DNA from: an uncultured Geobacteraceae bacterium
Lineage (GTDB): Bacteria > Desulfobacterota > Desulfuromonadia > Geobacterales > Pseudopelobacteraceae
DNA length: 52,531 nucleotides
Direction of reading: 5' to 3'
Assembly: GCA_903876875.1 (NCBI GenBank)
Contig: CAIRBT010000026.1
Coordinates: forward strand, 1 to 52,531
The notes under the pieces are model-generated. The model worked only from the letters and a program-made list of their open reading frames with translations, did not search any database and had not been told where the DNA came from. The position numbers were made by a program, and so were the translations under genes. Below are positions 1 through 52,531 of this stretch, one piece after another. Every line of letters begins with the position of its first letter. Position 1 is the stretch's first letter.

Positions 1-2592
1 ACCAACAGCAGTGCCGCACTACTTGGAGACATCACCGAAGCGGGTAATCTTGATAATGGCAATGTCGTTGCAGGGACGGTCACCGCGACCGGTACCTTGA
101 CCTCCAGCGATGGTGATGCAGGTGCCACAAAAAGCTGGAGTTTGCAGGGCACCCCAAGCACAACCTACGGCAGCATAATCCTCAACCAATCAACCGGCGT
201 GTGGCTTTACACGCTGGATAATAGCCTCACTACCACTCAGGCGTTGCAAGAAAACGAGGTGGCAACCCAGACCTATACCGCTCGCGTTACCGATGATTTT
301 GGTGCGTATGTGGATCAAACACTCACGGTTACCATCAACGGTACCAATGATAGTCCCACGTTGACGGCGGCACTTCCCAATCAGCATAATAACTTTGCTG
401 GTGCCATCACCTCCTTTACGATTCCTGTACATACTTTTGCCGATGTGGATCGGAACAATATTTTTACCTACAATGCTGATGTTTGGGATGGTGCAACAGC
501 AACTCCACTCCCTTCATGGCTGCTTTTTGATGAAACGACCATCACCTTTAGCGGTAACCCTCCTTTGGGATCGTTCTCGCCAATCACCATACGTGTTACC
601 GCAACTGATAGTTTCGGGGCAGTCGTGTCGGATGAATTCGTAGTCACATTCCCGAATGGGCCGACTCTGATCGCTCCGACAGGGGATTTTGCTGTGATCA
701 GTAACAGCCCGGACATGGTAACGGTGGTTGGTGTCGAGCCAAGCAGTACCGTCACGTTGATCGGGAGCGGTAACACCACTGTTGCAAGCCCTGGCGGTGA
801 TGTCACCATTGACAATATCGGCACCGGCACAGCCGTTGTGTCAGGTGCAGGAACAGGGAATACGGTAACCGTCACCGGCAGTGGGGCGGCTATCGTATCC
901 ACTCCGCTCGGTGATGTTACGCTCGTTAACAACGGTTCCGGTCTGGCCGTTGTTTCCGGTGTAAACAACGGTAGTGTCATCACTCATCGTGGTGCAGGCA
1001 ATACAGAAGTCACCAATGTGGCTGGCGATATTACTCTTAACAACGGTGGCAGCGGTTTATTAACCATTGTGGCCCCCCACACTGGCACGACCATAACAAC
1101 TTCCGGCAGTGGCAACACAGCGGTTACCAACCCGGAAGGTGCTGTTGTTATCAATAATAGCGGTGGTGGCGTAACGACAGTAACAGACCTCCGTAACGGC
1201 AGTACCATTCAGACAAGCGGCAACGGAGCTATCGCAATTATTACGTCGCTTCATGCCGGCGAGAAAATTATCGTCAATTCAACCGCCAATGATAATATTC
1301 AGATAACCAATAGTGGTGCCGGATTGGTCGAAATACAGGGCGATCTGAGTCTTAACGGTGCCGATGGGATGACACTCACATTAAATGGTGCCACTACTGT
1401 CGTCATGGCAGAAAAGGGGGTTCTTAACCTTGGCAATGCACCGCTCCAGCTCTCCCTGGCTGCGGGCTACCTGCCGGTTGCCGGTGACCTCATTACCCTC
1501 ATAGCCAATGACGGCAGCGATGCCGTAACCGGAAATTTTGCCGGATTGCCGGAAGGAGCCGCAGTCCTTGTTGGCGGAGATATCTTCTACATTACGTACA
1601 AAGGGGGAGATGGTAATGACGTTGTTCTTCATATGAACGTTCCTCCCACCATAGGCGTACTCCCTTTGACGGTACAGGATGTGACTGTGGGGCAGCCCAA
1701 TGCCTTGCCTGACATAGCTATAAATGATGAGGACGGGATTCTCAATGTGACATTCACCACTCTTAACGGCACGCTTAACGGTCTGGCTGACAGCGACCCA
1801 CAGACCGCCGGTATTCAGATGGTCGGTATGGCAGCGTATATTAATGCCTCCTTTGCCGCCGCCACGCTCACACCTACCGCGTCGGGTGCTGCACAAATTG
1901 ATATGCTGGTATCCGATGCGGGACACGCTTCAACAGGTATAGCCTACCGCCTATGGGCAAGCGAGTATGGTGTGAGCACCACGGATGAATCCCACGTCCC
2001 CTCTCTCCCCATGATCGGGGGGGGCAATAGCCTGCTTGGTGATGGCAACGGTGATGGTATTGCCGATAGTATTCAGCCGGCGGTTGCATCAAAGCCCTTC
2101 TTTACGACCTCAGCGGCGAGCAGTACTCCTGGTTCCGCATCGCAGGCGTACATAACTCTTGTTGCCGGTTCCAATGCCGGGTCTGTTGATACCCTGGACG
2201 GGGGAAACAGTGTGGTAACAAAAATGCAACAACTTGATGCACCTGCGCTGCTCCCTTCCGGAATGCAGATGCCCTTGGGAACACTCTCACTGTCAGCCAC
2301 TGTTGCCACCGCCGGTACCGCCGAAACATTCAGCCTGTTTGTCGATAGCAGCATCAATGCCAATGGGTACTGGGCACAGAACAGTACCGGTATGTGGCAG
2401 AACCTCGCAACCCATATTGAGACGGTTGGCGATAAAACAAGAATAGATTTTACCATTGCCGATGGCGGGGCATTTGATACGGATCACTCGGCCAACGGTG
2501 TCATCACCGACAACGGTGCCCTTGCCACCAAGCCGCTCTCCATTGTAGGAGCCGTGCCGGTGGTTACCTCCGGTGGTGGGTTCTTTTTTTAA
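1..2592 (+). CDS. C-terminal part of a large VCBS / choice-of-anchor-U surface protein (5' truncated by window edge)
   Basis: The frame is open from base 1, so the gene starts upstream of the window; the TTG at 97 is internal. In order it shows the end of a VCBS repeat (closing with INGTNDSP), an Ig/cadherin-like domain with PSWLLFD and TFSG motifs (about 365-650), four 38-residue Gly/Thr/Asn-rich repeats (748-1203) that look like stacked beta strands, a linker, and a C-terminal choice-of-anchor U domain introduced by GDGNGDGIADSIQ (about 2036-2540). It ends in a Gly/Phe tail, SGGGFFF. Such proteins are exported and cell-surface or matrix associated; the substrate is unknown. No catalytic motif is visible. 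The lipoprotein at 2671 follows in the same direction and may be co-expressed. Confidence 0.85.
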   Translation, partial: TNSSAALLGDITEAGNLDNGNVVAGTVTATGTLTSSDGDAGATKSWSLQGTPSTTYGSIILNQSTGVWLYTLDNSLTTTQALQENEVATQTYTARVTDDFGAYVDQTLTVTINGTNDSPTLTAALPNQHNNFAGAITSFTIPVHTFADVDRNNIFTYNADVWDGATATPLPSWLLFDETTITFSGNPPLGSFSPITIRVTATDSFGAVVSDEFVVTFPNGPTLIAPTGDFAVISNSPDMVTVVGVEPSSTVTLIGSGNTTVASPGGDVTIDNIGTGTAVVSGAGTGNTVTVTGSGAAIVSTPLGDVTLVNNGSGLAVVSGVNNGSVITHRGAGNTEVTNVAGDITLNNGGSGLLTIVAPHTGTTITTSGSGNTAVTNPEGAVVINNSGGGVTTVTDLRNGSTIQTSGNGAIAIITSLHAGEKIIVNSTANDNIQITNSGAGLVEIQGDLSLNGADGMTLTLNGATTVVMAEKGVLNLGNAPLQLSLAAGYLPVAGDLITLIANDGSDAVTGNFAGLPEGAAVLVGGDIFYITYKGGDGNDVVLHMNVPPTIGVLPLTVQDVTVGQPNALPDIAINDEDGILNVTFTTLNGTLNGLADSDPQTAGIQMVGMAAYINASFAAATLTPTASGAAQIDMLVSDAGHASTGIAYRLWASEYGVSTTDESHVPSLPMIGGGNSLLGDGNGDGIADSIQPAVASKPFFTTSAASSTPGSASQAYITLVAGSNAGSVDTLDGGNSVVTKMQQLDAPALLPSGMQMPLGTLSLSATVATAGTAETFSLFVDSSINANGYWAQNSTGMWQNLATHIETVGDKTRIDFTIADGGAFDTDHSANGVITDNGALATKPLSIVGAVPVVTSGGGFFF
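748..1245 (+). repeat. In-frame 114-bp (38-aa) tandem repeats
   Basis: Four full units start at 748, 862, 976 and 1090, with a partial fifth at 1204. Each encodes a pattern like TVTxxGSGNTxVxxPxGDV followed by a Gly/Asn-rich half. The units have diverged in sequence, so this is an old protein-level repeat and not a recent DNA duplication. The periodicity fits a beta-solenoid-like stalk. Confidence 0.75.
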
Positions 2593-2670
2593 GGGGCCTG
2601 GAGTTACTACTACTTAAATTCTGATGATCGATTGAAGCTTAACTAAACAATAGTTGCGGGAGGTTACAAA

Positions 2671-3402
2671 ATGTATCGTTTGCTGACAGTCATGATGGTA
2701 ATGGCATCTGCTCTTCTTCTGAGCGGATGTGGCGGGGGAGATGGTGGAGCGGCTTCGTTCAGTTCTTCCCTCAAGGGGATATGGGCCGGGACAGCCGGCA
2801 ATGTGGTGACAAAAGCTATCGTACTAGCCAACGGTGAAGGGTGGTTTATTTTTGGTAACGCTCAGAATAACGCCATTACGTTTACTTTCTGTGACCATGT
2901 ACAGATGACCGCAAGCAACAACAGCTTTATGGCACAGGGTACACAGTATCTTTTGCAGAACGGTACGTCAGCAGATGCCACCGGTTCCGGAACTTTTGTC
3001 GAAAAAACGTTCCTTACCGGTTCCCTTTCTACCAGTACGTTCACCAACCTGGTTTACGATAGCAGCTATGAAAAAAGAGCCGTCCAGAGTGATATTGGTG
3101 GTAGTTGGAGCGGGGCCTTCGGTGGGGGAGCCAGTAGTCTGACACTGACGGTTAATGGCACAACCGGCGAAGTATCCGGTGAGAGCAGTAATAAGTGCAG
3201 CTACGGCGGTTCCGCACAGCCACGGTCAGCCGATCCGGCACTGTTTGACGTGAATTTGACTGAAACCTGTCTTACGGGCACACCTACCGAGCTTTCCGGT
3301 ATTGCATACACAACGGCCGGTTCCGGTGCTACCTACGTGTCAATTGTGGTAACCACTGCCGACAGATCAGATGTTGCTTTGTTTGTGGGGCAAAAACAGT
3401 AA
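2671..3402 (+). CDS. Small lipoprotein of unknown function
   Basis: 243 residues. The N-terminus is a lipoprotein signal with the lipobox LLSGC (Cys at residue 20), followed by a Gly-rich CGGGDGG linker. The rest is Ser/Thr/Gly-rich and probably all-beta, with GIWAGTAG near residue 32 and the similar GGSWSGAFGG near residue 146, suggesting two related halves. A ribosome binding site (GGGAGG at about 2658) precedes the ATG. It is expected to be anchored in the inner or outer membrane facing the periplasm. Its position 78 bp after the giant surface protein hints at shared expression. I do not recognise a characterised family. Confidence 0.8.
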   Translation: MYRLLTVMMVMASALLLSGCGGGDGGAASFSSSLKGIWAGTAGNVVTKAIVLANGEGWFIFGNAQNNAITFTFCDHVQMTASNNSFMAQGTQYLLQNGTSADATGSGTFVEKTFLTGSLSTSTFTNLVYDSSYEKRAVQSDIGGSWSGAFGGGASSLTLTVNGTTGEVSGESSNKCSYGGSAQPRSADPALFDVNLTETCLTGTPTELSGIAYTTAGSGATYVSIVVTTADRSDVALFVGQKQ

Positions 3403-3440
3403 TTGATGCGAGAAACTAACTGGCAGGTTGTAGCATTTAC

Positions 3441-3488
3441 CCCGCCCCTCAATCCCCCCTTGTCAGGGGGGAGGCCTTTAAGCCTCCC
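3441..3488. terminator. GC-rich double inverted repeat between convergent genes
   Basis: A CCCCCCT/AGGGGGG stem (3454-3471) overlaps a second GGGAGGC/GCCTCCC stem (3469-3488). They lie between the stops of the plus-strand lipoprotein (3402) and the minus-strand methyltransferase (3495). The position suits a two-way terminator, but no long T-tract is present, so it may instead be a dispersed GC-rich intergenic repeat. Confidence 0.4.
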
Positions 3489-3494
3489 CGCTCC

Positions 3495-4181
3495 CTACCT
3501 GACCTTCCCCCGTGTGCCGAGAAAAACCACATGGCGGAACCCTCCCTTGCCGGGGCGGGGGGTGGTGACGGTAAAACCGGCTTTCTGGAGCCGCCGGTCA
3601 AACCCTTCATCATACTGTTCCCCCCAGACCGCCACCACTCCGTCCGGTTTCAGAGCCTGTACCATCTTTTCAATGGCCCGACTGCCGTAGAGCGGGTCGC
3701 CGGTGGCATCGGTTCTGGCGTGGGGACCCCGGTAGAGGTCAAGGATAATGGCATCGTACCGGCTCTCTGCCGGTCCGGCGGCGGTGCGGGCAATGCGGCT
3801 CGATACGTCGCAGATTTCTACCGTTACCCGTGGATCGGCGACGGCATGGCCGGTCATGGCCGCCAGTGGCCCGCCACACCAGCCGTGAACCACCGGATTC
3901 AGCTCGGCAACCACCACCTCTGCTCCCTCCGGCAGAGTATCAAGGGCTCCCCTGAGGGTAAAGCCCATGCCCAGTCCTCCCACCAGCACCTTTGGCGCCG
4001 TTTTCCCCTTCAATTGCTGGCATCCCAGTTGGCCGAGAACAATTTCCGACCGGTTGGACAGGCTGTTCATCAACACCTGGGGGCCGATCATAATCAGAAA
4101 ATCCCGCTCTCCCCGCTGACGCAGTTCCAGTATGCCATCGGTGGTGGTAACGCTTTCAAGTACTTTCCAGGGTTGTGCCAT
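3495..4181 (-). CDS. Spermidine-synthase-like SAM-dependent methyltransferase fold protein
   Basis: 228 residues. The Rossmann-type core is clear: KVLVGGLGMGFTLRGAL (nucleotide-binding glycine loop, about residues 64-80), an acidic residue ending beta-2 in VVVAELNPVV, and YDAIILDLYRGP corresponding to the spermidine synthase substrate-side region. It is shorter than bona fide SpeE (about 280-300 residues), so it is better called spermidine-synthase-like; the actual substrate (polyamine or methyl acceptor) cannot be told. It is probably cytoplasmic. It is the last of three minus-strand genes and lies 16 bp after the GIY-YIG gene, so co-transcription is likely. Confidence 0.75.
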   Translation of the reverse strand: MAQPWKVLESVTTTDGILELRQRGERDFLIMIGPQVLMNSLSNRSEIVLGQLGCQQLKGKTAPKVLVGGLGMGFTLRGALDTLPEGAEVVVAELNPVVHGWCGGPLAAMTGHAVADPRVTVEICDVSSRIARTAAGPAESRYDAIILDLYRGPHARTDATGDPLYGSRAIEKMVQALKPDGVVAVWGEQYDEGFDRRLQKAGFTVTTPRPGKGGFRHVVFLGTRGKVR

Positions 4182-4197
4182 GGGTCTATCCTCTTGT

Positions 4198-4497
4198 TTA
4201 ATTCTCTGCTGAAACGATCAAACGGAGCTTTTCGCTGCGGGAGAGCTTTTTGATGGCACACTCACGGCTGCTGGCACTGCTTCGCGTGTGGCTTGCTTCG
4301 AGAAACACTACCCGGAGCGGCCGTCTCCCCCGAAAGTAGCGGGCTCCCCGGCCAGAGGCGTGCTCGGCAAAACGGCGCTCCACATTGGTGGTGATGCCGG
4401 TGTAGAGGGAGTCATCTGAGCAGAGGATCAGATAGACCTGCCAGTTCCTCTCTGCTGCCTCCTGGCCGCTGGCGGTGTCACTGGTGCGGCAGTTCAA
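4198..4497 (-). CDS. GIY-YIG domain endonuclease-like protein (UPF0213/YhbQ type)
   Basis: The single-domain GIY-YIG fold is recognised from WQVYLILCSDDSLYTGIT followed by ERRFAEHASGRGARY and a late Glu-containing helix. Family members run about 85-100 residues. The open frame extends to 4593, but that would bury most of the N-terminus inside the upstream pseudouridine synthase gene. The TTG at 4497 gives 99 residues and a 20-nt overlap with that gene, which is my preferred but unproven start; no strong ribosome binding site is visible. The cellular substrate of these small proteins is not established. Confidence 0.65.
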   Translation of the reverse strand: MNCRTSDTASGQEAAERNWQVYLILCSDDSLYTGITTNVERRFAEHASGRGARYFRGRRPLRVVFLEASHTRSSASSRECAIKKLSRSEKLRLIVSAEN

Positions 4498-5188
4498 CGG
4501 TGCCGACCAGTTTGATAAAAAACTCCGGCATGGCGGTTTCAAAGGTGAGCCGTCTGCCGGTAACCGGATGGGTGAAGCGTAAGGAACGGGCATGGAGTGC
4601 CAGAGTGCCGTACCGGTCGCCGGTGCCGTACTTGGTGTCGCCCACCACCGGATGCCCTTTTTCGGAGAGGTGGACCCGGATCTGGTGCTTGCGTCCGGTC
4701 AAGAGATGAATCTCCAACAGAGACAATCCCCGTACCTCTTTCAGAACCGTATATTCGGTGTGGGAGAGTTTTCCCGTTGTCTGGTCGGTGGTGGAATAGA
4801 CGTTGAGGGCACTGTTTTCAGCCAGGTAGCTGCTGATGGTGCCGCTGGCGGGGGTGATGGAACCATGAATGATGGTGAGATACCGCTTGTCGCTCTCCTG
4901 CCAGTTCTGTTGCAGGTGCTCCTTGACCGCTTCGCTTTTGGCCAGCACCAGAATGCCGGAGGTCTCCCGGTCAAGGCGATGGACGATATAAACCCGGTTC
5001 CGTGAACGGGGATCTCCCTTGCGCACATAGTCGTTGAGAATGGAGTGAACCGTTCGGGCACTATCCCGCCCGGTGCCGATGGTGAGTAGGCCGCACGGCT
5101 TTTCCACGACGATCAGATCCCGGTCTTCATGGAGCAGGGTGACCCCTTTGGGGTGAAATTTACGGGGAGGTAACGGGGAGGCGGCCAT
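4478..5188 (-). CDS. RluA-family RNA pseudouridine synthase
   Basis: 236 residues. The signature HRLDRETSGILVLAKS (about residues 70-85) contains the catalytic Asp of RluA-type synthases. Further family motifs are LLTGRKHQIRVHL and GHPVVGDTKYG, the latter just before the C-terminal strand. No N-terminal S4 domain is present, unlike RluC/RluD. It isomerises uridine to pseudouridine in rRNA or tRNA; the target base cannot be assigned. It is the first gene of a three-gene minus-strand group and its 3' end overlaps the GIY-YIG frame. Confidence 0.85.
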   Translation of the reverse strand: MAASPLPPRKFHPKGVTLLHEDRDLIVVEKPCGLLTIGTGRDSARTVHSILNDYVRKGDPRSRNRVYIVHRLDRETSGILVLAKSEAVKEHLQQNWQESDKRYLTIIHGSITPASGTISSYLAENSALNVYSTTDQTTGKLSHTEYTVLKEVRGLSLLEIHLLTGRKHQIRVHLSEKGHPVVGDTKYGTGDRYGTLALHARSLRFTHPVTGRRLTFETAMPEFFIKLVGTVELPHQ

Positions 5189-5337
5189 GGTAATCTTTCT
5201 GAAATAAATTTAGTTTTAAGTCGGTTTTTCAGGTTGCGTGAAGCAGACATTTACACTACCATGGACAGAAAAAACAGCCTACCAAAAAGAGTAGTCTCAC
5301 TTCTTACTCATACAATTCCAGACAGGGAGAACATATC

Positions 5338-6429
5338 ATGGAAGAACAACTTCAGGCTACGCCGATCTGTGGTCGGCACCGGGCTTTGAACGCCCTGATG
5401 GCACCATTTGGCGGTTGGGACATGCCGATTCAGTACGAGGGGATCATTGCCGAGCATAGCTGGTGTCGCACCAGTTCCTCCCTGTTTGATATCTGCCACA
5501 TGGGGGAGTTCATCTTTCAGGGTGATTTTGTCGCCGACGGGTTGGAGGATCTGTTCACCTTTTCCGTGCAGACCATCCCGCTGGGGCGTTCCCGCTACGG
5601 TTTTCTGCTCAACGAACGGGGGGGGATTATTGATGATCTGATTGTCTTCCGTATGGCTGAAGACAAAGTGATGATTGTCGTTAATGCCGCCACCGCGCCG
5701 AAGGATTTTGCCGTTATCAACGAGCGTCTCACGGGGGGGACTTTTACCGATATTACCGCCGTTACCGGTAAGCTTGACCTTCAGGGCCCCCTTTCCCGCT
5801 ATGTGATGGTGGAAGTCTTTGGTGAAGAGGTGGCTACGCTCCCCTATTTCCGCTTTATCACTCTGAACATCCTCGGTGTGGAGGCCATCGTCAGCCGCAC
5901 CGGGTATACGGGAGAACTGGGGTACGAAATTTTCATTGCGGCGGATAAGGTTGGTGAATTGTGGGATCTGCTGCTTGAGGACGAACGGGTGAAGCCGGCC
6001 GGTCTGGGGGCGCGGGATGTGCTTCGTCTGGAGGTGGGGTATTCCCTCTACGGTAGCGATATCGATGAAGAGACCACCCCACTGGAAGCGGGGCTGGAAG
6101 GGTTTGTCAATTTTGAGGGCACCTTTGTCGGCAAAGAGGCGCTGCTCCGTCAGAAAGAGCAGGGGGCTCCGCGCAGGAAGGTGGCCTTTCAGGTCAACGG
6201 TCGCCGGTCGCCACGGCACTATTACGATATCTGTTCCGGCGGAGAAACGGTCGGCATGGTGACCAGCGGTGTTTTTTCACCCATGGTCGGCACGGGGATC
6301 GGTATCGGTTTTGTTCCGCCGGAGCTGGCGGTTATCGGCACCCCGTTGACCATCAGCCATGAACGGATCTCCATGGAAGCCACCGTCTGCGAACTGCCGT
6401 TCTTCAAGGATGGCTCGGTCCGGGGATAA
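5338..6429 (+). CDS. gcvT: Glycine cleavage system T protein (aminomethyltransferase)
   Basis: 363 residues, the usual size. N-terminal HRALNALMAPFGGWDMPIQY and SLFDICHMGEF are typical of GcvT, and the folate-binding region includes SRTGYTGELGYEIF. It transfers the methylene group from the aminomethyl-lipoyl H protein to tetrahydrofolate, releasing ammonia. A GGGAGA ribosome binding site precedes the ATG. It heads a plus-strand gcvT-H-PA-PB series. The 149-bp upstream region was checked for a glycine riboswitch and none of its conserved core elements were seen, so regulation is unclear. Confidence 0.95.
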   Translation: MEEQLQATPICGRHRALNALMAPFGGWDMPIQYEGIIAEHSWCRTSSSLFDICHMGEFIFQGDFVADGLEDLFTFSVQTIPLGRSRYGFLLNERGGIIDDLIVFRMAEDKVMIVVNAATAPKDFAVINERLTGGTFTDITAVTGKLDLQGPLSRYVMVEVFGEEVATLPYFRFITLNILGVEAIVSRTGYTGELGYEIFIAADKVGELWDLLLEDERVKPAGLGARDVLRLEVGYSLYGSDIDEETTPLEAGLEGFVNFEGTFVGKEALLRQKEQGAPRRKVAFQVNGRRSPRHYYDICSGGETVGMVTSGVFSPMVGTGIGIGFVPPELAVIGTPLTISHERISMEATVCELPFFKDGSVRG

Positions 6430-6467
6430 TAGTTTTGTGGTGAAAGATTTATTTTTAAAAGGCTTTC

Positions 6468-6492
6468 TCACGCGGAGGGCGCGGAGGGCGCA
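6468..6492. repeat. Short GCGGAGGGC direct repeat between gcvT and gcvH
   Basis: The stretch contains CACGCGGAGGGCGCGGAGGG, i.e. two copies of GCGGAGGGC in a row. Similar ACGCRGAGGCGCRGAGG strings are familiar as dispersed intergenic repeats in many proteobacterial genomes; that is from memory and not verified. It lies in the 110-bp gap within the gcv operon and no gene is present there. Confidence 0.35.
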
Positions 6493-6539
6493 ACAACGAG
6501 ATTCTTTGTTACATCTAAAAACAACGGAGGAATAGTACA

Positions 6540-6911
6540 ATGGCAACTTTTTTTACCAAGGAACATGAGTGGGTTACGGTAACTGACGGGATCGGCGTTG
6601 TTGGCATCAGCGACCATGCGGCCCATGAACTGGGGGATATCACCTTTGTGGAACTGCCGAAAATCGGTGCCGCTGTTACCCAGTTTGGCCTGCTTGGCAG
6701 TATCGAGTCGGTTAAGGCGGCCAGTGATATCTTTGCCCCGGTTTCCGGCAAAGTGGTCAAGGTGAATGACGCACTTGACAGCGCACCGGAAGTGGTCAAC
6801 GAGAGTGCCGAAGGGGCTGGCTGGATGGCCGAGATTGAAATTGCCAACGAGTCAGAGCTGAAAAACCTCATGACCCAGGGTGAGTACGACGACTACCTGA
6901 AGACGCTGTAA
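6540..6911 (+). CDS. gcvH: Glycine cleavage system H protein (lipoyl carrier)
   Basis: 123 residues, normal length. The lipoylation motif is [18 protein letters not shown] with Lys59 as the lipoyl acceptor. The N-terminal HEWV motif is typical. The protein shuttles the aminomethyl group between the P and T proteins. An ACGGAGGAA ribosome binding site is close to the ATG. The lipoyl group is probably supplied by the LipM-like and LipA enzymes encoded at 10143-11827. Confidence 0.96.
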
Positions 6912-6924
6912 GGGGACCATATCT

Positions 6925-8280
6925 ATGAACGACAGTCACTATTGCCCCCATACGCCGGAAGAGATCGCCGAGATGCTCTCCACCATCGGTGTTGCCTCCG
7001 TTGAGGAACTTTTTGCGCCGATCCCCACCGAGCTGCGGGCGAAGACCTTCAATCTTCCCGCCGGTATGTCGGAATTCGAAACCTACGGCAGGATGCAGGA
7101 GCTTGCCGGAGATAATACACCCGGAATGGTTAACTTCATTGGCGGCGGTTTCTACGACCATATCATCCCCGCCGTGGTGGATCACCTCTCCGGCCGTGCC
7201 GAGTTTTACACCGCCTATACCCCCTATCAGCCCGAATGCTCACAGGGAACACTGCAGGCGTTGTTCGAGTATCAGACCGCCATCTGCCGTCTGACCGGTC
7301 TGGATGTCTCCAACGCTTCCCTCTATGATGGCGGAACGGCGTGCGCCGAGGCGGCCATGATGGCCCTGCGGGTCACCGGCCGGAACAAGATTCTCATCGA
7401 TGGTTCGGTGAGCCCCTTCTCCCGCCAGGTGGTGAAAACCTATCTGTTCAACCTTGACGTGGAAATCGTCGAGATTGATCCGCTGGATGGTCTGCTCAAC
7501 CGAGCTGAACTTGCCTCCCTGCTCGATGACAGTGTGGCGGCCCTGCTGGTGCAGAATCCGAATTTCTTCGGCAGTATTGAGGATTTTACCGCCGTGGCCG
7601 GACAGGTTCACGGGGTGGGTGCCCTGCTGATCGGCTCGGTCTATCCCATCGCCCTCGGCATACTCAAGACACCGGGGGAAACCGGTATCGATATCGCCGT
7701 TGGTGACGGTCAGAGCCTGGGAAATCCGCTCTCCTTTGGTGGCCCCTCCTTCGGTTTCATCGCCGCAAAGAAAACCTTTATCCGTAATATGCCGGGGCGT
7801 ATTGTCGGTGAGACCGTTGACAAGAACGGTACCCGTGGCTATGTGCTGACCCTGCAGGCGCGGGAACAGCATATCAAGCGCCACAAGGCAACCTCGAACA
7901 TCTGTAGTAATCAGGGGCTCTGTGCCCTGCGGGGCCTGATTTTCCTCTCTGCCGTCGGCAAAGAGGGGTTGGCGGAACTGGCCCGTCTGAACCGGGACAA
8001 GGCTGAATACGCCAAGGCACGGCTGGCCGCCATTCCGGGGGTGACGGTGCTGCAGGTGGCTCCCACCTTCAACGAATTCACCGTTTCATTGCCAAAGGAT
8101 GCGGCTGAGGTGGTGGCCGAATTGTTAAAAGCGGGGATCGCCGCCGGTGTGCCTCTGGGACAGTACTACCTGGGCTCGGAGAACTGTCTGGTGGTCACGG
8201 TCACCGAAAAGCGGAGCAAAAAGGAAATCGACAAATTTGCCGAGGCGTTGCAGAGCGAATTGATCGCAATTCATTTTTAA
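6925..8280 (+). CDS. gcvPA: Glycine dehydrogenase (decarboxylating) subunit 1
   Basis: 451 residues, standard for the N-terminal half of the split P protein. Typical segments are [50 protein letters not shown] and [18 protein letters not shown]. With GcvPB it forms the PLP-dependent glycine decarboxylase, which loads the aminomethyl group onto GcvH and releases CO2. It begins 13 bp after gcvH with an AAGGGG ribosome binding site. The split arrangement is common outside enteric bacteria. Confidence 0.95.
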
Positions 8281-8338
8281 TACATGCCGTGGCGGCACTG
8301 TTGCAATGTATTCGTAACCAATAATGAGGATCCCAACT

Positions 8339-9787
8339 ATGCAATTAATATATGAACAATCAACCCCCGGTCGACGGGGGGTTAAACTGCCGGCTTCCGA
8401 TGTGCCGGTTGCACCGTCCCTGCCGGAGTCACTGCTCCGTGCTGAACGGGCCGGTCTCGCTGAGGTGTCAGAGCTGGACCTGGTACGGCACTTTACCAAT
8501 CTGTCCCGCCGGAACTTTTCCGTGGATACCAACTTTTACCCCCTCGGCTCCTGTACCATGAAATACAATGCCAAGGTGCTGGAAAACTCTGCCAACCTGT
8601 TTGCACCGTTCCACCCCATGACCGCCCTGCTGCCGGGTGGTGTGGAACTCTGTCAGGGTACCCTGGGGATGCTCTATGATCTGGGGCAGCTGTTAGCCGA
8701 CATTACCGGTATGGATGAGGTGACCACCCAGCCCCTGGCCGGTGCCCATGGCGAGATGACCGGCATCATGCTGATCGCCGCCTACCATGCCTCACGGGGC
8801 AATAAGGCTAAAAAGAAATATGTGGTGGTTCCCGATTCGTCCCACGGCACCAATCCGGCTTCGGCCGCCATTGCCGGCTATGAGATCATCACCGTGCCGA
8901 CCGCTCCCTATGGTGACATGGATCTTGAGCTGTTCAAGAAGGCCATGACCGATGAAGTGGCGGCGGTCATGATGACCTGTCCCAACACGTTGGGGCTGTT
9001 CAATCCCCACATCAAAGAGATCAGTGATATCGCCCATTCCCATGACGCCCTGATGTATTACGACGGTGCCAACCTGAACGCCATCATGGGGAAGGTAAAA
9101 CCGGGGGATGTGGGTTTCGACGTCATCCATGTCAATCTGCACAAGACCTTCGGCACCCCCCACGGTGGTGGTGGCCCCGGCTCCGGTCCGGTAGGGGTTA
9201 AAAGTGCCCTGATTCCGTTCCTCCCCCAGCCCCGTATCGTGATGGACGATGATGGCCTGTTACAGCTGGAAACCACCAACCAGGGTACCATCGGCCGCAC
9301 CGCCAATTTCTTCGGTAACTTCGGAGTCATGGCCAAAGCCTACGCCTACATCATCATGCTGGGGCGGGAAGGGCTGATCCGGGTCTCCGAACAGGCGGTG
9401 CTCAATGCCAACTACATCAAGGAACGGCTGAAGCCGTACTACGATCTCCCCTACGATATGACCTGCATGCACGAGTGCGTCTTCTCCGCCTCCAAGCAGC
9501 TGGCCCACGGGGTTCACGCCATTGATATCGCCAAGTTCCTCATCGATCGGGGTTACCATCCGCCGACGGTCTATTTCCCGATGATTGTCAAGGAAGCGAT
9601 TATGATCGAACCGACGGAGACCGAGAGCAAGGCGACCATGGACGCCTTCATCGAGGTAATGATCGAAGCGGCCCGGGAAGCGGAACTGAATCCCCAGGCA
9701 CTCCACGATGCCCCCCTGACCATGCCGATTTCCCGGCTGGATGAAACCAAGGCGGCCCGTGAACAAAAGGTCTGCTGCGTCGGGTGA
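8339..9787 (+). CDS. gcvPB: Glycine dehydrogenase (decarboxylating) subunit 2
   Basis: 482 residues from the ATG at 8339. An in-frame ATG at 8324 exists, but GAGGA at 8326-8330 sits 8 nt before 8339, and the family normally begins MxLIFEQSxPGRRG, matching MQLIYEQSTPGRRG here. The PLP lysine is Lys269 in HVNLHKTFGTPHGGGGPG. It pairs with GcvPA to form the P protein. It is the last gcv gene; a repeat cluster follows. No lipoamide dehydrogenase (L protein) gene is in the window. Confidence 0.95.
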   Translation: MQLIYEQSTPGRRGVKLPASDVPVAPSLPESLLRAERAGLAEVSELDLVRHFTNLSRRNFSVDTNFYPLGSCTMKYNAKVLENSANLFAPFHPMTALLPGGVELCQGTLGMLYDLGQLLADITGMDEVTTQPLAGAHGEMTGIMLIAAYHASRGNKAKKKYVVVPDSSHGTNPASAAIAGYEIITVPTAPYGDMDLELFKKAMTDEVAAVMMTCPNTLGLFNPHIKEISDIAHSHDALMYYDGANLNAIMGKVKPGDVGFDVIHVNLHKTFGTPHGGGGPGSGPVGVKSALIPFLPQPRIVMDDDGLLQLETTNQGTIGRTANFFGNFGVMAKAYAYIIMLGREGLIRVSEQAVLNANYIKERLKPYYDLPYDMTCMHECVFSASKQLAHGVHAIDIAKFLIDRGYHPPTVYFPMIVKEAIMIEPTETESKATMDAFIEVMIEAAREAELNPQALHDAPLTMPISRLDETKAAREQKVCCVG

Positions 9788-9820
9788 CAGAAAAATTTTC
9801 CTATGTGATTACCTGCCGTT

Positions 9821-10074
9821 GATGTGATTGTAGGGGCGACCCCATGTGGTCGCCCGGTTTTGACGTTGATCATATGAAATGGTGGTTACATCGAAAGGCG
9901 GGCACCCACATGGGGGTGCCCCTACCGGGTTTCCTGCGATGATGTGATTGTAGGGGCGACCCCATGTGGTCGCCCGGTTTTGACGTTGATTAAATGAATG
10001 GGGTTTACATCGAAAGACGGGCGACCACATGTGGGTAAAATCGAAAGGCGGGCGACCACATGGGGTCGCCCCTA
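9821..10074. repeat. Cluster of palindromic repeats (direct and inverted copies)
   Basis: A 50-bp unit, containing TAGGGGCGACCCCATGTGG, occurs identically at 9821-9870 and 9941-9990 (period 120 bp). Inverted relatives beginning ATCGAAAGRCGGGC occur at 9890-9924, 10009-10036 (degenerate 3' end) and 10040-10074. Each unit is itself palindromic around GGCGACC...GGTCGCC. The cluster fills most of the 355-bp gap between gcvPB and the lipM-like gene; no gene is supported there. It looks like a REP/MITE-like intergenic element that has duplicated, and may also end gcv transcription. Confidence 0.8.
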
Positions 10075-10142
10075 CGTTGGATTGTGGGCCGGTGATGTTG
10101 TCGCCCTATCCCCTGTGCAATTTCCTAACCGGATAACACCCT

Positions 10143-10982
10143 GTGAACAAACTTCCTATGACAGATACCGTATCCGCCACTCGTTGGCGTCTCATCGTAA
10201 CCCCCCCCCTCACCGGTGCCGAGAACATGGCCATTGATGAGGCACTGCTCCGCAGCTTCACCGGCCCGGCCTCCCTGCCGGTGCTCCGGCTGTATGGCTG
10301 GCAACCCCATACACTCTCCCTCGGTCGCTTTCAACAGGCGGCGGAGGTGCTTGATCTTGGCCGATGCCGTGACGCTTCCGTTCCGGTGGTGCGACGTATC
10401 ACCGGCGGCGGGGTGATCTACCATGGTGACGAAGTTACCTATTCGCTGGTCTGTGCACCGGAGCAGATTGCGCCGGTGTCGTCGGTGAAGGATTCCTTCC
10501 GGGTGTTGACCGGGTTTCTGCTCTCCTTTTACCGCTCGTTGGGGCTTGATGCTGCCTATGCGGTGGATGCCTCCCCCGAAGGAACCCGGCTGGGGGAACG
10601 GACGCCGTTCTGCTTTGCCGGTAAGGAGAGTTTTGACATTCTGGTCAATGGCCGGAAAATCGGCGGCAATGCCCAGCGACGGCTCAAGGGGACGATTTTT
10701 CAACATGGTTCGATCCCCCTGCTCAATCGGGCGGCGGCTGGCCTGGCATACATGCGTGACCGGAGCCCTGACTATGCCGCCGGGGTGGTCAGTCTGGTCG
10801 AATGTGGTGTGTCCGATACGAAGGAAGAGCTGATGGCCCGTCTGGAGAGCGAATTTGCCGGCCACTTTGCCGTGGAACTGCTTCATGACCGGCTCTCCGA
10901 TGAAGAACAACGTATCTGCGGGGAACTGCTGGCCGACCGATATGGGACGGATCTCTGGAATCTGAAAGGGGTGGACGGGTGA
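10143..10982 (+). CDS. LipM-like octanoyltransferase (lipoate-protein ligase A family fold)
   Basis: 279 residues from GTG 10143; ATG 10158 (giving MTDTVSATRW) is an equally possible start because neither has a clear ribosome binding site. Family motifs are NMAIDEALL, RRITGGGVIYH (residues 84-94) and KIGGNAQRR (Lys172 region). A cysteine at residue 157 in TPFCFAG occupies the place of the acyl-accepting Cys of LipM octanoyltransferases, which distinguishes it from LplA ligases. It should transfer octanoate from acyl carrier protein to GcvH. Its 3' end overlaps the GTG of lipA in a GTGA junction, so the two are translationally coupled. Confidence 0.8.
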   Translation: MNKLPMTDTVSATRWRLIVTPPLTGAENMAIDEALLRSFTGPASLPVLRLYGWQPHTLSLGRFQQAAEVLDLGRCRDASVPVVRRITGGGVIYHGDEVTYSLVCAPEQIAPVSSVKDSFRVLTGFLLSFYRSLGLDAAYAVDASPEGTRLGERTPFCFAGKESFDILVNGRKIGGNAQRRLKGTIFQHGSIPLLNRAAAGLAYMRDRSPDYAAGVVSLVECGVSDTKEELMARLESEFAGHFAVELLHDRLSDEEQRICGELLADRYGTDLWNLKGVDG

Positions 10983-11827
10983 ATATTACAAGAAAACCGC
11001 AATGGTTACGCAAAAAGGTTAACCGGGGTGACCAGCAGGAGATGCAGCAGTTGCTGGGGGAGTTGCGGCTTAATACGGTCTGTCAGCAGGCCCTCTGCCC
11101 TAACATTTCCGAATGTTTTTCCTGCGGGCAGGCAACCTTTCTGATTCTGGGAAAACTCTGCACCCGTCAGTGCAGTTTCTGTAATGTGGAGAAAACGGTT
11201 CCGTTAACGGTTGACCCCGGTGAACCGGAACGGGTAGCCGAGGCGGTGCGGCGTCTTGCACTCTCCCACGTGGTGATCACCAGCCCGACCCGTGACGACC
11301 TGCCGGACGGCGGAGCCGCACTCTACGCCGCCACGGTGGCGGCGACCCGTAGTGCTTCACCGGCAACCCGTATCGAACTGCTCATACCCGATTTTCAGGG
11401 GGCGGAAGCAAGCCTGGAAACGGTAATCGCCTCCCGTCCCGAGATTATCGCCCATAATGTGGAAACCGTACCCCGTCTCTACCAGATCCGCAGTGGTGCC
11501 GAATACGGTCGCTCCCTTGCCGTACTGCGTCGCTGTGCCCAACTGGCCCCGGACATCCGTATCAAGTCCGGTATCATGCTCGGTATGGGGGAAGGGGAGG
11601 AGGAGGTTCTTCAGGTACTGGAAGATTTACATAGAGCGGGCTGTAGCTACCTGAGTGTGGGGCAGTATCTGGCTCCGAGCCGTCAACATTTTCCGGTGCA
11701 GGAATATATCACACCGGAACGGTTCGACTCCCTCCGCGAAAAAGCCCTGGTCATCGGTTTCAGTCATGTGGAGAGCGGTCCCTACGTGCGCAGTTCCTAC
11801 CATGCCGGGAAGTATCTTGAGGGGTGA
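10979..11827 (+). CDS. lipA: Lipoyl synthase
   Basis: 282 residues, starting with GTG inside the stop of the upstream gene. Both cluster motifs are present: the auxiliary-cluster CQQALCPNISEC (Cys35, 40, 46) and the radical-SAM CTRQCSFC (C-x3-C-x2-C). It inserts two sulfurs into octanoylated carrier proteins, here most plausibly GcvH from the preceding operon. The stop codon is separated by a single base from the stop of the convergent glucan synthase gene. Confidence 0.95.
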   Translation: MNITRKPQWLRKKVNRGDQQEMQQLLGELRLNTVCQQALCPNISECFSCGQATFLILGKLCTRQCSFCNVEKTVPLTVDPGEPERVAEAVRRLALSHVVITSPTRDDLPDGGAALYAATVAATRSASPATRIELLIPDFQGAEASLETVIASRPEIIAHNVETVPRLYQIRSGAEYGRSLAVLRRCAQLAPDIRIKSGIMLGMGEGEEEVLQVLEDLHRAGCSYLSVGQYLAPSRQHFPVQEYITPERFDSLREKALVIGFSHVESGPYVRSSYHAGKYLEG

Positions 11828-11828
11828 C

Positions 11829-14800
11829 CTATGAATCCTTTGCCCCTTCATGTCCCATCCTGACACGTAGCTGATGATTCATCAGACCACGCTCCAGTGT
11901 AATAACCGCATCGTCCAGACGCCGACCATCCAGCTCCATCCAGGCGATACCCTGTTCACAACCATCCGGATTATCCACCAAAATTTCATAGAGAGCTTCA
12001 CCGTGGCGATAGTTGATGCTGAAACCGGGCCACGTTGCCGGAATAACCGGCTGGATCTGCAGTTGCTCGCCACGCAGCTTGAGACCTAACACCTCCTCCA
12101 GCCAGGCACGATACATCCAGGCCGACGATCCGGTGTACCAGGACCAGCCCCCTTGCCCGACCCGGCCGGGAAGTTGATAGATATCTGCCGCCACCACATA
12201 GGGTTCAACCCGGTAGTGCCAGGCCGCAGCCGCATCACGGGAGTGCTCAATTGGATTAAGAATTCGCAACAACTGGGCCGCACGCGTGCCATCTCCGGTG
12301 CGAGCCATGGCCATGGCCATCCAGATGGCGGCATGGGTGTACTGGCCGCCATTTTCACGGACACCGGGGGGGTAGCCATTGATATAGCCCGGTGAGGGGA
12401 GTGAATTGTTAAACGGGGGTTCGAAAAGGAGCACCACCCCTTCCGCTTCGTGTACGAGGTGGTGCCAGGCTGATTCAAGAGCCTGTGCTGCCCGCACCGG
12501 ATCGGCTGCTCCGGAGAGGCAGGCCCATGACTGGGGAAGTGAATCAATCCGGGCTTCCTGATTCTTTGACGAGCCGAGGGGGGAGCCGTCATCAAAGGTA
12601 CCCCGTAAATACCATTCACCATCCCAGCCTGCCTGCTCTATACGTTGGATCAGGGCATAGCGATCGTCCCGATAACTTTGCGCAAGTTCCGGTTTTTGAA
12701 GCAGACTGGACAATTCTGACATTCCCTGCAATAGCTCACAGAGGAACCAGCCGAGCCAGACACTTTCCCCTTTTCCCTCTGCCCCCACAAGATTCATGCC
12801 GTCGTTCCAGTCGCCGGTGCCGATCAAAGGGAGCCCGTGGGGACCGCTGGTAAGGCCGTAGAGCGTTGCACGCTGGCAATGTTCAAAGATGGTGGCACGC
12901 TCGAACGTGACTTCGGGCAATAAGAACAGCTCCGGCTGATTGTCCGCCAGGGGGGGCGCACTGAGAAAGGACACCTCTTCCTGTAAGAGCGTAAGATCAC
13001 CGGTTGTCCGCACGTATTGTGCAACCACATACGGGAGCCAGAGCAGATCATCGGAGATACGGGAACGGATACCGGCACCGGTTGGTGGATGCCACCAGTG
13101 TTGCACATCCCCCTCCCTGAACTGGCGGCTGGCGGCCAGTATAATCTGACTGCGTGCCAGCTCGGGCTTGACGTAAAGGAAGGCCATGACGTCTTGCAGT
13201 TGATCGCGGAAGCCGAAGGCTCCACCGGACTGGTAGAAGGCGGAACGTCCCCAGATTCGGCAGCTGAGGGACTGATACTGGAGCCATCGGTTCATCATCA
13301 GGTCGGTTGCCAGTTCCGGTGTGTGTATCTGTACGGTGCCAAGCAGGCGGTTCCACCAGGCGATGGTCTTGAGCAAGGACTGTTCGAACGCCTGCCCGTC
13401 CTGATACATCTGTACCACCCGGCGGGCTTCATATACGGATTCAGCCTGACCAAACAGACAGAGTATGTCCTGTTGCTGGCCGGGAGCCAGTTCAAAGGAG
13501 ATACGCAGTGCAGCGCACGGATCAAGTCCGGCACCGGTTCGCCCCGATAAACGGGTCTGCTCCATGGCGACCGGATTGGACAGGGAATGGTTGCGGCCGA
13601 TGAAGGCAGTGCGGTCGCCACTGAATGATTCGGCGGCGGGTGTTATCGACAGATAGACAACCCGCTGACCATACTCGGGGTGGTAGCGATTGCGTGCCAT
13701 GAGAGTGCTGCTTTCATCCTCCCAATTGGTTGAAACATGCATCTGGGAAGCTTCCCGGTGTTCGCCAATGGTTAATTCAACATAGTAGGTTACGGAGAGA
13801 GTCCGTTTTCGGGGTGAGGTATTGGTGAGTCGTAACCGTTGCAGCTTGATCGCTTCACCGCCGTTGTCGTCCACCGGTACCATGATGGTGAGTTCCTGGT
13901 TGATGCCGTTGCTGTTATGTTCAAAGACGGAGTAGCCGGCACCGTGGCGTGCCCGATAGGCGGCTTCTTCCCGGATAGGTCGTGCCGTAGGCGTCCAGAA
14001 AGTACCGGTTTCCTCATCGCGAATGTAGATCGTCTCAGTTGCCGGATCCAATACCGGGTCGTTTGACCAGCCGCTCAGGCGGTTGCGCTGACTGTTGCCA
14101 TACCAGGTGAATCCGGAACCGCTTTCACTTACCATGGTGCCGAAGTTTGGGTTGGCTATAATGTTGACCCAGGGAGCCGGCGTGTTGGTGTCAGGGCCAA
14201 GGTAAATGGCGTATTCCCGGCCATCGGGGGTAAAGCCCCCCAGGCTGTTGAAATAGTGCAGCTCCATAAACGGCAGGGGGGGGGAGGCATCCCGTGGCAG
14301 CCGCTTACGGGGTAACTTTTCCAGGAGGAGGGGAACTTCCGCCGGTGCCCCCAACTGCTGTGGCAGCGTCCCCCGTGCTGCCACCAGCACGATGCAGGCC
14401 ACCGCCTTGAGCAGTACGATATCCAGTTCCTTGATCTGTGATGTTTTTTTGAGAAAAATACCACCCGGTTGATTGGTGCCGTTAAAGAGTGAATGGGTCT
14501 GGATCAACCGTTCCAACCGCTCCTGAAGTGGTTGGTCATAACCGCCGGCCTCTTCATTGAGAATCACTAAGTCAGAGGAAAACCCGCGTAATCGCCAGTA
14601 GATATAGGCCTGGAGCATTTGACGGATCAGGCTGATATCCCGCTCGTCACCAATGGAAACCAAAGCGATCGGCAGGTCACCGGAGATGCCATAGGCCCAG
14701 AGTGACGCTTGCCCCTTGTTGTTCTCCACCAGTCGCTCGCCGGTGGCGCGCAGTAAGTTGTTCGGGAAAAGCAGATGGCTTGCCAGTTGTTGAAAACGGC

Positions 14801-17800
14801 GTGCTTCGTCCGGTTGGATATGGAGCATCTGCAGTTGCTGCTGGGCCGAGCCCCAGGCAAAATCCATGGCTCGTTCAGTGGCATGGTAATCACCATATTT
14901 ATTCATTAAGAGCATGATCTGATCACGGGTATGTCCGGCTGCAACAATGAGGGACATACGACAGTGCTGTCCCGGACGGAGCATGACGGTGCGTCGTATG
15001 CCAAGCATCGGATCAAGGACAAAGCCCTGACTGTTACCCGGTTCTTTCGTGGCACCCATTGGATTGGACATTGACCGTCCACGACCGATAAAACGTCCCC
15101 GGTCGGTTTCAAAACGGAACTCTTCGTGGCTGATGTTTTCGGAGAGGGTGGCGTCTAACGTCATGCAGTGAGCGACATAGAGTGGTGTTTCGGTTGTACT
15201 GCGTCCCCTCCGGTGGGCGAGTACGGCTTTCTGCTCTGCCACGGCTTCCGTTTGAATGAAGAGCTTATTGAAGGCGGGATGCTGACGATCGGCGTTATGT
15301 GGTGCCATGGAAAGTTCCACATAGCTGGTGATCTCCAGATGCCGGATACGGGTTGACCGGTTGATAAGCGTGATACGGCGGATTTCCACGTCATCTTCCG
15401 GAGATACCACCACCTCTGTTTCACAGTGGATTCCGAAATCAACCCGCCGGAAGAGTGCCCGATCCAGAGAAAAGCTCACGGAATACTCTTTGGCTGTGCC
15501 ACAGACAGGATGATAGGCATTTGACCAGAGTCGCTCCTGGTCACTCTCGTGAATATAACAGAAAGTGCCGTACTCATCAGAGGTCTGGTCAGAGCACCAG
15601 CGGGTCAACTCCTGTCCCATCCATTGACTGTAGCCACTGCCGCTGTTGGTAATCATGACGCCGTAACGGCCATTGCTGAGCAGCAGGGTTCGGGGAGTGA
15701 CGGTATCGGGCGTGGTGAAGATGATGCTCGATGGAGTAACGAGATCATCATCGGCTGCGGTTGGTCGACTCTGGCGGGTTGATACAAGCTGCAACGGGGG
15801 AAGTGTGGGAATACGTTCCTGAAGGAGTGCTTCAAAGGCTTTGACCCGGGGGTCATGGTGGAAACGGCGGGGAAACGGATTGCCATGGAGGAAATTGGTC
15901 AATGCAATAAAGGCCATTCCCTGATGATGGGCCATATAGGCACCGATGATGATGCCCCGTTTTCCTTCCCGTTGCACTTGTCTGCTGAAATCCATTGCCT
16001 CATAGAAGCCATACTCGGAAAGCAGCCCTAACTCCTGAAGCTTCTTGAGGTTTTTGATGCTTTTATCCGGTGAAATGTTGAGTGCCAGCATGGTCGCATA
16101 GGGGGCGATAACCAGCTGTTCTTCCAGGCCCCGCTTTAAGCCGAGTACCGACACACCGAAGGCTTTGTACTGATAGGTTTTTTCACGGTCAAGGTCTGCA
16201 AAGGCTGACTCGGAAATTCCCCAAGGGACATTACATTTTTGGCCGTAGCCGATCTGGATTGCAACCGCTTCCCTGGCCGCTTTGTCAAGGAGTGAGCTTG
16301 TATAGGTGCGCTGGAAGAGGAGTGGCATCAAATATTCGAACATGGTGCCGGTCCAACTGAGCAGCACCCGTTCCCGATGGATGGCACCATAGGGGCGGCC
16401 AAGGGAGAACCAGTGTTCCATTGGCACATCACCCCTGGCGATGGCGATAAAACTGCCGAGCCGTGCTTCACTGGCGAGGAGGTCGTAACTTGAGGTGTCG
16501 AGCATATCAACCGAGACGTTGAAGCCGATGGAAAACAGCTTCCGTTTCTTCTCATAGAGAAAATGCATGTTCATGCCTGCCGACAACTGCTGGATGTTTG
16601 TCAGGAGACAATCGGCCTGGGCAAGAACCTCACCCGCCGCCCATTGTGCGGCTGAGAATGCCGTGAGGAGCCGATCCAGCCATGGTATCAGAGAGGCGCA
16701 GTGTGGCGATGAATTCCCCCGTATTTCTTTCAACAGATTAATGGAAATGACCTGATTGAGTGCCAGTTCACTGAGGGAGGGAGCCTGCTGCAAATCCTTA
16801 CGGATGGCCAGTAACGCCGCTGGTCCCAGAAGAATCAGCTCTTCAAATGGCTTTTCTGCGAGAATATCGATCCAGCAGAGAAAGTGACTGCTGTGATGTT
16901 GCCATGCGGCAACCTGCTGGGCAAGTTCTGCCCCCCACGGTTCGTCCTGTGTGGCGGAAACAACGTCGCTAACCGCGTCTGTTATACGTCGCTGCAGCTG
17001 GAGCAGCCCGATGGCACTGGTTGGTGGCTTAGCCACTTTCTTCAATAAGGTTTCAATGGCAAACTGTCTGGCATCGGAGTGCTCTTTCCCCGATGACTGT
17101 GTGAGGATTTCACCGGTGTCGGTCAGACCAGAGAAGAGTCTGTCGTTTAGGAGTGGTGTGGTTATCAATTCCAGTAGCCCCTGTTCCACTGTCCAGAGGG
17201 CACCGAGCAGGTTGCCGCTATCAACCGTAGACACATAGCGAGGCTCAAGGGGGGCGAGGGTCTGGATGTCATACCAGTTCAGCAGGTGACCTTTGTGAAG
17301 CTCCAACCGGTTCAGAGAAGTCATGGTATTGGTCAATAGGGTAATCACCTGACCGATTGTCAGATAGCCGCAATCATGGGCTGCAAGCACAGACGTCATC
17401 CAGAGGCCAATATTGGTCGGGCTTGTGCGCATGGCGAGCCGCTCTTGATGAACAACCTGATAGTTGTCCGGGGGGAGCCAGCACGAGTCTGCGGTAACAA
17501 ACGTCGAAAAATAGCGCCAGGTGCGGCGGGCAATATGCCTGAGGAAATGGCGATCCGCTTCCGATAGTGGATGGGTCGGCTGCTCTGCCGGTCGCAGATT
17601 AAGCAGCCAGCCAAGCAGCGGGGAGATAAGCCAGAGCATGAGCCAGGGGGTCGCCTGCAGCAGGCTGGTTGGAGCGGTGAACCAGATGAGTCCTCCGGTG
17701 CCGATGCTGAAGATGCTTCCCAGAGTTAGGCTGGTGATGAACAGGGTCTGGCGTCGTGAGGTGCTCCAGTGATTGGCCTGGGCGGTCCACTCCAGAAGGT

Positions 17801-20800
17801 TGTGCCGGGAAATCAGCCGCCGGTAACAGACTCGTATGATGGCATCCAGGGTCACCACTGTCTGATGTGGCAGCAGGGCGGCATCGACGGTTGCCCGCAT
17901 CAGATCGTGGAGCAGTTTCGCCGGTGAAAAATATTTCAACCCCTTGCGGGTGGTTGCCATGGTAAATGGTTGTGCCAACGGATGGAACAGCAGTTGGGTA
18001 CACACCACCAGTGAGGAAATGGTGCCGACCTTCGCCGAAATGAACCATGACGTGATCAAGAGGGCAAGGCTGGTGGCCGGCAATAGACTGCGGCGAAGGT
18101 TATCGAGAATCTTCCACCGGTTGAACAGCGAGAGTGGGTTTGCCCTTTTTATTCCCGACGCGTGTGGTACGTTCGGAAATAACCATCCGGCAATCTGCCA
18201 GTCACCGCGAATCCACCGGTGGGTTCTCCGGCTGTAACTCTGGTACCCTTGGGGAAATTCATCATAAAGTTCGATATCGCTGGCAAGGCCGACCCGGACG
18301 TGGGCACCCTCAATCAGGTCATGGCTCAGCACCCACTCTTCCGGGAATTGGCCGGAAAGAACCCGGCTGAAGGCGCGCACATCATAAATTCCCTTGCCAT
18401 GATAGGAGCCTTCTCCGCTCAGATCCTGATACACATCGGATACTGCCTGAGAATAGGGATCAATACCGACCGCATCGGCAAACAGGCGACTGAAGGTGGA
18501 AGCGGTGGTGCTCTGGAGGGTGGGGCTCACCCGTGGCTGGATCAGGGTGTAGGTACCGGCCACGATGGCACCCGAGGCATCAAAACGGGGTTGATTGAGG
18601 GGGTGCGCCAGGGTTTCAACCATACGGCGTGCCGTAGCGTGGGGGAGCTGGGTATCACTGTCTAGGGTGATTACAAAACGAACATCTGCAAGACGCAGGG
18701 GATCGCCAACGTAGACGAGTCGGGGAGCCGCTTCGGGGCGGGTACCGTCGATCAAACGGTTTAATTCCTCCAATTTACCCCGTTTACGTTCCCAACCGAT
18801 AAATTTCTGCTCCGATTCGCTCCACGTCCGCTCCCGATGGAACAGAAAGAAACGCTCGCTGCCATGGCAGCGATTAAGCTCTGCAATAGACTCAATGGCA
18901 CCATTCAGTAGTTCATTGTCTGTACTATGGGTACGTTCATCGCAGTCGATATAGTCGGTGAAGAGGCTGAAAAACAGGTTTTCTTCTTTGTTGGCAAGGA
19001 ATCTGATCTCCAGTTTTTCCACCTCAGAGCGGACCGTCTCACTGTTGACCAGCATCATTGGCACCACGACCAGGGTGCGGAACTCATCCGGTATTCCGCA
19101 GGTCTCAAAATCCATTTTTGGCAGGGGACGGGGGGGGAGGAGCCGTAAAACCAGATAATTTATGATCTCAATGGCCAGTTGGCTAACCGGAATTAACAGA
19201 AGTAACAGCAGGCCGATGCGGATGAGCGGCGGTGGACCGGTATGGCCAAACAGGGCAATCATAATCATAAACAGGGTTGCCGTTGCGACAATGCCGGAAA
19301 CATAGAGCGGCGCATGGTAGCGGTAGATCATCTCCAGCGTGCGATAGCGCAACGACTCCCGGCAGGAGAGCAGTGTGACCAGTTCAGCCCGTCCCTCGCC
19401 GGAGAGCCAGGCACCCACATGGGTACGTCGTTCATCGGGCGGTGTCATATGGGCAGCCTGTGTTGCCAGCATGATGACCCTTTCTGCTACCTGCTCTTCA
19501 CTTTGACCCGACGCAACGGCAAGCTCTTCAATGGCTCGACGACAGCGGTCACGGGTGGCAAAATCCATGTGTGGGTATACGCCACAGGGATCGCAGCGGA
19601 GCAGGCGTTCCACCCGGCTGAGTTGTTCAAAGAGTTCCCGCCAATCCAGAAGAGCCAACAGACGCAGGCTGGTAAAGGCATTGCCGCAGGAAATCTGCTC
19701 GCGGGTCTGTCGGTTCTGCTCGCGCAGGGTGACCTCGTGCAATGGGCTTTTCAGCGCACGTTCCAGCCAATTCTGTACGGGTGCCAACACGGTTCCTTCA
19801 TCGTAGAGCAAGCTGACCAGCTGGGCCGCAAAGTAGGGGGTTGGTGTCAACTCCGCTTTGGCCAACTCCGCCAGAATGGCAAACAAGTGTGTTGAATCCC
19901 GTCTGTTTGCGGCAATCAAACGATTCGCCCAAAACTCTGCCAGCTGCCGTTCTCGCAGGTCGGCCAGTGCGATAATGGCAAGGTTTTGAATGTTTTCTAT
20001 GAGGGCAATACGGAGCATCTGGGGAATTGCCCAGAGTTCACAGATAGTTAAGGTGCGTACCGTCTGATAGGTCTCGATAAAGCTGAGGATGTTCTCCTGG
20101 TCAAGACGCAGTTCGGCATGGGATACCAGATTCATTGCCAGAGCATAGATGCAGGGGAGTCCCTGATAGGGATCGGCTGCCAGGGTGGGAAGCTGTTGGT
20201 AAAAACGTCGGGGAAGGTTAAGCAAAACGTCCCGGGCATTTTTCTCCAAAATATATTCGTTATCAAGAATCCAGTCGGCTGAAGGTGTCGCTTTCTGTTC
20301 AAGGCGACTTGCCGCAGTGAGGTCGGCACAGACCAGTCGTACCAGTTGGCGTGACTGTTTGAGGCGTTTCAGAATCTCTGCGGTACGATGTGGCTCAAAA
20401 CAGATTTGCTGTTCTCTCGCATGGTAGAGCGAGTGCTCAATAATCTGTTCCGGAGACAGCTTGATCCTTGGCCCCGTTGCCTCTGCAAGCCATTCACGCT
20501 TGGGGTGAACTATAAAGAGTGCCGGAGGCGTATCACCATTTTCCCTCAGTAAAGCAACCGGTCGCTGCAGCAGTTCGACCGGTGCCTGAAGAATTAATAC
20601 CGATTCACCCGGTACGAGCCAGCGGGAATAATTGCCGATTATTTCGGTTGCGACGCCGATTCTGTTACGGCGGAGTGTGCAAAAGGCGGTGAGGGCACCG
20701 ACAGTAGCTGAACAACAGACTAGTATCGAGGGGGGGAAGTATCCCCAAAACGGCAGTAATGCGGACCACCCTCTGAGCTGAAGAGCAAGTGCGGCACTTG

Positions 20801-20993
20801 CTCCGCACAGGCATGCCAGCACCAACATGCCAAGGGCACGGTAGCCCGGAAACCGATCAGTGCAGTGAATATGATCGTCCATTCCCTTATACACGATAAC
20901 TGTCCGACGAAAGCCGTGTCGTGCCAGTTGCCGGATAACCGCGCGAGCTTCATCCCTTTTTGCGAAGTAACCGATCAGTATACCGTCTCTCAC
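11829..20993 (-). CDS. Cyclic beta-1,2-glucan synthase (NdvB type, GT84 + GH94) with stress-protein-like N-terminal segment
   Basis: 3054 residues from a GTG start preceded by AAGGG. Architecture: an N-terminal segment (residues 4-36) like the start of the general-stress protein encoded upstream, membrane segments (about 52-105 and 560-620), a GT84 glycosyltransferase with LDSD (Asp778/Asp780), SHDLIEG and HRWIRGDWQ (925-933), further membrane helices (about 970-1200), a glucoamylase-like region (GIIIGAYMAHHQGMAF), two GH94-type beta-sandwich blocks, and the C-terminal GH94 catalytic motif GDWNDG (2727-2732, catalytic Asp2731). In characterised homologues the enzyme primes, elongates and cyclises beta-1,2-glucan from UDP-glucose. 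Family members are about 2800-2870 residues, so this one is slightly long. It is last of four minus-strand genes. Confidence 0.9.
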   Translation of the reverse strand: MRDGILIGYFAKRDEARAVIRQLARHGFRRTVIVYKGMDDHIHCTDRFPGYRALGMLVLACLCGASAALALQLRGWSALLPFWGYFPPSILVCCSATVGALTAFCTLRRNRIGVATEIIGNYSRWLVPGESVLILQAPVELLQRPVALLRENGDTPPALFIVHPKREWLAEATGPRIKLSPEQIIEHSLYHAREQQICFEPHRTAEILKRLKQSRQLVRLVCADLTAASRLEQKATPSADWILDNEYILEKNARDVLLNLPRRFYQQLPTLAADPYQGLPCIYALAMNLVSHAELRLDQENILSFIETYQTVRTLTICELWAIPQMLRIALIENIQNLAIIALADLRERQLAEFWANRLIAANRRDSTHLFAILAELAKAELTPTPYFAAQLVSLLYDEGTVLAPVQNWLERALKSPLHEVTLREQNRQTREQISCGNAFTSLRLLALLDWRELFEQLSRVERLLRCDPCGVYPHMDFATRDRCRRAIEELAVASGQSEEQVAERVIMLATQAAHMTPPDERRTHVGAWLSGEGRAELVTLLSCRESLRYRTLEMIYRYHAPLYVSGIVATATLFMIMIALFGHTGPPPLIRIGLLLLLLIPVSQLAIEIINYLVLRLLPPRPLPKMDFETCGIPDEFRTLVVVPMMLVNSETVRSEVEKLEIRFLANKEENLFFSLFTDYIDCDERTHSTDNELLNGAIESIAELNRCHGSERFFLFHRERTWSESEQKFIGWERKRGKLEELNRLIDGTRPEAAPRLVYVGDPLRLADVRFVITLDSDTQLPHATARRMVETLAHPLNQPRFDASGAIVAGTYTLIQPRVSPTLQSTTASTFSRLFADAVGIDPYSQAVSDVYQDLSGEGSYHGKGIYDVRAFSRVLSGQFPEEWVLSHDLIEGAHVRVGLASDIELYDEFPQGYQSYSRRTHRWIRGDWQIAGWLFPNVPHASGIKRANPLSLFNRWKILDNLRRSLLPATSLALLITSWFISAKVGTISSLVVCTQLLFHPLAQPFTMATTRKGLKYFSPAKLLHDLMRATVDAALLPHQTVVTLDAIIRVCYRRLISRHNLLEWTAQANHWSTSRRQTLFITSLTLGSIFSIGTGGLIWFTAPTSLLQATPWLMLWLISPLLGWLLNLRPAEQPTHPLSEADRHFLRHIARRTWRYFSTFVTADSCWLPPDNYQVVHQERLAMRTSPTNIGLWMTSVLAAHDCGYLTIGQVITLLTNTMTSLNRLELHKGHLLNWYDIQTLAPLEPRYVSTVDSGNLLGALWTVEQGLLELITTPLLNDRLFSGLTDTGEILTQSSGKEHSDARQFAIETLLKKVAKPPTSAIGLLQLQRRITDAVSDVVSATQDEPWGAELAQQVAAWQHHSSHFLCWIDILAEKPFEELILLGPAALLAIRKDLQQAPSLSELALNQVISINLLKEIRGNSSPHCASLIPWLDRLLTAFSAAQWAAGEVLAQADCLLTNIQQLSAGMNMHFLYEKKRKLFSIGFNVSVDMLDTSSYDLLASEARLGSFIAIARGDVPMEHWFSLGRPYGAIHRERVLLSWTGTMFEYLMPLLFQRTYTSSLLDKAAREAVAIQIGYGQKCNVPWGISESAFADLDREKTYQYKAFGVSVLGLKRGLEEQLVIAPYATMLALNISPDKSIKNLKKLQELGLLSEYGFYEAMDFSRQVQREGKRGIIIGAYMAHHQGMAFIALTNFLHGNPFPRRFHHDPRVKAFEALLQERIPTLPPLQLVSTRQSRPTAADDDLVTPSSIIFTTPDTVTPRTLLLSNGRYGVMITNSGSGYSQWMGQELTRWCSDQTSDEYGTFCYIHESDQERLWSNAYHPVCGTAKEYSVSFSLDRALFRRVDFGIHCETEVVVSPEDDVEIRRITLINRSTRIRHLEITSYVELSMAPHNADRQHPAFNKLFIQTEAVAEQKAVLAHRRGRSTTETPLYVAHCMTLDATLSENISHEEFRFETDRGRFIGRGRSMSNPMGATKEPGNSQGFVLDPMLGIRRTVMLRPGQHCRMSLIVAAGHTRDQIMLLMNKYGDYHATERAMDFAWGSAQQQLQMLHIQPDEARRFQQLASHLLFPNNLLRATGERLVENNKGQASLWAYGISGDLPIALVSIGDERDISLIRQMLQAYIYWRLRGFSSDLVILNEEAGGYDQPLQERLERLIQTHSLFNGTNQPGGIFLKKTSQIKELDIVLLKAVACIVLVAARGTLPQQLGAPAEVPLLLEKLPRKRLPRDASPPLPFMELHYFNSLGGFTPDGREYAIYLGPDTNTPAPWVNIIANPNFGTMVSESGSGFTWYGNSQRNRLSGWSNDPVLDPATETIYIRDEETGTFWTPTARPIREEAAYRARHGAGYSVFEHNSNGINQELTIMVPVDDNGGEAIKLQRLRLTNTSPRKRTLSVTYYVELTIGEHREASQMHVSTNWEDESSTLMARNRYHPEYGQRVVYLSITPAAESFSGDRTAFIGRNHSLSNPVAMEQTRLSGRTGAGLDPCAALRISFELAPGQQQDILCLFGQAESVYEARRVVQMYQDGQAFEQSLLKTIAWWNRLLGTVQIHTPELATDLMMNRWLQYQSLSCRIWGRSAFYQSGGAFGFRDQLQDVMAFLYVKPELARSQIILAASRQFREGDVQHWWHPPTGAGIRSRISDDLLWLPYVVAQYVRTTGDLTLLQEEVSFLSAPPLADNQPELFLLPEVTFERATIFEHCQRATLYGLTSGPHGLPLIGTGDWNDGMNLVGAEGKGESVWLGWFLCELLQGMSELSSLLQKPELAQSYRDDRYALIQRIEQAGWDGEWYLRGTFDDGSPLGSSKNQEARIDSLPQSWACLSGAADPVRAAQALESAWHHLVHEAEGVVLLFEPPFNNSLPSPGYINGYPPGVRENGGQYTHAAIWMAMAMARTGDGTRAAQLLRILNPIEHSRDAAAAWHYRVEPYVVAADIYQLPGRVGQGGWSWYTGSSAWMYRAWLEEVLGLKLRGEQLQIQPVIPATWPGFSINYRHGEALYEILVDNPDGCEQGIAWMELDGRRLDDAVITLERGLMNHQLRVRMGHEGAKDS

Positions 20994-21006
20994 CTGTGTG
21001 CCCTTT

Positions 21007-21294
21007 TTACTTTAAATGTGATTTTGCAGCCTTGACAGCATCTCCGAGAGAACCGAGGATGCCATCAAGTCCGCTTTTCAGATTTTCCCAGGCGTCTTCT
21101 CCGGCCTGTTGCAGTTCGTTACTTTTCTGACGGGCAGCGGCAAGATTGATTTTCAACGATGCAATCATGTCATCGAATTCACTCTTTACATCCGCCTTAA
21201 CGACATGTGCTTTCACGGTCAGTGTTTCAATCTCGATGTCCCAGCCATTTAATTGTGCCTGCATTTTACGGATGGTCTCATTTTTGGCGCCCAT
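21007..21294 (-). CDS. Small helical protein of unknown function
   Basis: 95 residues from the ATG at 21294, which has a strong GAGGAG ribosome binding site; the frame extends upstream to 21468 but that part overlaps the PRC-barrel gene. The sequence is rich in Ala, Lys, Glu and Gln with heptad-like spacing (MQAQLNGWDIEIETLTVKA, then SEFDDMIASLKINLAAARQ), predicting one or two long amphipathic helices and a coiled coil. No signal peptide or membrane segment. It lies 34 bp after the PRC-barrel gene and 13 bp before the glucan synthase, so probably belongs to the same envelope-stress operon. Confidence 0.75.
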   Translation of the reverse strand: MGAKNETIRKMQAQLNGWDIEIETLTVKAHVVKADVKSEFDDMIASLKINLAAARQKSNELQQAGEDAWENLKSGLDGILGSLGDAVKAAKSHLK

Positions 21295-21328
21295 GATGTA
21301 ACTCCTCATACGTTGGTTTTTGTGTGAC

Positions 21329-22072
21329 CTACTCGATCCAGTATCCCTGACGATTGTAGTGGCGATGCAGCTGCACTTCATAGTCACGGCTAATGGCAGA
21401 ATCATCGGTAAATTCAGGCGATTGTTGAATAATATCTTTGCTGAGGTAGACAAACACCTTTGATTCACTCCAGTTGACCTCTTTGATCCATACGGTTGAA
21501 ATCAGGACTCTTTTGCCAGGCCACCAGTTGTGAGTAGCCACGATCAAATAGCGAATAGCCCAATTCTCGTCATCAATAATAAAATCAACAATATGACCGA
21601 TATCACCGTCGGTGGCATGGATAGCATAACTGCCGACTTCATGGGCACTGCGAAGGTATGGATCCCACGCTTTACCGTCCGGTGCCGTTTCGCCGGAGCT
21701 ATGGGTCGTGCGCATAATGGTGGGATACGCCCCCCACATGTACGGTCCTGCCCAGTACATTGGCCACTCAAAATAATTATGATAGGTGGTCTCATACTGC
21801 TGAGATACCGGTACGTCAGAGGTCAGGGGGGGGCTTTTTTCAATCTGCTCCTTGGTAAGGTTGACAGTAATATGATGCTCCGTGGCATCTACGGAAACCA
21901 ACGCATAGGGTGAAATCAGCACCTGTCGATCTCTCAGCCAATCACCGGTATCGGTAACCAGATAGCGGATGGTCCAGTAGCGGTCATCAAAATAAAATCC
22001 GCTGACAGAGCCGAATATCCCGTCATAGCCATCCAGGGTATAGCCGTTCAGTTCCTTCATTCGATAGAGCAT
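21329..22072 (-). CDS. Double PRC-barrel domain protein
   Basis: 247 residues. Two PRC-barrel repeats are visible: residues about 1-70 (ELNGYTLDGYDGIFGSVSGF, then DDRYWTIRYLVTDTGDWL) and about 140-215 (AIHATDGDIGHIVDFIIDD, then ENWAIRYLIVATHNWWPGK). They are separated by a Trp/Tyr-rich linker. PRC barrels bind partner proteins or RNA; paired PRC proteins of this type often occur in stress gene clusters. An AAGGAGAT ribosome binding site precedes the ATG. It starts 9 bp after the stop of the general-stress gene, so the two are surely co-transcribed. Confidence 0.85.
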   Translation of the reverse strand: MLYRMKELNGYTLDGYDGIFGSVSGFYFDDRYWTIRYLVTDTGDWLRDRQVLISPYALVSVDATEHHITVNLTKEQIEKSPPLTSDVPVSQQYETTYHNYFEWPMYWAGPYMWGAYPTIMRTTHSSGETAPDGKAWDPYLRSAHEVGSYAIHATDGDIGHIVDFIIDDENWAIRYLIVATHNWWPGKRVLISTVWIKEVNWSESKVFVYLSKDIIQQSPEFTDDSAISRDYEVQLHRHYNRQGYWIE

Positions 22073-22081
22073 GATATCTCC

Positions 22082-22654
22082 TTAACGCCAGGAATTACTT
22101 GTTTTGTCAGCATAGTTATACTCGGCAGAAAGGCCGCGGATTCCGTTGTGTACATCAACCTGGGTTGCCCCGGCGGTTTCGAGAATACTTTTAGCCTGGG
22201 ATGCCTGGCCGAGTGTGCCATGGGCAATCACAAGGAACTTGTCGGATTTGAGTGCCGTTTCGTAGAGGATACTGCTGTCGTGGGAAATGCCCATGCTGTA
22301 GAGCGCAGCGGCAATAACGCTTACCCCGCCAACGATGACGGCACCCTCCAATACTCCCACAATCCACATTGTCAGGGGGCCAAAGACGAAAAGCGGGCCA
22401 ACCCCTGGAACGACAAAAAGTGCAGAGCCAAAGAGGAGCCCCCAGAGTCCTCCCCAAAAAGCACCCTGTTTGCCCCAGACTTTCATGCGATCCCCTGCGT
22501 TGTAGTAACCAACCACATGTTCCTCGGTATGATAATCTTTGCCAACAATGGAGAGTTTCTGCATATCGAAACCGGCGTGTTGCAGCTCTTTGATGCTTGT
22601 TTCTGCTTCGGAGTGAGTACTGAAGATTCCCACCACAGCATTCTGCTCATTCAT
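22082..22654 (-). CDS. General-stress-type membrane protein (YflT/DUF1269-like)
   Basis: 190 residues. N-terminal AVVGIFSTHSEAETSIKELQ plus HAGFDMQKLSIVGKD is the ferredoxin-like fold typical of YflT/general stress proteins. A Gly-rich hydrophobic middle (GGLWGLLFGSALFVVPGVGP through VIVGGVSVIAAAL, about 68-122) looks like one or two glycine-zipper membrane helices. A C-terminal region again resembles the alpha/beta fold (FLVIAHGTLGQASQAKSILE). It is the first gene of the cluster leading to the glucan synthase. A ribosome binding site (AAGGAGAG) is present. The N-terminal pattern recurs in the glucan synthase. Confidence 0.8.
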   Translation of the reverse strand: MNEQNAVVGIFSTHSEAETSIKELQHAGFDMQKLSIVGKDYHTEEHVVGYYNAGDRMKVWGKQGAFWGGLWGLLFGSALFVVPGVGPLFVFGPLTMWIVGVLEGAVIVGGVSVIAAALYSMGISHDSSILYETALKSDKFLVIAHGTLGQASQAKSILETAGATQVDVHNGIRGLSAEYNYADKTSNSWR

Positions 22655-22702
22655 AGTGCTCTCCTTATATGGGACAACGGTCTTTTGGCGTTAGTTCATT
22701 CT

Positions 22703-22718
22703 ATCAACTACTGTGCCA
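22703..22718 (-). promoter_or_regulatory. Possible sigma-54 promoter of the stress/glucan-synthase operon
   Basis: Read on the minus strand: TGGCAC-N5-TTGAT, with correct -24/-12 spacing and a perfect -24 element, but GA in place of the invariant GC at -12. The predicted start would be near 22692, 38 nt before the stress-protein ATG. The -12 mismatch keeps this tentative. Confidence 0.4.
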
Positions 22719-22823
22719 GTTGGGGAGAGAATGGCTAACATACCAATTTCTTATTGGAATTTCAGGCGTTGAGGGAACAAACTTTGGGGGGAGCGTGCTA
22801 AAAACCTTCACTATTGACAGTGT

Positions 22824-22837
22824 CGCCATATGTGGCG
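22824..22837. promoter_or_regulatory. Inverted repeat CGCCA-TATG-TGGCG, possible upstream activator site
   Basis: A 14-bp palindrome in the 327-bp gene-free gap between the nitrite reductase and the stress operon. It contains CCATATGTGG, which recurs at 36658-36667 upstream of another sigma-54-like promoter. Its centre is about 139 bp upstream of the predicted stress-operon start, a distance typical of enhancer sites. Function is inference. The gap also holds a small CCAAT/ATTGG repeat at 22743-22757 and a terminator. Confidence 0.35.
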
Positions 22838-22926
22838 GGTGGTTACAGCGCAATTGTACGGAATGTCAGGGGTATTGAGAGATGCAGATTGAGAGTATAT
22901 AATCCGTGGGCAGCGGCATGATTAGT

Positions 22927-22962
22927 AACAAACGCCCCGCAGCGGGCTGCGAGGCGTTTGTT
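22927..22962 (-). terminator. Terminator of the nap/nitrite reductase operon
   Basis: A long near-perfect hairpin: outer arms AACAAACGCC/GGCGTTTGTT, inner arms CGCAG/CTGCG, loop CGGG. It starts 20 bp beyond the stop codon of the octaheme protein. On the minus strand the inner mismatch becomes a G-U pair and the 3' arm ends in TTTGTT, so it best serves the nap operon. Confidence 0.75.
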
Positions 22963-22981
22963 GAAACAAGCAATTGAGAGC

Positions 22982-24607
22982 TTACTTCTTTGGTTCATCC
23001 TTCTTAACCACCGCCATTGCGTCATTCAGAATCTTGACGCCTGCTTTAGAAGCGGCAATTGAACCGGTGAGACTTTCACGAGCCAGTCCTGGATTATGGA
23101 AGCCGTCCGAATTCTCGGCGGTCCAGTATTCCCACAAGACATGGGCCTCTTCATGTTTCTCACGAGCCTGGGCCAAAACGCTTTCGGTCACGCCCATACG
23201 TTGGGCGGCGGCGTAGGAATCTATCAGCTGGCCAAGCCAGTACTCAGCTTTACGCATCTTGCCCTTGGTATAGTTGATAATGGAATCCATTTCATATTGT
23301 TTCTTGGCAACGGTGCTATCGGTATGGCATCCGAGACAGGCCGCTTTGATGGCCAGTTTCGGCTTGACTACCCCGTGGTTCGAAAAGAACTTACCCTTTT
23401 TGTCTTTCTGTTTGGGCATATGGCACTGATGACACTGAACTCCTGCCTTGTCATGGACGCTGCCGGCATAGGTTTCGGCTTCAGGGTGCTGGAATTTGAC
23501 CAGCCGGGCACCGGTAACAGCGTGTTTGAAGTCAAAGAAATCGAGATCCTTATAATGCTTCAGGAGCTGCAGAGCATTTTTAAGCGGGAAATGGTTGGTC
23601 CGCTGGTCGTCATATTTGATCGCTTTGCCATCACTCCACTGGGTTCCGGCACCACAGGCATACTCGACGTGGCATTGGGCGCACATCATGCGGGAGTCGG
23701 TTTTCTCCATGATGCCTATTTTGCGGAAACCATCTCGAAAGGAGATAACTTTTAAATCGGTTTTGCCCCCTTTCGAAAAGATATTGTTTGTGGGGTCACG
23801 CTCAATAGCCTGAATCAAGCCGTCACGCACGACGCGAGGTTGTGTGCCATGGGGGTCGTGGCAGTGAATGCAGCCGACCGCATTGTTGGTGTCCTTGGCG
23901 ACATCGACGACGTTGGATGTGCGATCCCATTTTGCCTTCGGATCCTTGTCTCCCATGAATTTCCACTTAAGGATGTGATCAGACGTCTTGCACTGGATGC
24001 ACGTGGGATTTCCAGCCATTGCACTCTCTTTCAACTTGAAATCTTTCCCTTTGTCTTCGAGGACATCCCAGGTTTTGCCAACCTTGTCGATTCCTTTCCA
24101 GCCGTCTTTGAACTGGAAACGGCCACCCTGGAAGCGATCCACGGCAAACTGGTCGATGACCATAAACGCATGTCCCCGTGGTTCATTATGTTCAAAGGTA
24201 AAACCGTAGGGAGCCAGCAGTTTGTCCTGCATGGGTGAACGTCCGGTCGGAACACCCTTTTCCTTACGGGCTCCGCCATCACGGGTGACGTTGAAGAAAC
24301 TTTCATACTGACTCTTGTGACATTTACCGCAGAGAGCCTGGTCAATGGTCGTTACCGGTTTGTTTTTTTCAGGATCAGCCATGTGGGCATCCAGCTTGTC
24401 GTGGCAAACCGTACAAGCCAGTTTTGCATGTTTCGACCCCTCCTTCAGCGCCTTGACATCGTCGTGGCACTCGTAACATTTTGCTCGACCGTCGTTGGTC
24501 AGTTTTGTGGCCGGTTTATTGACGGCGGTGGTCAGTGCCGGAAGTGACAGCAGCAGACCTGCTCCAACGGCAACAGCGGCCACAAGGGCCAGTTTCTTCT
24601 TCATCAT
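22982..24607 (-). CDS. Octaheme c-type cytochrome nitrite reductase (ONR family, ammonia-forming)
   Basis: 541 residues with a Sec signal peptide (residues 1-28). Eight heme motifs: Cys44, 65, 93 (CxxCH), Cys203 (CIQCK, Lys207), then Cys246, 309, 392 and 424 (CxxCH). A lysine-ligated fourth heme is the catalytic heme of ONR. Tyr316 and Cys318 (VEYACG) match the Tyr-x-Cys pair that is covalently cross-linked in the Thioalkalivibrio enzyme. Arg144 (EPRGH) and His374 (QHPE) fit the remaining NrfA-like active-site residues. It should reduce nitrite to ammonium in the periplasm with six electrons. The ATG overlaps the preceding ferredoxin stop (ATGA). It is last in the nap operon. The number of hemes excludes ordinary pentaheme NrfA. 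Confidence 0.9.
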   Translation of the reverse strand: MMKKKLALVAAVAVGAGLLLSLPALTTAVNKPATKLTNDGRAKCYECHDDVKALKEGSKHAKLACTVCHDKLDAHMADPEKNKPVTTIDQALCGKCHKSQYESFFNVTRDGGARKEKGVPTGRSPMQDKLLAPYGFTFEHNEPRGHAFMVIDQFAVDRFQGGRFQFKDGWKGIDKVGKTWDVLEDKGKDFKLKESAMAGNPTCIQCKTSDHILKWKFMGDKDPKAKWDRTSNVVDVAKDTNNAVGCIHCHDPHGTQPRVVRDGLIQAIERDPTNNIFSKGGKTDLKVISFRDGFRKIGIMEKTDSRMMCAQCHVEYACGAGTQWSDGKAIKYDDQRTNHFPLKNALQLLKHYKDLDFFDFKHAVTGARLVKFQHPEAETYAGSVHDKAGVQCHQCHMPKQKDKKGKFFSNHGVVKPKLAIKAACLGCHTDSTVAKKQYEMDSIINYTKGKMRKAEYWLGQLIDSYAAAQRMGVTESVLAQAREKHEEAHVLWEYWTAENSDGFHNPGLARESLTGSIAASKAGVKILNDAMAVVKKDEPKK

Positions 24608-25008
24608 GTTGTTTCTCCTCTCTGTGGTGGTTGTTCTGTTGGTGCGTGGTTGATGTTAGGGCGAGCTTCTCTACTGACGGCTTTGGGTGTTACTGGACAG
24701 ACGTATTCACAGCTGCCGCAGCCGGTGCAGCGGTGCGGATTGATCTCGATACCTACCCCTGGAATGAGTTGTATTGCTTCTGGTTCACACTGCTCCATAC
24801 AGGCAAAACAGCCGCAGTTTTTTCCCAAACAGTGCTCATTAAAGGCAACGGCTACCTGGTTTTCACGGGGTACCGCAGTGAAGCTATCCCCGTCCGTGAT
24901 TTCCATGGGAACTTTTGTTGGGGGTTTCAAAACATCTCTGACAGTGAAAACAGCTTCCCCGAGTGACAGGAAACCCCTTTTGAAAAAGTCTTTTCGACTA
25001 ATGTTCAT
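24604..25008 (-). CDS. NapF-like ferredoxin with two 4Fe-4S motifs
   Basis: 134 residues from the ATG at 25008, which overlaps the stop of the preceding gene in TAATG. The N-terminus SRKDFFKRGF is twin-arginine-like (RK instead of RR) but no clear hydrophobic core follows, so it may be a cytoplasmic NapF-type protein instead of an exported one. Cysteines are grouped as CLGKNCGCFACMEQCEP and CTGCGSCEYVCPV. It probably passes electrons or assists maturation within the nap system. The exact role and cellular side are unsettled. Confidence 0.75.
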   Translation of the reverse strand: MNISRKDFFKRGFLSLGEAVFTVRDVLKPPTKVPMEITDGDSFTAVPRENQVAVAFNEHCLGKNCGCFACMEQCEPEAIQLIPGVGIEINPHRCTGCGSCEYVCPVTPKAVSREARPNINHAPTEQPPQRGETT

Positions 25009-25304
25009 TATTTCCTGGCACCCTTTTTCCTGGCTTTTATTTCTCCTTGCACATGGCATCCGGTGCAGGATAATCGCTCAGGGTGCGGGGTTTCCGGTGC
25101 CCCCTTGTGACCGGTTCGATGACAGCTGAGGCAATACCGTCCGTCAGAAGTGTCCTTACTCAAATGGGGAATCCGTGGAGGGCTGTTTTCTGCACTCTGG
25201 GCATCTTTTCCGTAGTTTTCCGGCTCATCGGCACTGACAACAACCGGCAGTGTAAGGAATGCTGTCAGGGATGCTACCACGCAGCTACGAAGCAGTAATT
25301 TCAT
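25008..25304 (-). CDS. Short NapB-like diheme cytochrome c
   Basis: 98 residues with a signal peptide ending near VVVSA. Two CxxCH motifs: Cys58-His62 and Cys80-His84. The PPRIPH segment (residues 42-47) before the first heme and a proline-rich stretch before the second match NapB, the small electron-transfer subunit that feeds NapA. It is clearly shorter than enteric NapB (about 150 residues). The gene lies between napH and the ferredoxin and overlaps the latter, so it is part of the nap operon. I am fairly sure of the heme protein, less so of NapB orthology. Confidence 0.75.
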   Translation of the reverse strand: MKLLLRSCVVASLTAFLTLPVVVSADEPENYGKDAQSAENSPPRIPHLSKDTSDGRYCLSCHRTGHKGAPETPHPERLSCTGCHVQGEIKARKKGARK

Positions 25305-25330
25305 GTGAAACCTCCTTGAATCGCTTAGTT

Positions 25331-26104
25331 TTATTTATACCAGATATCTACGCCAAGTGCCTGTGTGGGGCAGATGTCAATGCAGTCTCCGCAGCGTGTA
25401 CAGTCTCCGCTTGTGACTTGGGGTTTGTGGGTTGTTAACGGTGGTTCCAGCACCTCTTCTACCGGACAAACTTTCGTACATTCCCCGCACTGTGTACACA
25501 GGTGGTGGGCAAAAGCGACTCGAAGCGGGCTGATTCTGCCGAGGAAAGAGTAGAAACCACCCACCGGACAGAGTGAACGGCACCAGACGCGCCGGGCAAT
25601 ACTTATCTCTATGGTAACGAGCGACAGTATCAACAGTAACGGTTGCCAGGCCTTGAACATGACCGCCCGTGTTGTGATACCTATGGGGGACAGGATTTCA
25701 AAGAGTGGCACACCGGTCAGGACGCAGATGATAATCGTTGCTGAGAACGACCACCGAACGCCGCTGAGGGAAAAGGTCCGTCCGCCGGTGCCGAATCGGC
25801 TGCGGAGTCTATCGGCCCATTCTGTCAGCAGATAAACGGGACAGACCCAGCTGCAGAAAGTCCGACCGCCGAGCATAAAATAAATGCCGGTAACCAATAC
25901 TGCTGAGGCCAGGAATGAGGCGATGAAAACCTTCGAGGCTGCTGTGGCTTGGAGAAACGCAAACGGGTCGCTCAGGTTAATGCCGAACAGCTCACCTGCA
26001 GAGAGGTTGCCGTGAAAAATGGTGAGTCCAAAGAGTGGTGAAGCGATTAAGGTTACTATTCCGAGTTGGACGAAACGGCGTATGGGCCACCATTTAAAAT
26101 TCAT
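25331..26104 (-). CDS. napH: NapH-like membrane quinol dehydrogenase subunit
   Basis: 257 residues with about four membrane helices (near residues 10-30, 60-80, 120-140, 150-170), the two CxxxCP motifs CSWVCPV and CRSLCPV typical of NapH, and two C-terminal 4Fe-4S motifs (CTQCGECTKVCP and CTRCGDCIDICP). It oxidises quinol and passes electrons to NapG. Its start overlaps the end of napG by 11 bp. In this operon, which has no NapC, NapGH is the only visible route from the quinone pool. Confidence 0.88.
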   Translation of the reverse strand: MNFKWWPIRRFVQLGIVTLIASPLFGLTIFHGNLSAGELFGINLSDPFAFLQATAASKVFIASFLASAVLVTGIYFMLGGRTFCSWVCPVYLLTEWADRLRSRFGTGGRTFSLSGVRWSFSATIIICVLTGVPLFEILSPIGITTRAVMFKAWQPLLLILSLVTIEISIARRVWCRSLCPVGGFYSFLGRISPLRVAFAHHLCTQCGECTKVCPVEEVLEPPLTTHKPQVTSGDCTRCGDCIDICPTQALGVDIWYK

Positions 26105-26756
26105 AATAGTCCTTCTGCACGGGAGGCGATTTCATAACCACAATCACCGGTTGGTCTCTGACGCAGGCATTTTCGCAGATGCCGCATCCGACGCATTTAT
26201 CACGATGGATGACCGGTTCCATGATCGAGTGAACACCGGTGCGCTGATTGTGGCGCGGTTCTAAGGTGATTGCTTTGTCGATCAGCGGGCATTGACGGTA
26301 GCAGACTTCACAACGGAGACCACGCAGAGAAAGACAGCTTTCACGATCAACAATAACCGCAGTTCCCATGGTTATTTTTTCAATGTCTTCCAGCTTTTTA
26401 TCCAATGCCCCCGACGGGCACGCCTTGGCACAGGGTATGTCCGGACAGAGATAACACGGTACTTCCCGGGCAACGATGTGTGGTGTGCCAATGCCGATAC
26501 CCGCTTCGCCGCCTGCCATTTTGATGGATTTATATGGACAGGCCTGGGCGCATTTCCCGCATTTGATACAGGATGCCAGAAAACGTCGTTCCTCCACCGC
26601 TCCCGGGGGGCGCAGGTAAAAACCACGGGCATCGGCTCGCCGGAGAAAAAGTGTTGAAATGCTGCCACCGGCAACCGCCAGAGCCAGTGGTATTAACACC
26701 CCGTTTTTTAAAAATCGGCGGCGGGTGATACCGGTATGTGAGGATTTCTGGATCAT
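26094..26756 (-). CDS. napG: NapG-like periplasmic iron-sulfur protein
   Basis: 220 residues with a twin-arginine signal TRRRFLK (residues 11-17) and hydrophobic stretch to about 40. Four cysteine clusters for 4Fe-4S centres are present: CIKCGKCAQACP, CYLCPDIPCAKACP, the central CEVCYRQCP with a preceding Cys, and CVGCGICENAC. Size matches NapG. It relays electrons from NapH toward the diheme cytochrome and NapA. It begins 15 bp after napA. Confidence 0.9.
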   Translation of the reverse strand: MIQKSSHTGITRRRFLKNGVLIPLALAVAGGSISTLFLRRADARGFYLRPPGAVEERRFLASCIKCGKCAQACPYKSIKMAGGEAGIGIGTPHIVAREVPCYLCPDIPCAKACPSGALDKKLEDIEKITMGTAVIVDRESCLSLRGLRCEVCYRQCPLIDKAITLEPRHNQRTGVHSIMEPVIHRDKCVGCGICENACVRDQPVIVVMKSPPVQKDYYEF

Positions 26757-26771
26757 TGAAAACCTTCTGGG

Positions 26772-29078
26772 TTACGCTTTTTCTACTTTAACAGCGCACT
26801 TCTTATAATCCGGTTCACCGGAGATCGGGCAGTAAGCATCAATACACAGCTCGTTGATCAGTTTGGTTTCGTCAAAAAAGGCGACAAAGATATTACCTTT
26901 TTCTGCTTTGCCACGCCCATTGAGATCTACCGGCAGCGTGATAGTTCCGCGTCTTGAACTGATTTTAACTTTCTGCAGGTTCTTGATGCCGAGCTTTTTT
27001 GCGTCATCAGGATGCATTTCGCAGACGGCAGATGGATAGGCTCTTTTAAGCTCGGGAACCCGTCCGGTCATGGTGCCGGTGTGCCAATGTTCGAGGACGC
27101 GTCCGGTACAGAGCCAAAATGGATAGGTTTTGTCCGGAGCTTCTGCCGCCGCTTCGTAGGGGCGTGCCCAGATAACGGCCCTCCCGTCATCTTTTTTGTT
27201 CTTGTAAAATTTGATTCCCTCACCGGCTTTGACGTAGGGGTCGTAACCTTCGGCATAGCGATACAGGGTCTCTTTGCCATTCACTACCGGCCACCGGAGC
27301 CCGCGACTTTTGACATATGCTTCATAGGGGGCAAGATCTTTACCACCACCGGTGAACTGGCGGTATTCCTCCCACATCTCTTTTTCAATATACTTGTACG
27401 GGAACAGGTTGCCGTGGCCAAGGCGCTTGGCGAGTTCGATGGTTTGTGCGAGGTCGCTTCTTGCTTCACCAGGGGCCTCAACCATCTTGAACCATTGTTG
27501 GGTACGGCGTTCTGCGTTGCCAAACACCCCTTCTTTTTCAACCCAGGATGCGGAGGGAAGGATGACGTCAGCAACTTCGGTGCTCTTGGTCGGATACATG
27601 TCGGAAACAATGACAAAGCGCCCGTCACCTTTGCGGGCACCTTTCCGGAAGCGATTCAGGTTGGGGAGTGACTGAAAAGGATTGGTAACCTGGGTCCAGA
27701 CCACTTTGATATCACCACGGTCCAGGGCGCGGAACATTTCTACGGCATTGTACGTCGGTTTTTCCGGAATTTTTTTGGGATCAATGCCCCATATTTTTGC
27801 TGCCATAGCTCGATGGTCCGGGTTTGTCACCACCATGTCAGCCGGCAAACGATGGGTAAACGTTCCAACTTCCCGAGCTGTGCCGCAGGCGGAAGGCTGT
27901 CCTGTCAAAGAGAGGGGGTTTTCTCCTGGTCGGCAGATTTTGCCGGTCAGTAAATGTACGTTGTAAACAAGGTTGTTCACCCAGGTGCCACGCGTATGCT
28001 GGTTAAAGCCCATGGTCCAGAGTGAGTTTACTTTGCGCTTTTTATCGGCGTAGAGGCGGGCAAGTTCGATTATTTTTGCGGCAGGTACGCCCGAGAGTTT
28101 CTCCACATACTCCGGTGTGTAGGTACTCAAAAACTCTTTGTACTCGTCAAAGGTCATCGGTTTCGGATCATCGGTGAACTTAAACTTATCTTCAAGTCCG
28201 TTGCCGATGTTGGTCTTGCCTTTTTTGAAGACCACGTGTTTTTTAATAAACTGCTCGTCATAGAGTTTTTCTTTCACGATGACGTAGGCAATGGCATTGA
28301 GCAGCGCCAGATCGGTCTGTGGAGTAAATTTGATATATTGATCTGCCATCTGGGATGTGCGGGTGCGACGGGTTCCAAAGTCGATAATTTTAACGGCGGG
28401 GTTTTTCAGGCGGTTGTCAATAATGCGTGAGAAAAGCACCGGGTGGCATTCAGCCATATTGGCACCCCATAAAAAATAGGTGTCACCAAGATCCAGGTCA
28501 TCATAGACACCCATTGGTTCATCGGATGCGAACGTTGTCATAAAACCGGTAACGGCAGATGCCATGCAAAGCCGGGCATTCGGTTCAATATTATTCGTGC
28601 CGATGCCACCTTTGAATAGTTTGCTGGCGGCATAACCTTCAAACACCGTCCATTGACCGGAGCCATACATGGCAACAGAATCCGGGCCATGCTTCTCAAT
28701 GGCCTCCTTAAACTTGCTGGCAATCAGGGTCATTGCTTCATCCCACGAAGCTTCAACCATCTTATTCCCTTTGCGGATCAACGGTTTCGTCAGACGATCC
28801 TTGCCATAGAGTATCTTGGAGAGAAAATAACCCTTGATACAGTTGAGCCCCCTATTAACAGGAGCAGCCGGATCACCCTTGGTGGCAACAATTTTACCGT
28901 CCTTAACCCCGACCAAGACTCCACATCCTGTTCCGCAAAAGCGGCACGGTGCTTTGCCCCATTTGATGCCAGCTTCGGCTGCATCGGCGTTGTTTGAACC
29001 CAGTAACGGTGCACCTGCTGCCGCAAATGCCGCCGCCGCAGCACTTGCCTTCAGAAAATCACGTCGGGAAAGTTCCAT
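26772..29078 (-). CDS. napA: Periplasmic nitrate reductase catalytic subunit
   Basis: 768 residues. Twin-arginine signal SRRDFLKA (residues 4-11). One 4Fe-4S cluster site (Cys45, 48, 52, 80) and a candidate molybdenum ligand Cys171 in ARLCMASAV, as in NapA. Formate dehydrogenase was considered, but the NapD/G/H context and the Cys-Met-Ala motif favour NapA. It reduces nitrate to nitrite in the periplasm, which the downstream octaheme enzyme can take to ammonium. The ribosome binding site GGAGGAGG is very strong. It is about 60 residues shorter than enteric NapA (about 828), as in monomeric delta-type enzymes. Confidence 0.9.
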   Translation of the reverse strand: MELSRRDFLKASAAAAAFAAAGAPLLGSNNADAAEAGIKWGKAPCRFCGTGCGVLVGVKDGKIVATKGDPAAPVNRGLNCIKGYFLSKILYGKDRLTKPLIRKGNKMVEASWDEAMTLIASKFKEAIEKHGPDSVAMYGSGQWTVFEGYAASKLFKGGIGTNNIEPNARLCMASAVTGFMTTFASDEPMGVYDDLDLGDTYFLWGANMAECHPVLFSRIIDNRLKNPAVKIIDFGTRRTRTSQMADQYIKFTPQTDLALLNAIAYVIVKEKLYDEQFIKKHVVFKKGKTNIGNGLEDKFKFTDDPKPMTFDEYKEFLSTYTPEYVEKLSGVPAAKIIELARLYADKKRKVNSLWTMGFNQHTRGTWVNNLVYNVHLLTGKICRPGENPLSLTGQPSACGTAREVGTFTHRLPADMVVTNPDHRAMAAKIWGIDPKKIPEKPTYNAVEMFRALDRGDIKVVWTQVTNPFQSLPNLNRFRKGARKGDGRFVIVSDMYPTKSTEVADVILPSASWVEKEGVFGNAERRTQQWFKMVEAPGEARSDLAQTIELAKRLGHGNLFPYKYIEKEMWEEYRQFTGGGKDLAPYEAYVKSRGLRWPVVNGKETLYRYAEGYDPYVKAGEGIKFYKNKKDDGRAVIWARPYEAAAEAPDKTYPFWLCTGRVLEHWHTGTMTGRVPELKRAYPSAVCEMHPDDAKKLGIKNLQKVKISSRRGTITLPVDLNGRGKAEKGNIFVAFFDETKLINELCIDAYCPISGEPDYKKCAVKVEKA

Positions 29079-29115
29079 CGCTTCCTCCTCCTTTTACGTT
29101 GTAGTCTTGATATGG

Positions 29116-29142
29116 CACAAGCGGTTATAAGAGCCGTTTGTG
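29116..29142 (-). other. Intercistronic hairpin between napD and napA
   Basis: CACAAGCGG and CCGTTTGTG can pair around a 9-nt loop, directly after the napD stop codon. It has no T-tract and is followed by the strong napA ribosome binding site, so an mRNA processing or stability role is more likely than termination. Confidence 0.35.
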
Positions 29143-29376
29143 TTACATATCTTCGAAATTATGATATGCAAGTCTGACTGTAACCACATCTATTACATCG
29201 TGGAGTTTGGAAACGAGATCAACTTCATTTTGGATGTCATCGGCTTCGATGATGGCAACTATTTGACCATCAGGAAGCACACCCTGTATTTCAACGCCGG
29301 TAAACGCTGAAATTCGTACTGCAACGGAATCAGCTGTTCCTTCAAGGCATTGCACAACTACACTTGATACTGGCAT
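29143..29376 (-). CDS. napD: NapD-type nitrate reductase maturation chaperone
   Basis: 77 residues from the ATG at 29376 (ribosome binding site AGAAGG); the frame extends to 29427 but that start lacks one. The sequence has the NapD pattern: an N-terminal SSVVVQC strand, GVEIQGVLPDGQIVAIIE in the middle, and a C-terminal VRLAYHNFED. NapD binds the twin-arginine signal of NapA and holds export until the cofactor is loaded. It heads the nap operon. Confidence 0.85.
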   Translation of the reverse strand: MPVSSVVVQCLEGTADSVAVRISAFTGVEIQGVLPDGQIVAIIEADDIQNEVDLVSKLHDVIDVVTVRLAYHNFEDM

Positions 29377-29444
29377 ACGGTCGCCTTCTCTTGCTTTTAT
29401 TAATTGTATGGAATTGATTAGTAGCACTTTGGCTGTGAATGAAA

Positions 29445-29458
29445 TTGACGAAAGTCAA
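29445..29458. promoter_or_regulatory. Crp/Fnr-family operator TTGAC-N4-GTCAA upstream of napD
   Basis: A perfect 14-bp palindrome, TTGACGAAAGTCAA, centred 76 bp upstream of the napD ATG. This is the shape of FNR/DNR/HcpR-type sites that control nitrogen-oxide respiration. A TACAAT box (29403-29408, minus) could be the -10 element. The regulator is not encoded in the window. Confidence 0.6.
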
Positions 29459-29488
29459 ATAATAGGAAAATAATGGTGGAGATGTTTG

Positions 29489-29512
29489 GAAAAACCCCCT
29501 CCACTGGGAGGG
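29489..29512 (-). terminator. Terminator downstream of the PLD-family gene
   Basis: On the minus strand CCCTCC-CAGT-GGAGGG is followed by GG and a TTTTT run. It sits 18 bp beyond the PLD stop and isolates that operon from napD. Confidence 0.8.
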
Positions 29513-29529
29513 AACCGCTGAATTGCCCC

Positions 29530-30939
29530 CTACAACAGTCGTCCGAATAAACTAATGAACCACCCTCTGACGCGCGGTAGCAGATCTCTCTGCTCCCACT
29601 CGTTGGCCTCTATTTTCTTCGAATGTATGAGGTCATTGGCAAACATTTTCTCCATATGGACGGAAAAATCATGGTTCAGGATGATGGCGTTTACCTCGTC
29701 ATTATGGAGGAGACTCAAGTAATCCATATTGGTGGAGCCGACCGTTGACCAGACGTTGTCGATGACTACTGTTTTCGCGTGCAGCAGGGAGGTGCTCTGT
29801 TCATAGATCTGGACTCCGGCCTTGAGCAGTTCGGAGTAGTAATGGCGTTGGGCATGGAGTGCCAGCGGGGAATCGGTAATGCCGGGAAGAATTATTTTTA
29901 CATCCACTCCCCGTGTGGCGGCATCGACCAACGCCTTGAGAATCTGTTTGTCGGGAATGAAGTAAGAATTGGTCATGTGTACCGACTGCTCGGCAAATGT
30001 GATGGCAGAAACATAGACTATAAAGGGAATCCTGTTACTTTCACCTTCCGTACTGCCGATTATGCGCACCAGAGCCGAACCACTTTCCTGTACCGTGGGG
30101 AAATAGTGCCGACCAGACAGTATTCCGCCCCCCTGTCGTTGCCAGGTTGCCATAAATAACTTTTGCAATTCGGCAACGGCCGGCCCTTCTATCTGAATAT
30201 CCGTGTCACGCCAGTGAATGGGCTTCGCTTCGTTTTTTCTGCGTGTCAGGGGGATACTTGAATAGACCCTGCTGATATTAATGCCACCGATAATGGCTCG
30301 TTTTCCGTCGATGATAAGGATTTTACGATGATCCCGGTGTGTCAGATCCCATTTTGCGTGTGAGTTAAGGGGGTTGAGCGGATTGAAGCCGACTACCTGT
30401 ATGCCCCCCTCCCGCAGATGCTGGAAGAATGATTCAGGGGTGTTGATACTTCCCAGGCAGTCGTAGAGGAGTGATACCTGAATTCCTTCGGCCCGCTTTT
30501 GTAATAACAATTCTGCGAATTTCCGGCCGGTATCGTCATCTTCAATAATATAACTCTCAAGATTGATGTGATCCTTGGCATGGCGGATAGCGGCAAACAT
30601 GGCGGCATAGGCAGCGGGGCCGTCATTGAGCAGTCTGACGCTGTTGCCCCGTGTCAGAGGACTATCGGTTACCGACTCAACGACCTGGGTGAGACGGCCG
30701 AGCACATCGGTGGGAGCGACCGAGCGTTTGAGACGGCTCATGACGGCCTCACTCTGTGTGGCCGAGAGTTGACCTTTTGCAGTCATAATCTTCTGTGGCT
30801 TTTGTGGCTTTTGCGCTTCGTCAATCACCTGTGAAATGTTTGGCAGGGTGGCGCAGCCGGTGAAGAGAGTTACATTGATGAGGAGTGCCGTCAGAACAGA
30901 GAGATAGGAGACCGGTTCGATCGGTTTCCTCTGCATCAT
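29530..30939 (-). CDS. PLD-family (cardiolipin synthase-like) lipoprotein
   Basis: 469 residues from ATG 30939, which overlaps the preceding stop (ATGA). A lipoprotein signal ends in LFTGC (Cys29). Two HKD motifs are present: HRKILIIDG followed by GGINISRVY, and LHAKTVVIDN followed by STVGSTNMD. Such enzymes swap or hydrolyse phosphodiester head groups of phospholipids. Lipidation suggests it acts at the periplasmic side, unusual for a canonical cardiolipin synthase, which is an integral membrane protein. It ends the membrane-peptide/ABC/AI-2E operon and is followed by a terminator. Confidence 0.85.
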   Translation of the reverse strand: MMQRKPIEPVSYLSVLTALLINVTLFTGCATLPNISQVIDEAQKPQKPQKIMTAKGQLSATQSEAVMSRLKRSVAPTDVLGRLTQVVESVTDSPLTRGNSVRLLNDGPAAYAAMFAAIRHAKDHINLESYIIEDDDTGRKFAELLLQKRAEGIQVSLLYDCLGSINTPESFFQHLREGGIQVVGFNPLNPLNSHAKWDLTHRDHRKILIIDGKRAIIGGINISRVYSSIPLTRRKNEAKPIHWRDTDIQIEGPAVAELQKLFMATWQRQGGGILSGRHYFPTVQESGSALVRIIGSTEGESNRIPFIVYVSAITFAEQSVHMTNSYFIPDKQILKALVDAATRGVDVKIILPGITDSPLALHAQRHYYSELLKAGVQIYEQSTSLLHAKTVVIDNVWSTVGSTNMDYLSLLHNDEVNAIILNHDFSVHMEKMFANDLIHSKKIEANEWEQRDLLPRVRGWFISLFGRLL

Positions 30940-32063
30940 ATGTGGCTTTTTTCTGCTGCATGGTGGTGATCGGTAGCCATGATATCCCCCCATACGGTGA
31001 TGAGAATGGCAAATAACACCGGGCCGAGGATCAGGCCGAGGCTGCCGAGTACATAGACACCACACACGGCACCAAGTACAATGGCAGGAACGCAGATGTT
31101 ACCTTTGGCTTTAATGGCCAACGGACGTATTGCATTGTCGGCCAGTCCGACAAATATGACACACCAGAGTGCCAGGAGTATCCCTTTCAGGTAGAAGCCG
31201 TTAAGTAACAGAAGGAGCGTCAATGGTACCCAGAGGATACCGGTGCCGATAACGGGGATCACTGCCGCCACCGCTGTCAGGGCACCGCAGATAACCGGAG
31301 CCGGTACACCGGCAAAATAATAGCCAATGGCAGCGGTAACCCCCTGTGCAAGACAGGTAAAGAGGGTGCCCACCGTTACTGCGGTGGTTGTGGCACGAAT
31401 TTCAGACGCGTAGTGGCGTGCTCTGTCCCGATTGGTGGCACAACGGTCGATTGCCCTCTCCACGATTCTTTTGCCATCACGATAGACAAAAAAGAGGATG
31501 AACAGTGTCAAGGCACCGGTGAAGATGATCTCGCCGAAATGTATTGCCGTATTGGTTGTCAGGTCAAAGAGATATGCTGAAACGCTGTTGGTCAATTTTG
31601 CCATCAGATTGGCCGGAGTGATGTTAAAACGATTGCTGAGGGTGATAAGGGTACCGGTGAAGGGGAGCTGTTTAATTGTGTCCACCCCGGTTGTTGTAAA
31701 CAAGAGAAAGAGCCGTACCCCTTCGCTGTACCATACGACCGCATTCTCGACGATCAGTACGATCAGGCCGATAATTGGGAGGATAAGGCATACCGTTATT
31801 GCGAGAACCATCAAAGCGGCACACCGGTTCGGGTGCTGGGGGAAGCGGCAGGATAACCGGTCATGGAGGGGGAGGGTAGAGATGCCGATAATAAGTGCCC
31901 AGGCAAGGGGCCTGGCAATTGGTGCCACCAGGAGGGCAAGCAGCCAGAGGGCAACTGCTGTCCCTAAGGCTGCACTACTGCCGAGATAGGTGCTACGGCT
32001 CGGTGTCATTACATCCCCCGGTGTTGCTTGGTGTGCCCTGAATTTTCTCAGATGGTATTTCAT
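30936..32063 (-). CDS. AI-2E family transporter (TqsA/YdiK-like)
   Basis: 375 residues from ATG 32063, overlapping the permease stop in ATGA; the frame runs far upstream inside the permease gene and that part is not coding. About eight membrane helices with the family's paired N-terminal helices, a cytosolic/periplasmic domain (about 115-200) and the C-terminal block VCGVYVLGSLGLILGPVLFA. Family members export small molecules or act in ion homeostasis; the substrate here is unknown. Confidence 0.85.
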   Translation of the reverse strand: MKYHLRKFRAHQATPGDVMTPSRSTYLGSSAALGTAVALWLLALLVAPIARPLAWALIIGISTLPLHDRLSCRFPQHPNRCAALMVLAITVCLILPIIGLIVLIVENAVVWYSEGVRLFLLFTTTGVDTIKQLPFTGTLITLSNRFNITPANLMAKLTNSVSAYLFDLTTNTAIHFGEIIFTGALTLFILFFVYRDGKRIVERAIDRCATNRDRARHYASEIRATTTAVTVGTLFTCLAQGVTAAIGYYFAGVPAPVICGALTAVAAVIPVIGTGILWVPLTLLLLLNGFYLKGILLALWCVIFVGLADNAIRPLAIKAKGNICVPAIVLGAVCGVYVLGSLGLILGPVLFAILITVWGDIMATDHHHAAEKSHI

Positions 32064-33091
32064 GACAATAACCAGCGTTTCTTGATGAGCAGGTAGGAAA
32101 AAGTCAGGGTTATTACGCCAACTGTCGCTAGGTACAGCCAATCCGTGGCGAAGTGGGACAGGGGGTATTTGTTGAAAAGCAGTGCCCTGACCGGTTCCAA
32201 CAAGTGGTATGAGGGGAGATACGGGGCACATGCGGATAATTGGGGCGAATAGTCCGCGAGAGCGCAGGGGAGCAGATGCGGAAGATAGAAGATAACACCT
32301 AAGGTTCGGGCACTTGCTTGATTGCGGCATAATAAACCGAGAAATACACCGTACGAGCAGAAGCAAAAACTTCCCAGCAGGATGAATAGTACATAGTTGC
32401 CCATGTGTTCCGGTCTGTAGTTGCTTAACAGATGAAGTATCACGATGGCAACGGCCGAAAGGAGCATCCCCGACACCACCTTCGCACCTAACCATTCCAT
32501 CTCATGCATTGGCGTTTGCAGGAGGGAAAGCAGCATGTTTTTCTCTTTTTCTTCGGCTACCTGTCCCGGCAGTATGATAAAGCCAACCAGCAGTACCAAC
32601 ATGAGTATCCAGGTTGGCAGCAATTGTATCCCTATGCCACCCTTTTCAACGGATCTCACCTCGGAAACCCAGCTGCTGCCCCCTCCCTCGACCGCATGCT
32701 GGAGAGCCCCCATGGATTCAATAATGGCAAGTGTCTGTACCGCCTCTTTTTTCTGGACAACCAGTATAAGTTTGTCCCTCACTATGTCGGAATGTTTCAG
32801 GAAACCATCTATTTTTTTATCCCGTATCGACCGCATCCCTTCCGCTTCATCCCTGATGGGAAGCAGATGTATGAGCGAACCTGTCGCGCTCAGAGCACGG
32901 GTCATCTCCGGTGAAAAGGCTTCTGTTCTGACAAAGCCCACTGTTGCCCTGGTGAGATTACGCGCTGATTGATCTACCAGTTTTAATGAGATGAACACAA
33001 AAAACGGGATAAAGATGATCAGCAGCACGCTCTTGTTTTTAACAGCGATGGCCAGATCATTGACTATTAACGTGATTATCGGTGGTGTCAT
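32060..33091 (-). CDS. ABC-2 type transporter permease
   Basis: 343 residues with one N-terminal membrane helix (about 22-40), a large extracytoplasmic domain (40-160) and five or six C-terminal helices. The EEKEKNMLLSLLQTP segment is the coupling element of ABC-2 exporters (compare the EKExGTLExL pattern of NatB/YhaP). Partner ATPase is encoded directly upstream with an ATGA overlap. It probably exports a small ion, lipid or peptide; the substrate is unknown. Confidence 0.85.
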   Translation of the reverse strand: MTPPIITLIVNDLAIAVKNKSVLLIIFIPFFVFISLKLVDQSARNLTRATVGFVRTEAFSPEMTRALSATGSLIHLLPIRDEAEGMRSIRDKKIDGFLKHSDIVRDKLILVVQKKEAVQTLAIIESMGALQHAVEGGGSSWVSEVRSVEKGGIGIQLLPTWILMLVLLVGFIILPGQVAEEKEKNMLLSLLQTPMHEMEWLGAKVVSGMLLSAVAIVILHLLSNYRPEHMGNYVLFILLGSFCFCSYGVFLGLLCRNQASARTLGVIFYLPHLLPCALADYSPQLSACAPYLPSYHLLEPVRALLFNKYPLSHFATDWLYLATVGVITLTFSYLLIKKRWLLS

Positions 33092-33771
33092 GGGAGGGAT
33101 ATCGGTTCGGTGGCGGTGGCACGAAGGTAGTCGTCGGTTGGGCCGTCAAATACGAGAAATCCCTTGTGCAGCATGAGAACCCGCGTGGCGAGAGAGCTGA
33201 TTTCATCCGCTCGATGGGACGTGAAGAGGATCGTTTTCCCCGCTGCATGGAAGCCACGGAGCATGTCATGAATTTCGTTGGTTATTTCAAAATCCAGGCC
33301 GGCCGTTGGTTCATCGAAGATAAGAATGGCTGGATCTGCCAGCAGCGTCCGCCCGATACTGACCCGTTGCCGTAAACCTTTTGACAGATTCCGGACGATA
33401 CTCTGTCTGAACGGGAGCAAGTCAAATTCTGTCAGCACTTCTTCGATCCGTGAAGAGGGGGTACCAAAAAGGCGTGCAAACAGCGTGAGATTGTACTGTA
33501 CAGAAAAGGCATCAAAGAGACTGGGCAGCTCGGGAACAAAGCCGATTTTCCTGATGACCTTCTTTCTGTCACTCACCTGGTCGCCATCAATCAGTACTGA
33601 ACCGCTGTCCGGGGGGTGCCAACCGGCGATGGTTTTCAGTAGTGTTGACTTCCCCGCCCCATTATGGCCAATAACGGCAACAAGTTCACCTTTTTTAACG
33701 GTGAAGCTTGTCGGCAAGAGCCCCCTGCTGCTGGTATACATTTTTGTAAGATTATGGATCTCAATATTCAT
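33088..33771 (-). CDS. ABC transporter ATP-binding protein
   Basis: 227 residues. Walker A GHNGAGKST (35-43), signature region LSKGLRQRVSIGRTL (the usual LSGGQ is LSKGL, as in several ABC-2 ATPases), Walker B AILIFDEPTAGLD and a switch His in FTSHRADE. It powers the permease encoded next. It starts 28 bp after the 21-residue membrane peptide, in the same operon. Confidence 0.92.
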   Translation of the reverse strand: MNIEIHNLTKMYTSSRGLLPTSFTVKKGELVAVIGHNGAGKSTLLKTIAGWHPPDSGSVLIDGDQVSDRKKVIRKIGFVPELPSLFDAFSVQYNLTLFARLFGTPSSRIEEVLTEFDLLPFRQSIVRNLSKGLRQRVSIGRTLLADPAILIFDEPTAGLDFEITNEIHDMLRGFHAAGKTILFTSHRADEISSLATRVLMLHKGFLVFDGPTDDYLRATATEPISLP

Positions 33772-33799
33772 GCATCCACCCCGTGTACCGTTGCCGTGC

Positions 33800-33865
33800 C
33801 TACGTCAGTTTGAGTATGACAATAACCAGAATAACAATAATCAATATGCCGATAAGAAATCCCAT
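33800..33865 (-). CDS. 21-residue single-helix membrane peptide
   Basis: Too short for ordinary gene finding, but the ATG at 33865 has a near-perfect AAGGAGG ribosome binding site. It encodes an almost purely aliphatic peptide (MGFLIGILIIVILVIVI, then LKLT) that would form one membrane helix with a positive end. It opens the operon of the ABC exporter, AI-2E protein and PLD lipoprotein and is followed 28 bp later by the ATPase gene. It could regulate the transporter, act as a membrane-stress peptide or be a toxin-like peptide; the sequence does not decide. Confidence 0.65.
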   Translation of the reverse strand: MGFLIGILIIVILVIVILKLT

Positions 33866-33960
33866 GGTGTCCTCCTTTCACATAACGGCTGTCTTTCATA
33901 CTTGCAGCCAATGTCGACCCTTTTCAGGGCGGCACCTGTTCTTCAATGTACAGAAAGCCG

Positions 33961-33977
33961 GTGTAATTCTGTTACAC
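33961..33977. promoter_or_regulatory. Inverted repeat GTGTAA-N5-TTACAC
   Basis: A 17-bp perfect inverted repeat overlapping the predicted transcription start (about 33974) of the leftward operon. The location suits a repressor operator. Confidence 0.5.
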
Positions 33978-33984
33978 ACTGTAC

Positions 33985-34000
33985 GGCAACTAGTATGCCA
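33985..34000 (-). promoter_or_regulatory. Sigma-54 promoter for the membrane-peptide/ABC operon
   Basis: Minus-strand TGGCAT-ACTAG-TTGCC has the invariant GG and GC at the correct -24/-12 spacing. Predicted start near 33974, giving a leader of about 110 nt before the 21-residue peptide. Confidence 0.6.
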
Positions 34001-34012
34001 GTAAGGATGTGC

Positions 34013-34030
34013 TGTTATGGAACCATAACA
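34013..34030. promoter_or_regulatory. 18-bp perfect palindrome between divergent promoters
   Basis: TGTTATGG-AA-CCATAACA, two 8-bp arms around AA. It lies between the two divergent sigma-54-like promoters, about 47 bp upstream of the leftward start. A CCATAAC half also occurs near 36583 upstream of the alcohol dehydrogenase. Candidate binding site for a dimeric regulator. Confidence 0.55.
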
Positions 34031-34097
34031 ATTAGAAAAGAGAAGGGGTTATGGGAAGATAATGCTCTGGTGAAGGTGGTGCCCTTTCAACAGACAC

Positions 34098-34136
34098 TGT
34101 CAAAGATGACATTACTGTGACATGTGACGGTATGTC
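34098..34136. promoter_or_regulatory. Two inverted repeats, candidate enhancer sites
   Basis: TGTCA-AAGA-TGACA (34098-34111) and GACAT-N8-ATGTC (34119-34136). They lie about 118 and 95 bp upstream of the rightward predicted start and about 130 and 153 bp upstream of the leftward one, so they could serve as shared enhancer sites. The rest of the 385-bp gap holds no gene. Confidence 0.4.
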
Positions 34137-34196
34137 TGCAATGGGTCGTCCCCCTATTTGGGGCGGTTGTCAGGTAGTTGCGTGCCGGGTAATAAG

Positions 34197-34212
34197 TGGC
34201 TCACTAGTTGCA
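34197..34212 (+). promoter_or_regulatory. Sigma-54 promoter of the spore-coat-U gene
   Basis: TGGCTC-ACTAG-TTGCA matches the sigma-54 consensus at nearly every position with exact spacing. Predicted start near 34223, 28 nt before the ATG at 34251. It shares the ACTAGTTGC block with the divergent promoter. Confidence 0.7.
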
Positions 34213-34250
34213 TAAATTCTTCAGGCAATTCATCTAACGAGGAGTCCCGA

Positions 34251-34745
34251 ATGAATAAACAGATGTTAACGATCTTTGCAACCGCAACACTGATGTCCCT
34301 GCCGACGGTTGTCTGCGCAGCCACCGCTATTGGAACACTTAACGCGACCGCCTTTGTCACCGCAAAGTGCATTGTCAGTAGCACTACCAACGTCGTCTTC
34401 GGCTCTATAGATCCGACCACCAACGGTAATTACGATGGTGCTGGTACCATCGTCACCAAATGCTCCAAAGGGACGCTGGAATTTCTCTTTATTGCACCGA
34501 GTGTTGCCGGGCCCCTTGCCATGAAAAGTCCGACAACTCTTGATAGTATTAATTATTCACTCTACAGCGATGCGGGACGTACCTCAACGTTTCCCGGTGT
34601 GCTTGGCGGTGCAAAAACGACTCAGTCAGGAACTGCCGTGACAACCAACGTCTACGGCAGGGTTGTGGTAGGAACGGGCATCAATGATACCATCACAGCG
34701 GCGAGCGATTACACCCAGGCATTGACGGCGACCATTGAGTGGTGA
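34251..34745 (+). CDS. Spore coat U domain (SCPU) pilin-like secreted protein
   Basis: 164 residues from ATG 34251, which has a GAGGAG ribosome binding site; the frame extends to 34158 without one. The signal peptide ends near VVCA. The mature protein begins with the SCPU pattern (ATAFVTAKCIVSSTTNVVFG), a Cys40/Cys71 pair likely to form the usual disulfide, and ends with an alternating-hydrophobic beta strand QALTATIEW. SCPU proteins are subunits of Csu-type chaperone-usher pili. No chaperone or usher gene is in the window, so this subunit is either orphan or served from elsewhere. Confidence 0.85.
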   Translation: MNKQMLTIFATATLMSLPTVVCAATAIGTLNATAFVTAKCIVSSTTNVVFGSIDPTTNGNYDGAGTIVTKCSKGTLEFLFIAPSVAGPLAMKSPTTLDSINYSLYSDAGRTSTFPGVLGGAKTTQSGTAVTTNVYGRVVVGTGINDTITAASDYTQALTATIEW

Positions 34746-34769
34746 CGGGAAGTAGTGGAGGCTGACACC

Positions 34770-35381
34770 ATGTATGACTCATCGTATGTTTGTCGATTTG
34801 TAGCGGAACAACAGCGCAAGCTCACTCTCGAACAGCAAAGACAGTCTGAAAAAAAGATCGGTGAGTTGCTGGTCGAGAGTGACTGTTTGTTCCCGGGCGG
34901 GGTTGATCAAGGATTATGCCTGCAGAATACGCTCTTTTTGGCCGCCTTCGGTACGGTTCTTGTGCTCACTCCTGCGCTCATTGTTGAGGCAGGCACACTC
35001 TCTACCGGTTTCAGAGCGACCGCTTCGGTGCGAAAGGTCTCTCGAATCAGAATCGTGCGACAACAATCCCAGCTCACCATTTCTCAAAATGATATTGCCA
35101 CCGGTTATCTGGATGTTCCGGCTGCCAGCCGATTTGAGGTGAAGAACAGCAGTCAGGATGGCTATCTGCTGGCTTTTGAAGTTTTGGAAGGTCCATTCAA
35201 GCAAATATTTATCAGCGGTTTGAAAAACGAGGTACAGATTGATTTCGACAGGGGGTGGGTTCTGATGCCGTATAGTCGCACCCCCCAACTGCTGGAGTTG
35301 ACCTACCGCTTCATATTTACCGCCGATGCCAGGCCAGGAATCTATCCCTGGCCTGTCCAGATAAATGTGTCTGCCATGTAG
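34770..35381 (+). CDS. Membrane-anchored protein of unknown function
   Basis: 203 residues from ATG 34770 with GGAGG eight bases upstream; a GTG at 34755 is less likely because it overlaps that site. The first 50 residues are charged and Gln-rich, then one hydrophobic segment (LFLAAFGTVLVLTPALIVEA, about residues 55-75) and a C-terminal beta-rich domain ending YRFIFTADARPGIYPWPVQI. The topology suggests a single-pass anchor with the C-terminal domain outside the cytoplasm. If a downstream TTG (34885) were used, the hydrophobic part would act as a signal peptide. It follows the SCPU gene by 24 bp and is probably its functional partner. Confidence 0.7.
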   Translation: MYDSSYVCRFVAEQQRKLTLEQQRQSEKKIGELLVESDCLFPGGVDQGLCLQNTLFLAAFGTVLVLTPALIVEAGTLSTGFRATASVRKVSRIRIVRQQSQLTISQNDIATGYLDVPAASRFEVKNSSQDGYLLAFEVLEGPFKQIFISGLKNEVQIDFDRGWVLMPYSRTPQLLELTYRFIFTADARPGIYPWPVQINVSAM

Positions 35382-35411
35382 CTGAGATCGGGGTTGTGAG
35401 AGAGCGAAGCG

Positions 35412-36470
35412 TCAGCTCATCTCACGTTCCTTCAGGCTGGTCATATCAATGACGAACCGGTAGTGAACGTCGCTTTTTAATATCCGTTCATAGGCTTCAT
35501 TGATCTGTTCTATTGAAATAACCTCCACATCGGCAACGACCCGGTGTTCGGCACAGAAATCAAGCATCTGCTGGGTTTCGCGGATACCACCTATCAGTGA
35601 GCCGGCCAGATTCAAACGCTGCAAGACAAGGGAAGAGGCCGCAAGGAGCATCGGTTCCGGTATGCCGACCAGTACCATGGTGCCATCGCGGCGGAGCAGA
35701 TTCAGGTAATTATTGTAGTCGTGACGGGCTGAAATCGTATTGAGAATAAAATCAAAACGCCGGGCATTGGTCGTGAAGGCATCAGCATCAGCAGAAGCGA
35801 TAAAATCAACGGCACCCAGTGCCAGGGCATCTTCCCGTTTGCTCGCCGAATGGCTGATGACGGTGACTTTGGCACCCATGGCCACGGCGATCTTTACCCC
35901 CATGTGACCAAGTCCACCCAGGCCGACAACCGCAATATTGGAATTGTTCTTGACGCCAAAGCGATGCAACGGCGAATAGACCGTTATACCGGCACATAAC
36001 AACGGTGCCACCCGCTCAAGGGGCAGGCTATCGGGGATGCGCAGGATATAATCTTCATTCACCGTGATACGGGTTGAGTAACCACCATAGGTCGCTGTTT
36101 TGCCATCCCGCTCGAACCCGTTGAAGGTTGTATTCATGCCCGCTTCGCAGTACTGTTCTTCGCCTGCGGCACAGGCTTCACATTGGTGGCATGAATCAAT
36201 GAAGTAGCCAATGCCCACACTATCACCGATTCTCCACTTGATGACATCCTCACCGGTCTTTAATACCCTGCCGACGATTTCATGGCCGGGTACCATGGGA
36301 TAGTGGGAACCGCCCCATTCGTTGCGAACCTGATGAATATCGGAATGGCAGACACCACAGAAGAGGATTTCGATAAGGACTTCCCGTGCCTCCGGATCTC
36401 GCCGCGTAATCGCGTGGGGAGCCAGCGGTGAATGTGCGGAAATTGTTGCATATGCTGCGGTTGTGATCAT
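35412..36470 (-). CDS. Zinc-dependent NAD(P) alcohol dehydrogenase (YahK/CAD type)
   Basis: 352 residues. Catalytic zinc site Cys (CGVCHSDIHQ) and GHEIVGRV, structural zinc cysteines (CHQCEACAAGEEQYC), and the Rossmann motif GLGGLGHMGV (about 180). The HSDIHQ and GYSTRI patterns match cinnamyl-alcohol/aldehyde reductases of the YahK group, which favour NADPH and reduce many aldehydes. It has its own sigma-54-like promoter in the 225-bp gap after the NtrC-type regulator gene. Confidence 0.9.
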   Translation of the reverse strand: MITTAAYATISAHSPLAPHAITRRDPEAREVLIEILFCGVCHSDIHQVRNEWGGSHYPMVPGHEIVGRVLKTGEDVIKWRIGDSVGIGYFIDSCHQCEACAAGEEQYCEAGMNTTFNGFERDGKTATYGGYSTRITVNEDYILRIPDSLPLERVAPLLCAGITVYSPLHRFGVKNNSNIAVVGLGGLGHMGVKIAVAMGAKVTVISHSASKREDALALGAVDFIASADADAFTTNARRFDFILNTISARHDYNNYLNLLRRDGTMVLVGIPEPMLLAASSLVLQRLNLAGSLIGGIRETQQMLDFCAEHRVVADVEVISIEQINEAYERILKSDVHYRFVIDMTSLKEREMS

Positions 36471-36523
36471 CTGAGCTACCTCGCGGAAATTGGTTGGCGT
36501 TCTGTGACGTGTGCAGGGTACTC

Positions 36524-36539
36524 GGCAACTTCTGTGCCA
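36524..36539 (-). promoter_or_regulatory. Sigma-54 promoter of the alcohol dehydrogenase
   Basis: Minus-strand TGGCAC-AGAAG-TTGCC: a perfect -24 element and GC at -12 with exact spacing. Predicted start near 36513, 43 nt before the ATG. It is the best sigma-54 match in the window. Confidence 0.75.
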
Positions 36540-36657
36540 TTACCGCTTGCCGTGACCCAGAGCCATAACCAACGGTTCTTGCGATAGTTTAAGGTGTGAC
36601 GCGGCACTCTGTTAGCGAGCAAACCGTTACCATTTTCCGCCATTAATGACACAACTA

Positions 36658-36667
36658 CCATATGTGG
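36658..36667. promoter_or_regulatory. CCATATGTGG motif, possible activator site
   Basis: The same 10-mer occurs inside the palindrome at 22824-22837. Here its centre is about 150 bp upstream of the predicted alcohol dehydrogenase start, just downstream of the regulator gene. Confidence 0.35.
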
Positions 36668-36695
36668 GGGGATGACCGTCCCGCTGTGCTCACCG

Positions 36696-38183
36696 TTACT
36701 GTCTGGCAATCCCGTATTTACGCATGCGGGCGCGCAGGGTACTGGCATTGATGCCAAGGATACCCGCCGCACCATTTTTGCCCTCAATACGCCAACTGGT
36801 TTTTTTAAGAACCTGCACGATATGATCATGCTCCCGTTCAACGAGCCCCTTGGTCTCCTCTCCAGAAACTTCAACCGTTTTACCCCGAGGCTCAAAATGA
36901 TCCAACACCTGTAACGCAGTGCCAAGAGTGATGATAATGGCCCGTTCAATGATGCTTTCCAATTCCCGTACGTTGCCTGGCCAGTGGTACTCCTGAAGTT
37001 TGGTCATGGTTTCTTTTGAAACCGTATCAATTTTCTTGCCAATTTTTTTGTTAAATTTGGAGACAAAATGCTTGACGAGAAGTGGAATGTCATTGGAGCG
37101 TTGCCGGAGCGGCGGCATGGTAATGGGGAACACATTGAGTCGATAGTAGAGATCCTCACGGAATCGTCCATTTTTCACTTCGTCTGCAAGGTTTCGGTTG
37201 GTAGCGGCTATAATCCTGACATCGGTCTTAATGGTACGGGGGTTGCCAAGCCGTTCAAACTCCCCATCCTGGATCACCCGGAGCAGTTTACACTGTAACT
37301 CCAGGGGCATTTCACCAATTTCGTCAAGGAAGATAGTGCCGCCATCGGCCATTTCAAAGCGGCCGATCTGTCGGGCATCGGAGCCGGTGAAGGCACCCCG
37401 CTCACGGCCAAAGAGTTCACTTTCAATCAAGGTTGCCGGCAGTGTGGTGCAGTTGACCGTGATCAGTGGTCGCCCCTTGCGGGTACTTCTGCTATGGATT
37501 GCCCGGGCCACAACCCCTTTGCCGGTGCCGGTTTCGCCCAGAAGCAGCACCGTCGCGTTCATGGGTGCCACCTGTTCGACCTGGGAGAATACCCGTGACA
37601 GCGCAACGCTCTGGCCGATAATCTCGCCAAAGTTGTATTGCTGTGCAACCTCCTGCTGTAGGTAGATATTCTCGGCCTGCAGCCGATCCTTCAATTGGAG
37701 AATTTCCAGATTCGTTCTGCTGAGCTCTTTTGTGCGTTCGCTGACGGTCTGTTCGAGAAGGGCGTTGTTAACTTCGAGTTTGTTATATAACAAGCGAACT
37801 TCCAACATATTATGGATACGGGTCCTTACTTCAATAAGGTCGAAGGGTTTGGCGATGAAATCCTTTGCCCCCGCCTGTAAGGCGCGAAGTTTGTGACCCG
37901 GTTGAGCTGTCAGGACGAGCACCGGGAGATAACCGCTTATATCAATTTTTTTTAAGCCTTCCAGCACCTGAAAGCCGTCCATGACCGGCATCTGCAGGTC
38001 GAGCAGTATCAGGTCGTAGCTGCTTTTCTGATGCAAGGCACAAACCCCTTCCGGTTGTGTTGTTGCGGTGATGTTGCGGTAGCCCGCTTCACGTAATAGT
38101 TGCTGAAGAAGGGTGATGTTTACCTCCTGGTCATCGACAATCAAGATACGGGCGGCAAGAATTTCAGATTCACTAATCATCAT
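36696..38183 (-). CDS. NtrC-type sigma-54-dependent response regulator
   Basis: 495 residues. Receiver domain 11-125 with phospho-acceptor Asp62, coiled linker 130-180, AAA+ domain with Walker A GETGTGKG (216-223), GAFTGS loop (263-268) and Walker B GGTIFLDE (281-288), and a C-terminal Fis-type helix-turn-helix (AAGILGINASTLRARMRKYG). It should open sigma-54 promoters after phosphorylation. The sigma-54 contact loop reads GAFTGS where GAFTGA is usual. The ATG overlaps the stop of the hybrid kinase (ATGA), making them a cognate pair. Likely targets are the nearby sigma-54-like promoters. Confidence 0.93.
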   Translation of the reverse strand: MMISESEILAARILIVDDQEVNITLLQQLLREAGYRNITATTQPEGVCALHQKSSYDLILLDLQMPVMDGFQVLEGLKKIDISGYLPVLVLTAQPGHKLRALQAGAKDFIAKPFDLIEVRTRIHNMLEVRLLYNKLEVNNALLEQTVSERTKELSRTNLEILQLKDRLQAENIYLQQEVAQQYNFGEIIGQSVALSRVFSQVEQVAPMNATVLLLGETGTGKGVVARAIHSRSTRKGRPLITVNCTTLPATLIESELFGRERGAFTGSDARQIGRFEMADGGTIFLDEIGEMPLELQCKLLRVIQDGEFERLGNPRTIKTDVRIIAATNRNLADEVKNGRFREDLYYRLNVFPITMPPLRQRSNDIPLLVKHFVSKFNKKIGKKIDTVSKETMTKLQEYHWPGNVRELESIIERAIIITLGTALQVLDHFEPRGKTVEVSGEETKGLVEREHDHIVQVLKKTSWRIEGKNGAAGILGINASTLRARMRKYGIARQ

Positions 38184-41167
38184 AACAGTTCCTTTGTGTT
38201 CTTATCCTTTGTGGAGGCGCATGCTGTCTCTAAGGTTGATAAAAACTCTTTGACTTTTATCGGCTTGGTAAGATAACGGAAGAACCCGGCTTTCAGCCCT
38301 TTTTCAATGTCGTTGGGGAGAGCGTTGGCACTGAGGGCCAAGACCGGAATGTGAGCGGTTTTCAGGTCGGTAGCCAGCAGTTCCATGGCCTCAATACCAC
38401 TGATGTCAGGGAGGTTAATATCCATCAGAATGACATCCGGGAGAGCAGTGCGTGCCAGAGCGATGCCACTTCGCCCATCGGTGGCACTCAGCAGGCGGAT
38501 GTCGGGCCGCTGGGCAATGATATCTTCAACCAGCATCAGATTGGCAGGGTTGTCCTCAACGTAGAGTAACGTATAAAACGGTTGATTTCTCTGCTCCGGC
38601 AGGTGCGTTATGGTGGTCGTTTCGGAGCTTACGTTACTCTGTGTTGGGTGCATGGTCAGGGGGAGCTCGATCCAAAAAACGCTTCCCTGACCCACACTGC
38701 TTTCCACACCAATGGTTCCAGCCATTCTTTCCACCAGGCGTTTTGCCACAACGAGGCCGATGCCGGTACCCTGTTCGGTATTGGCCTCTTGCCCGAGCCT
38801 GTTAAAGGGCTGGAACAGTTGGCTCAGCTGCTCCGGTGCCAACCCATAGCCGGTATCCGTGATGCTGATACGTACGGAACCGGAGTTCAGTATGCTTTTG
38901 ACAACTACCGTTCCGCCGATTCTATTGTATTTGATAGCGTTGGAAAGAAGATTGATGAACACCTGCTTTAAGCGCGTCCGGTCAGCCTTGACATAGCAAC
39001 TAGTGGCATAAGGGCTAAACGAAAGCGTGATGCCGCGAGTATTCGCCTGTGGCTCGACCATGGCCTCACATGCAATAAGCGTTTCCATCAGTGGGACCGA
39101 CTCAAGGGTCATCGAGAGTTTGCCCGATTCTATGAGGGAAAGATCAAGTATCTCGTTTATCAGCTCAAGCAAGTACCAACCCGCTTTCAAAATCTGATCA
39201 ATACTTCGCAGCTGAATCTCCGTTGGTGGTGGTGTTGCTGATTCCATAAGTTGGGCAAAGCCAAGGATCGCGCTGAGCGGGGTGCGTAACTCATGACTCA
39301 TGCTGGAAAGGAAATCTGATTTGGCAAGATTTGCTTTTTCCGTAATCCACATTGCCTTTTCCAGTTCAATATTTTTGTCGAGCAGTACCTGTTCGAGCCT
39401 TTGTCGCTCACTTTCAATAAGATTACGGGTGCTGTTGTCGGTGCTGATTAAGAGATAGCCAATGATGACATCCTGGACATCGCGGAGTGCGGTAACTGAA
39501 ACAACCGCCGGAAAACGACTGCCATCCTTACGGATATAGGTGAGTTCATAAATATCCTCTATGCCACGGGAAGCCTTGAACACCAGGGTCTCAAAGCCGG
39601 GAGCTATGGGTGTTTCCAATTCTTTACTCAGCTCGGTGGCGCGGGCAATGACTTCTAGTGGGTCGGAGAGATCGGCCGGTGTTATTTTGTCCATGACCTC
39701 GGCGGCACTGTAGCCGAGCATACGCTCGGCACCCACATTGAAAATCTGGATGACACCCTGTGCGTCCGTTGCAATACTTGAAAAATTGGCACTATTGAAA
39801 ATGGCCTTTTGCAGTGCCCCTGCTTTTTGCAGTGCTGCCTCAGCCTGGGTGCGTGCCGTGATGTCCCGCAGAATGCTGGTGAAGTAGCGTTGGTCGTCCA
39901 GCCACATCTCGCTTATGGTCATCTCCAGCGGAAAGGGGGTGCCAGTACTTCGCCGCCCACTGACCTCCCGGCACTGCCCACCGTTGCTTGTTTCTTCACC
40001 GCCGCAATAATTGCCAACGGAATCGCTGCGTTCATTTTGCTCAAGTTCGGGAATCAGCAGATTGAAGCTCTGCCCCTCAAGCTCTGAACCATTGTAACCA
40101 AACATTCGTTCAGCTGCCGGATTGACCGTTTTAATGCAACCACTGTCGGCGTGGATGGTAATAATACCGTCCGCCACCGTATTGAGGATAGTTGTGACAA
40201 GCACGGCACTGTTACGGAGTGATTGCGCCACCGCATATAACTGCGCTTCGCTTTCACTGAGTCCCTTTACCATCATCTCTGACTCGGTTTGCAGTCGCCC
40301 CAATTCGTCATTTTGAAGTTCCAGTTCGAGCTGATGCTGTTCTAATCCCTGTTGGGAACACCTGAGTTCACTGTTCTGTTCCCCAATCTCTATCTGGGAT
40401 AGTTCCAGCTCCTCTAATAACCGGTTTGTTGTTATCCCTTTATCCAACAGCTCGCCATTGGCTTGTTGCAGTAACGTGTTGGTCTCCTCCTGGAGTTTGA
40501 GCAGCCGTTCGGTTTCCCGGTGACTCTCAATTTTAAACTGCTGTTGTTGGTTCCGGAGGATTAAATAGGCAAAAGAGACCGCCAGTAAGAGGTTGCAGAT
40601 GCTGGCGCAGAGGATGAGAATAAACATTCGCCGTAACTTTGCTTGAAAAAGGGCGTCGCGATCTTTCAAGACATGGTCTTCCACCTGCATGAAACCACGC
40701 ATTTCGGAGTGAATTTCATCCATCAGATGCAGACTCTTGCCATTCTTGATGGCTGCCGTTGCCGTGGCGGTGTCGCTACTTGCCCGAATAGCTATCATAG
40801 TGGACAATTCAGCCATCTTTGCGTCAACGAGTGGTATCAGTCGGTCCAGGTGTTGCCGGGCCGCCTGGCTTGAAATGTGATGGCGTAACGTCGTGAGTTC
40901 TAATGCGACGGTGTCTCGAACGGAGTTGTATGGTTTGAGGAATGCCTGGTTACCGGTAAGCAGATAACCGCGCTGGCCGGTCTCAGCCTCTACCAGCGAG
41001 GACATCAGATCATGTGCCTGGTTGACGAGCCGCGAGGAGTTGCTCCGTTCCCGTGCCGTCGCTTCAATCTGCGTGAAGGAATGGTAGGCGAGTAAAATAA
41101 CCATGCTGAGTGACAGGAGGAGCAACAGTCCTATGGAGGGAATAATGAAGGTATGCTTGATTTTCAT
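38180..41167 (-). CDS. Hybrid sensor histidine kinase (CHASE3-PAS-PAS-HisKA-HATPase-REC)
   Basis: 995 residues. Membrane helices near 8-28 and 180-203 enclose a CHASE3 domain with the VEAETGQRGYLLTG signature. A coiled coil (210-320) leads to two PAS domains (about 325-450 and 455-585), the HisKA box SHELRTP with His625, the ATPase domain (NAIKYN, DTGYGLAP, GTGIGLVVAKRL), and a C-terminal receiver (LLYVEDN, DVILMDINLPD). It probably senses an extracytoplasmic cue through CHASE3 and phosphorylates the overlapping NtrC-type regulator. The 359-bp gap upstream (41168-41526) contains no gene; its AT-rich left part probably holds this gene's promoter. Confidence 0.92.
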   Translation of the reverse strand: MKIKHTFIIPSIGLLLLLSLSMVILLAYHSFTQIEATARERSNSSRLVNQAHDLMSSLVEAETGQRGYLLTGNQAFLKPYNSVRDTVALELTTLRHHISSQAARQHLDRLIPLVDAKMAELSTMIAIRASSDTATATAAIKNGKSLHLMDEIHSEMRGFMQVEDHVLKDRDALFQAKLRRMFILILCASICNLLLAVSFAYLILRNQQQQFKIESHRETERLLKLQEETNTLLQQANGELLDKGITTNRLLEELELSQIEIGEQNSELRCSQQGLEQHQLELELQNDELGRLQTESEMMVKGLSESEAQLYAVAQSLRNSAVLVTTILNTVADGIITIHADSGCIKTVNPAAERMFGYNGSELEGQSFNLLIPELEQNERSDSVGNYCGGEETSNGGQCREVSGRRSTGTPFPLEMTISEMWLDDQRYFTSILRDITARTQAEAALQKAGALQKAIFNSANFSSIATDAQGVIQIFNVGAERMLGYSAAEVMDKITPADLSDPLEVIARATELSKELETPIAPGFETLVFKASRGIEDIYELTYIRKDGSRFPAVVSVTALRDVQDVIIGYLLISTDNSTRNLIESERQRLEQVLLDKNIELEKAMWITEKANLAKSDFLSSMSHELRTPLSAILGFAQLMESATPPPTEIQLRSIDQILKAGWYLLELINEILDLSLIESGKLSMTLESVPLMETLIACEAMVEPQANTRGITLSFSPYATSCYVKADRTRLKQVFINLLSNAIKYNRIGGTVVVKSILNSGSVRISITDTGYGLAPEQLSQLFQPFNRLGQEANTEQGTGIGLVVAKRLVERMAGTIGVESSVGQGSVFWIELPLTMHPTQSNVSSETTTITHLPEQRNQPFYTLLYVEDNPANLMLVEDIIAQRPDIRLLSATDGRSGIALARTALPDVILMDINLPDISGIEAMELLATDLKTAHIPVLALSANALPNDIEKGLKAGFFRYLTKPIKVKEFLSTLETACASTKDKNTKELL

Positions 41168-41310
41168 GGTTTACCTGCCCCGGTACTCTACAAGCATTAA
41201 CTATCAACGATTTATTTAATTATAATTTGACCATATCAGCATTTAATTGATTCACCTAAAGTTATTTTCCCCCTCACCAACGCTGTTCCTTCATATGCTG
41301 AGGTTCTGTA

Positions 41311-41320
41311 ACATATGGCG
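41311..41320. promoter_or_regulatory. ACATATGGCG, related to the CCATATGTGG motif
   Basis: Its reverse complement CGCCATATGT is identical to 22824-22833. It lies about 131 bp upstream of the predicted start of the tandem-repeat lipoprotein gene. Tentative. Confidence 0.25.
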
Positions 41321-41419
41321 GCTTTCCCGTGTGAAATGGTGCTTCCTAAACCCTGTTTTACCTCATAAATCGTAATAATAGGTGGTTGTTGTCATCTGAT
41401 TTCTTGTTTATACCCCTTT

Positions 41420-41435
41420 TGGCGGGCTTTTTGCC
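41420..41435 (+). promoter_or_regulatory. Possible sigma-54 promoter of the tandem-repeat lipoprotein
   Basis: TGGCGG-GCTTT-TTGCC keeps GG at -24 and GC at -12 with correct spacing, though the -24 box is TGGCGG instead of TGGCAC. Predicted start near 41446, about 81 nt before the ATG. Confidence 0.4.
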
Positions 41436-41526
41436 ATATCAGAACCGATGATCCTGGTCATCGTGCCATATCTCGTGAAGTGGCAGGGTAAAAAAGGTGA
41501 ATCGCAAATAACCGAAAGGAGGGTGT

Positions 41527-44142
41527 ATGAAGAATTTTACAATAAAGAAATGGTATCTGGCATTCGTCTGTATAGTGACCAGTTTGGTTACGCTGACAGG
41601 ATGCAGTGACGGTGTGTTTGGGGGGGGCGTGTGGAACTCACCCCATCCCCCCGTCATCAGCGCGTATTCATTGAGTGGAGTCGTTGGCACCATCAATGAA
41701 TCGGCAAAAACCATCTCGGTCACGGTACCCTTTGCAACGGTTCTGACGAATTTGACGGCAACCTACACGACCACCGCCGTTGCCGTCTCGGTTGCCGGTG
41801 TGAAACAAATCAGCGGTGCAGCACCGACACATGATTTTACCGCACCGATCCTCTACACCGCCACTGCTGCCGACAATTCGACGGCAAAATATCTGGTCAC
41901 CGTTACCGTGGCTTTGCCTATCGACAAGGCCATCACCGCCTATTCCATTGACGGGGTTGTCGGCACCATCAATCCAACGGCAAAAACCATTCTGGTCGCC
42001 ATGCCCTATGGTACCGATCGGACCGGTAACGGCACAAACCCCATGCGGGCGTCATACTCTGCTTCGGCGTCCGATGTCCGTGTTGCGGATGAGCTACAGC
42101 AAAGTCCTGCCGTGGCAGCACGGGATTTTAGCACTCTGGTGGTCTATACCGTAACCGCTGCCGATACTTCGACCGCGAGCTATACCGTCATTGTCACTGT
42201 GGCTTCAGAAGTGGACAAGGCACTGACGGCCTTCTCCATTGATGGCGTGATCGGCACCATCAACCAAACAGCGAGAACTGTTGTGGTGGCGATGCCGTTT
42301 GGCACAGATGTTACCGGCCTGACCAAAGATCCCATGCGGGTAACGTATTCCGCATCAGCAACCGATGTTCAGGTTGCCAATGTGGTGCAGCAGAGCCCTG
42401 CCGTGGCTCCACGGGATTTCAGCGGTCTGGTGGTGTACAAGGTTACCGCCGCAGATAGTTCTACCGCCTCCTACACCGTTATGGTGACGACCGCTCCAGC
42501 CATTGCCAGCAGCATTACCTCCTACTCCATTGACGGCATTGTCGGTACGATCAATCCAAGTGCCAAAACCATCATAGTGGCCATGCCCTCTGATACCAAT
42601 GTCACCGGCCTGGGCAGCAATCCCATGCGGGCGTCATTTACCGCTACCGCTACGGACGTGCGGGTAGCTGACATACTCCAGGAGAGCCCGGCACCGACGG
42701 CACGGAATTTTAGCAACCCGGTTGTCTACACGGTTACTGCTACAGATGGTTCTGCCACCGTGTATACCGTTATCGTAACGGTGGCTTCACCCCTTGACAA
42801 GGCGCTGACGGCATTTTCCATTGATGGTGTTGTCGGCACGATAAATCAGGTCACCAAGACCATACTGGTCGCCATGCCGTACGGTACGGATGTCACCGGT
42901 CTGGGCAGCAATCCCATGAGAGTAATATACTCCGCAACGGCTACCGATGTTCAGGTCGGGGGCGTTTTACAGCAGAGTCCCGCGCTGACGGCACGGGATT
43001 TTAGCGGTCTGGTAGTCTACCAGGTGACCGCTGCCGATGCTTCGACGGTGTTCTATACCGTTATTGTCACGGTGGCATCCCCGGTCGACAAAACTATTAC
43101 CGCATACTCACTTGATGGAGTTGTCGGTACCATAAGTCAGGGTGCCAAGACCATCACGGTCAACATGCCGTTTGGTACGAACATTACCGGCACAGGTACC
43201 AACCCTATGATTGCCACCTACACCGCTTCTTCAACTGATGTCACCGTCAGCGGAACAGCACAGATCAGCGGCACAACGCCGAATAATTTCACCAATCCGG
43301 TTCCGTACAAAGTGACTGCAGCCGACTCCTCGGCGGTAACCTATACGGTTATTGTCACCGTAGCTCTGTACGTACCAACTCCCGGAGCTGCCGGAACCGC
43401 TCCTGATCTGGCATCAGCCGATACCTTTGGCATCATAGCAAACGACGCAATTACCAACTCCGGGGCCACCTTGATGCATCTCTATGGTGACGTGGCCTTG
43501 GCCGGGCCAACCTCAACATCGGCGGCCCTGGTGGCATTCACCCTGGGTGGTTCGCCGACGGTACCGACCTCGCCGAGAGTAACCGGACAGATCATCACGA
43601 CGGATAGGGGTAATTGGGCACTGCTGCCACAGCTTCGCTTTGATCTTCAGTCAACCTATACTCACAACAAACTCGGTTCCGCTCGCGTTGCTCCGGCGTC
43701 AGTACCCACGCCAACCGGCAATGGCGGTACCTTTGCCTCAGGAGTCGTTGACCTTACCGGTATGGTGCTGCGACCCGGTATCTATGCGGTCGGAACGGCC
43801 ACTGACACGTTTGCCCTGAGCAACGATGCCGGTCCACTTGTGCTTGATGCACAGGGAAATGCGGATGCGGTATTTATCTTCCAGGCGGATACCATGACCA
43901 CCACAACCGGGAGCATTGTGCTCCAGGGGGGAGCCAATCCGAAAAATGTTTTCTGGGTCATGACCAACAATGTCACCATTGGTACCAATACCTTCTTTCA
44001 GGGGACAATCGTGGCGGGGCAGACCATCACCATTAACGCCAATACCATTGTTGAAGGGAGAATGTTGGCGGGTGCTGATATTTCGGCACCGGTTGGTACC
44101 GGCAATCTTACGGTCAGTGGCGTTATTACCGTGCCAAAATAG
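41527..44142 (+). CDS. Tandem-repeat surface lipoprotein with C-terminal ice-binding-like (DUF3494) domain
   Basis: 871 residues with a lipobox LTLTGC (Cys26). Residues about 47-615 are six repeats, the first 92 residues and the others 97, each starting like AYSIDGVVGTINPTAKTI, continuing VAMPYGTD..PMRA.YSA and ending VYTVTAADSSTASYTVIVTV, an Ig-like cadherin/DUF5018-type fold. The C-terminal about 240 residues match the DUF3494 ice-binding-like beta-helix: TGMVLRPGIYAVG, NADAVFIFQ, NPKNVFWVMTNNVTIGTN, FFQGTIVAGQTITIN and GRMLAGADISAP. DUF3494 proteins include antifreeze adhesins, but many members are of unknown ligand. An AAGGAGG ribosome binding site precedes the ATG. Confidence 0.85.
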   Translation: MKNFTIKKWYLAFVCIVTSLVTLTGCSDGVFGGGVWNSPHPPVISAYSLSGVVGTINESAKTISVTVPFATVLTNLTATYTTTAVAVSVAGVKQISGAAPTHDFTAPILYTATAADNSTAKYLVTVTVALPIDKAITAYSIDGVVGTINPTAKTILVAMPYGTDRTGNGTNPMRASYSASASDVRVADELQQSPAVAARDFSTLVVYTVTAADTSTASYTVIVTVASEVDKALTAFSIDGVIGTINQTARTVVVAMPFGTDVTGLTKDPMRVTYSASATDVQVANVVQQSPAVAPRDFSGLVVYKVTAADSSTASYTVMVTTAPAIASSITSYSIDGIVGTINPSAKTIIVAMPSDTNVTGLGSNPMRASFTATATDVRVADILQESPAPTARNFSNPVVYTVTATDGSATVYTVIVTVASPLDKALTAFSIDGVVGTINQVTKTILVAMPYGTDVTGLGSNPMRVIYSATATDVQVGGVLQQSPALTARDFSGLVVYQVTAADASTVFYTVIVTVASPVDKTITAYSLDGVVGTISQGAKTITVNMPFGTNITGTGTNPMIATYTASSTDVTVSGTAQISGTTPNNFTNPVPYKVTAADSSAVTYTVIVTVALYVPTPGAAGTAPDLASADTFGIIANDAITNSGATLMHLYGDVALAGPTSTSAALVAFTLGGSPTVPTSPRVTGQIITTDRGNWALLPQLRFDLQSTYTHNKLGSARVAPASVPTPTGNGGTFASGVVDLTGMVLRPGIYAVGTATDTFALSNDAGPLVLDAQGNADAVFIFQADTMTTTTGSIVLQGGANPKNVFWVMTNNVTIGTNTFFQGTIVAGQTITINANTIVEGRMLAGADISAPVGTGNLTVSGVITVPK
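41665..43372 (+). repeat. Six in-frame tandem repeats (291-bp period)
   Basis: Unit starts at 41665, 41941, 42232, 42523, 42814 and 43105: the first spacing is 276 bp, the others exactly 291 bp. Inner units are more alike than the outer two, pointing to expansion by internal duplication. Repeat number may vary between strains. Confidence 0.85.
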
Positions 44143-44160
44143 AGAACGCTTTACGGGAGG

Positions 44161-44207
44161 GGGAGGGCGGTCATGGACCTCGGAATGGGCCGCCTTCCTG
44201 TTTTCTT
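44161..44207 (+). terminator. Terminator after the tandem-repeat lipoprotein
   Basis: GGAGGGCGG (44162-44170) pairs with CCGCCTTCC (44190-44198, one G-U pair) and is followed by TTTTCTT. It separates the lipoprotein from the OmpA-like gene. Confidence 0.75.
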
Positions 44208-44267
44208 GAACACACATGATACAGGCAGTACCCACTTTATGAAATAAGAGAAGAGGAAGGGGATTGT

Positions 44268-45926
44268 ATGAAAAAAAAATATTCATTAGCTTTAATTATG
44301 AAGAACGTAATAACGGTTCTAGTACTCTGGGTATTGGCACTTCCCATGGCCGTCCAGGCTGAAATCAAGGCAGGAAGTTTTGAAGTCAGCCCCTTTATCG
44401 GTTTTAACCTGTTTGAAAAACGTCAGAATTTGGAAGACGCACCGGTGTATGGCGGGAGGTTCTGTTATAACATTACCGAGCATTTTGGCGTTGAGGCTTC
44501 AGGAGAATTTGTCCAGAGTCATGTCGATGACAAAACTGCGGTGTTTGACAAAGAAGGTAAATTCACCAGTCCGACAGCGGGAGTGAGTGTTACCACCTAT
44601 CACCTAGATCTGCTCTATCATCTGATAGCGGAGGGTAAATTCAATCCGTTTGTGGTCGCCGGATATGGAGCGGCCAGCTATGATCCCAAAATTAACAACA
44701 AGAATATGTCGATTGTTGATTTTGGCATTGGGGCAAAATATTGGTTGTATGACAATCTGGCACTCAGAGCCGATCTGAGGGATAATCTTGTCTACGAGGA
44801 TAACATTAACAACGTACAGGCTACGGTTGGTATCGTGGTCTCCTTTGGCGGCAAAATTAAAAAAAATCGAGCGTTATCTGATGCTTCTCCGGCGGAGAGT
44901 GCGGAGCTTGCAGATAGCACTGTTCCTGAAATTGTTTTTACGTCACCGTCTAATGGTGCTTCAAAAGTGAGTGTGAATCAGAAAGCGTACGTTGCTTTTA
45001 GTAAAGAGATGAACCAGTCCACACTTACCCGCTCAACCTTTACGGTAATGCAGGGGAGTAATCCCATTGCGGGTGAAGTGACCTCCACCGATGCAACGGC
45101 AACGTTCACTCCTGACCGCAATTTTGAACGGGGCAAGCTTTATACCGTTCTGGTTACTGATGGTGCGAAAGATTCATCGGGTACCCCCCTGGCACTCAGT
45201 TATGAGTGGCGTTTTACCACCGGTGACGTCACCGATACCATGGCACCGACGGTCGCGTTTACCACTCCGGCGAATGGTGCCACTGCCGCACCTATCAAGC
45301 AGAAAATAAATGTGGCTTTCAGCGAGGTAATGGATCCAGGCACCCTTAACTCAAAAACATTTATCGTCATGCAAGGGGAACAGAGTATTCCTGGCAAGGT
45401 AACAGCGGCTGCCGCCAATGCCACCTTTACCACGACCGGGGATTTGGCCACCGGTATGCCCTATACCGCCACCATAACCACCGGTGCCAAGGATTTGGCG
45501 GGCAATCCGCTGGCTCAGGATTATGTCTGGAGCTTCACCTCATACGCGCCTCCAAAGGCGTTATCAACGCTGGTTTCATTGCAAAATTCCCATTTTGATT
45601 ATAACAGCAGTGCGATCAGTGAAAACGGCCGGACAATACTGGATAACAATATTGTGGGGCTGAAGAATAATCCTGCCATGAAACTGCTTGTTTCAGGGTA
45701 CACCTCCGCTTCCGGTACACCTGAATATAACCAGGGGCTGAGCGAGAGAAGAGCTGAAGCGGTCAAGGCCTATCTGATTACCGCCGGTGGTATTGATGCC
45801 CAACGGATTACAACAATCGGCTATGGGGAAGCACACCCGGCGCAATTTGAAATCGACCCCAGCGATCGGCTCTCCCCTGCTGCCCTTGCAAATATGAGGG
45901 TTGTTGTTGAGATACTGGAAAAGTAG
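44268..45926 (+). CDS. OmpA-family outer-membrane protein with two Ig-like (Big_5) domains
   Basis: 552 residues with a signal peptide ending AVQA (about residue 31). Residues 32-200 form an eight-stranded barrel-like region (FEVSPFIGFNLF, PFVVAGYGAASYDP, NVQATVGIVVSFG). Two Big_5 domains follow (about 222-318 and 325-425), each with the pattern PSNGAxxVxxxxxxxVAFSKEMNxSTL and ending in YEWRFTT/YVWSFTS. The C-terminal OmpA peptidoglycan-binding domain (440-552) has HFDYNSSAI, NPAMKLLVSGYTS, LSERRAEAVKAYL and GYGEAHP. It should tie the outer membrane to peptidoglycan while exposing or positioning the Ig-like domains. The middle insertion is unusual for OmpA. Confidence 0.88.
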   Translation: MKKKYSLALIMKNVITVLVLWVLALPMAVQAEIKAGSFEVSPFIGFNLFEKRQNLEDAPVYGGRFCYNITEHFGVEASGEFVQSHVDDKTAVFDKEGKFTSPTAGVSVTTYHLDLLYHLIAEGKFNPFVVAGYGAASYDPKINNKNMSIVDFGIGAKYWLYDNLALRADLRDNLVYEDNINNVQATVGIVVSFGGKIKKNRALSDASPAESAELADSTVPEIVFTSPSNGASKVSVNQKAYVAFSKEMNQSTLTRSTFTVMQGSNPIAGEVTSTDATATFTPDRNFERGKLYTVLVTDGAKDSSGTPLALSYEWRFTTGDVTDTMAPTVAFTTPANGATAAPIKQKINVAFSEVMDPGTLNSKTFIVMQGEQSIPGKVTAAAANATFTTTGDLATGMPYTATITTGAKDLAGNPLAQDYVWSFTSYAPPKALSTLVSLQNSHFDYNSSAISENGRTILDNNIVGLKNNPAMKLLVSGYTSASGTPEYNQGLSERRAEAVKAYLITAGGIDAQRITTIGYGEAHPAQFEIDPSDRLSPAALANMRVVVEILEK

Positions 45927-45979
45927 CCGGTCTCGTAAGAAAAAAACTTCGGTTCGGGATGAACCAAAAGGACACATCC

Positions 45980-47410
45980 ATGGCACTACCGCGTAATAAA
46001 ACAAAAATCATAGGTACGATCGGGCCAGCGTCCGAGTCTCCCGAAATATTACTGCAGATGCTGGATGCCGGGATGAATATTGCGCGGTTAAATTTTTCAC
46101 ATGGTGATTTTTCCTGGCATAGGACGGTAATTGAAAATATTCGTGCTGCCGCTCGTAAGAGCGGTAAGCCGGTCACCATAATGGCTGATCTTCCCGGACC
46201 GAAAATACGTGTCGGTCAATTGACCGAAGAACCGATTCAACTTCTGCAAAACGACACGTTTACCCTGACTACGCGGGACATCATTGGCAATCGCCAGTGT
46301 GCTCCTGTTAATTTCCCCTGTCTGCCGGTGATCGTGAAGCTGGGAGATATCATGTTCCTCAATGATGGTATTATTCACTTGGAAGTCATCAACATCGAAG
46401 GAATGGATGTACAGTGTCGCATACTGATTGGCGGAGAATTACGATCCCACAAGGGGCTCAATTTGCCGGGAATTAACCTTGGTATCAGCGCCTTCACCGA
46501 GTATGACCATGACTGTTTGAAATTTGCCCTGACAAACGGTGTGGATGTGGTCAGCCAATCCTTCGTGGAAACCGCTGCCGATATAGACGCAGTGCGTAAG
46601 GCGGCAACAGAGTTTGGGGCCCCTGTCTTCATTATTGCCAAGATCGAAAGGGCAGGGGCCCTCACTCATATTGATGAAATCCTCAAGGCTGCCGACGGGA
46701 TTATGGTTGCACGGGGTGACCTGGGAGTGGAGACCCCCCTGGAAAGAATTGCCGTGGTTCAGAAACAGCTGATTAGCCGGGCTAACCTGTTCGGAAAGCC
46801 GGTGGTCACTGCCACGCAAATGCTGGAGTCAATGGTAGATCATTACCGTCCCACCAGGGCTGAGTCCACCGATGTGGCTAATGCGGTGCTTGACGGCACC
46901 GACTGTGTGATGCTTTCTGAAGAGTCTGCCATGGGCCACTACCCGGTGGAGGCCGTAAAAATGCTTGCTAAAATAGCGGAAGCTACGGAACCAGAGCGTG
47001 CCGATGTCAGTACACGTCAGGTTTTTATCGACTATGATCACGATAATGATGTTCATCTGGTGGATCTCATTTCGCGAAATGTACAGCGCACCGTAGCCCG
47101 CCTTGCACCGGTAGCGGTCATTGTCCCCACGGCGACGGGAAATATAGCCCGTATGATATCCCGCTTCAAGCTAGCACCGTGGATCGCCACCATCAGTCCC
47201 AGTGGGGTGATCTGTCGCGGTTTGCAATTCTCCTATGGGGTACTGCCAATTCAGGCCGAATATCCTCCCAACTGGAAGGAATTTGCCCGCTCGTGGGCTC
47301 GAAGTGAAGGGCTGCCGGAGGAGCTCATGGTCATGGCAGAATGCCCCAGTCAGCGCAATCCCCACGTGAACCCACACCTGGAAATCGTCGATTTACGGAT
47401 ACATTCTTAG
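45980..47410 (+). CDS. pyk: Pyruvate kinase
   Basis: 476 residues from ATG 45980, chosen because AAAAGGA lies 7 nt upstream; an in-frame ATG at 45959 has no good site. Typical motifs are TKIIGTIGPASES, MNIARLNFSHG, the active-site IIAKIERAGA (catalytic Lys), MVARGDLGVETP and VTATQMLESM. It converts phosphoenolpyruvate and ADP to pyruvate and ATP. Its last 18 bp overlap the convergent hybrid kinase gene on the other strand. Confidence 0.95.
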   Translation: MALPRNKTKIIGTIGPASESPEILLQMLDAGMNIARLNFSHGDFSWHRTVIENIRAAARKSGKPVTIMADLPGPKIRVGQLTEEPIQLLQNDTFTLTTRDIIGNRQCAPVNFPCLPVIVKLGDIMFLNDGIIHLEVINIEGMDVQCRILIGGELRSHKGLNLPGINLGISAFTEYDHDCLKFALTNGVDVVSQSFVETAADIDAVRKAATEFGAPVFIIAKIERAGALTHIDEILKAADGIMVARGDLGVETPLERIAVVQKQLISRANLFGKPVVTATQMLESMVDHYRPTRAESTDVANAVLDGTDCVMLSEESAMGHYPVEAVKMLAKIAEATEPERADVSTRQVFIDYDHDNDVHLVDLISRNVQRTVARLAPVAVIVPTATGNIARMISRFKLAPWIATISPSGVICRGLQFSYGVLPIQAEYPPNWKEFARSWARSEGLPEELMVMAECPSQRNPHVNPHLEIVDLRIHS

Positions 47411-48985
47411 GGACTTCGGTTGTTCGTCTGTATCTGCGAAGTCCAGCGTTACGTGAAGTGCATCAAGGAATTCATGTAATTTTATCGGCTTTGTTATATA
47501 ACGGAAAAACCCGGCATTCAGACCCCGTTCAATGTCGAAGGGCATGGCATTGGCACTGATGGCAATAACCGGGATATGTGCCGTCGCTTTGTCAGCCTGG
47601 AGGGCTTTCAATACGTCGTACCCGCTGATGTCAGGCAGGTTAAGGTCGGTAAGAATCACATCCGGCCGCGATTCGCACGCCGCTTCGATACCGCTGTTTC
47701 CGGTGACGGCGGTTATTAGAGAAATCGTGGGGTGACGGAGTATGAGCTGGGTAATCAATGCCAGATTTGAGGGATTGTCCTCAATGTAGAGCAATGTGTG
47801 AACCTGTTCCTGGCAGGTCTGCGGCGTTCTGGTGTCGGTCGCCACACCGGAGCACTCCGGAAGAAGCTGTGGGTGCGTGTCCCGGATGAGCTCAACCCAG
47901 AATTCACTGCCGACCCCAATACTGCTTGCCATGCCGATGCTCCCCCCCATGAGTTCCATCAGCTGTTTTGTCACCACCAGGCCGATTCCCGTACCTTCTT
48001 CGCTGCCATTTTCCTGACCGAGGCGATTAAAGGGTTGGAAAAGCTGTTCCTGCTGTTCCGGCTGCAATCCGGCACCGGTATCCCTGATACTTACACGAAT
48101 TCGTTCCGGCGTAGTGACGCGACAGGTAACTGCAACTGTGCCTGGCTTGCTATTGTATTTGATCGCGTTGGTAAGGAGATTGATAAGTACCTGTTTCACT
48201 CTGGTGCGGTCGGCAATGACAACAGACGACGTATCGAACGGGGGAAATTGCAGGGCGATGTCATGGTGTTCTGCCTGCAGTGCGACGATATCCCGGCATT
48301 CATCCAGAACCTCGGCCAACGCCACCGGTTCCCGCACCAACGTTATTTTACCCGATTCAACTTTTGCGAGATCGAGAATGTCGTTAATGAGCGTAAGGAG
48401 GTGCCAACCTGCAGTAAGTATCTGGGCGACACTCTCCTTCTGTGAAGAAGCAAGGGGAGGTACGTCACTCTCCATAAGTTGGGCGAAGCCGAGTATGGCA
48501 TTTAAGGGGCTGCGCAGTTCATGACTCATGAGGGAAAGGAACTCTGATTTAGCCCGGTTAGCTGTCTCAGCCACCAGGTTTATCTGTTTCAATTCATCAG
48601 TCAAAAACTTGACATGCAGCAGCATCTTGATTCGTGCCAGCACTTCAGCGGCATCGAACGGTTTAGAAATAAAATCCTCCGCGCCCGCATCTATTCCCTT
48701 GATGCGGCTTTCCCGGTCGGACAACGTGGTAATCAAAATAACCGGAATAGAGTTGTACGTAGCATCTGATTTAAGCCATCGGCAGACCTCAAAACCATCC
48801 ATGCCGGGCATCATGACATCGAGCAGGCAGATGTCAATCTGCCCGTTTTTCACCTTTTCAACGGCTTGCTGGCCATTGATTGCCGTAACTACGTCATAGC
48901 CACGGGGGGTAAGCATGGCTTCTAACAGGCTCAGATTGAGGGGTTCGTCGTCCACACAGAGGATCTGTGGCAGAGGCCCGCTCAT
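47393..48985 (-). CDS. Soluble hybrid histidine kinase (REC-HisKA-HATPase-REC)
   Basis: 530 residues with no membrane segment. N-terminal receiver (LCVDDEPLN, DICLLDVMMPGMDGFEVC), HisKA box SHELRSP with His155, ATPase motifs (NAIKYN, DTGAGLQP, GTGIGLVVTKQL) and a second receiver (LLYIEDN, DVILTDLNLPDISGYD). The two-receiver layout suits a phosphorelay hub. It closely resembles the C-terminal half of the 995-residue kinase (ILGFAQLMES, FRYITKPIK), suggesting duplication. The ATG overlaps the stop of the single-domain regulator gene (ATGA). Confidence 0.92.
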   Translation of the reverse strand: MSGPLPQILCVDDEPLNLSLLEAMLTPRGYDVVTAINGQQAVEKVKNGQIDICLLDVMMPGMDGFEVCRWLKSDATYNSIPVILITTLSDRESRIKGIDAGAEDFISKPFDAAEVLARIKMLLHVKFLTDELKQINLVAETANRAKSEFLSLMSHELRSPLNAILGFAQLMESDVPPLASSQKESVAQILTAGWHLLTLINDILDLAKVESGKITLVREPVALAEVLDECRDIVALQAEHHDIALQFPPFDTSSVVIADRTRVKQVLINLLTNAIKYNSKPGTVAVTCRVTTPERIRVSIRDTGAGLQPEQQEQLFQPFNRLGQENGSEEGTGIGLVVTKQLMELMGGSIGMASSIGVGSEFWVELIRDTHPQLLPECSGVATDTRTPQTCQEQVHTLLYIEDNPSNLALITQLILRHPTISLITAVTGNSGIEAACESRPDVILTDLNLPDISGYDVLKALQADKATAHIPVIAISANAMPFDIERGLNAGFFRYITKPIKLHEFLDALHVTLDFADTDEQPKSLRMYP

Positions 48986-49362
48986 GCTACGACCTCATGT
49001 TCCAGCCACCGCTTTATCAGTCCGGGAAGTTCACGGGTATTAACCGGCTTGGAAATATAACCATCAAAACCGGCAGCAAGAAACTTTTCCTCATCCCCCT
49101 GCATGGCGAAGGAGGTCAGGGCAATGATCTTTAACCCCCTGGTCAGAGGATCACCCTTTAATATACTGCCTGCGGTCATGCCATCCATGCCCGGCATCTG
49201 GATATCCATTAAAATAAGATCCGGCATTAGTTTTATCGCAAGTGTTACCCCCTCCTGGCCATCACCGGCAACCGTTACCTGATAGCCGTGATAGCTGAGA
49301 ATATCCAGGAGCAGGCTGCTATTGTTGGCATTGTCTTCAACAATCAGTATTTTATATGGCAT
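48982..49362 (-). CDS. Single-domain response regulator (CheY/DivK-like)
   Basis: 126 residues, a receiver domain only: acidic pocket VEDN (9-12), phospho-acceptor Asp53 in LILMDIQMPGMDG, the Thr/Ser switch in IIALTSFAMQGD and Lys in FDGYISKPVN. There is no output domain, so it either relays phosphate between the two flanking hybrid kinases or binds a target protein. A CAGGAGA ribosome binding site is present, and the gene lies 31 bp after the 902-residue kinase. Confidence 0.92.
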   Translation of the reverse strand: MPYKILIVEDNANNSSLLLDILSYHGYQVTVAGDGQEGVTLAIKLMPDLILMDIQMPGMDGMTAGSILKGDPLTRGLKIIALTSFAMQGDEEKFLAAGFDGYISKPVNTRELPGLIKRWLEHEVVA

Positions 49363-49393
49363 GGTAGTTATCTCCTGTTATCAATGAAGTTTT

Positions 49394-52102
49394 TCAAAGG
49401 TGTATGGCACTTTCCACCAAACTGATAAAGTTACGGGTGGACAGGCTGCCTTTTTCGGCAATGCGCCAAACCTTGCCCGTTAACCGGGCTCTGTCGGTTG
49501 TGGAGAGGTCCATTGCCGTCAACACGAGGATGGGAACATTTTGGGTTGCACTGTCCTGTTGCAGCCGGTTTGCCACTTCAAAACCATTGACACCTGCCAT
49601 CATAAGGTCAAGAACAATGAGATCCGGTGACTCCCTTTTCGCCATTTCGATACCATCAATACCGTTATTGGCGCGCAGCACCCGATACCCTTTGTTCTGT
49701 AAGGCATATTTTAAGGAGGTCTGTGTAAGGGGATCGTTTTCGATCAGGAGGACGATATTGCCCCCGCCGGTAATGATGTTCGGCTGACTATCGGCGGATC
49801 TTTCGGTCGAGGTCTGGGTGAATGGTAGCGTAAAAATGAACCTGCTTCCCAGGCCGAAAGTACTCTCCACCCAGATCCTGCCCCCATGTAATTCGACCAG
49901 TTGTCTCGTTAACGCCAGGCCGAGGCCGGTTCCTTCAAAGCCTTTGGTATACACCGATTCCAGTTGGGTAAATGCCTGGAAGAGTTTTGGGATGTCCTCC
50001 GGTTTTATCCCCAACCCGGTGTCGGCCACAGTGATCTCAATATACTCACCATCTTTAACGGCAGATACGTTCACGACTCCGCCGCTTCCGGTAAACTTGA
50101 CCGCGTTGGAAACAAGATTAAACAGGATCTGTTTTATTTTCCTCTGATCTGCCACGATACAGGTGTCGGCATCCGGGGCAAGTTCCGTGGAAAGGCCTAT
50201 TGTGCCTTTCAAGGCTTTCTCCTGGAGCATCATTACGGAAGCATCAAGGGTTTCCCGCAGTGAAAATGTACTGAGTTCGAGCTCCATTTTGCCCGACTCC
50301 ACCTTGGAAAGATCCAGAATATCGTTTATCAATGAGAGCAGATGCCTGCCGCTGGTCAGAATATTTTTTATATATTCTTCCTGTTTTTCATTAAGTGAAC
50401 CGAATATCTGGTCTTGCAGTACTTCGGAAAAGCCTATCACCGAATTAAGCGGTGTGCGCAATTCATGGCTCATGTTAGCCAGAAATTCTGACTTACTTCG
50501 TGAGACCTCTTCAAGTTTAAGGTTATTGCCGGCAATTTCCTCGCTACTCTCCTGAAGTTGCTGTGCTAACAGCAGGAGATCGCTGTATTGACGCAGATTA
50601 TCCAATGTCACTCCGAGTGTTGAGGCGAGCCGATCAAAAAAAACGAGGTCGCACTCTTCCAGTGTGCTACTCGTGGCCAGCACCAATACCGCAAGGCGTC
50701 GTTCCTGGTAACTTATGGGGATCATCAAAACCTGGACCGGCAAGAAGTCGAAAAGTCCGGTTTGCAGCGTGAGCTCTTTACAGTCAAGCAGAGTCGTTTT
50801 CCACATTTGCGCGGCCTGGCCGAGTAAGCCCTCGCCGGGGGTAAACTCACGGGGTGCCTCGGCACTCAGACCGTATGCGGCTTCGCACTGGAAACACCCC
50901 TTTGAGGGATTAAAGCCATAGAGAGCAGAAACCGGCAGCGGATGCAATTCTGCCAGCAGCTCAAGCAGACCATCAAGAATCTTTGTTTTATCAAAACTGG
51001 CGGAAAAGAGAGCCATAGCCCGTTGTTGCGTTTCATCAAAGCGTGCTGTGGCTCGCAGTTGACGCTCGGTGCGCTTGAAGCCGGTCACATCTATGATGAC
51101 GGAGAGGCAACTGGTAATATGCCCTGACTCGTCACGGATCGGCATGGCGTTGACGGAAATAGTTTTGCGTGAACCGTCGAAACAGCGGATATCGACTAAC
51201 TCGTCACGAATACTCTCGCCCCCCTTGAGGCTACGTGTCAGTGCCCACTCATCGTCGGTCAGGCGTTTACCACTCTTCGGCCACCATCCCGCATAGTCAC
51301 CGAAGAGCGGTGCGTCTCCCGGTGATTCCCCATTCCATATGGTACGTGCGGCCGGGTTTATCTGGGTAAATGCGCCGGTTGTAGCGGCAACAAACACGCC
51401 AACCGGCAACAGGTCGATAATTTGCCTCATTAACATGCTTTCGTGTGCCACCGCCTCGGAGGTGTGTTGATTGCGTACTTCGTGTCTGGTTCGCCACCAG
51501 AGGAGAAACAGCCCTGCAAGGGTAATGGTGACCAGTATGGTTCCAATTCCCTCTGCCTGAGTAGCGTTGTGCTCTGCCTGCTCACTCCGCTGTTTCAGTA
51601 AAATACGTTCATCTTCCTCCATGGTAGTCAATAATTTCAATAGTTCATCCCTGCCTGAGCGGTAGGTGTCACTTTTCATACGGACTCGGGAGGCTTCGAA
51701 ACCTTCGGTTCGATACAGGGTATTACGTGCGTTTAAAGCAAACAGGCACTCCTCTGTCAGTTTTACCAGCGTGGTGCACCGCAGTTGTTGACGTGGATTG
51801 TCGGCGGTAAGTGTCTTGATTTGTTTCAGCAAAAGCCGGATACGCTCTGCCTCCCGGGCATGCCCCGTAATAAAACGCTCCTCCCCGCTAATGATATAGC
51901 CCCGCTGTCCACTTTCCAGTTCGCTCAGGCTTGACCCCACATCACTGAGCACTTCTAGAACCTGGTAGGTGTGGGTAACCCAGCGAGACGTCGCAATATA
52001 TTCATGAAGTGAACTGTATAACTGCCCGCCGGCAAGGAGCAACAAGGTCAGGGCGATCGTAAAGCCGATGACGACCCGGTATTCAATGGTAAGTTTTTTC
52101 AT
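49394..52102 (-). CDS. Hybrid sensor histidine kinase (CHASE3-PAS-GAF-HisKA-HATPase-REC)
   Basis: 902 residues. N-terminal membrane helix (8-28), CHASE3 domain with LESGQRGYIISGEERF, second helix (about 185-205), a PAS domain (about 225-345), a GAF domain (about 370-500; LPVSALYGFN, FTPGEGLLGQAA), HisKA box SHELRTP with His546, ATPase motifs (NAVKFTGSGG, DTGLGIKPED, GTGLGLALTRQL) and a C-terminal receiver (VLLIENDP, LIVLDLMMAGVNGFE). It is the first gene of a three-gene signalling operon. Confidence 0.92.
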   Translation of the reverse strand: MKKLTIEYRVVIGFTIALTLLLLAGGQLYSSLHEYIATSRWVTHTYQVLEVLSDVGSSLSELESGQRGYIISGEERFITGHAREAERIRLLLKQIKTLTADNPRQQLRCTTLVKLTEECLFALNARNTLYRTEGFEASRVRMKSDTYRSGRDELLKLLTTMEEDERILLKQRSEQAEHNATQAEGIGTILVTITLAGLFLLWWRTRHEVRNQHTSEAVAHESMLMRQIIDLLPVGVFVAATTGAFTQINPAARTIWNGESPGDAPLFGDYAGWWPKSGKRLTDDEWALTRSLKGGESIRDELVDIRCFDGSRKTISVNAMPIRDESGHITSCLSVIIDVTGFKRTERQLRATARFDETQQRAMALFSASFDKTKILDGLLELLAELHPLPVSALYGFNPSKGCFQCEAAYGLSAEAPREFTPGEGLLGQAAQMWKTTLLDCKELTLQTGLFDFLPVQVLMIPISYQERRLAVLVLATSSTLEECDLVFFDRLASTLGVTLDNLRQYSDLLLLAQQLQESSEEIAGNNLKLEEVSRSKSEFLANMSHELRTPLNSVIGFSEVLQDQIFGSLNEKQEEYIKNILTSGRHLLSLINDILDLSKVESGKMELELSTFSLRETLDASVMMLQEKALKGTIGLSTELAPDADTCIVADQRKIKQILFNLVSNAVKFTGSGGVVNVSAVKDGEYIEITVADTGLGIKPEDIPKLFQAFTQLESVYTKGFEGTGLGLALTRQLVELHGGRIWVESTFGLGSRFIFTLPFTQTSTERSADSQPNIITGGGNIVLLIENDPLTQTSLKYALQNKGYRVLRANNGIDGIEMAKRESPDLIVLDLMMAGVNGFEVANRLQQDSATQNVPILVLTAMDLSTTDRARLTGKVWRIAEKGSLSTRNFISLVESAIHL

Positions 52103-52432
52103 GGAGAACCTCGGTCATCGTTTCAGGAGTGTTTCAGTCCCTTTATGTGGCTTGTTGAAAGATCGTGCCACGACCACCGGTAATTATGGTAACTCAACGA
52201 CGGGGGTACCCATGGAGACAAAGGCTGAATCGCAACAACTGTGCCAGAGAGTGCGTGTAGTGTAATAGACTGATTTAACTTAATATTGTAGCGTATTGCT
52301 GAGGCGGAGAGCGGAAATTCGTTCAGGAAGTCTGTCAGCTATGACATAACTGCTAAATATAGAAGTATGGTAGGGGTGCCAGCGTATCACCGAAAATTCG
52401 GCTGGGCGAGAGCAGATTTCGACGATTTTGAA
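52103..52432. other. Gene-free upstream region of the kinase operon
   Basis: No supported gene. On the minus strand a TGGCACGA box near 52165 resembles a -24 element, but the matching -12 position reads TTTCA, so sigma-54 use is doubtful. A short 17-codon frame at 52211 has no convincing ribosome binding site. Confidence 0.4.
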
Positions 52433-52490
52433 GGTCAATAGTCGTTCTATTGACCGAAAAAGCGGTGAAATATGATCCGTTCAGACGGAT
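52433..52490. repeat. Structured two-hairpin element, probably a dispersed repeat or RNA
   Basis: Two perfect hairpins: GGTCAATAG-TCGTT-CTATTGACC (52433-52455) and ATCCGT-TCAG-ACGGAT (52475-52490), joined by an A-rich segment and followed by TCCGACAGGCTCCTAG near the window end. The surrounding 52370-52531 also looks non-coding. It resembles an intergenic element I associate with Geobacter genomes, from memory only. It continues beyond the window. Confidence 0.5.
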
Positions 52491-52531
52491 TTGCAGTAGA
52501 TTTCTCCTAAGTCCGACAGGCTCCTAGAGGC

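Follow-up and report, generated by a model that had tools for sequence, protein, structure and literature searches.

The window analysed here, a whole stretch of 52,531 nucleotides from an uncultured Geobacteraceae bacterium, was searched for genes with a simple longest-ORF script combined with a ribosome-site rule. On its minus strand lies a two-component pair in which an NtrC-family response regulator (36696..38183), the proposed activator, overlaps by 4 nt with a CHASE3-PAS hybrid histidine kinase (38180..41167), its proposed partner. The initial annotation had placed a sigma-54 activator and a CHASE3 kinase (36696-41167) among a set of -24/-12 sites, and Pfam and the intact motifs of both proteins bear this out. 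The regulator has the architecture of the NtrC family, with a receiver, a sigma-54 AAA+ domain with the GAFTGA-type loop and a Fis-type HTH (HTH_8), and the loop GAFTGS, the Walker A motif GETGTGK and the acidic residues of the receiver are all present. The H-box of the kinase, SHELRTP, is likewise intact.

Promoters and transcription units

Six -24/-12 promoters are considered, and the genes behind them, apart from that of the 21-aa membrane peptide, were assigned by Pfam unless stated otherwise. First, TGGCATACTAGTTGCC (33985-34000, minus strand) precedes an operon in which the first gene shown encodes a 21-aa membrane peptide (MGFLIGILIIVILVIVILKLT, 33800..33865), followed by an ABC transporter ATPase (33088..33771), an ABC-2 permease (32060..33091), an AI-2E family membrane protein (30936..32495) and a phospholipase-D-like protein (29530..31065), all on the minus strand, the start codons of the last two being uncertain. 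The divergent TGGCTCACTAGTTGCA (34197-34212, plus strand) is located before a SCPU (spore coat U) pilin gene (34251..34745) and a further gene downstream of it that has no Pfam match (34770..35381, plus strand). Next, TGGCACAGAAGTTGCC (36524-36539, minus strand) precedes a zinc alcohol dehydrogenase (35412..36470, minus strand), an arrangement that is identical in G013 (L119). The weak site TGGCGGGCTTTTTGCC (41420-41435, plus strand) lies before a repeat lipoprotein with an Ice_binding domain (41527..44142) and its probable operon partner, an OmpA/Big_5 outer-membrane protein (44268..45926), both on the plus strand. Another weak site, TGGCACAGTAGTTGAT (22703-22718, minus strand), has TTGAT at -12 and precedes the minus-strand genes of a YflT-type stress protein (22082..22654), a PRC-barrel protein (21329..22072) and, probably ending the operon, a 3054-aa protein named glucan-synthase-like in the initial annotation (11829..20993). 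The sixth promoter (52231-52246, minus strand) had been overlooked; it stands before the operon of a second CHASE3 hybrid kinase (49394..52102, minus strand), and downstream of it come genes for a receiver protein (48982-49362) and a receiver-kinase (47393-48985).

The three sites initially described as good and identically spaced (33985, 34197 and 36524) are thus present, as are the two described as weaker, which both proved weak by the sigma-54 matrix (12.5 at 22703 and 9.9 at 41420), and the 16-nt spacing is the same at all five. GG at -24 and GC at -12 are found at 33985, 34197, 36524, 41420 and 52231, and at 22703 the GC is replaced by GA. An rpoN gene is present in the genome (PF04552, E 7.9e-64, contig C157).

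The number of such sites shows at most a mild excess over chance. Scoring with a sigma-54 matrix, which had been proposed as a check and was built here from consensus frequencies, gave 7 matches of at least 12 in the window versus 4.1 +/- 2.3 expected; matches with up to two mismatches number 45 versus 32 +/- 5.6 expected, a count reached in 1 of 100 shuffles. Promoter number was therefore dropped as the main evidence. Taken alone, such counts would speak for an effect of chance or composition, both in the -24/-12 matches and in their surroundings; the sites do, however, exceed chance through their position and context. The pattern TGGCWYNNNNGTTGC occurs 26 times in the 3.93-Mb genome, versus 13 for a reversed control pattern, and four of the 26 matches are inside the 52.5-kb window.

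The UAS enhancer and its conservation

A conserved, quasi-palindromic sequence of about 43 bp, approximately TCCGTCANATATGGCAGTTATGTTAAACATGACGGAT, with conserved TGACGG/CCGTCA blocks and here called the UAS, is located 113-128 bp upstream of all six promoters, that is, the five sites named initially and 52231. The divergent promoters have a UAS in common (34084..34126, minus strand, score 25.1), the edge of which is 126 bp from the membrane-peptide promoter and 113 bp from the pilin promoter, and which also has a second, opposite reading (34101-34143, plus strand, score 15.4). The best UAS of the window belongs to the second CHASE3 kinase promoter (52319..52361, minus strand, score 35.3, 115 bp), and that of the dehydrogenase promoter lies at 36624..36666 (minus strand, score 28.9, 127 bp). 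Those of the stress/glucan-synthase operon (22792..22834, minus strand, score 11.9, 116 bp) and the ice-binding lipoprotein (41292..41334, plus strand, score 10.3, 128 bp) are weak. A first matrix had been built from a seed consensus read by eye, with the window sites in training; the final one was trained on 40 sites from relatives with the window and G013 excluded, although these had been selected and positioned by means of the first matrix (score >25), which is a small leak. With the final matrix, the top six matches in the window fall on five places, one of them read both ways, and all are 113-128 bp from the six promoters. An early by-eye guess, a GTTATGG/CCATAAC half-site at 34013-34028, was discarded, as the strongest enriched words proved to be those of the TGACGGAT/ATCCGTCA-type UAS. 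The idea that conserved leaders might act as RNA found no match in Rfam at gathering thresholds in the window, L123 or L138; L126 has two c-di-GMP riboswitches.

Composites of a UAS and a promoter occur six times in the window, but in none of 200 first-order shuffles and not once in distant loci totalling 995,069 bases. By a gapless matrix, 22 of 26 strong genomic sigma-54 sites are without a strong upstream UAS, and the element is therefore not a general feature of sigma-54 promoters. Further composites are found in the same genome on contigs C73 and C21, so that the predicted regulon, with these and the CHASE3 kinase operon at 52231, is larger than initially noted. The strongest genomic UAS (C133:32385) lacks a correctly spaced sigma-54 site, and composite status was not confirmed for C73:60281 and C110:20435.

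The pairing is maintained in related genomes, where conservation of the sites had been suggested as a further check. When UAS were picked in relatives blind to sigma-54, a sigma-54 site of the same direction (score >=11) accompanied 66 of 77, with 62 of these sites lying 123-128 bp away, versus 10 of 77 for the opposite direction. For other genera of the class the figures are 43 of 51, with 41 at 123-128 bp and four in the opposite direction, or 41 of 49 with 39 at that distance once two training sites (L333, on the same contig as L042) are subtracted; both surveys leave out UAS near locus ends or scoring <18. The regions examined were picked mostly by UAS, with G037:C254 and G045:C520 picked by the regulator and C73 also by sigma-54 matches. 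Of 79 genera of the Desulfuromonadia that were sampled, 37 have UAS matches, and the UAS-promoter spacing falls into two classes that differ by roughly one turn of the helix. Composites are also found in a culturable relative, Geomesophilobacter sediminis (L042/L333).

An IHF-type site is frequent between the UAS and the promoter in relatives. The exact consensus is found in 63 of 155 composites, a set that includes training and window sites and requires a promoter at 108-130 bp (93-130 bp for the reverse reading), and in none of 152 control windows, which lie 400-490 bp upstream and are frequently intragenic. In 57 of the 63 exact cases the first base of the site is 38-40 bp before the -24 element. 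Among the six promoters of the window, a good match is seen at only two: 52231 has an exact one (AATCAGTCTATTA, 52263..52275, minus strand) and 34197 one with a single mismatch to WATCARNNNNTTR (34168..34180, plus strand), the other four having 2-3 mismatches. With the UAS at a fixed distance, its conservation across genera, the positioning of the IHF sites and the shuffle controls all against it, and the composite counts in direct contradiction, chance or composition has almost no probability as an explanation.

A narrower membership has to be taken more seriously. Only 33985, 34197, 36524 and 52231 might belong to the regulon, with 22703 and 41420 being chance or decayed promoters, as their low sigma-54 scores, the TTGAT at 22703 and the lowest UAS scores of the set would suggest, the latter being close to the best score that a window can give after shuffling (95th percentile 9.5, only slightly exceeded by both; maximum 21.3 in 60 shuffles). 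Nevertheless, both weak UAS have the expected distance and orientation, and both were absent from the training set. TTGAT is found in 16 of the 155 composites, YflT genes have a composite promoter with this variant in L119 (G013), L216 and L294, and ice-binding genes such as that of the lipoprotein form a 10-member target cluster. We consider this restriction to four promoters unlikely, with membership of all six the preferred reading.

Regulator and proposed mechanism

The occurrence of the UAS follows that of the regulator. Of 31 genomes with a close homologue of the regulator, 28 have at least two UAS matches, versus 4 of 26 without one, figures that were copied by hand from a scan scoring 26 candidates per genome and a second scan with stricter filters, such as were also used in the survey of genera; the genomes share kinship, so these are not independent events. 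At least ten matches are present in 19 of the 31 relatives with the regulator. Because the UAS stands at a nearly fixed distance from each named site, is kept in relatives and co-occurs with the regulator, the common regulon that the initial annotation had inferred without describing this element is strongly supported, and the -24/-12 sites very probably form one regulon.

The adjacent NtrC-type regulator is proposed to control these promoters. The six units could instead be co-regulated via the UAS by one or more other enhancer-binding proteins, the adjacent regulator being merely nearby. This would account for G004, G012, G017 and G027, which have 2-10 UAS matches without a close regulator, their activators, among those listed, being at most about 53% identical, and three of which (G027, G012 and G004) even contain composites (L234-L237 and L239). 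Five more such genomes have one match, and G018 and G051 have a regulator homologue (HTH 61-63% identical) and no UAS match. Relatives also possess further activators that lack a receiver domain and are 65-75% identical to the regulator in their AAA+/HTH part, so that the code may have more than one reader. Against a different reader, the genome itself has no second match to the regulator HTH at E <= 0.01, none of six genomes with only ~55%-identical activators has a UAS match, and in many relatives composite promoters are found directly downstream of the regulator gene. Control by other proteins alone thus appears improbable, more so than the restriction to four promoters, and the window is, with good probability, best explained as part of a sigma-54 regulon whose single enhancer code the adjacent regulator reads.

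In the proposed mechanism, the CHASE3 hybrid kinase would sense a signal and phosphorylate the adjacent regulator, as their operon and intact residues suggest. The regulator would then bind the ~43-bp UAS, IHF or a similar protein may bend the DNA between UAS and promoter, and the AAA+ domain, as is established for the family, would open sigma-54 polymerase at the -24/-12 element. In the window this is predicted to switch on the YflT/PRC/glucan-synthase-like unit, the membrane peptide/ABC/phospholipid enzyme unit, the SCPU pilin, the alcohol dehydrogenase and the ice-binding lipoprotein/OmpA unit, with the second CHASE3 kinase system acting as a possible downstream relay. Its reach elsewhere in the genome would extend to a chaperone/SCPU operon, an acetate-kinase operon and a lipoprotein-like gene at the least, and gene content points to a general and envelope stress programme as the likely output.

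Targets in relatives and comparison with known systems

Targets in relatives include CsbD, YflT, PRC, BON, DUF3309, DJ-1/PfpI, YtxH and ice-binding proteins, each family being named from a single representative, and CsbD and YflT also by a family-first test. In this strand-based test, covering 30 of 72 listed CsbD matches and all 18 of YflT, a composite promoter lies within 1.4 kb upstream at 16 of 24 CsbD loci in genomes with the regulator versus 1 of 6 in those without, and at 9 of 16 YflT loci versus 0 of 2; for incomplete loci the positions were assigned manually, and little upstream DNA is available in L306 and L309. Composite promoters also precede peptides resembling the 21-aa membrane peptide (L133, L216, L221 and L332), a SCPU-like gene (L232) and, by eye, a similar glucan-synthase-like protein directly behind the promoter (L224). 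The initial annotation saw mostly envelope and surface functions among the targets. While that theme stands, its scope was too narrow given the CsbD, YflT, PRC, BON, DUF3309 and ice-binding targets, along with DJ-1/PfpI and YtxH, and with YflT and PRC already under window promoters 'stress and envelope' fits better.

The general stress responses governed by sigma-B, RpoS and EcfG have overlapping genes (CsbD, YflT, PRC, BON, DJ-1/PfpI and YtxH), yet they use sigma-70-family factors, in contrast to the sigma-54-type promoters and enhancer found here. It is tempting to propose, as a tentative idea with somewhat less than an even chance, that the general stress response of the Desulfuromonadia operates through sigma-54 and the 43-bp enhancer code with no dedicated stress sigma factor, that several activators differing in their sensors (two-component with CHASE3 kinases, PAS domains in others) converge on this enhancer, and that the looping geometry is preserved by a UAS-promoter spacing that varies by no more than roughly one turn of the helix. 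Related sigma-54 work was found among the top-ranked open-licence PubMed Central papers and a prior description of this regulon was not; a large regulon in the Geobacter class apparently has been undescribed so far. It would offer a readable cis-code in bacteria that are investigated for their metal reduction and bioelectricity, bring CsbD, DUF3309, the 21-aa membrane peptides, SCPU pili and ice-binding proteins under a single type of regulator, and make the general stress response of the class directly testable.

The elements, namely UAS, putative IHF site and -24/-12 site, and their order are those of enhancer-dependent promoters of the sigma-54/NtrC family, whereas the UAS sequence and regulon content match none of the systems described in the passages compared. 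An envelope and surface theme is shared with the view that sigma-54 controls the bacterial exterior (PMC3162934); that association extends broadly over phyla, and the abstract defines neither this enhancer nor this regulon. A possible parallel is the three-component sigma-54 system DVU3303-DVU3305 of Desulfovibrio vulgaris, in which, according to the passages compared, a sigma-54-dependent response regulator likewise has sites before its own operon and before genes induced by stress, these encoding UspA-type and membrane proteins, and the binding site is conserved in related species (PMC3333781; PMC4641369). As far as the descriptions in these sources go, that system has a lon-type receiver partner instead of a CHASE3 kinase, and Pfam shows no lon-type receiver or UspA domain in the adjacent kinase or the regulator. 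Its two main target operons and kdp site (PMC3333781; PMC4641369) contrast with the ten or more UAS matches in 19 of the 31 relatives with the regulator, and in the passages compared its targets differ from the CsbD, YflT, DUF3309, BON, SCPU and ice-binding genes of the regulon proposed here.

Promoter motifs and a conserved upstream element

Every -24/-12 site named in the initial annotation, which had proposed one sigma-54 envelope regulon from five promoters, was found in the window. The two-mismatch matches number 45 against 32 ± 5.6 expected, a count reached by one of 100 shuffles, and scoring with a sigma-54 matrix gave only a mild excess, with seven matches of at least 12 against 4.1 ± 2.3. 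The number of motifs is weak evidence, and their placement is better evidence. The draft genome (3.93 Mb in 191 contigs) has 26 matches to TGGCWYNNNNGTTGC (13 for a reversed control pattern), and four of them fall in the window, its contig C26, which makes up 1.3% of the sequence. The fourth, at 52231-52246 (-), precedes a CHASE3 hybrid-kinase operon and was absent from the earlier proposal.

Homologues of the NtrC-type regulator encoded at 36696-38183 (-) are present in relatives (38 of 58 genomes at E ≤ 1e-100), six of them only ~55% identical, and at the loci of the closer homologues strong sigma-54 sites recur, frequently just 3′ of the regulator gene. In the stretches of up to 300 bp that precede 60 of these sites, ATCCGTCA/TGACGGAT occurs in 17 against 1.0 expected, along with other enriched words, and inspection and alignment of these stretches revealed a single long conserved block. 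The final matrix for this upstream activating sequence (UAS) spans 43 bp and was built from 40 sites of relatives, with the window and the relative G013 left out.

When every window position was scanned on both strands, the six top matches were precisely the UAS of six promoters: 52319 (-), the best (score 35.3; 115 bp from the -24 element of 52231); 36624 (-) (28.9; 127 bp from 36524); 34084 (-) (25.1; 126 bp from 33985); the same place read backwards, 34101 (+) (15.4; 113 bp from 34197); 22792 (-) (11.9; 116 bp from 22703); and 41292 (+) (10.3; 128 bp from 41420). In 60 shuffled windows the best score had a median of 2.2, a 95th percentile of 9.5 and a maximum of 21.3, with a mean of 0.1 positions scoring at least 8. 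For 22703 and 41420, which had been called weak, the UAS scores are individually not much above the shuffled maxima, while their placement is supportive and neither was in the training set.

The pairing of UAS and promoter, here called a composite, occurs six times in the window against none in 200 shuffles and none across 995,069 bases taken from distant loci. Of the 26 strong sigma-54 sites in the genome, the four in the window are the only ones preceded at the expected place by a strong gapless UAS score, and the UAS is therefore no general companion of such sites; the strong site C73:65265 has a covariance-model match ~132 bp upstream that fails the gapless matrix. In relatives, 66 of 77 UAS located blind to sigma-54 have a same-direction site, 62 of them at 123-128 bp. 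Opposite-direction sites accompany 10 of the 77, eight at 142-145 bp, the spacing that divergent promoters sharing an enhancer should show. The pattern recurs elsewhere in the class (Desulfuromonadia): of 51 UAS in 20 stretches from other genera, 43 have a same-direction site (41 at 123-128 bp) and four an opposite one; without two training sites the same-direction figures are 41 of 49, with 39 at that distance.

Among 155 composites, searched at forward distances of 108-130 bp and reverse ones of 93-130 bp, the distance is 122-129 bp in 138 and 113-117 bp in 13, two classes about one helical turn apart, and four are reverse readings. Sixteen carry TTGAT at -12, the variant seen at 22703. An exact IHF consensus, WATCARNNNNTTR, is present in 63 of the 155 and in none of 152 control windows, and its first base precedes -24 by 38-40 bp in 57 cases and by 29-30 bp in five. 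In the window the consensus is exact at 52231 and has one mismatch at 34197, both 29 bp before -24, and two to three mismatches at the other four promoters. The shared UAS, its near-fixed placement and the controls support the proposed common control, and a single sigma-54 regulon is well supported at the sequence level.

The candidate activator

The product of 36696-38183 has receiver, sigma-54 AAA+ and HTH_8 domains (Pfam), with a GAFTGS loop and a Walker A motif, and a search of its own genome with its HTH found no second match at E ≤ 0.01. At least two UAS matches are present in 28 of 31 relatives with a close regulator (E ≤ 1e-150) against four of 26 without, and at least one in 29 of 31 against nine of 26, these genomes being related by descent and the counts not independent. 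Two groups count against the adjacent regulator as the reader of the UAS. First, G004, G012, G017 and G027 carry 2-10 UAS matches and no close homologue, their activators being at most ~53% identical among the matches listed. Next, G018 and G051 have a homologue with an HTH 61-63% identical, and no UAS match was found in either. On balance, the adjacent two-component system, with its CHASE3 kinase at 38180-41167 (-), is likely the activator of the regulon.

Relatives also encode receiver-less activators whose AAA+/HTH part is 65-75% identical to the regulator, in several cases less than 20 kb from the two-component form. PAS domains score above cut-off in three of six examined (L134:2683-4392, L041:7416-9143 and L137:9434-11026); others are L131:674-2428 and L123:15632-17350.

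Predicted targets

The window units, whose extents are inferred, would comprise YflT and PRC-barrel proteins with a 3054-aa glucan-synthase-like protein (22703, -); a 21-aa peptide, an ABC transporter and AI-2E and PLD proteins (33985, -); the SCPU pilin (34197, +); the alcohol dehydrogenase (36524, -); an ice-binding lipoprotein and OmpA (41420, +); and a second CHASE3 kinase (52231, -). The cytochrome c552, 4Fe-4S and molybdopterin oxidoreductase cluster at 22982-29078, between two units, has no composite promoter. Elsewhere in the genome, predicted targets are a PapD-type chaperone followed, by eye, by an apparent usher and SCPU pilin (C73:65583, +); an apparent acetate kinase, named by clustering with the Pfam-confirmed L243, followed, by eye, by an apparent CoA-transferase and thiolase (C73:74942, +); and a lipoprotein-like protein with no Pfam match (C21:1293, -). 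The genome's top-scoring UAS, C133:32385-32427 (L207:9981-10023), lacks a correctly spaced sigma-54 site in either direction.

Clustering of 150 first genes behind composites, window included, gave clusters, named from one representative or by eye, of 18 members of a ~195-aa family, 11 CsbD, 10 ice-binding, 8 STAS, 5 DUF3309, 4 OmpA and 4 tiny peptides. The ~195-aa family (L126:5665-6252, L124, L123, L132 and others), the commonest first target, usually lies directly 3′ of the regulator gene; its representative has no Pfam match and by eye resembles a winged-helix activator. Since these regions had been picked around regulators or UAS matches, a family-first test was run. In genomes with the regulator, 16 of 24 CsbD loci and 9 of 16 YflT loci have a composite no more than 1.4 kb upstream, against one of six and none of two in genomes without it. 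For C73:41952, the CsbD gene of the window's genome, there is no composite within the tested upstream stretch.

In G013 the dehydrogenase gene is immediately followed by the ABC genes, which lie behind its promoter, whereas those of the window have their own, and UAS control of these genes therefore seems to survive rearrangement. G013 also has a composite (L119:8319, -; UAS 37.2) at a coiled-coil gene between the PRC and glucan-synthase-like genes, unlike the window, which has none there. In L126, a c-di-GMP-I riboswitch (6564-6640) separates an ice-binding gene from composite promoter 6399 (+), which suggests a second layer of control on that gene; another (9974-10052) lies 3′ of a sigma-54-like site at 9895 that has no UAS.

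Breadth and known systems

Of 244 genomes sampled from the class, 88 have UAS-model matches (E ≤ 0.001), and these represent 37 of 79 genera. Searches of open-licence PubMed Central papers turned up no account of the enhancer or the regulon among the papers listed. From gene content, a general stress role is plausible. Earlier reports link the cell exterior in general to sigma-54 (PMC3162934) and describe stress genes of Geobacter sulfurreducens induced on RpoN overexpression, some responding stress-response genes being without an RpoN element (PMC2725144); in a 2025 comparative sigma-54 study, the terms 'CsbD' and 'general stress' are absent from the main text (PMC12316311). The nearest precedent among the systems found is DVU3305 of Desulfovibrio vulgaris, a sigma-54 regulator of stress-induced genes (PMC3333781, PMC4641369).
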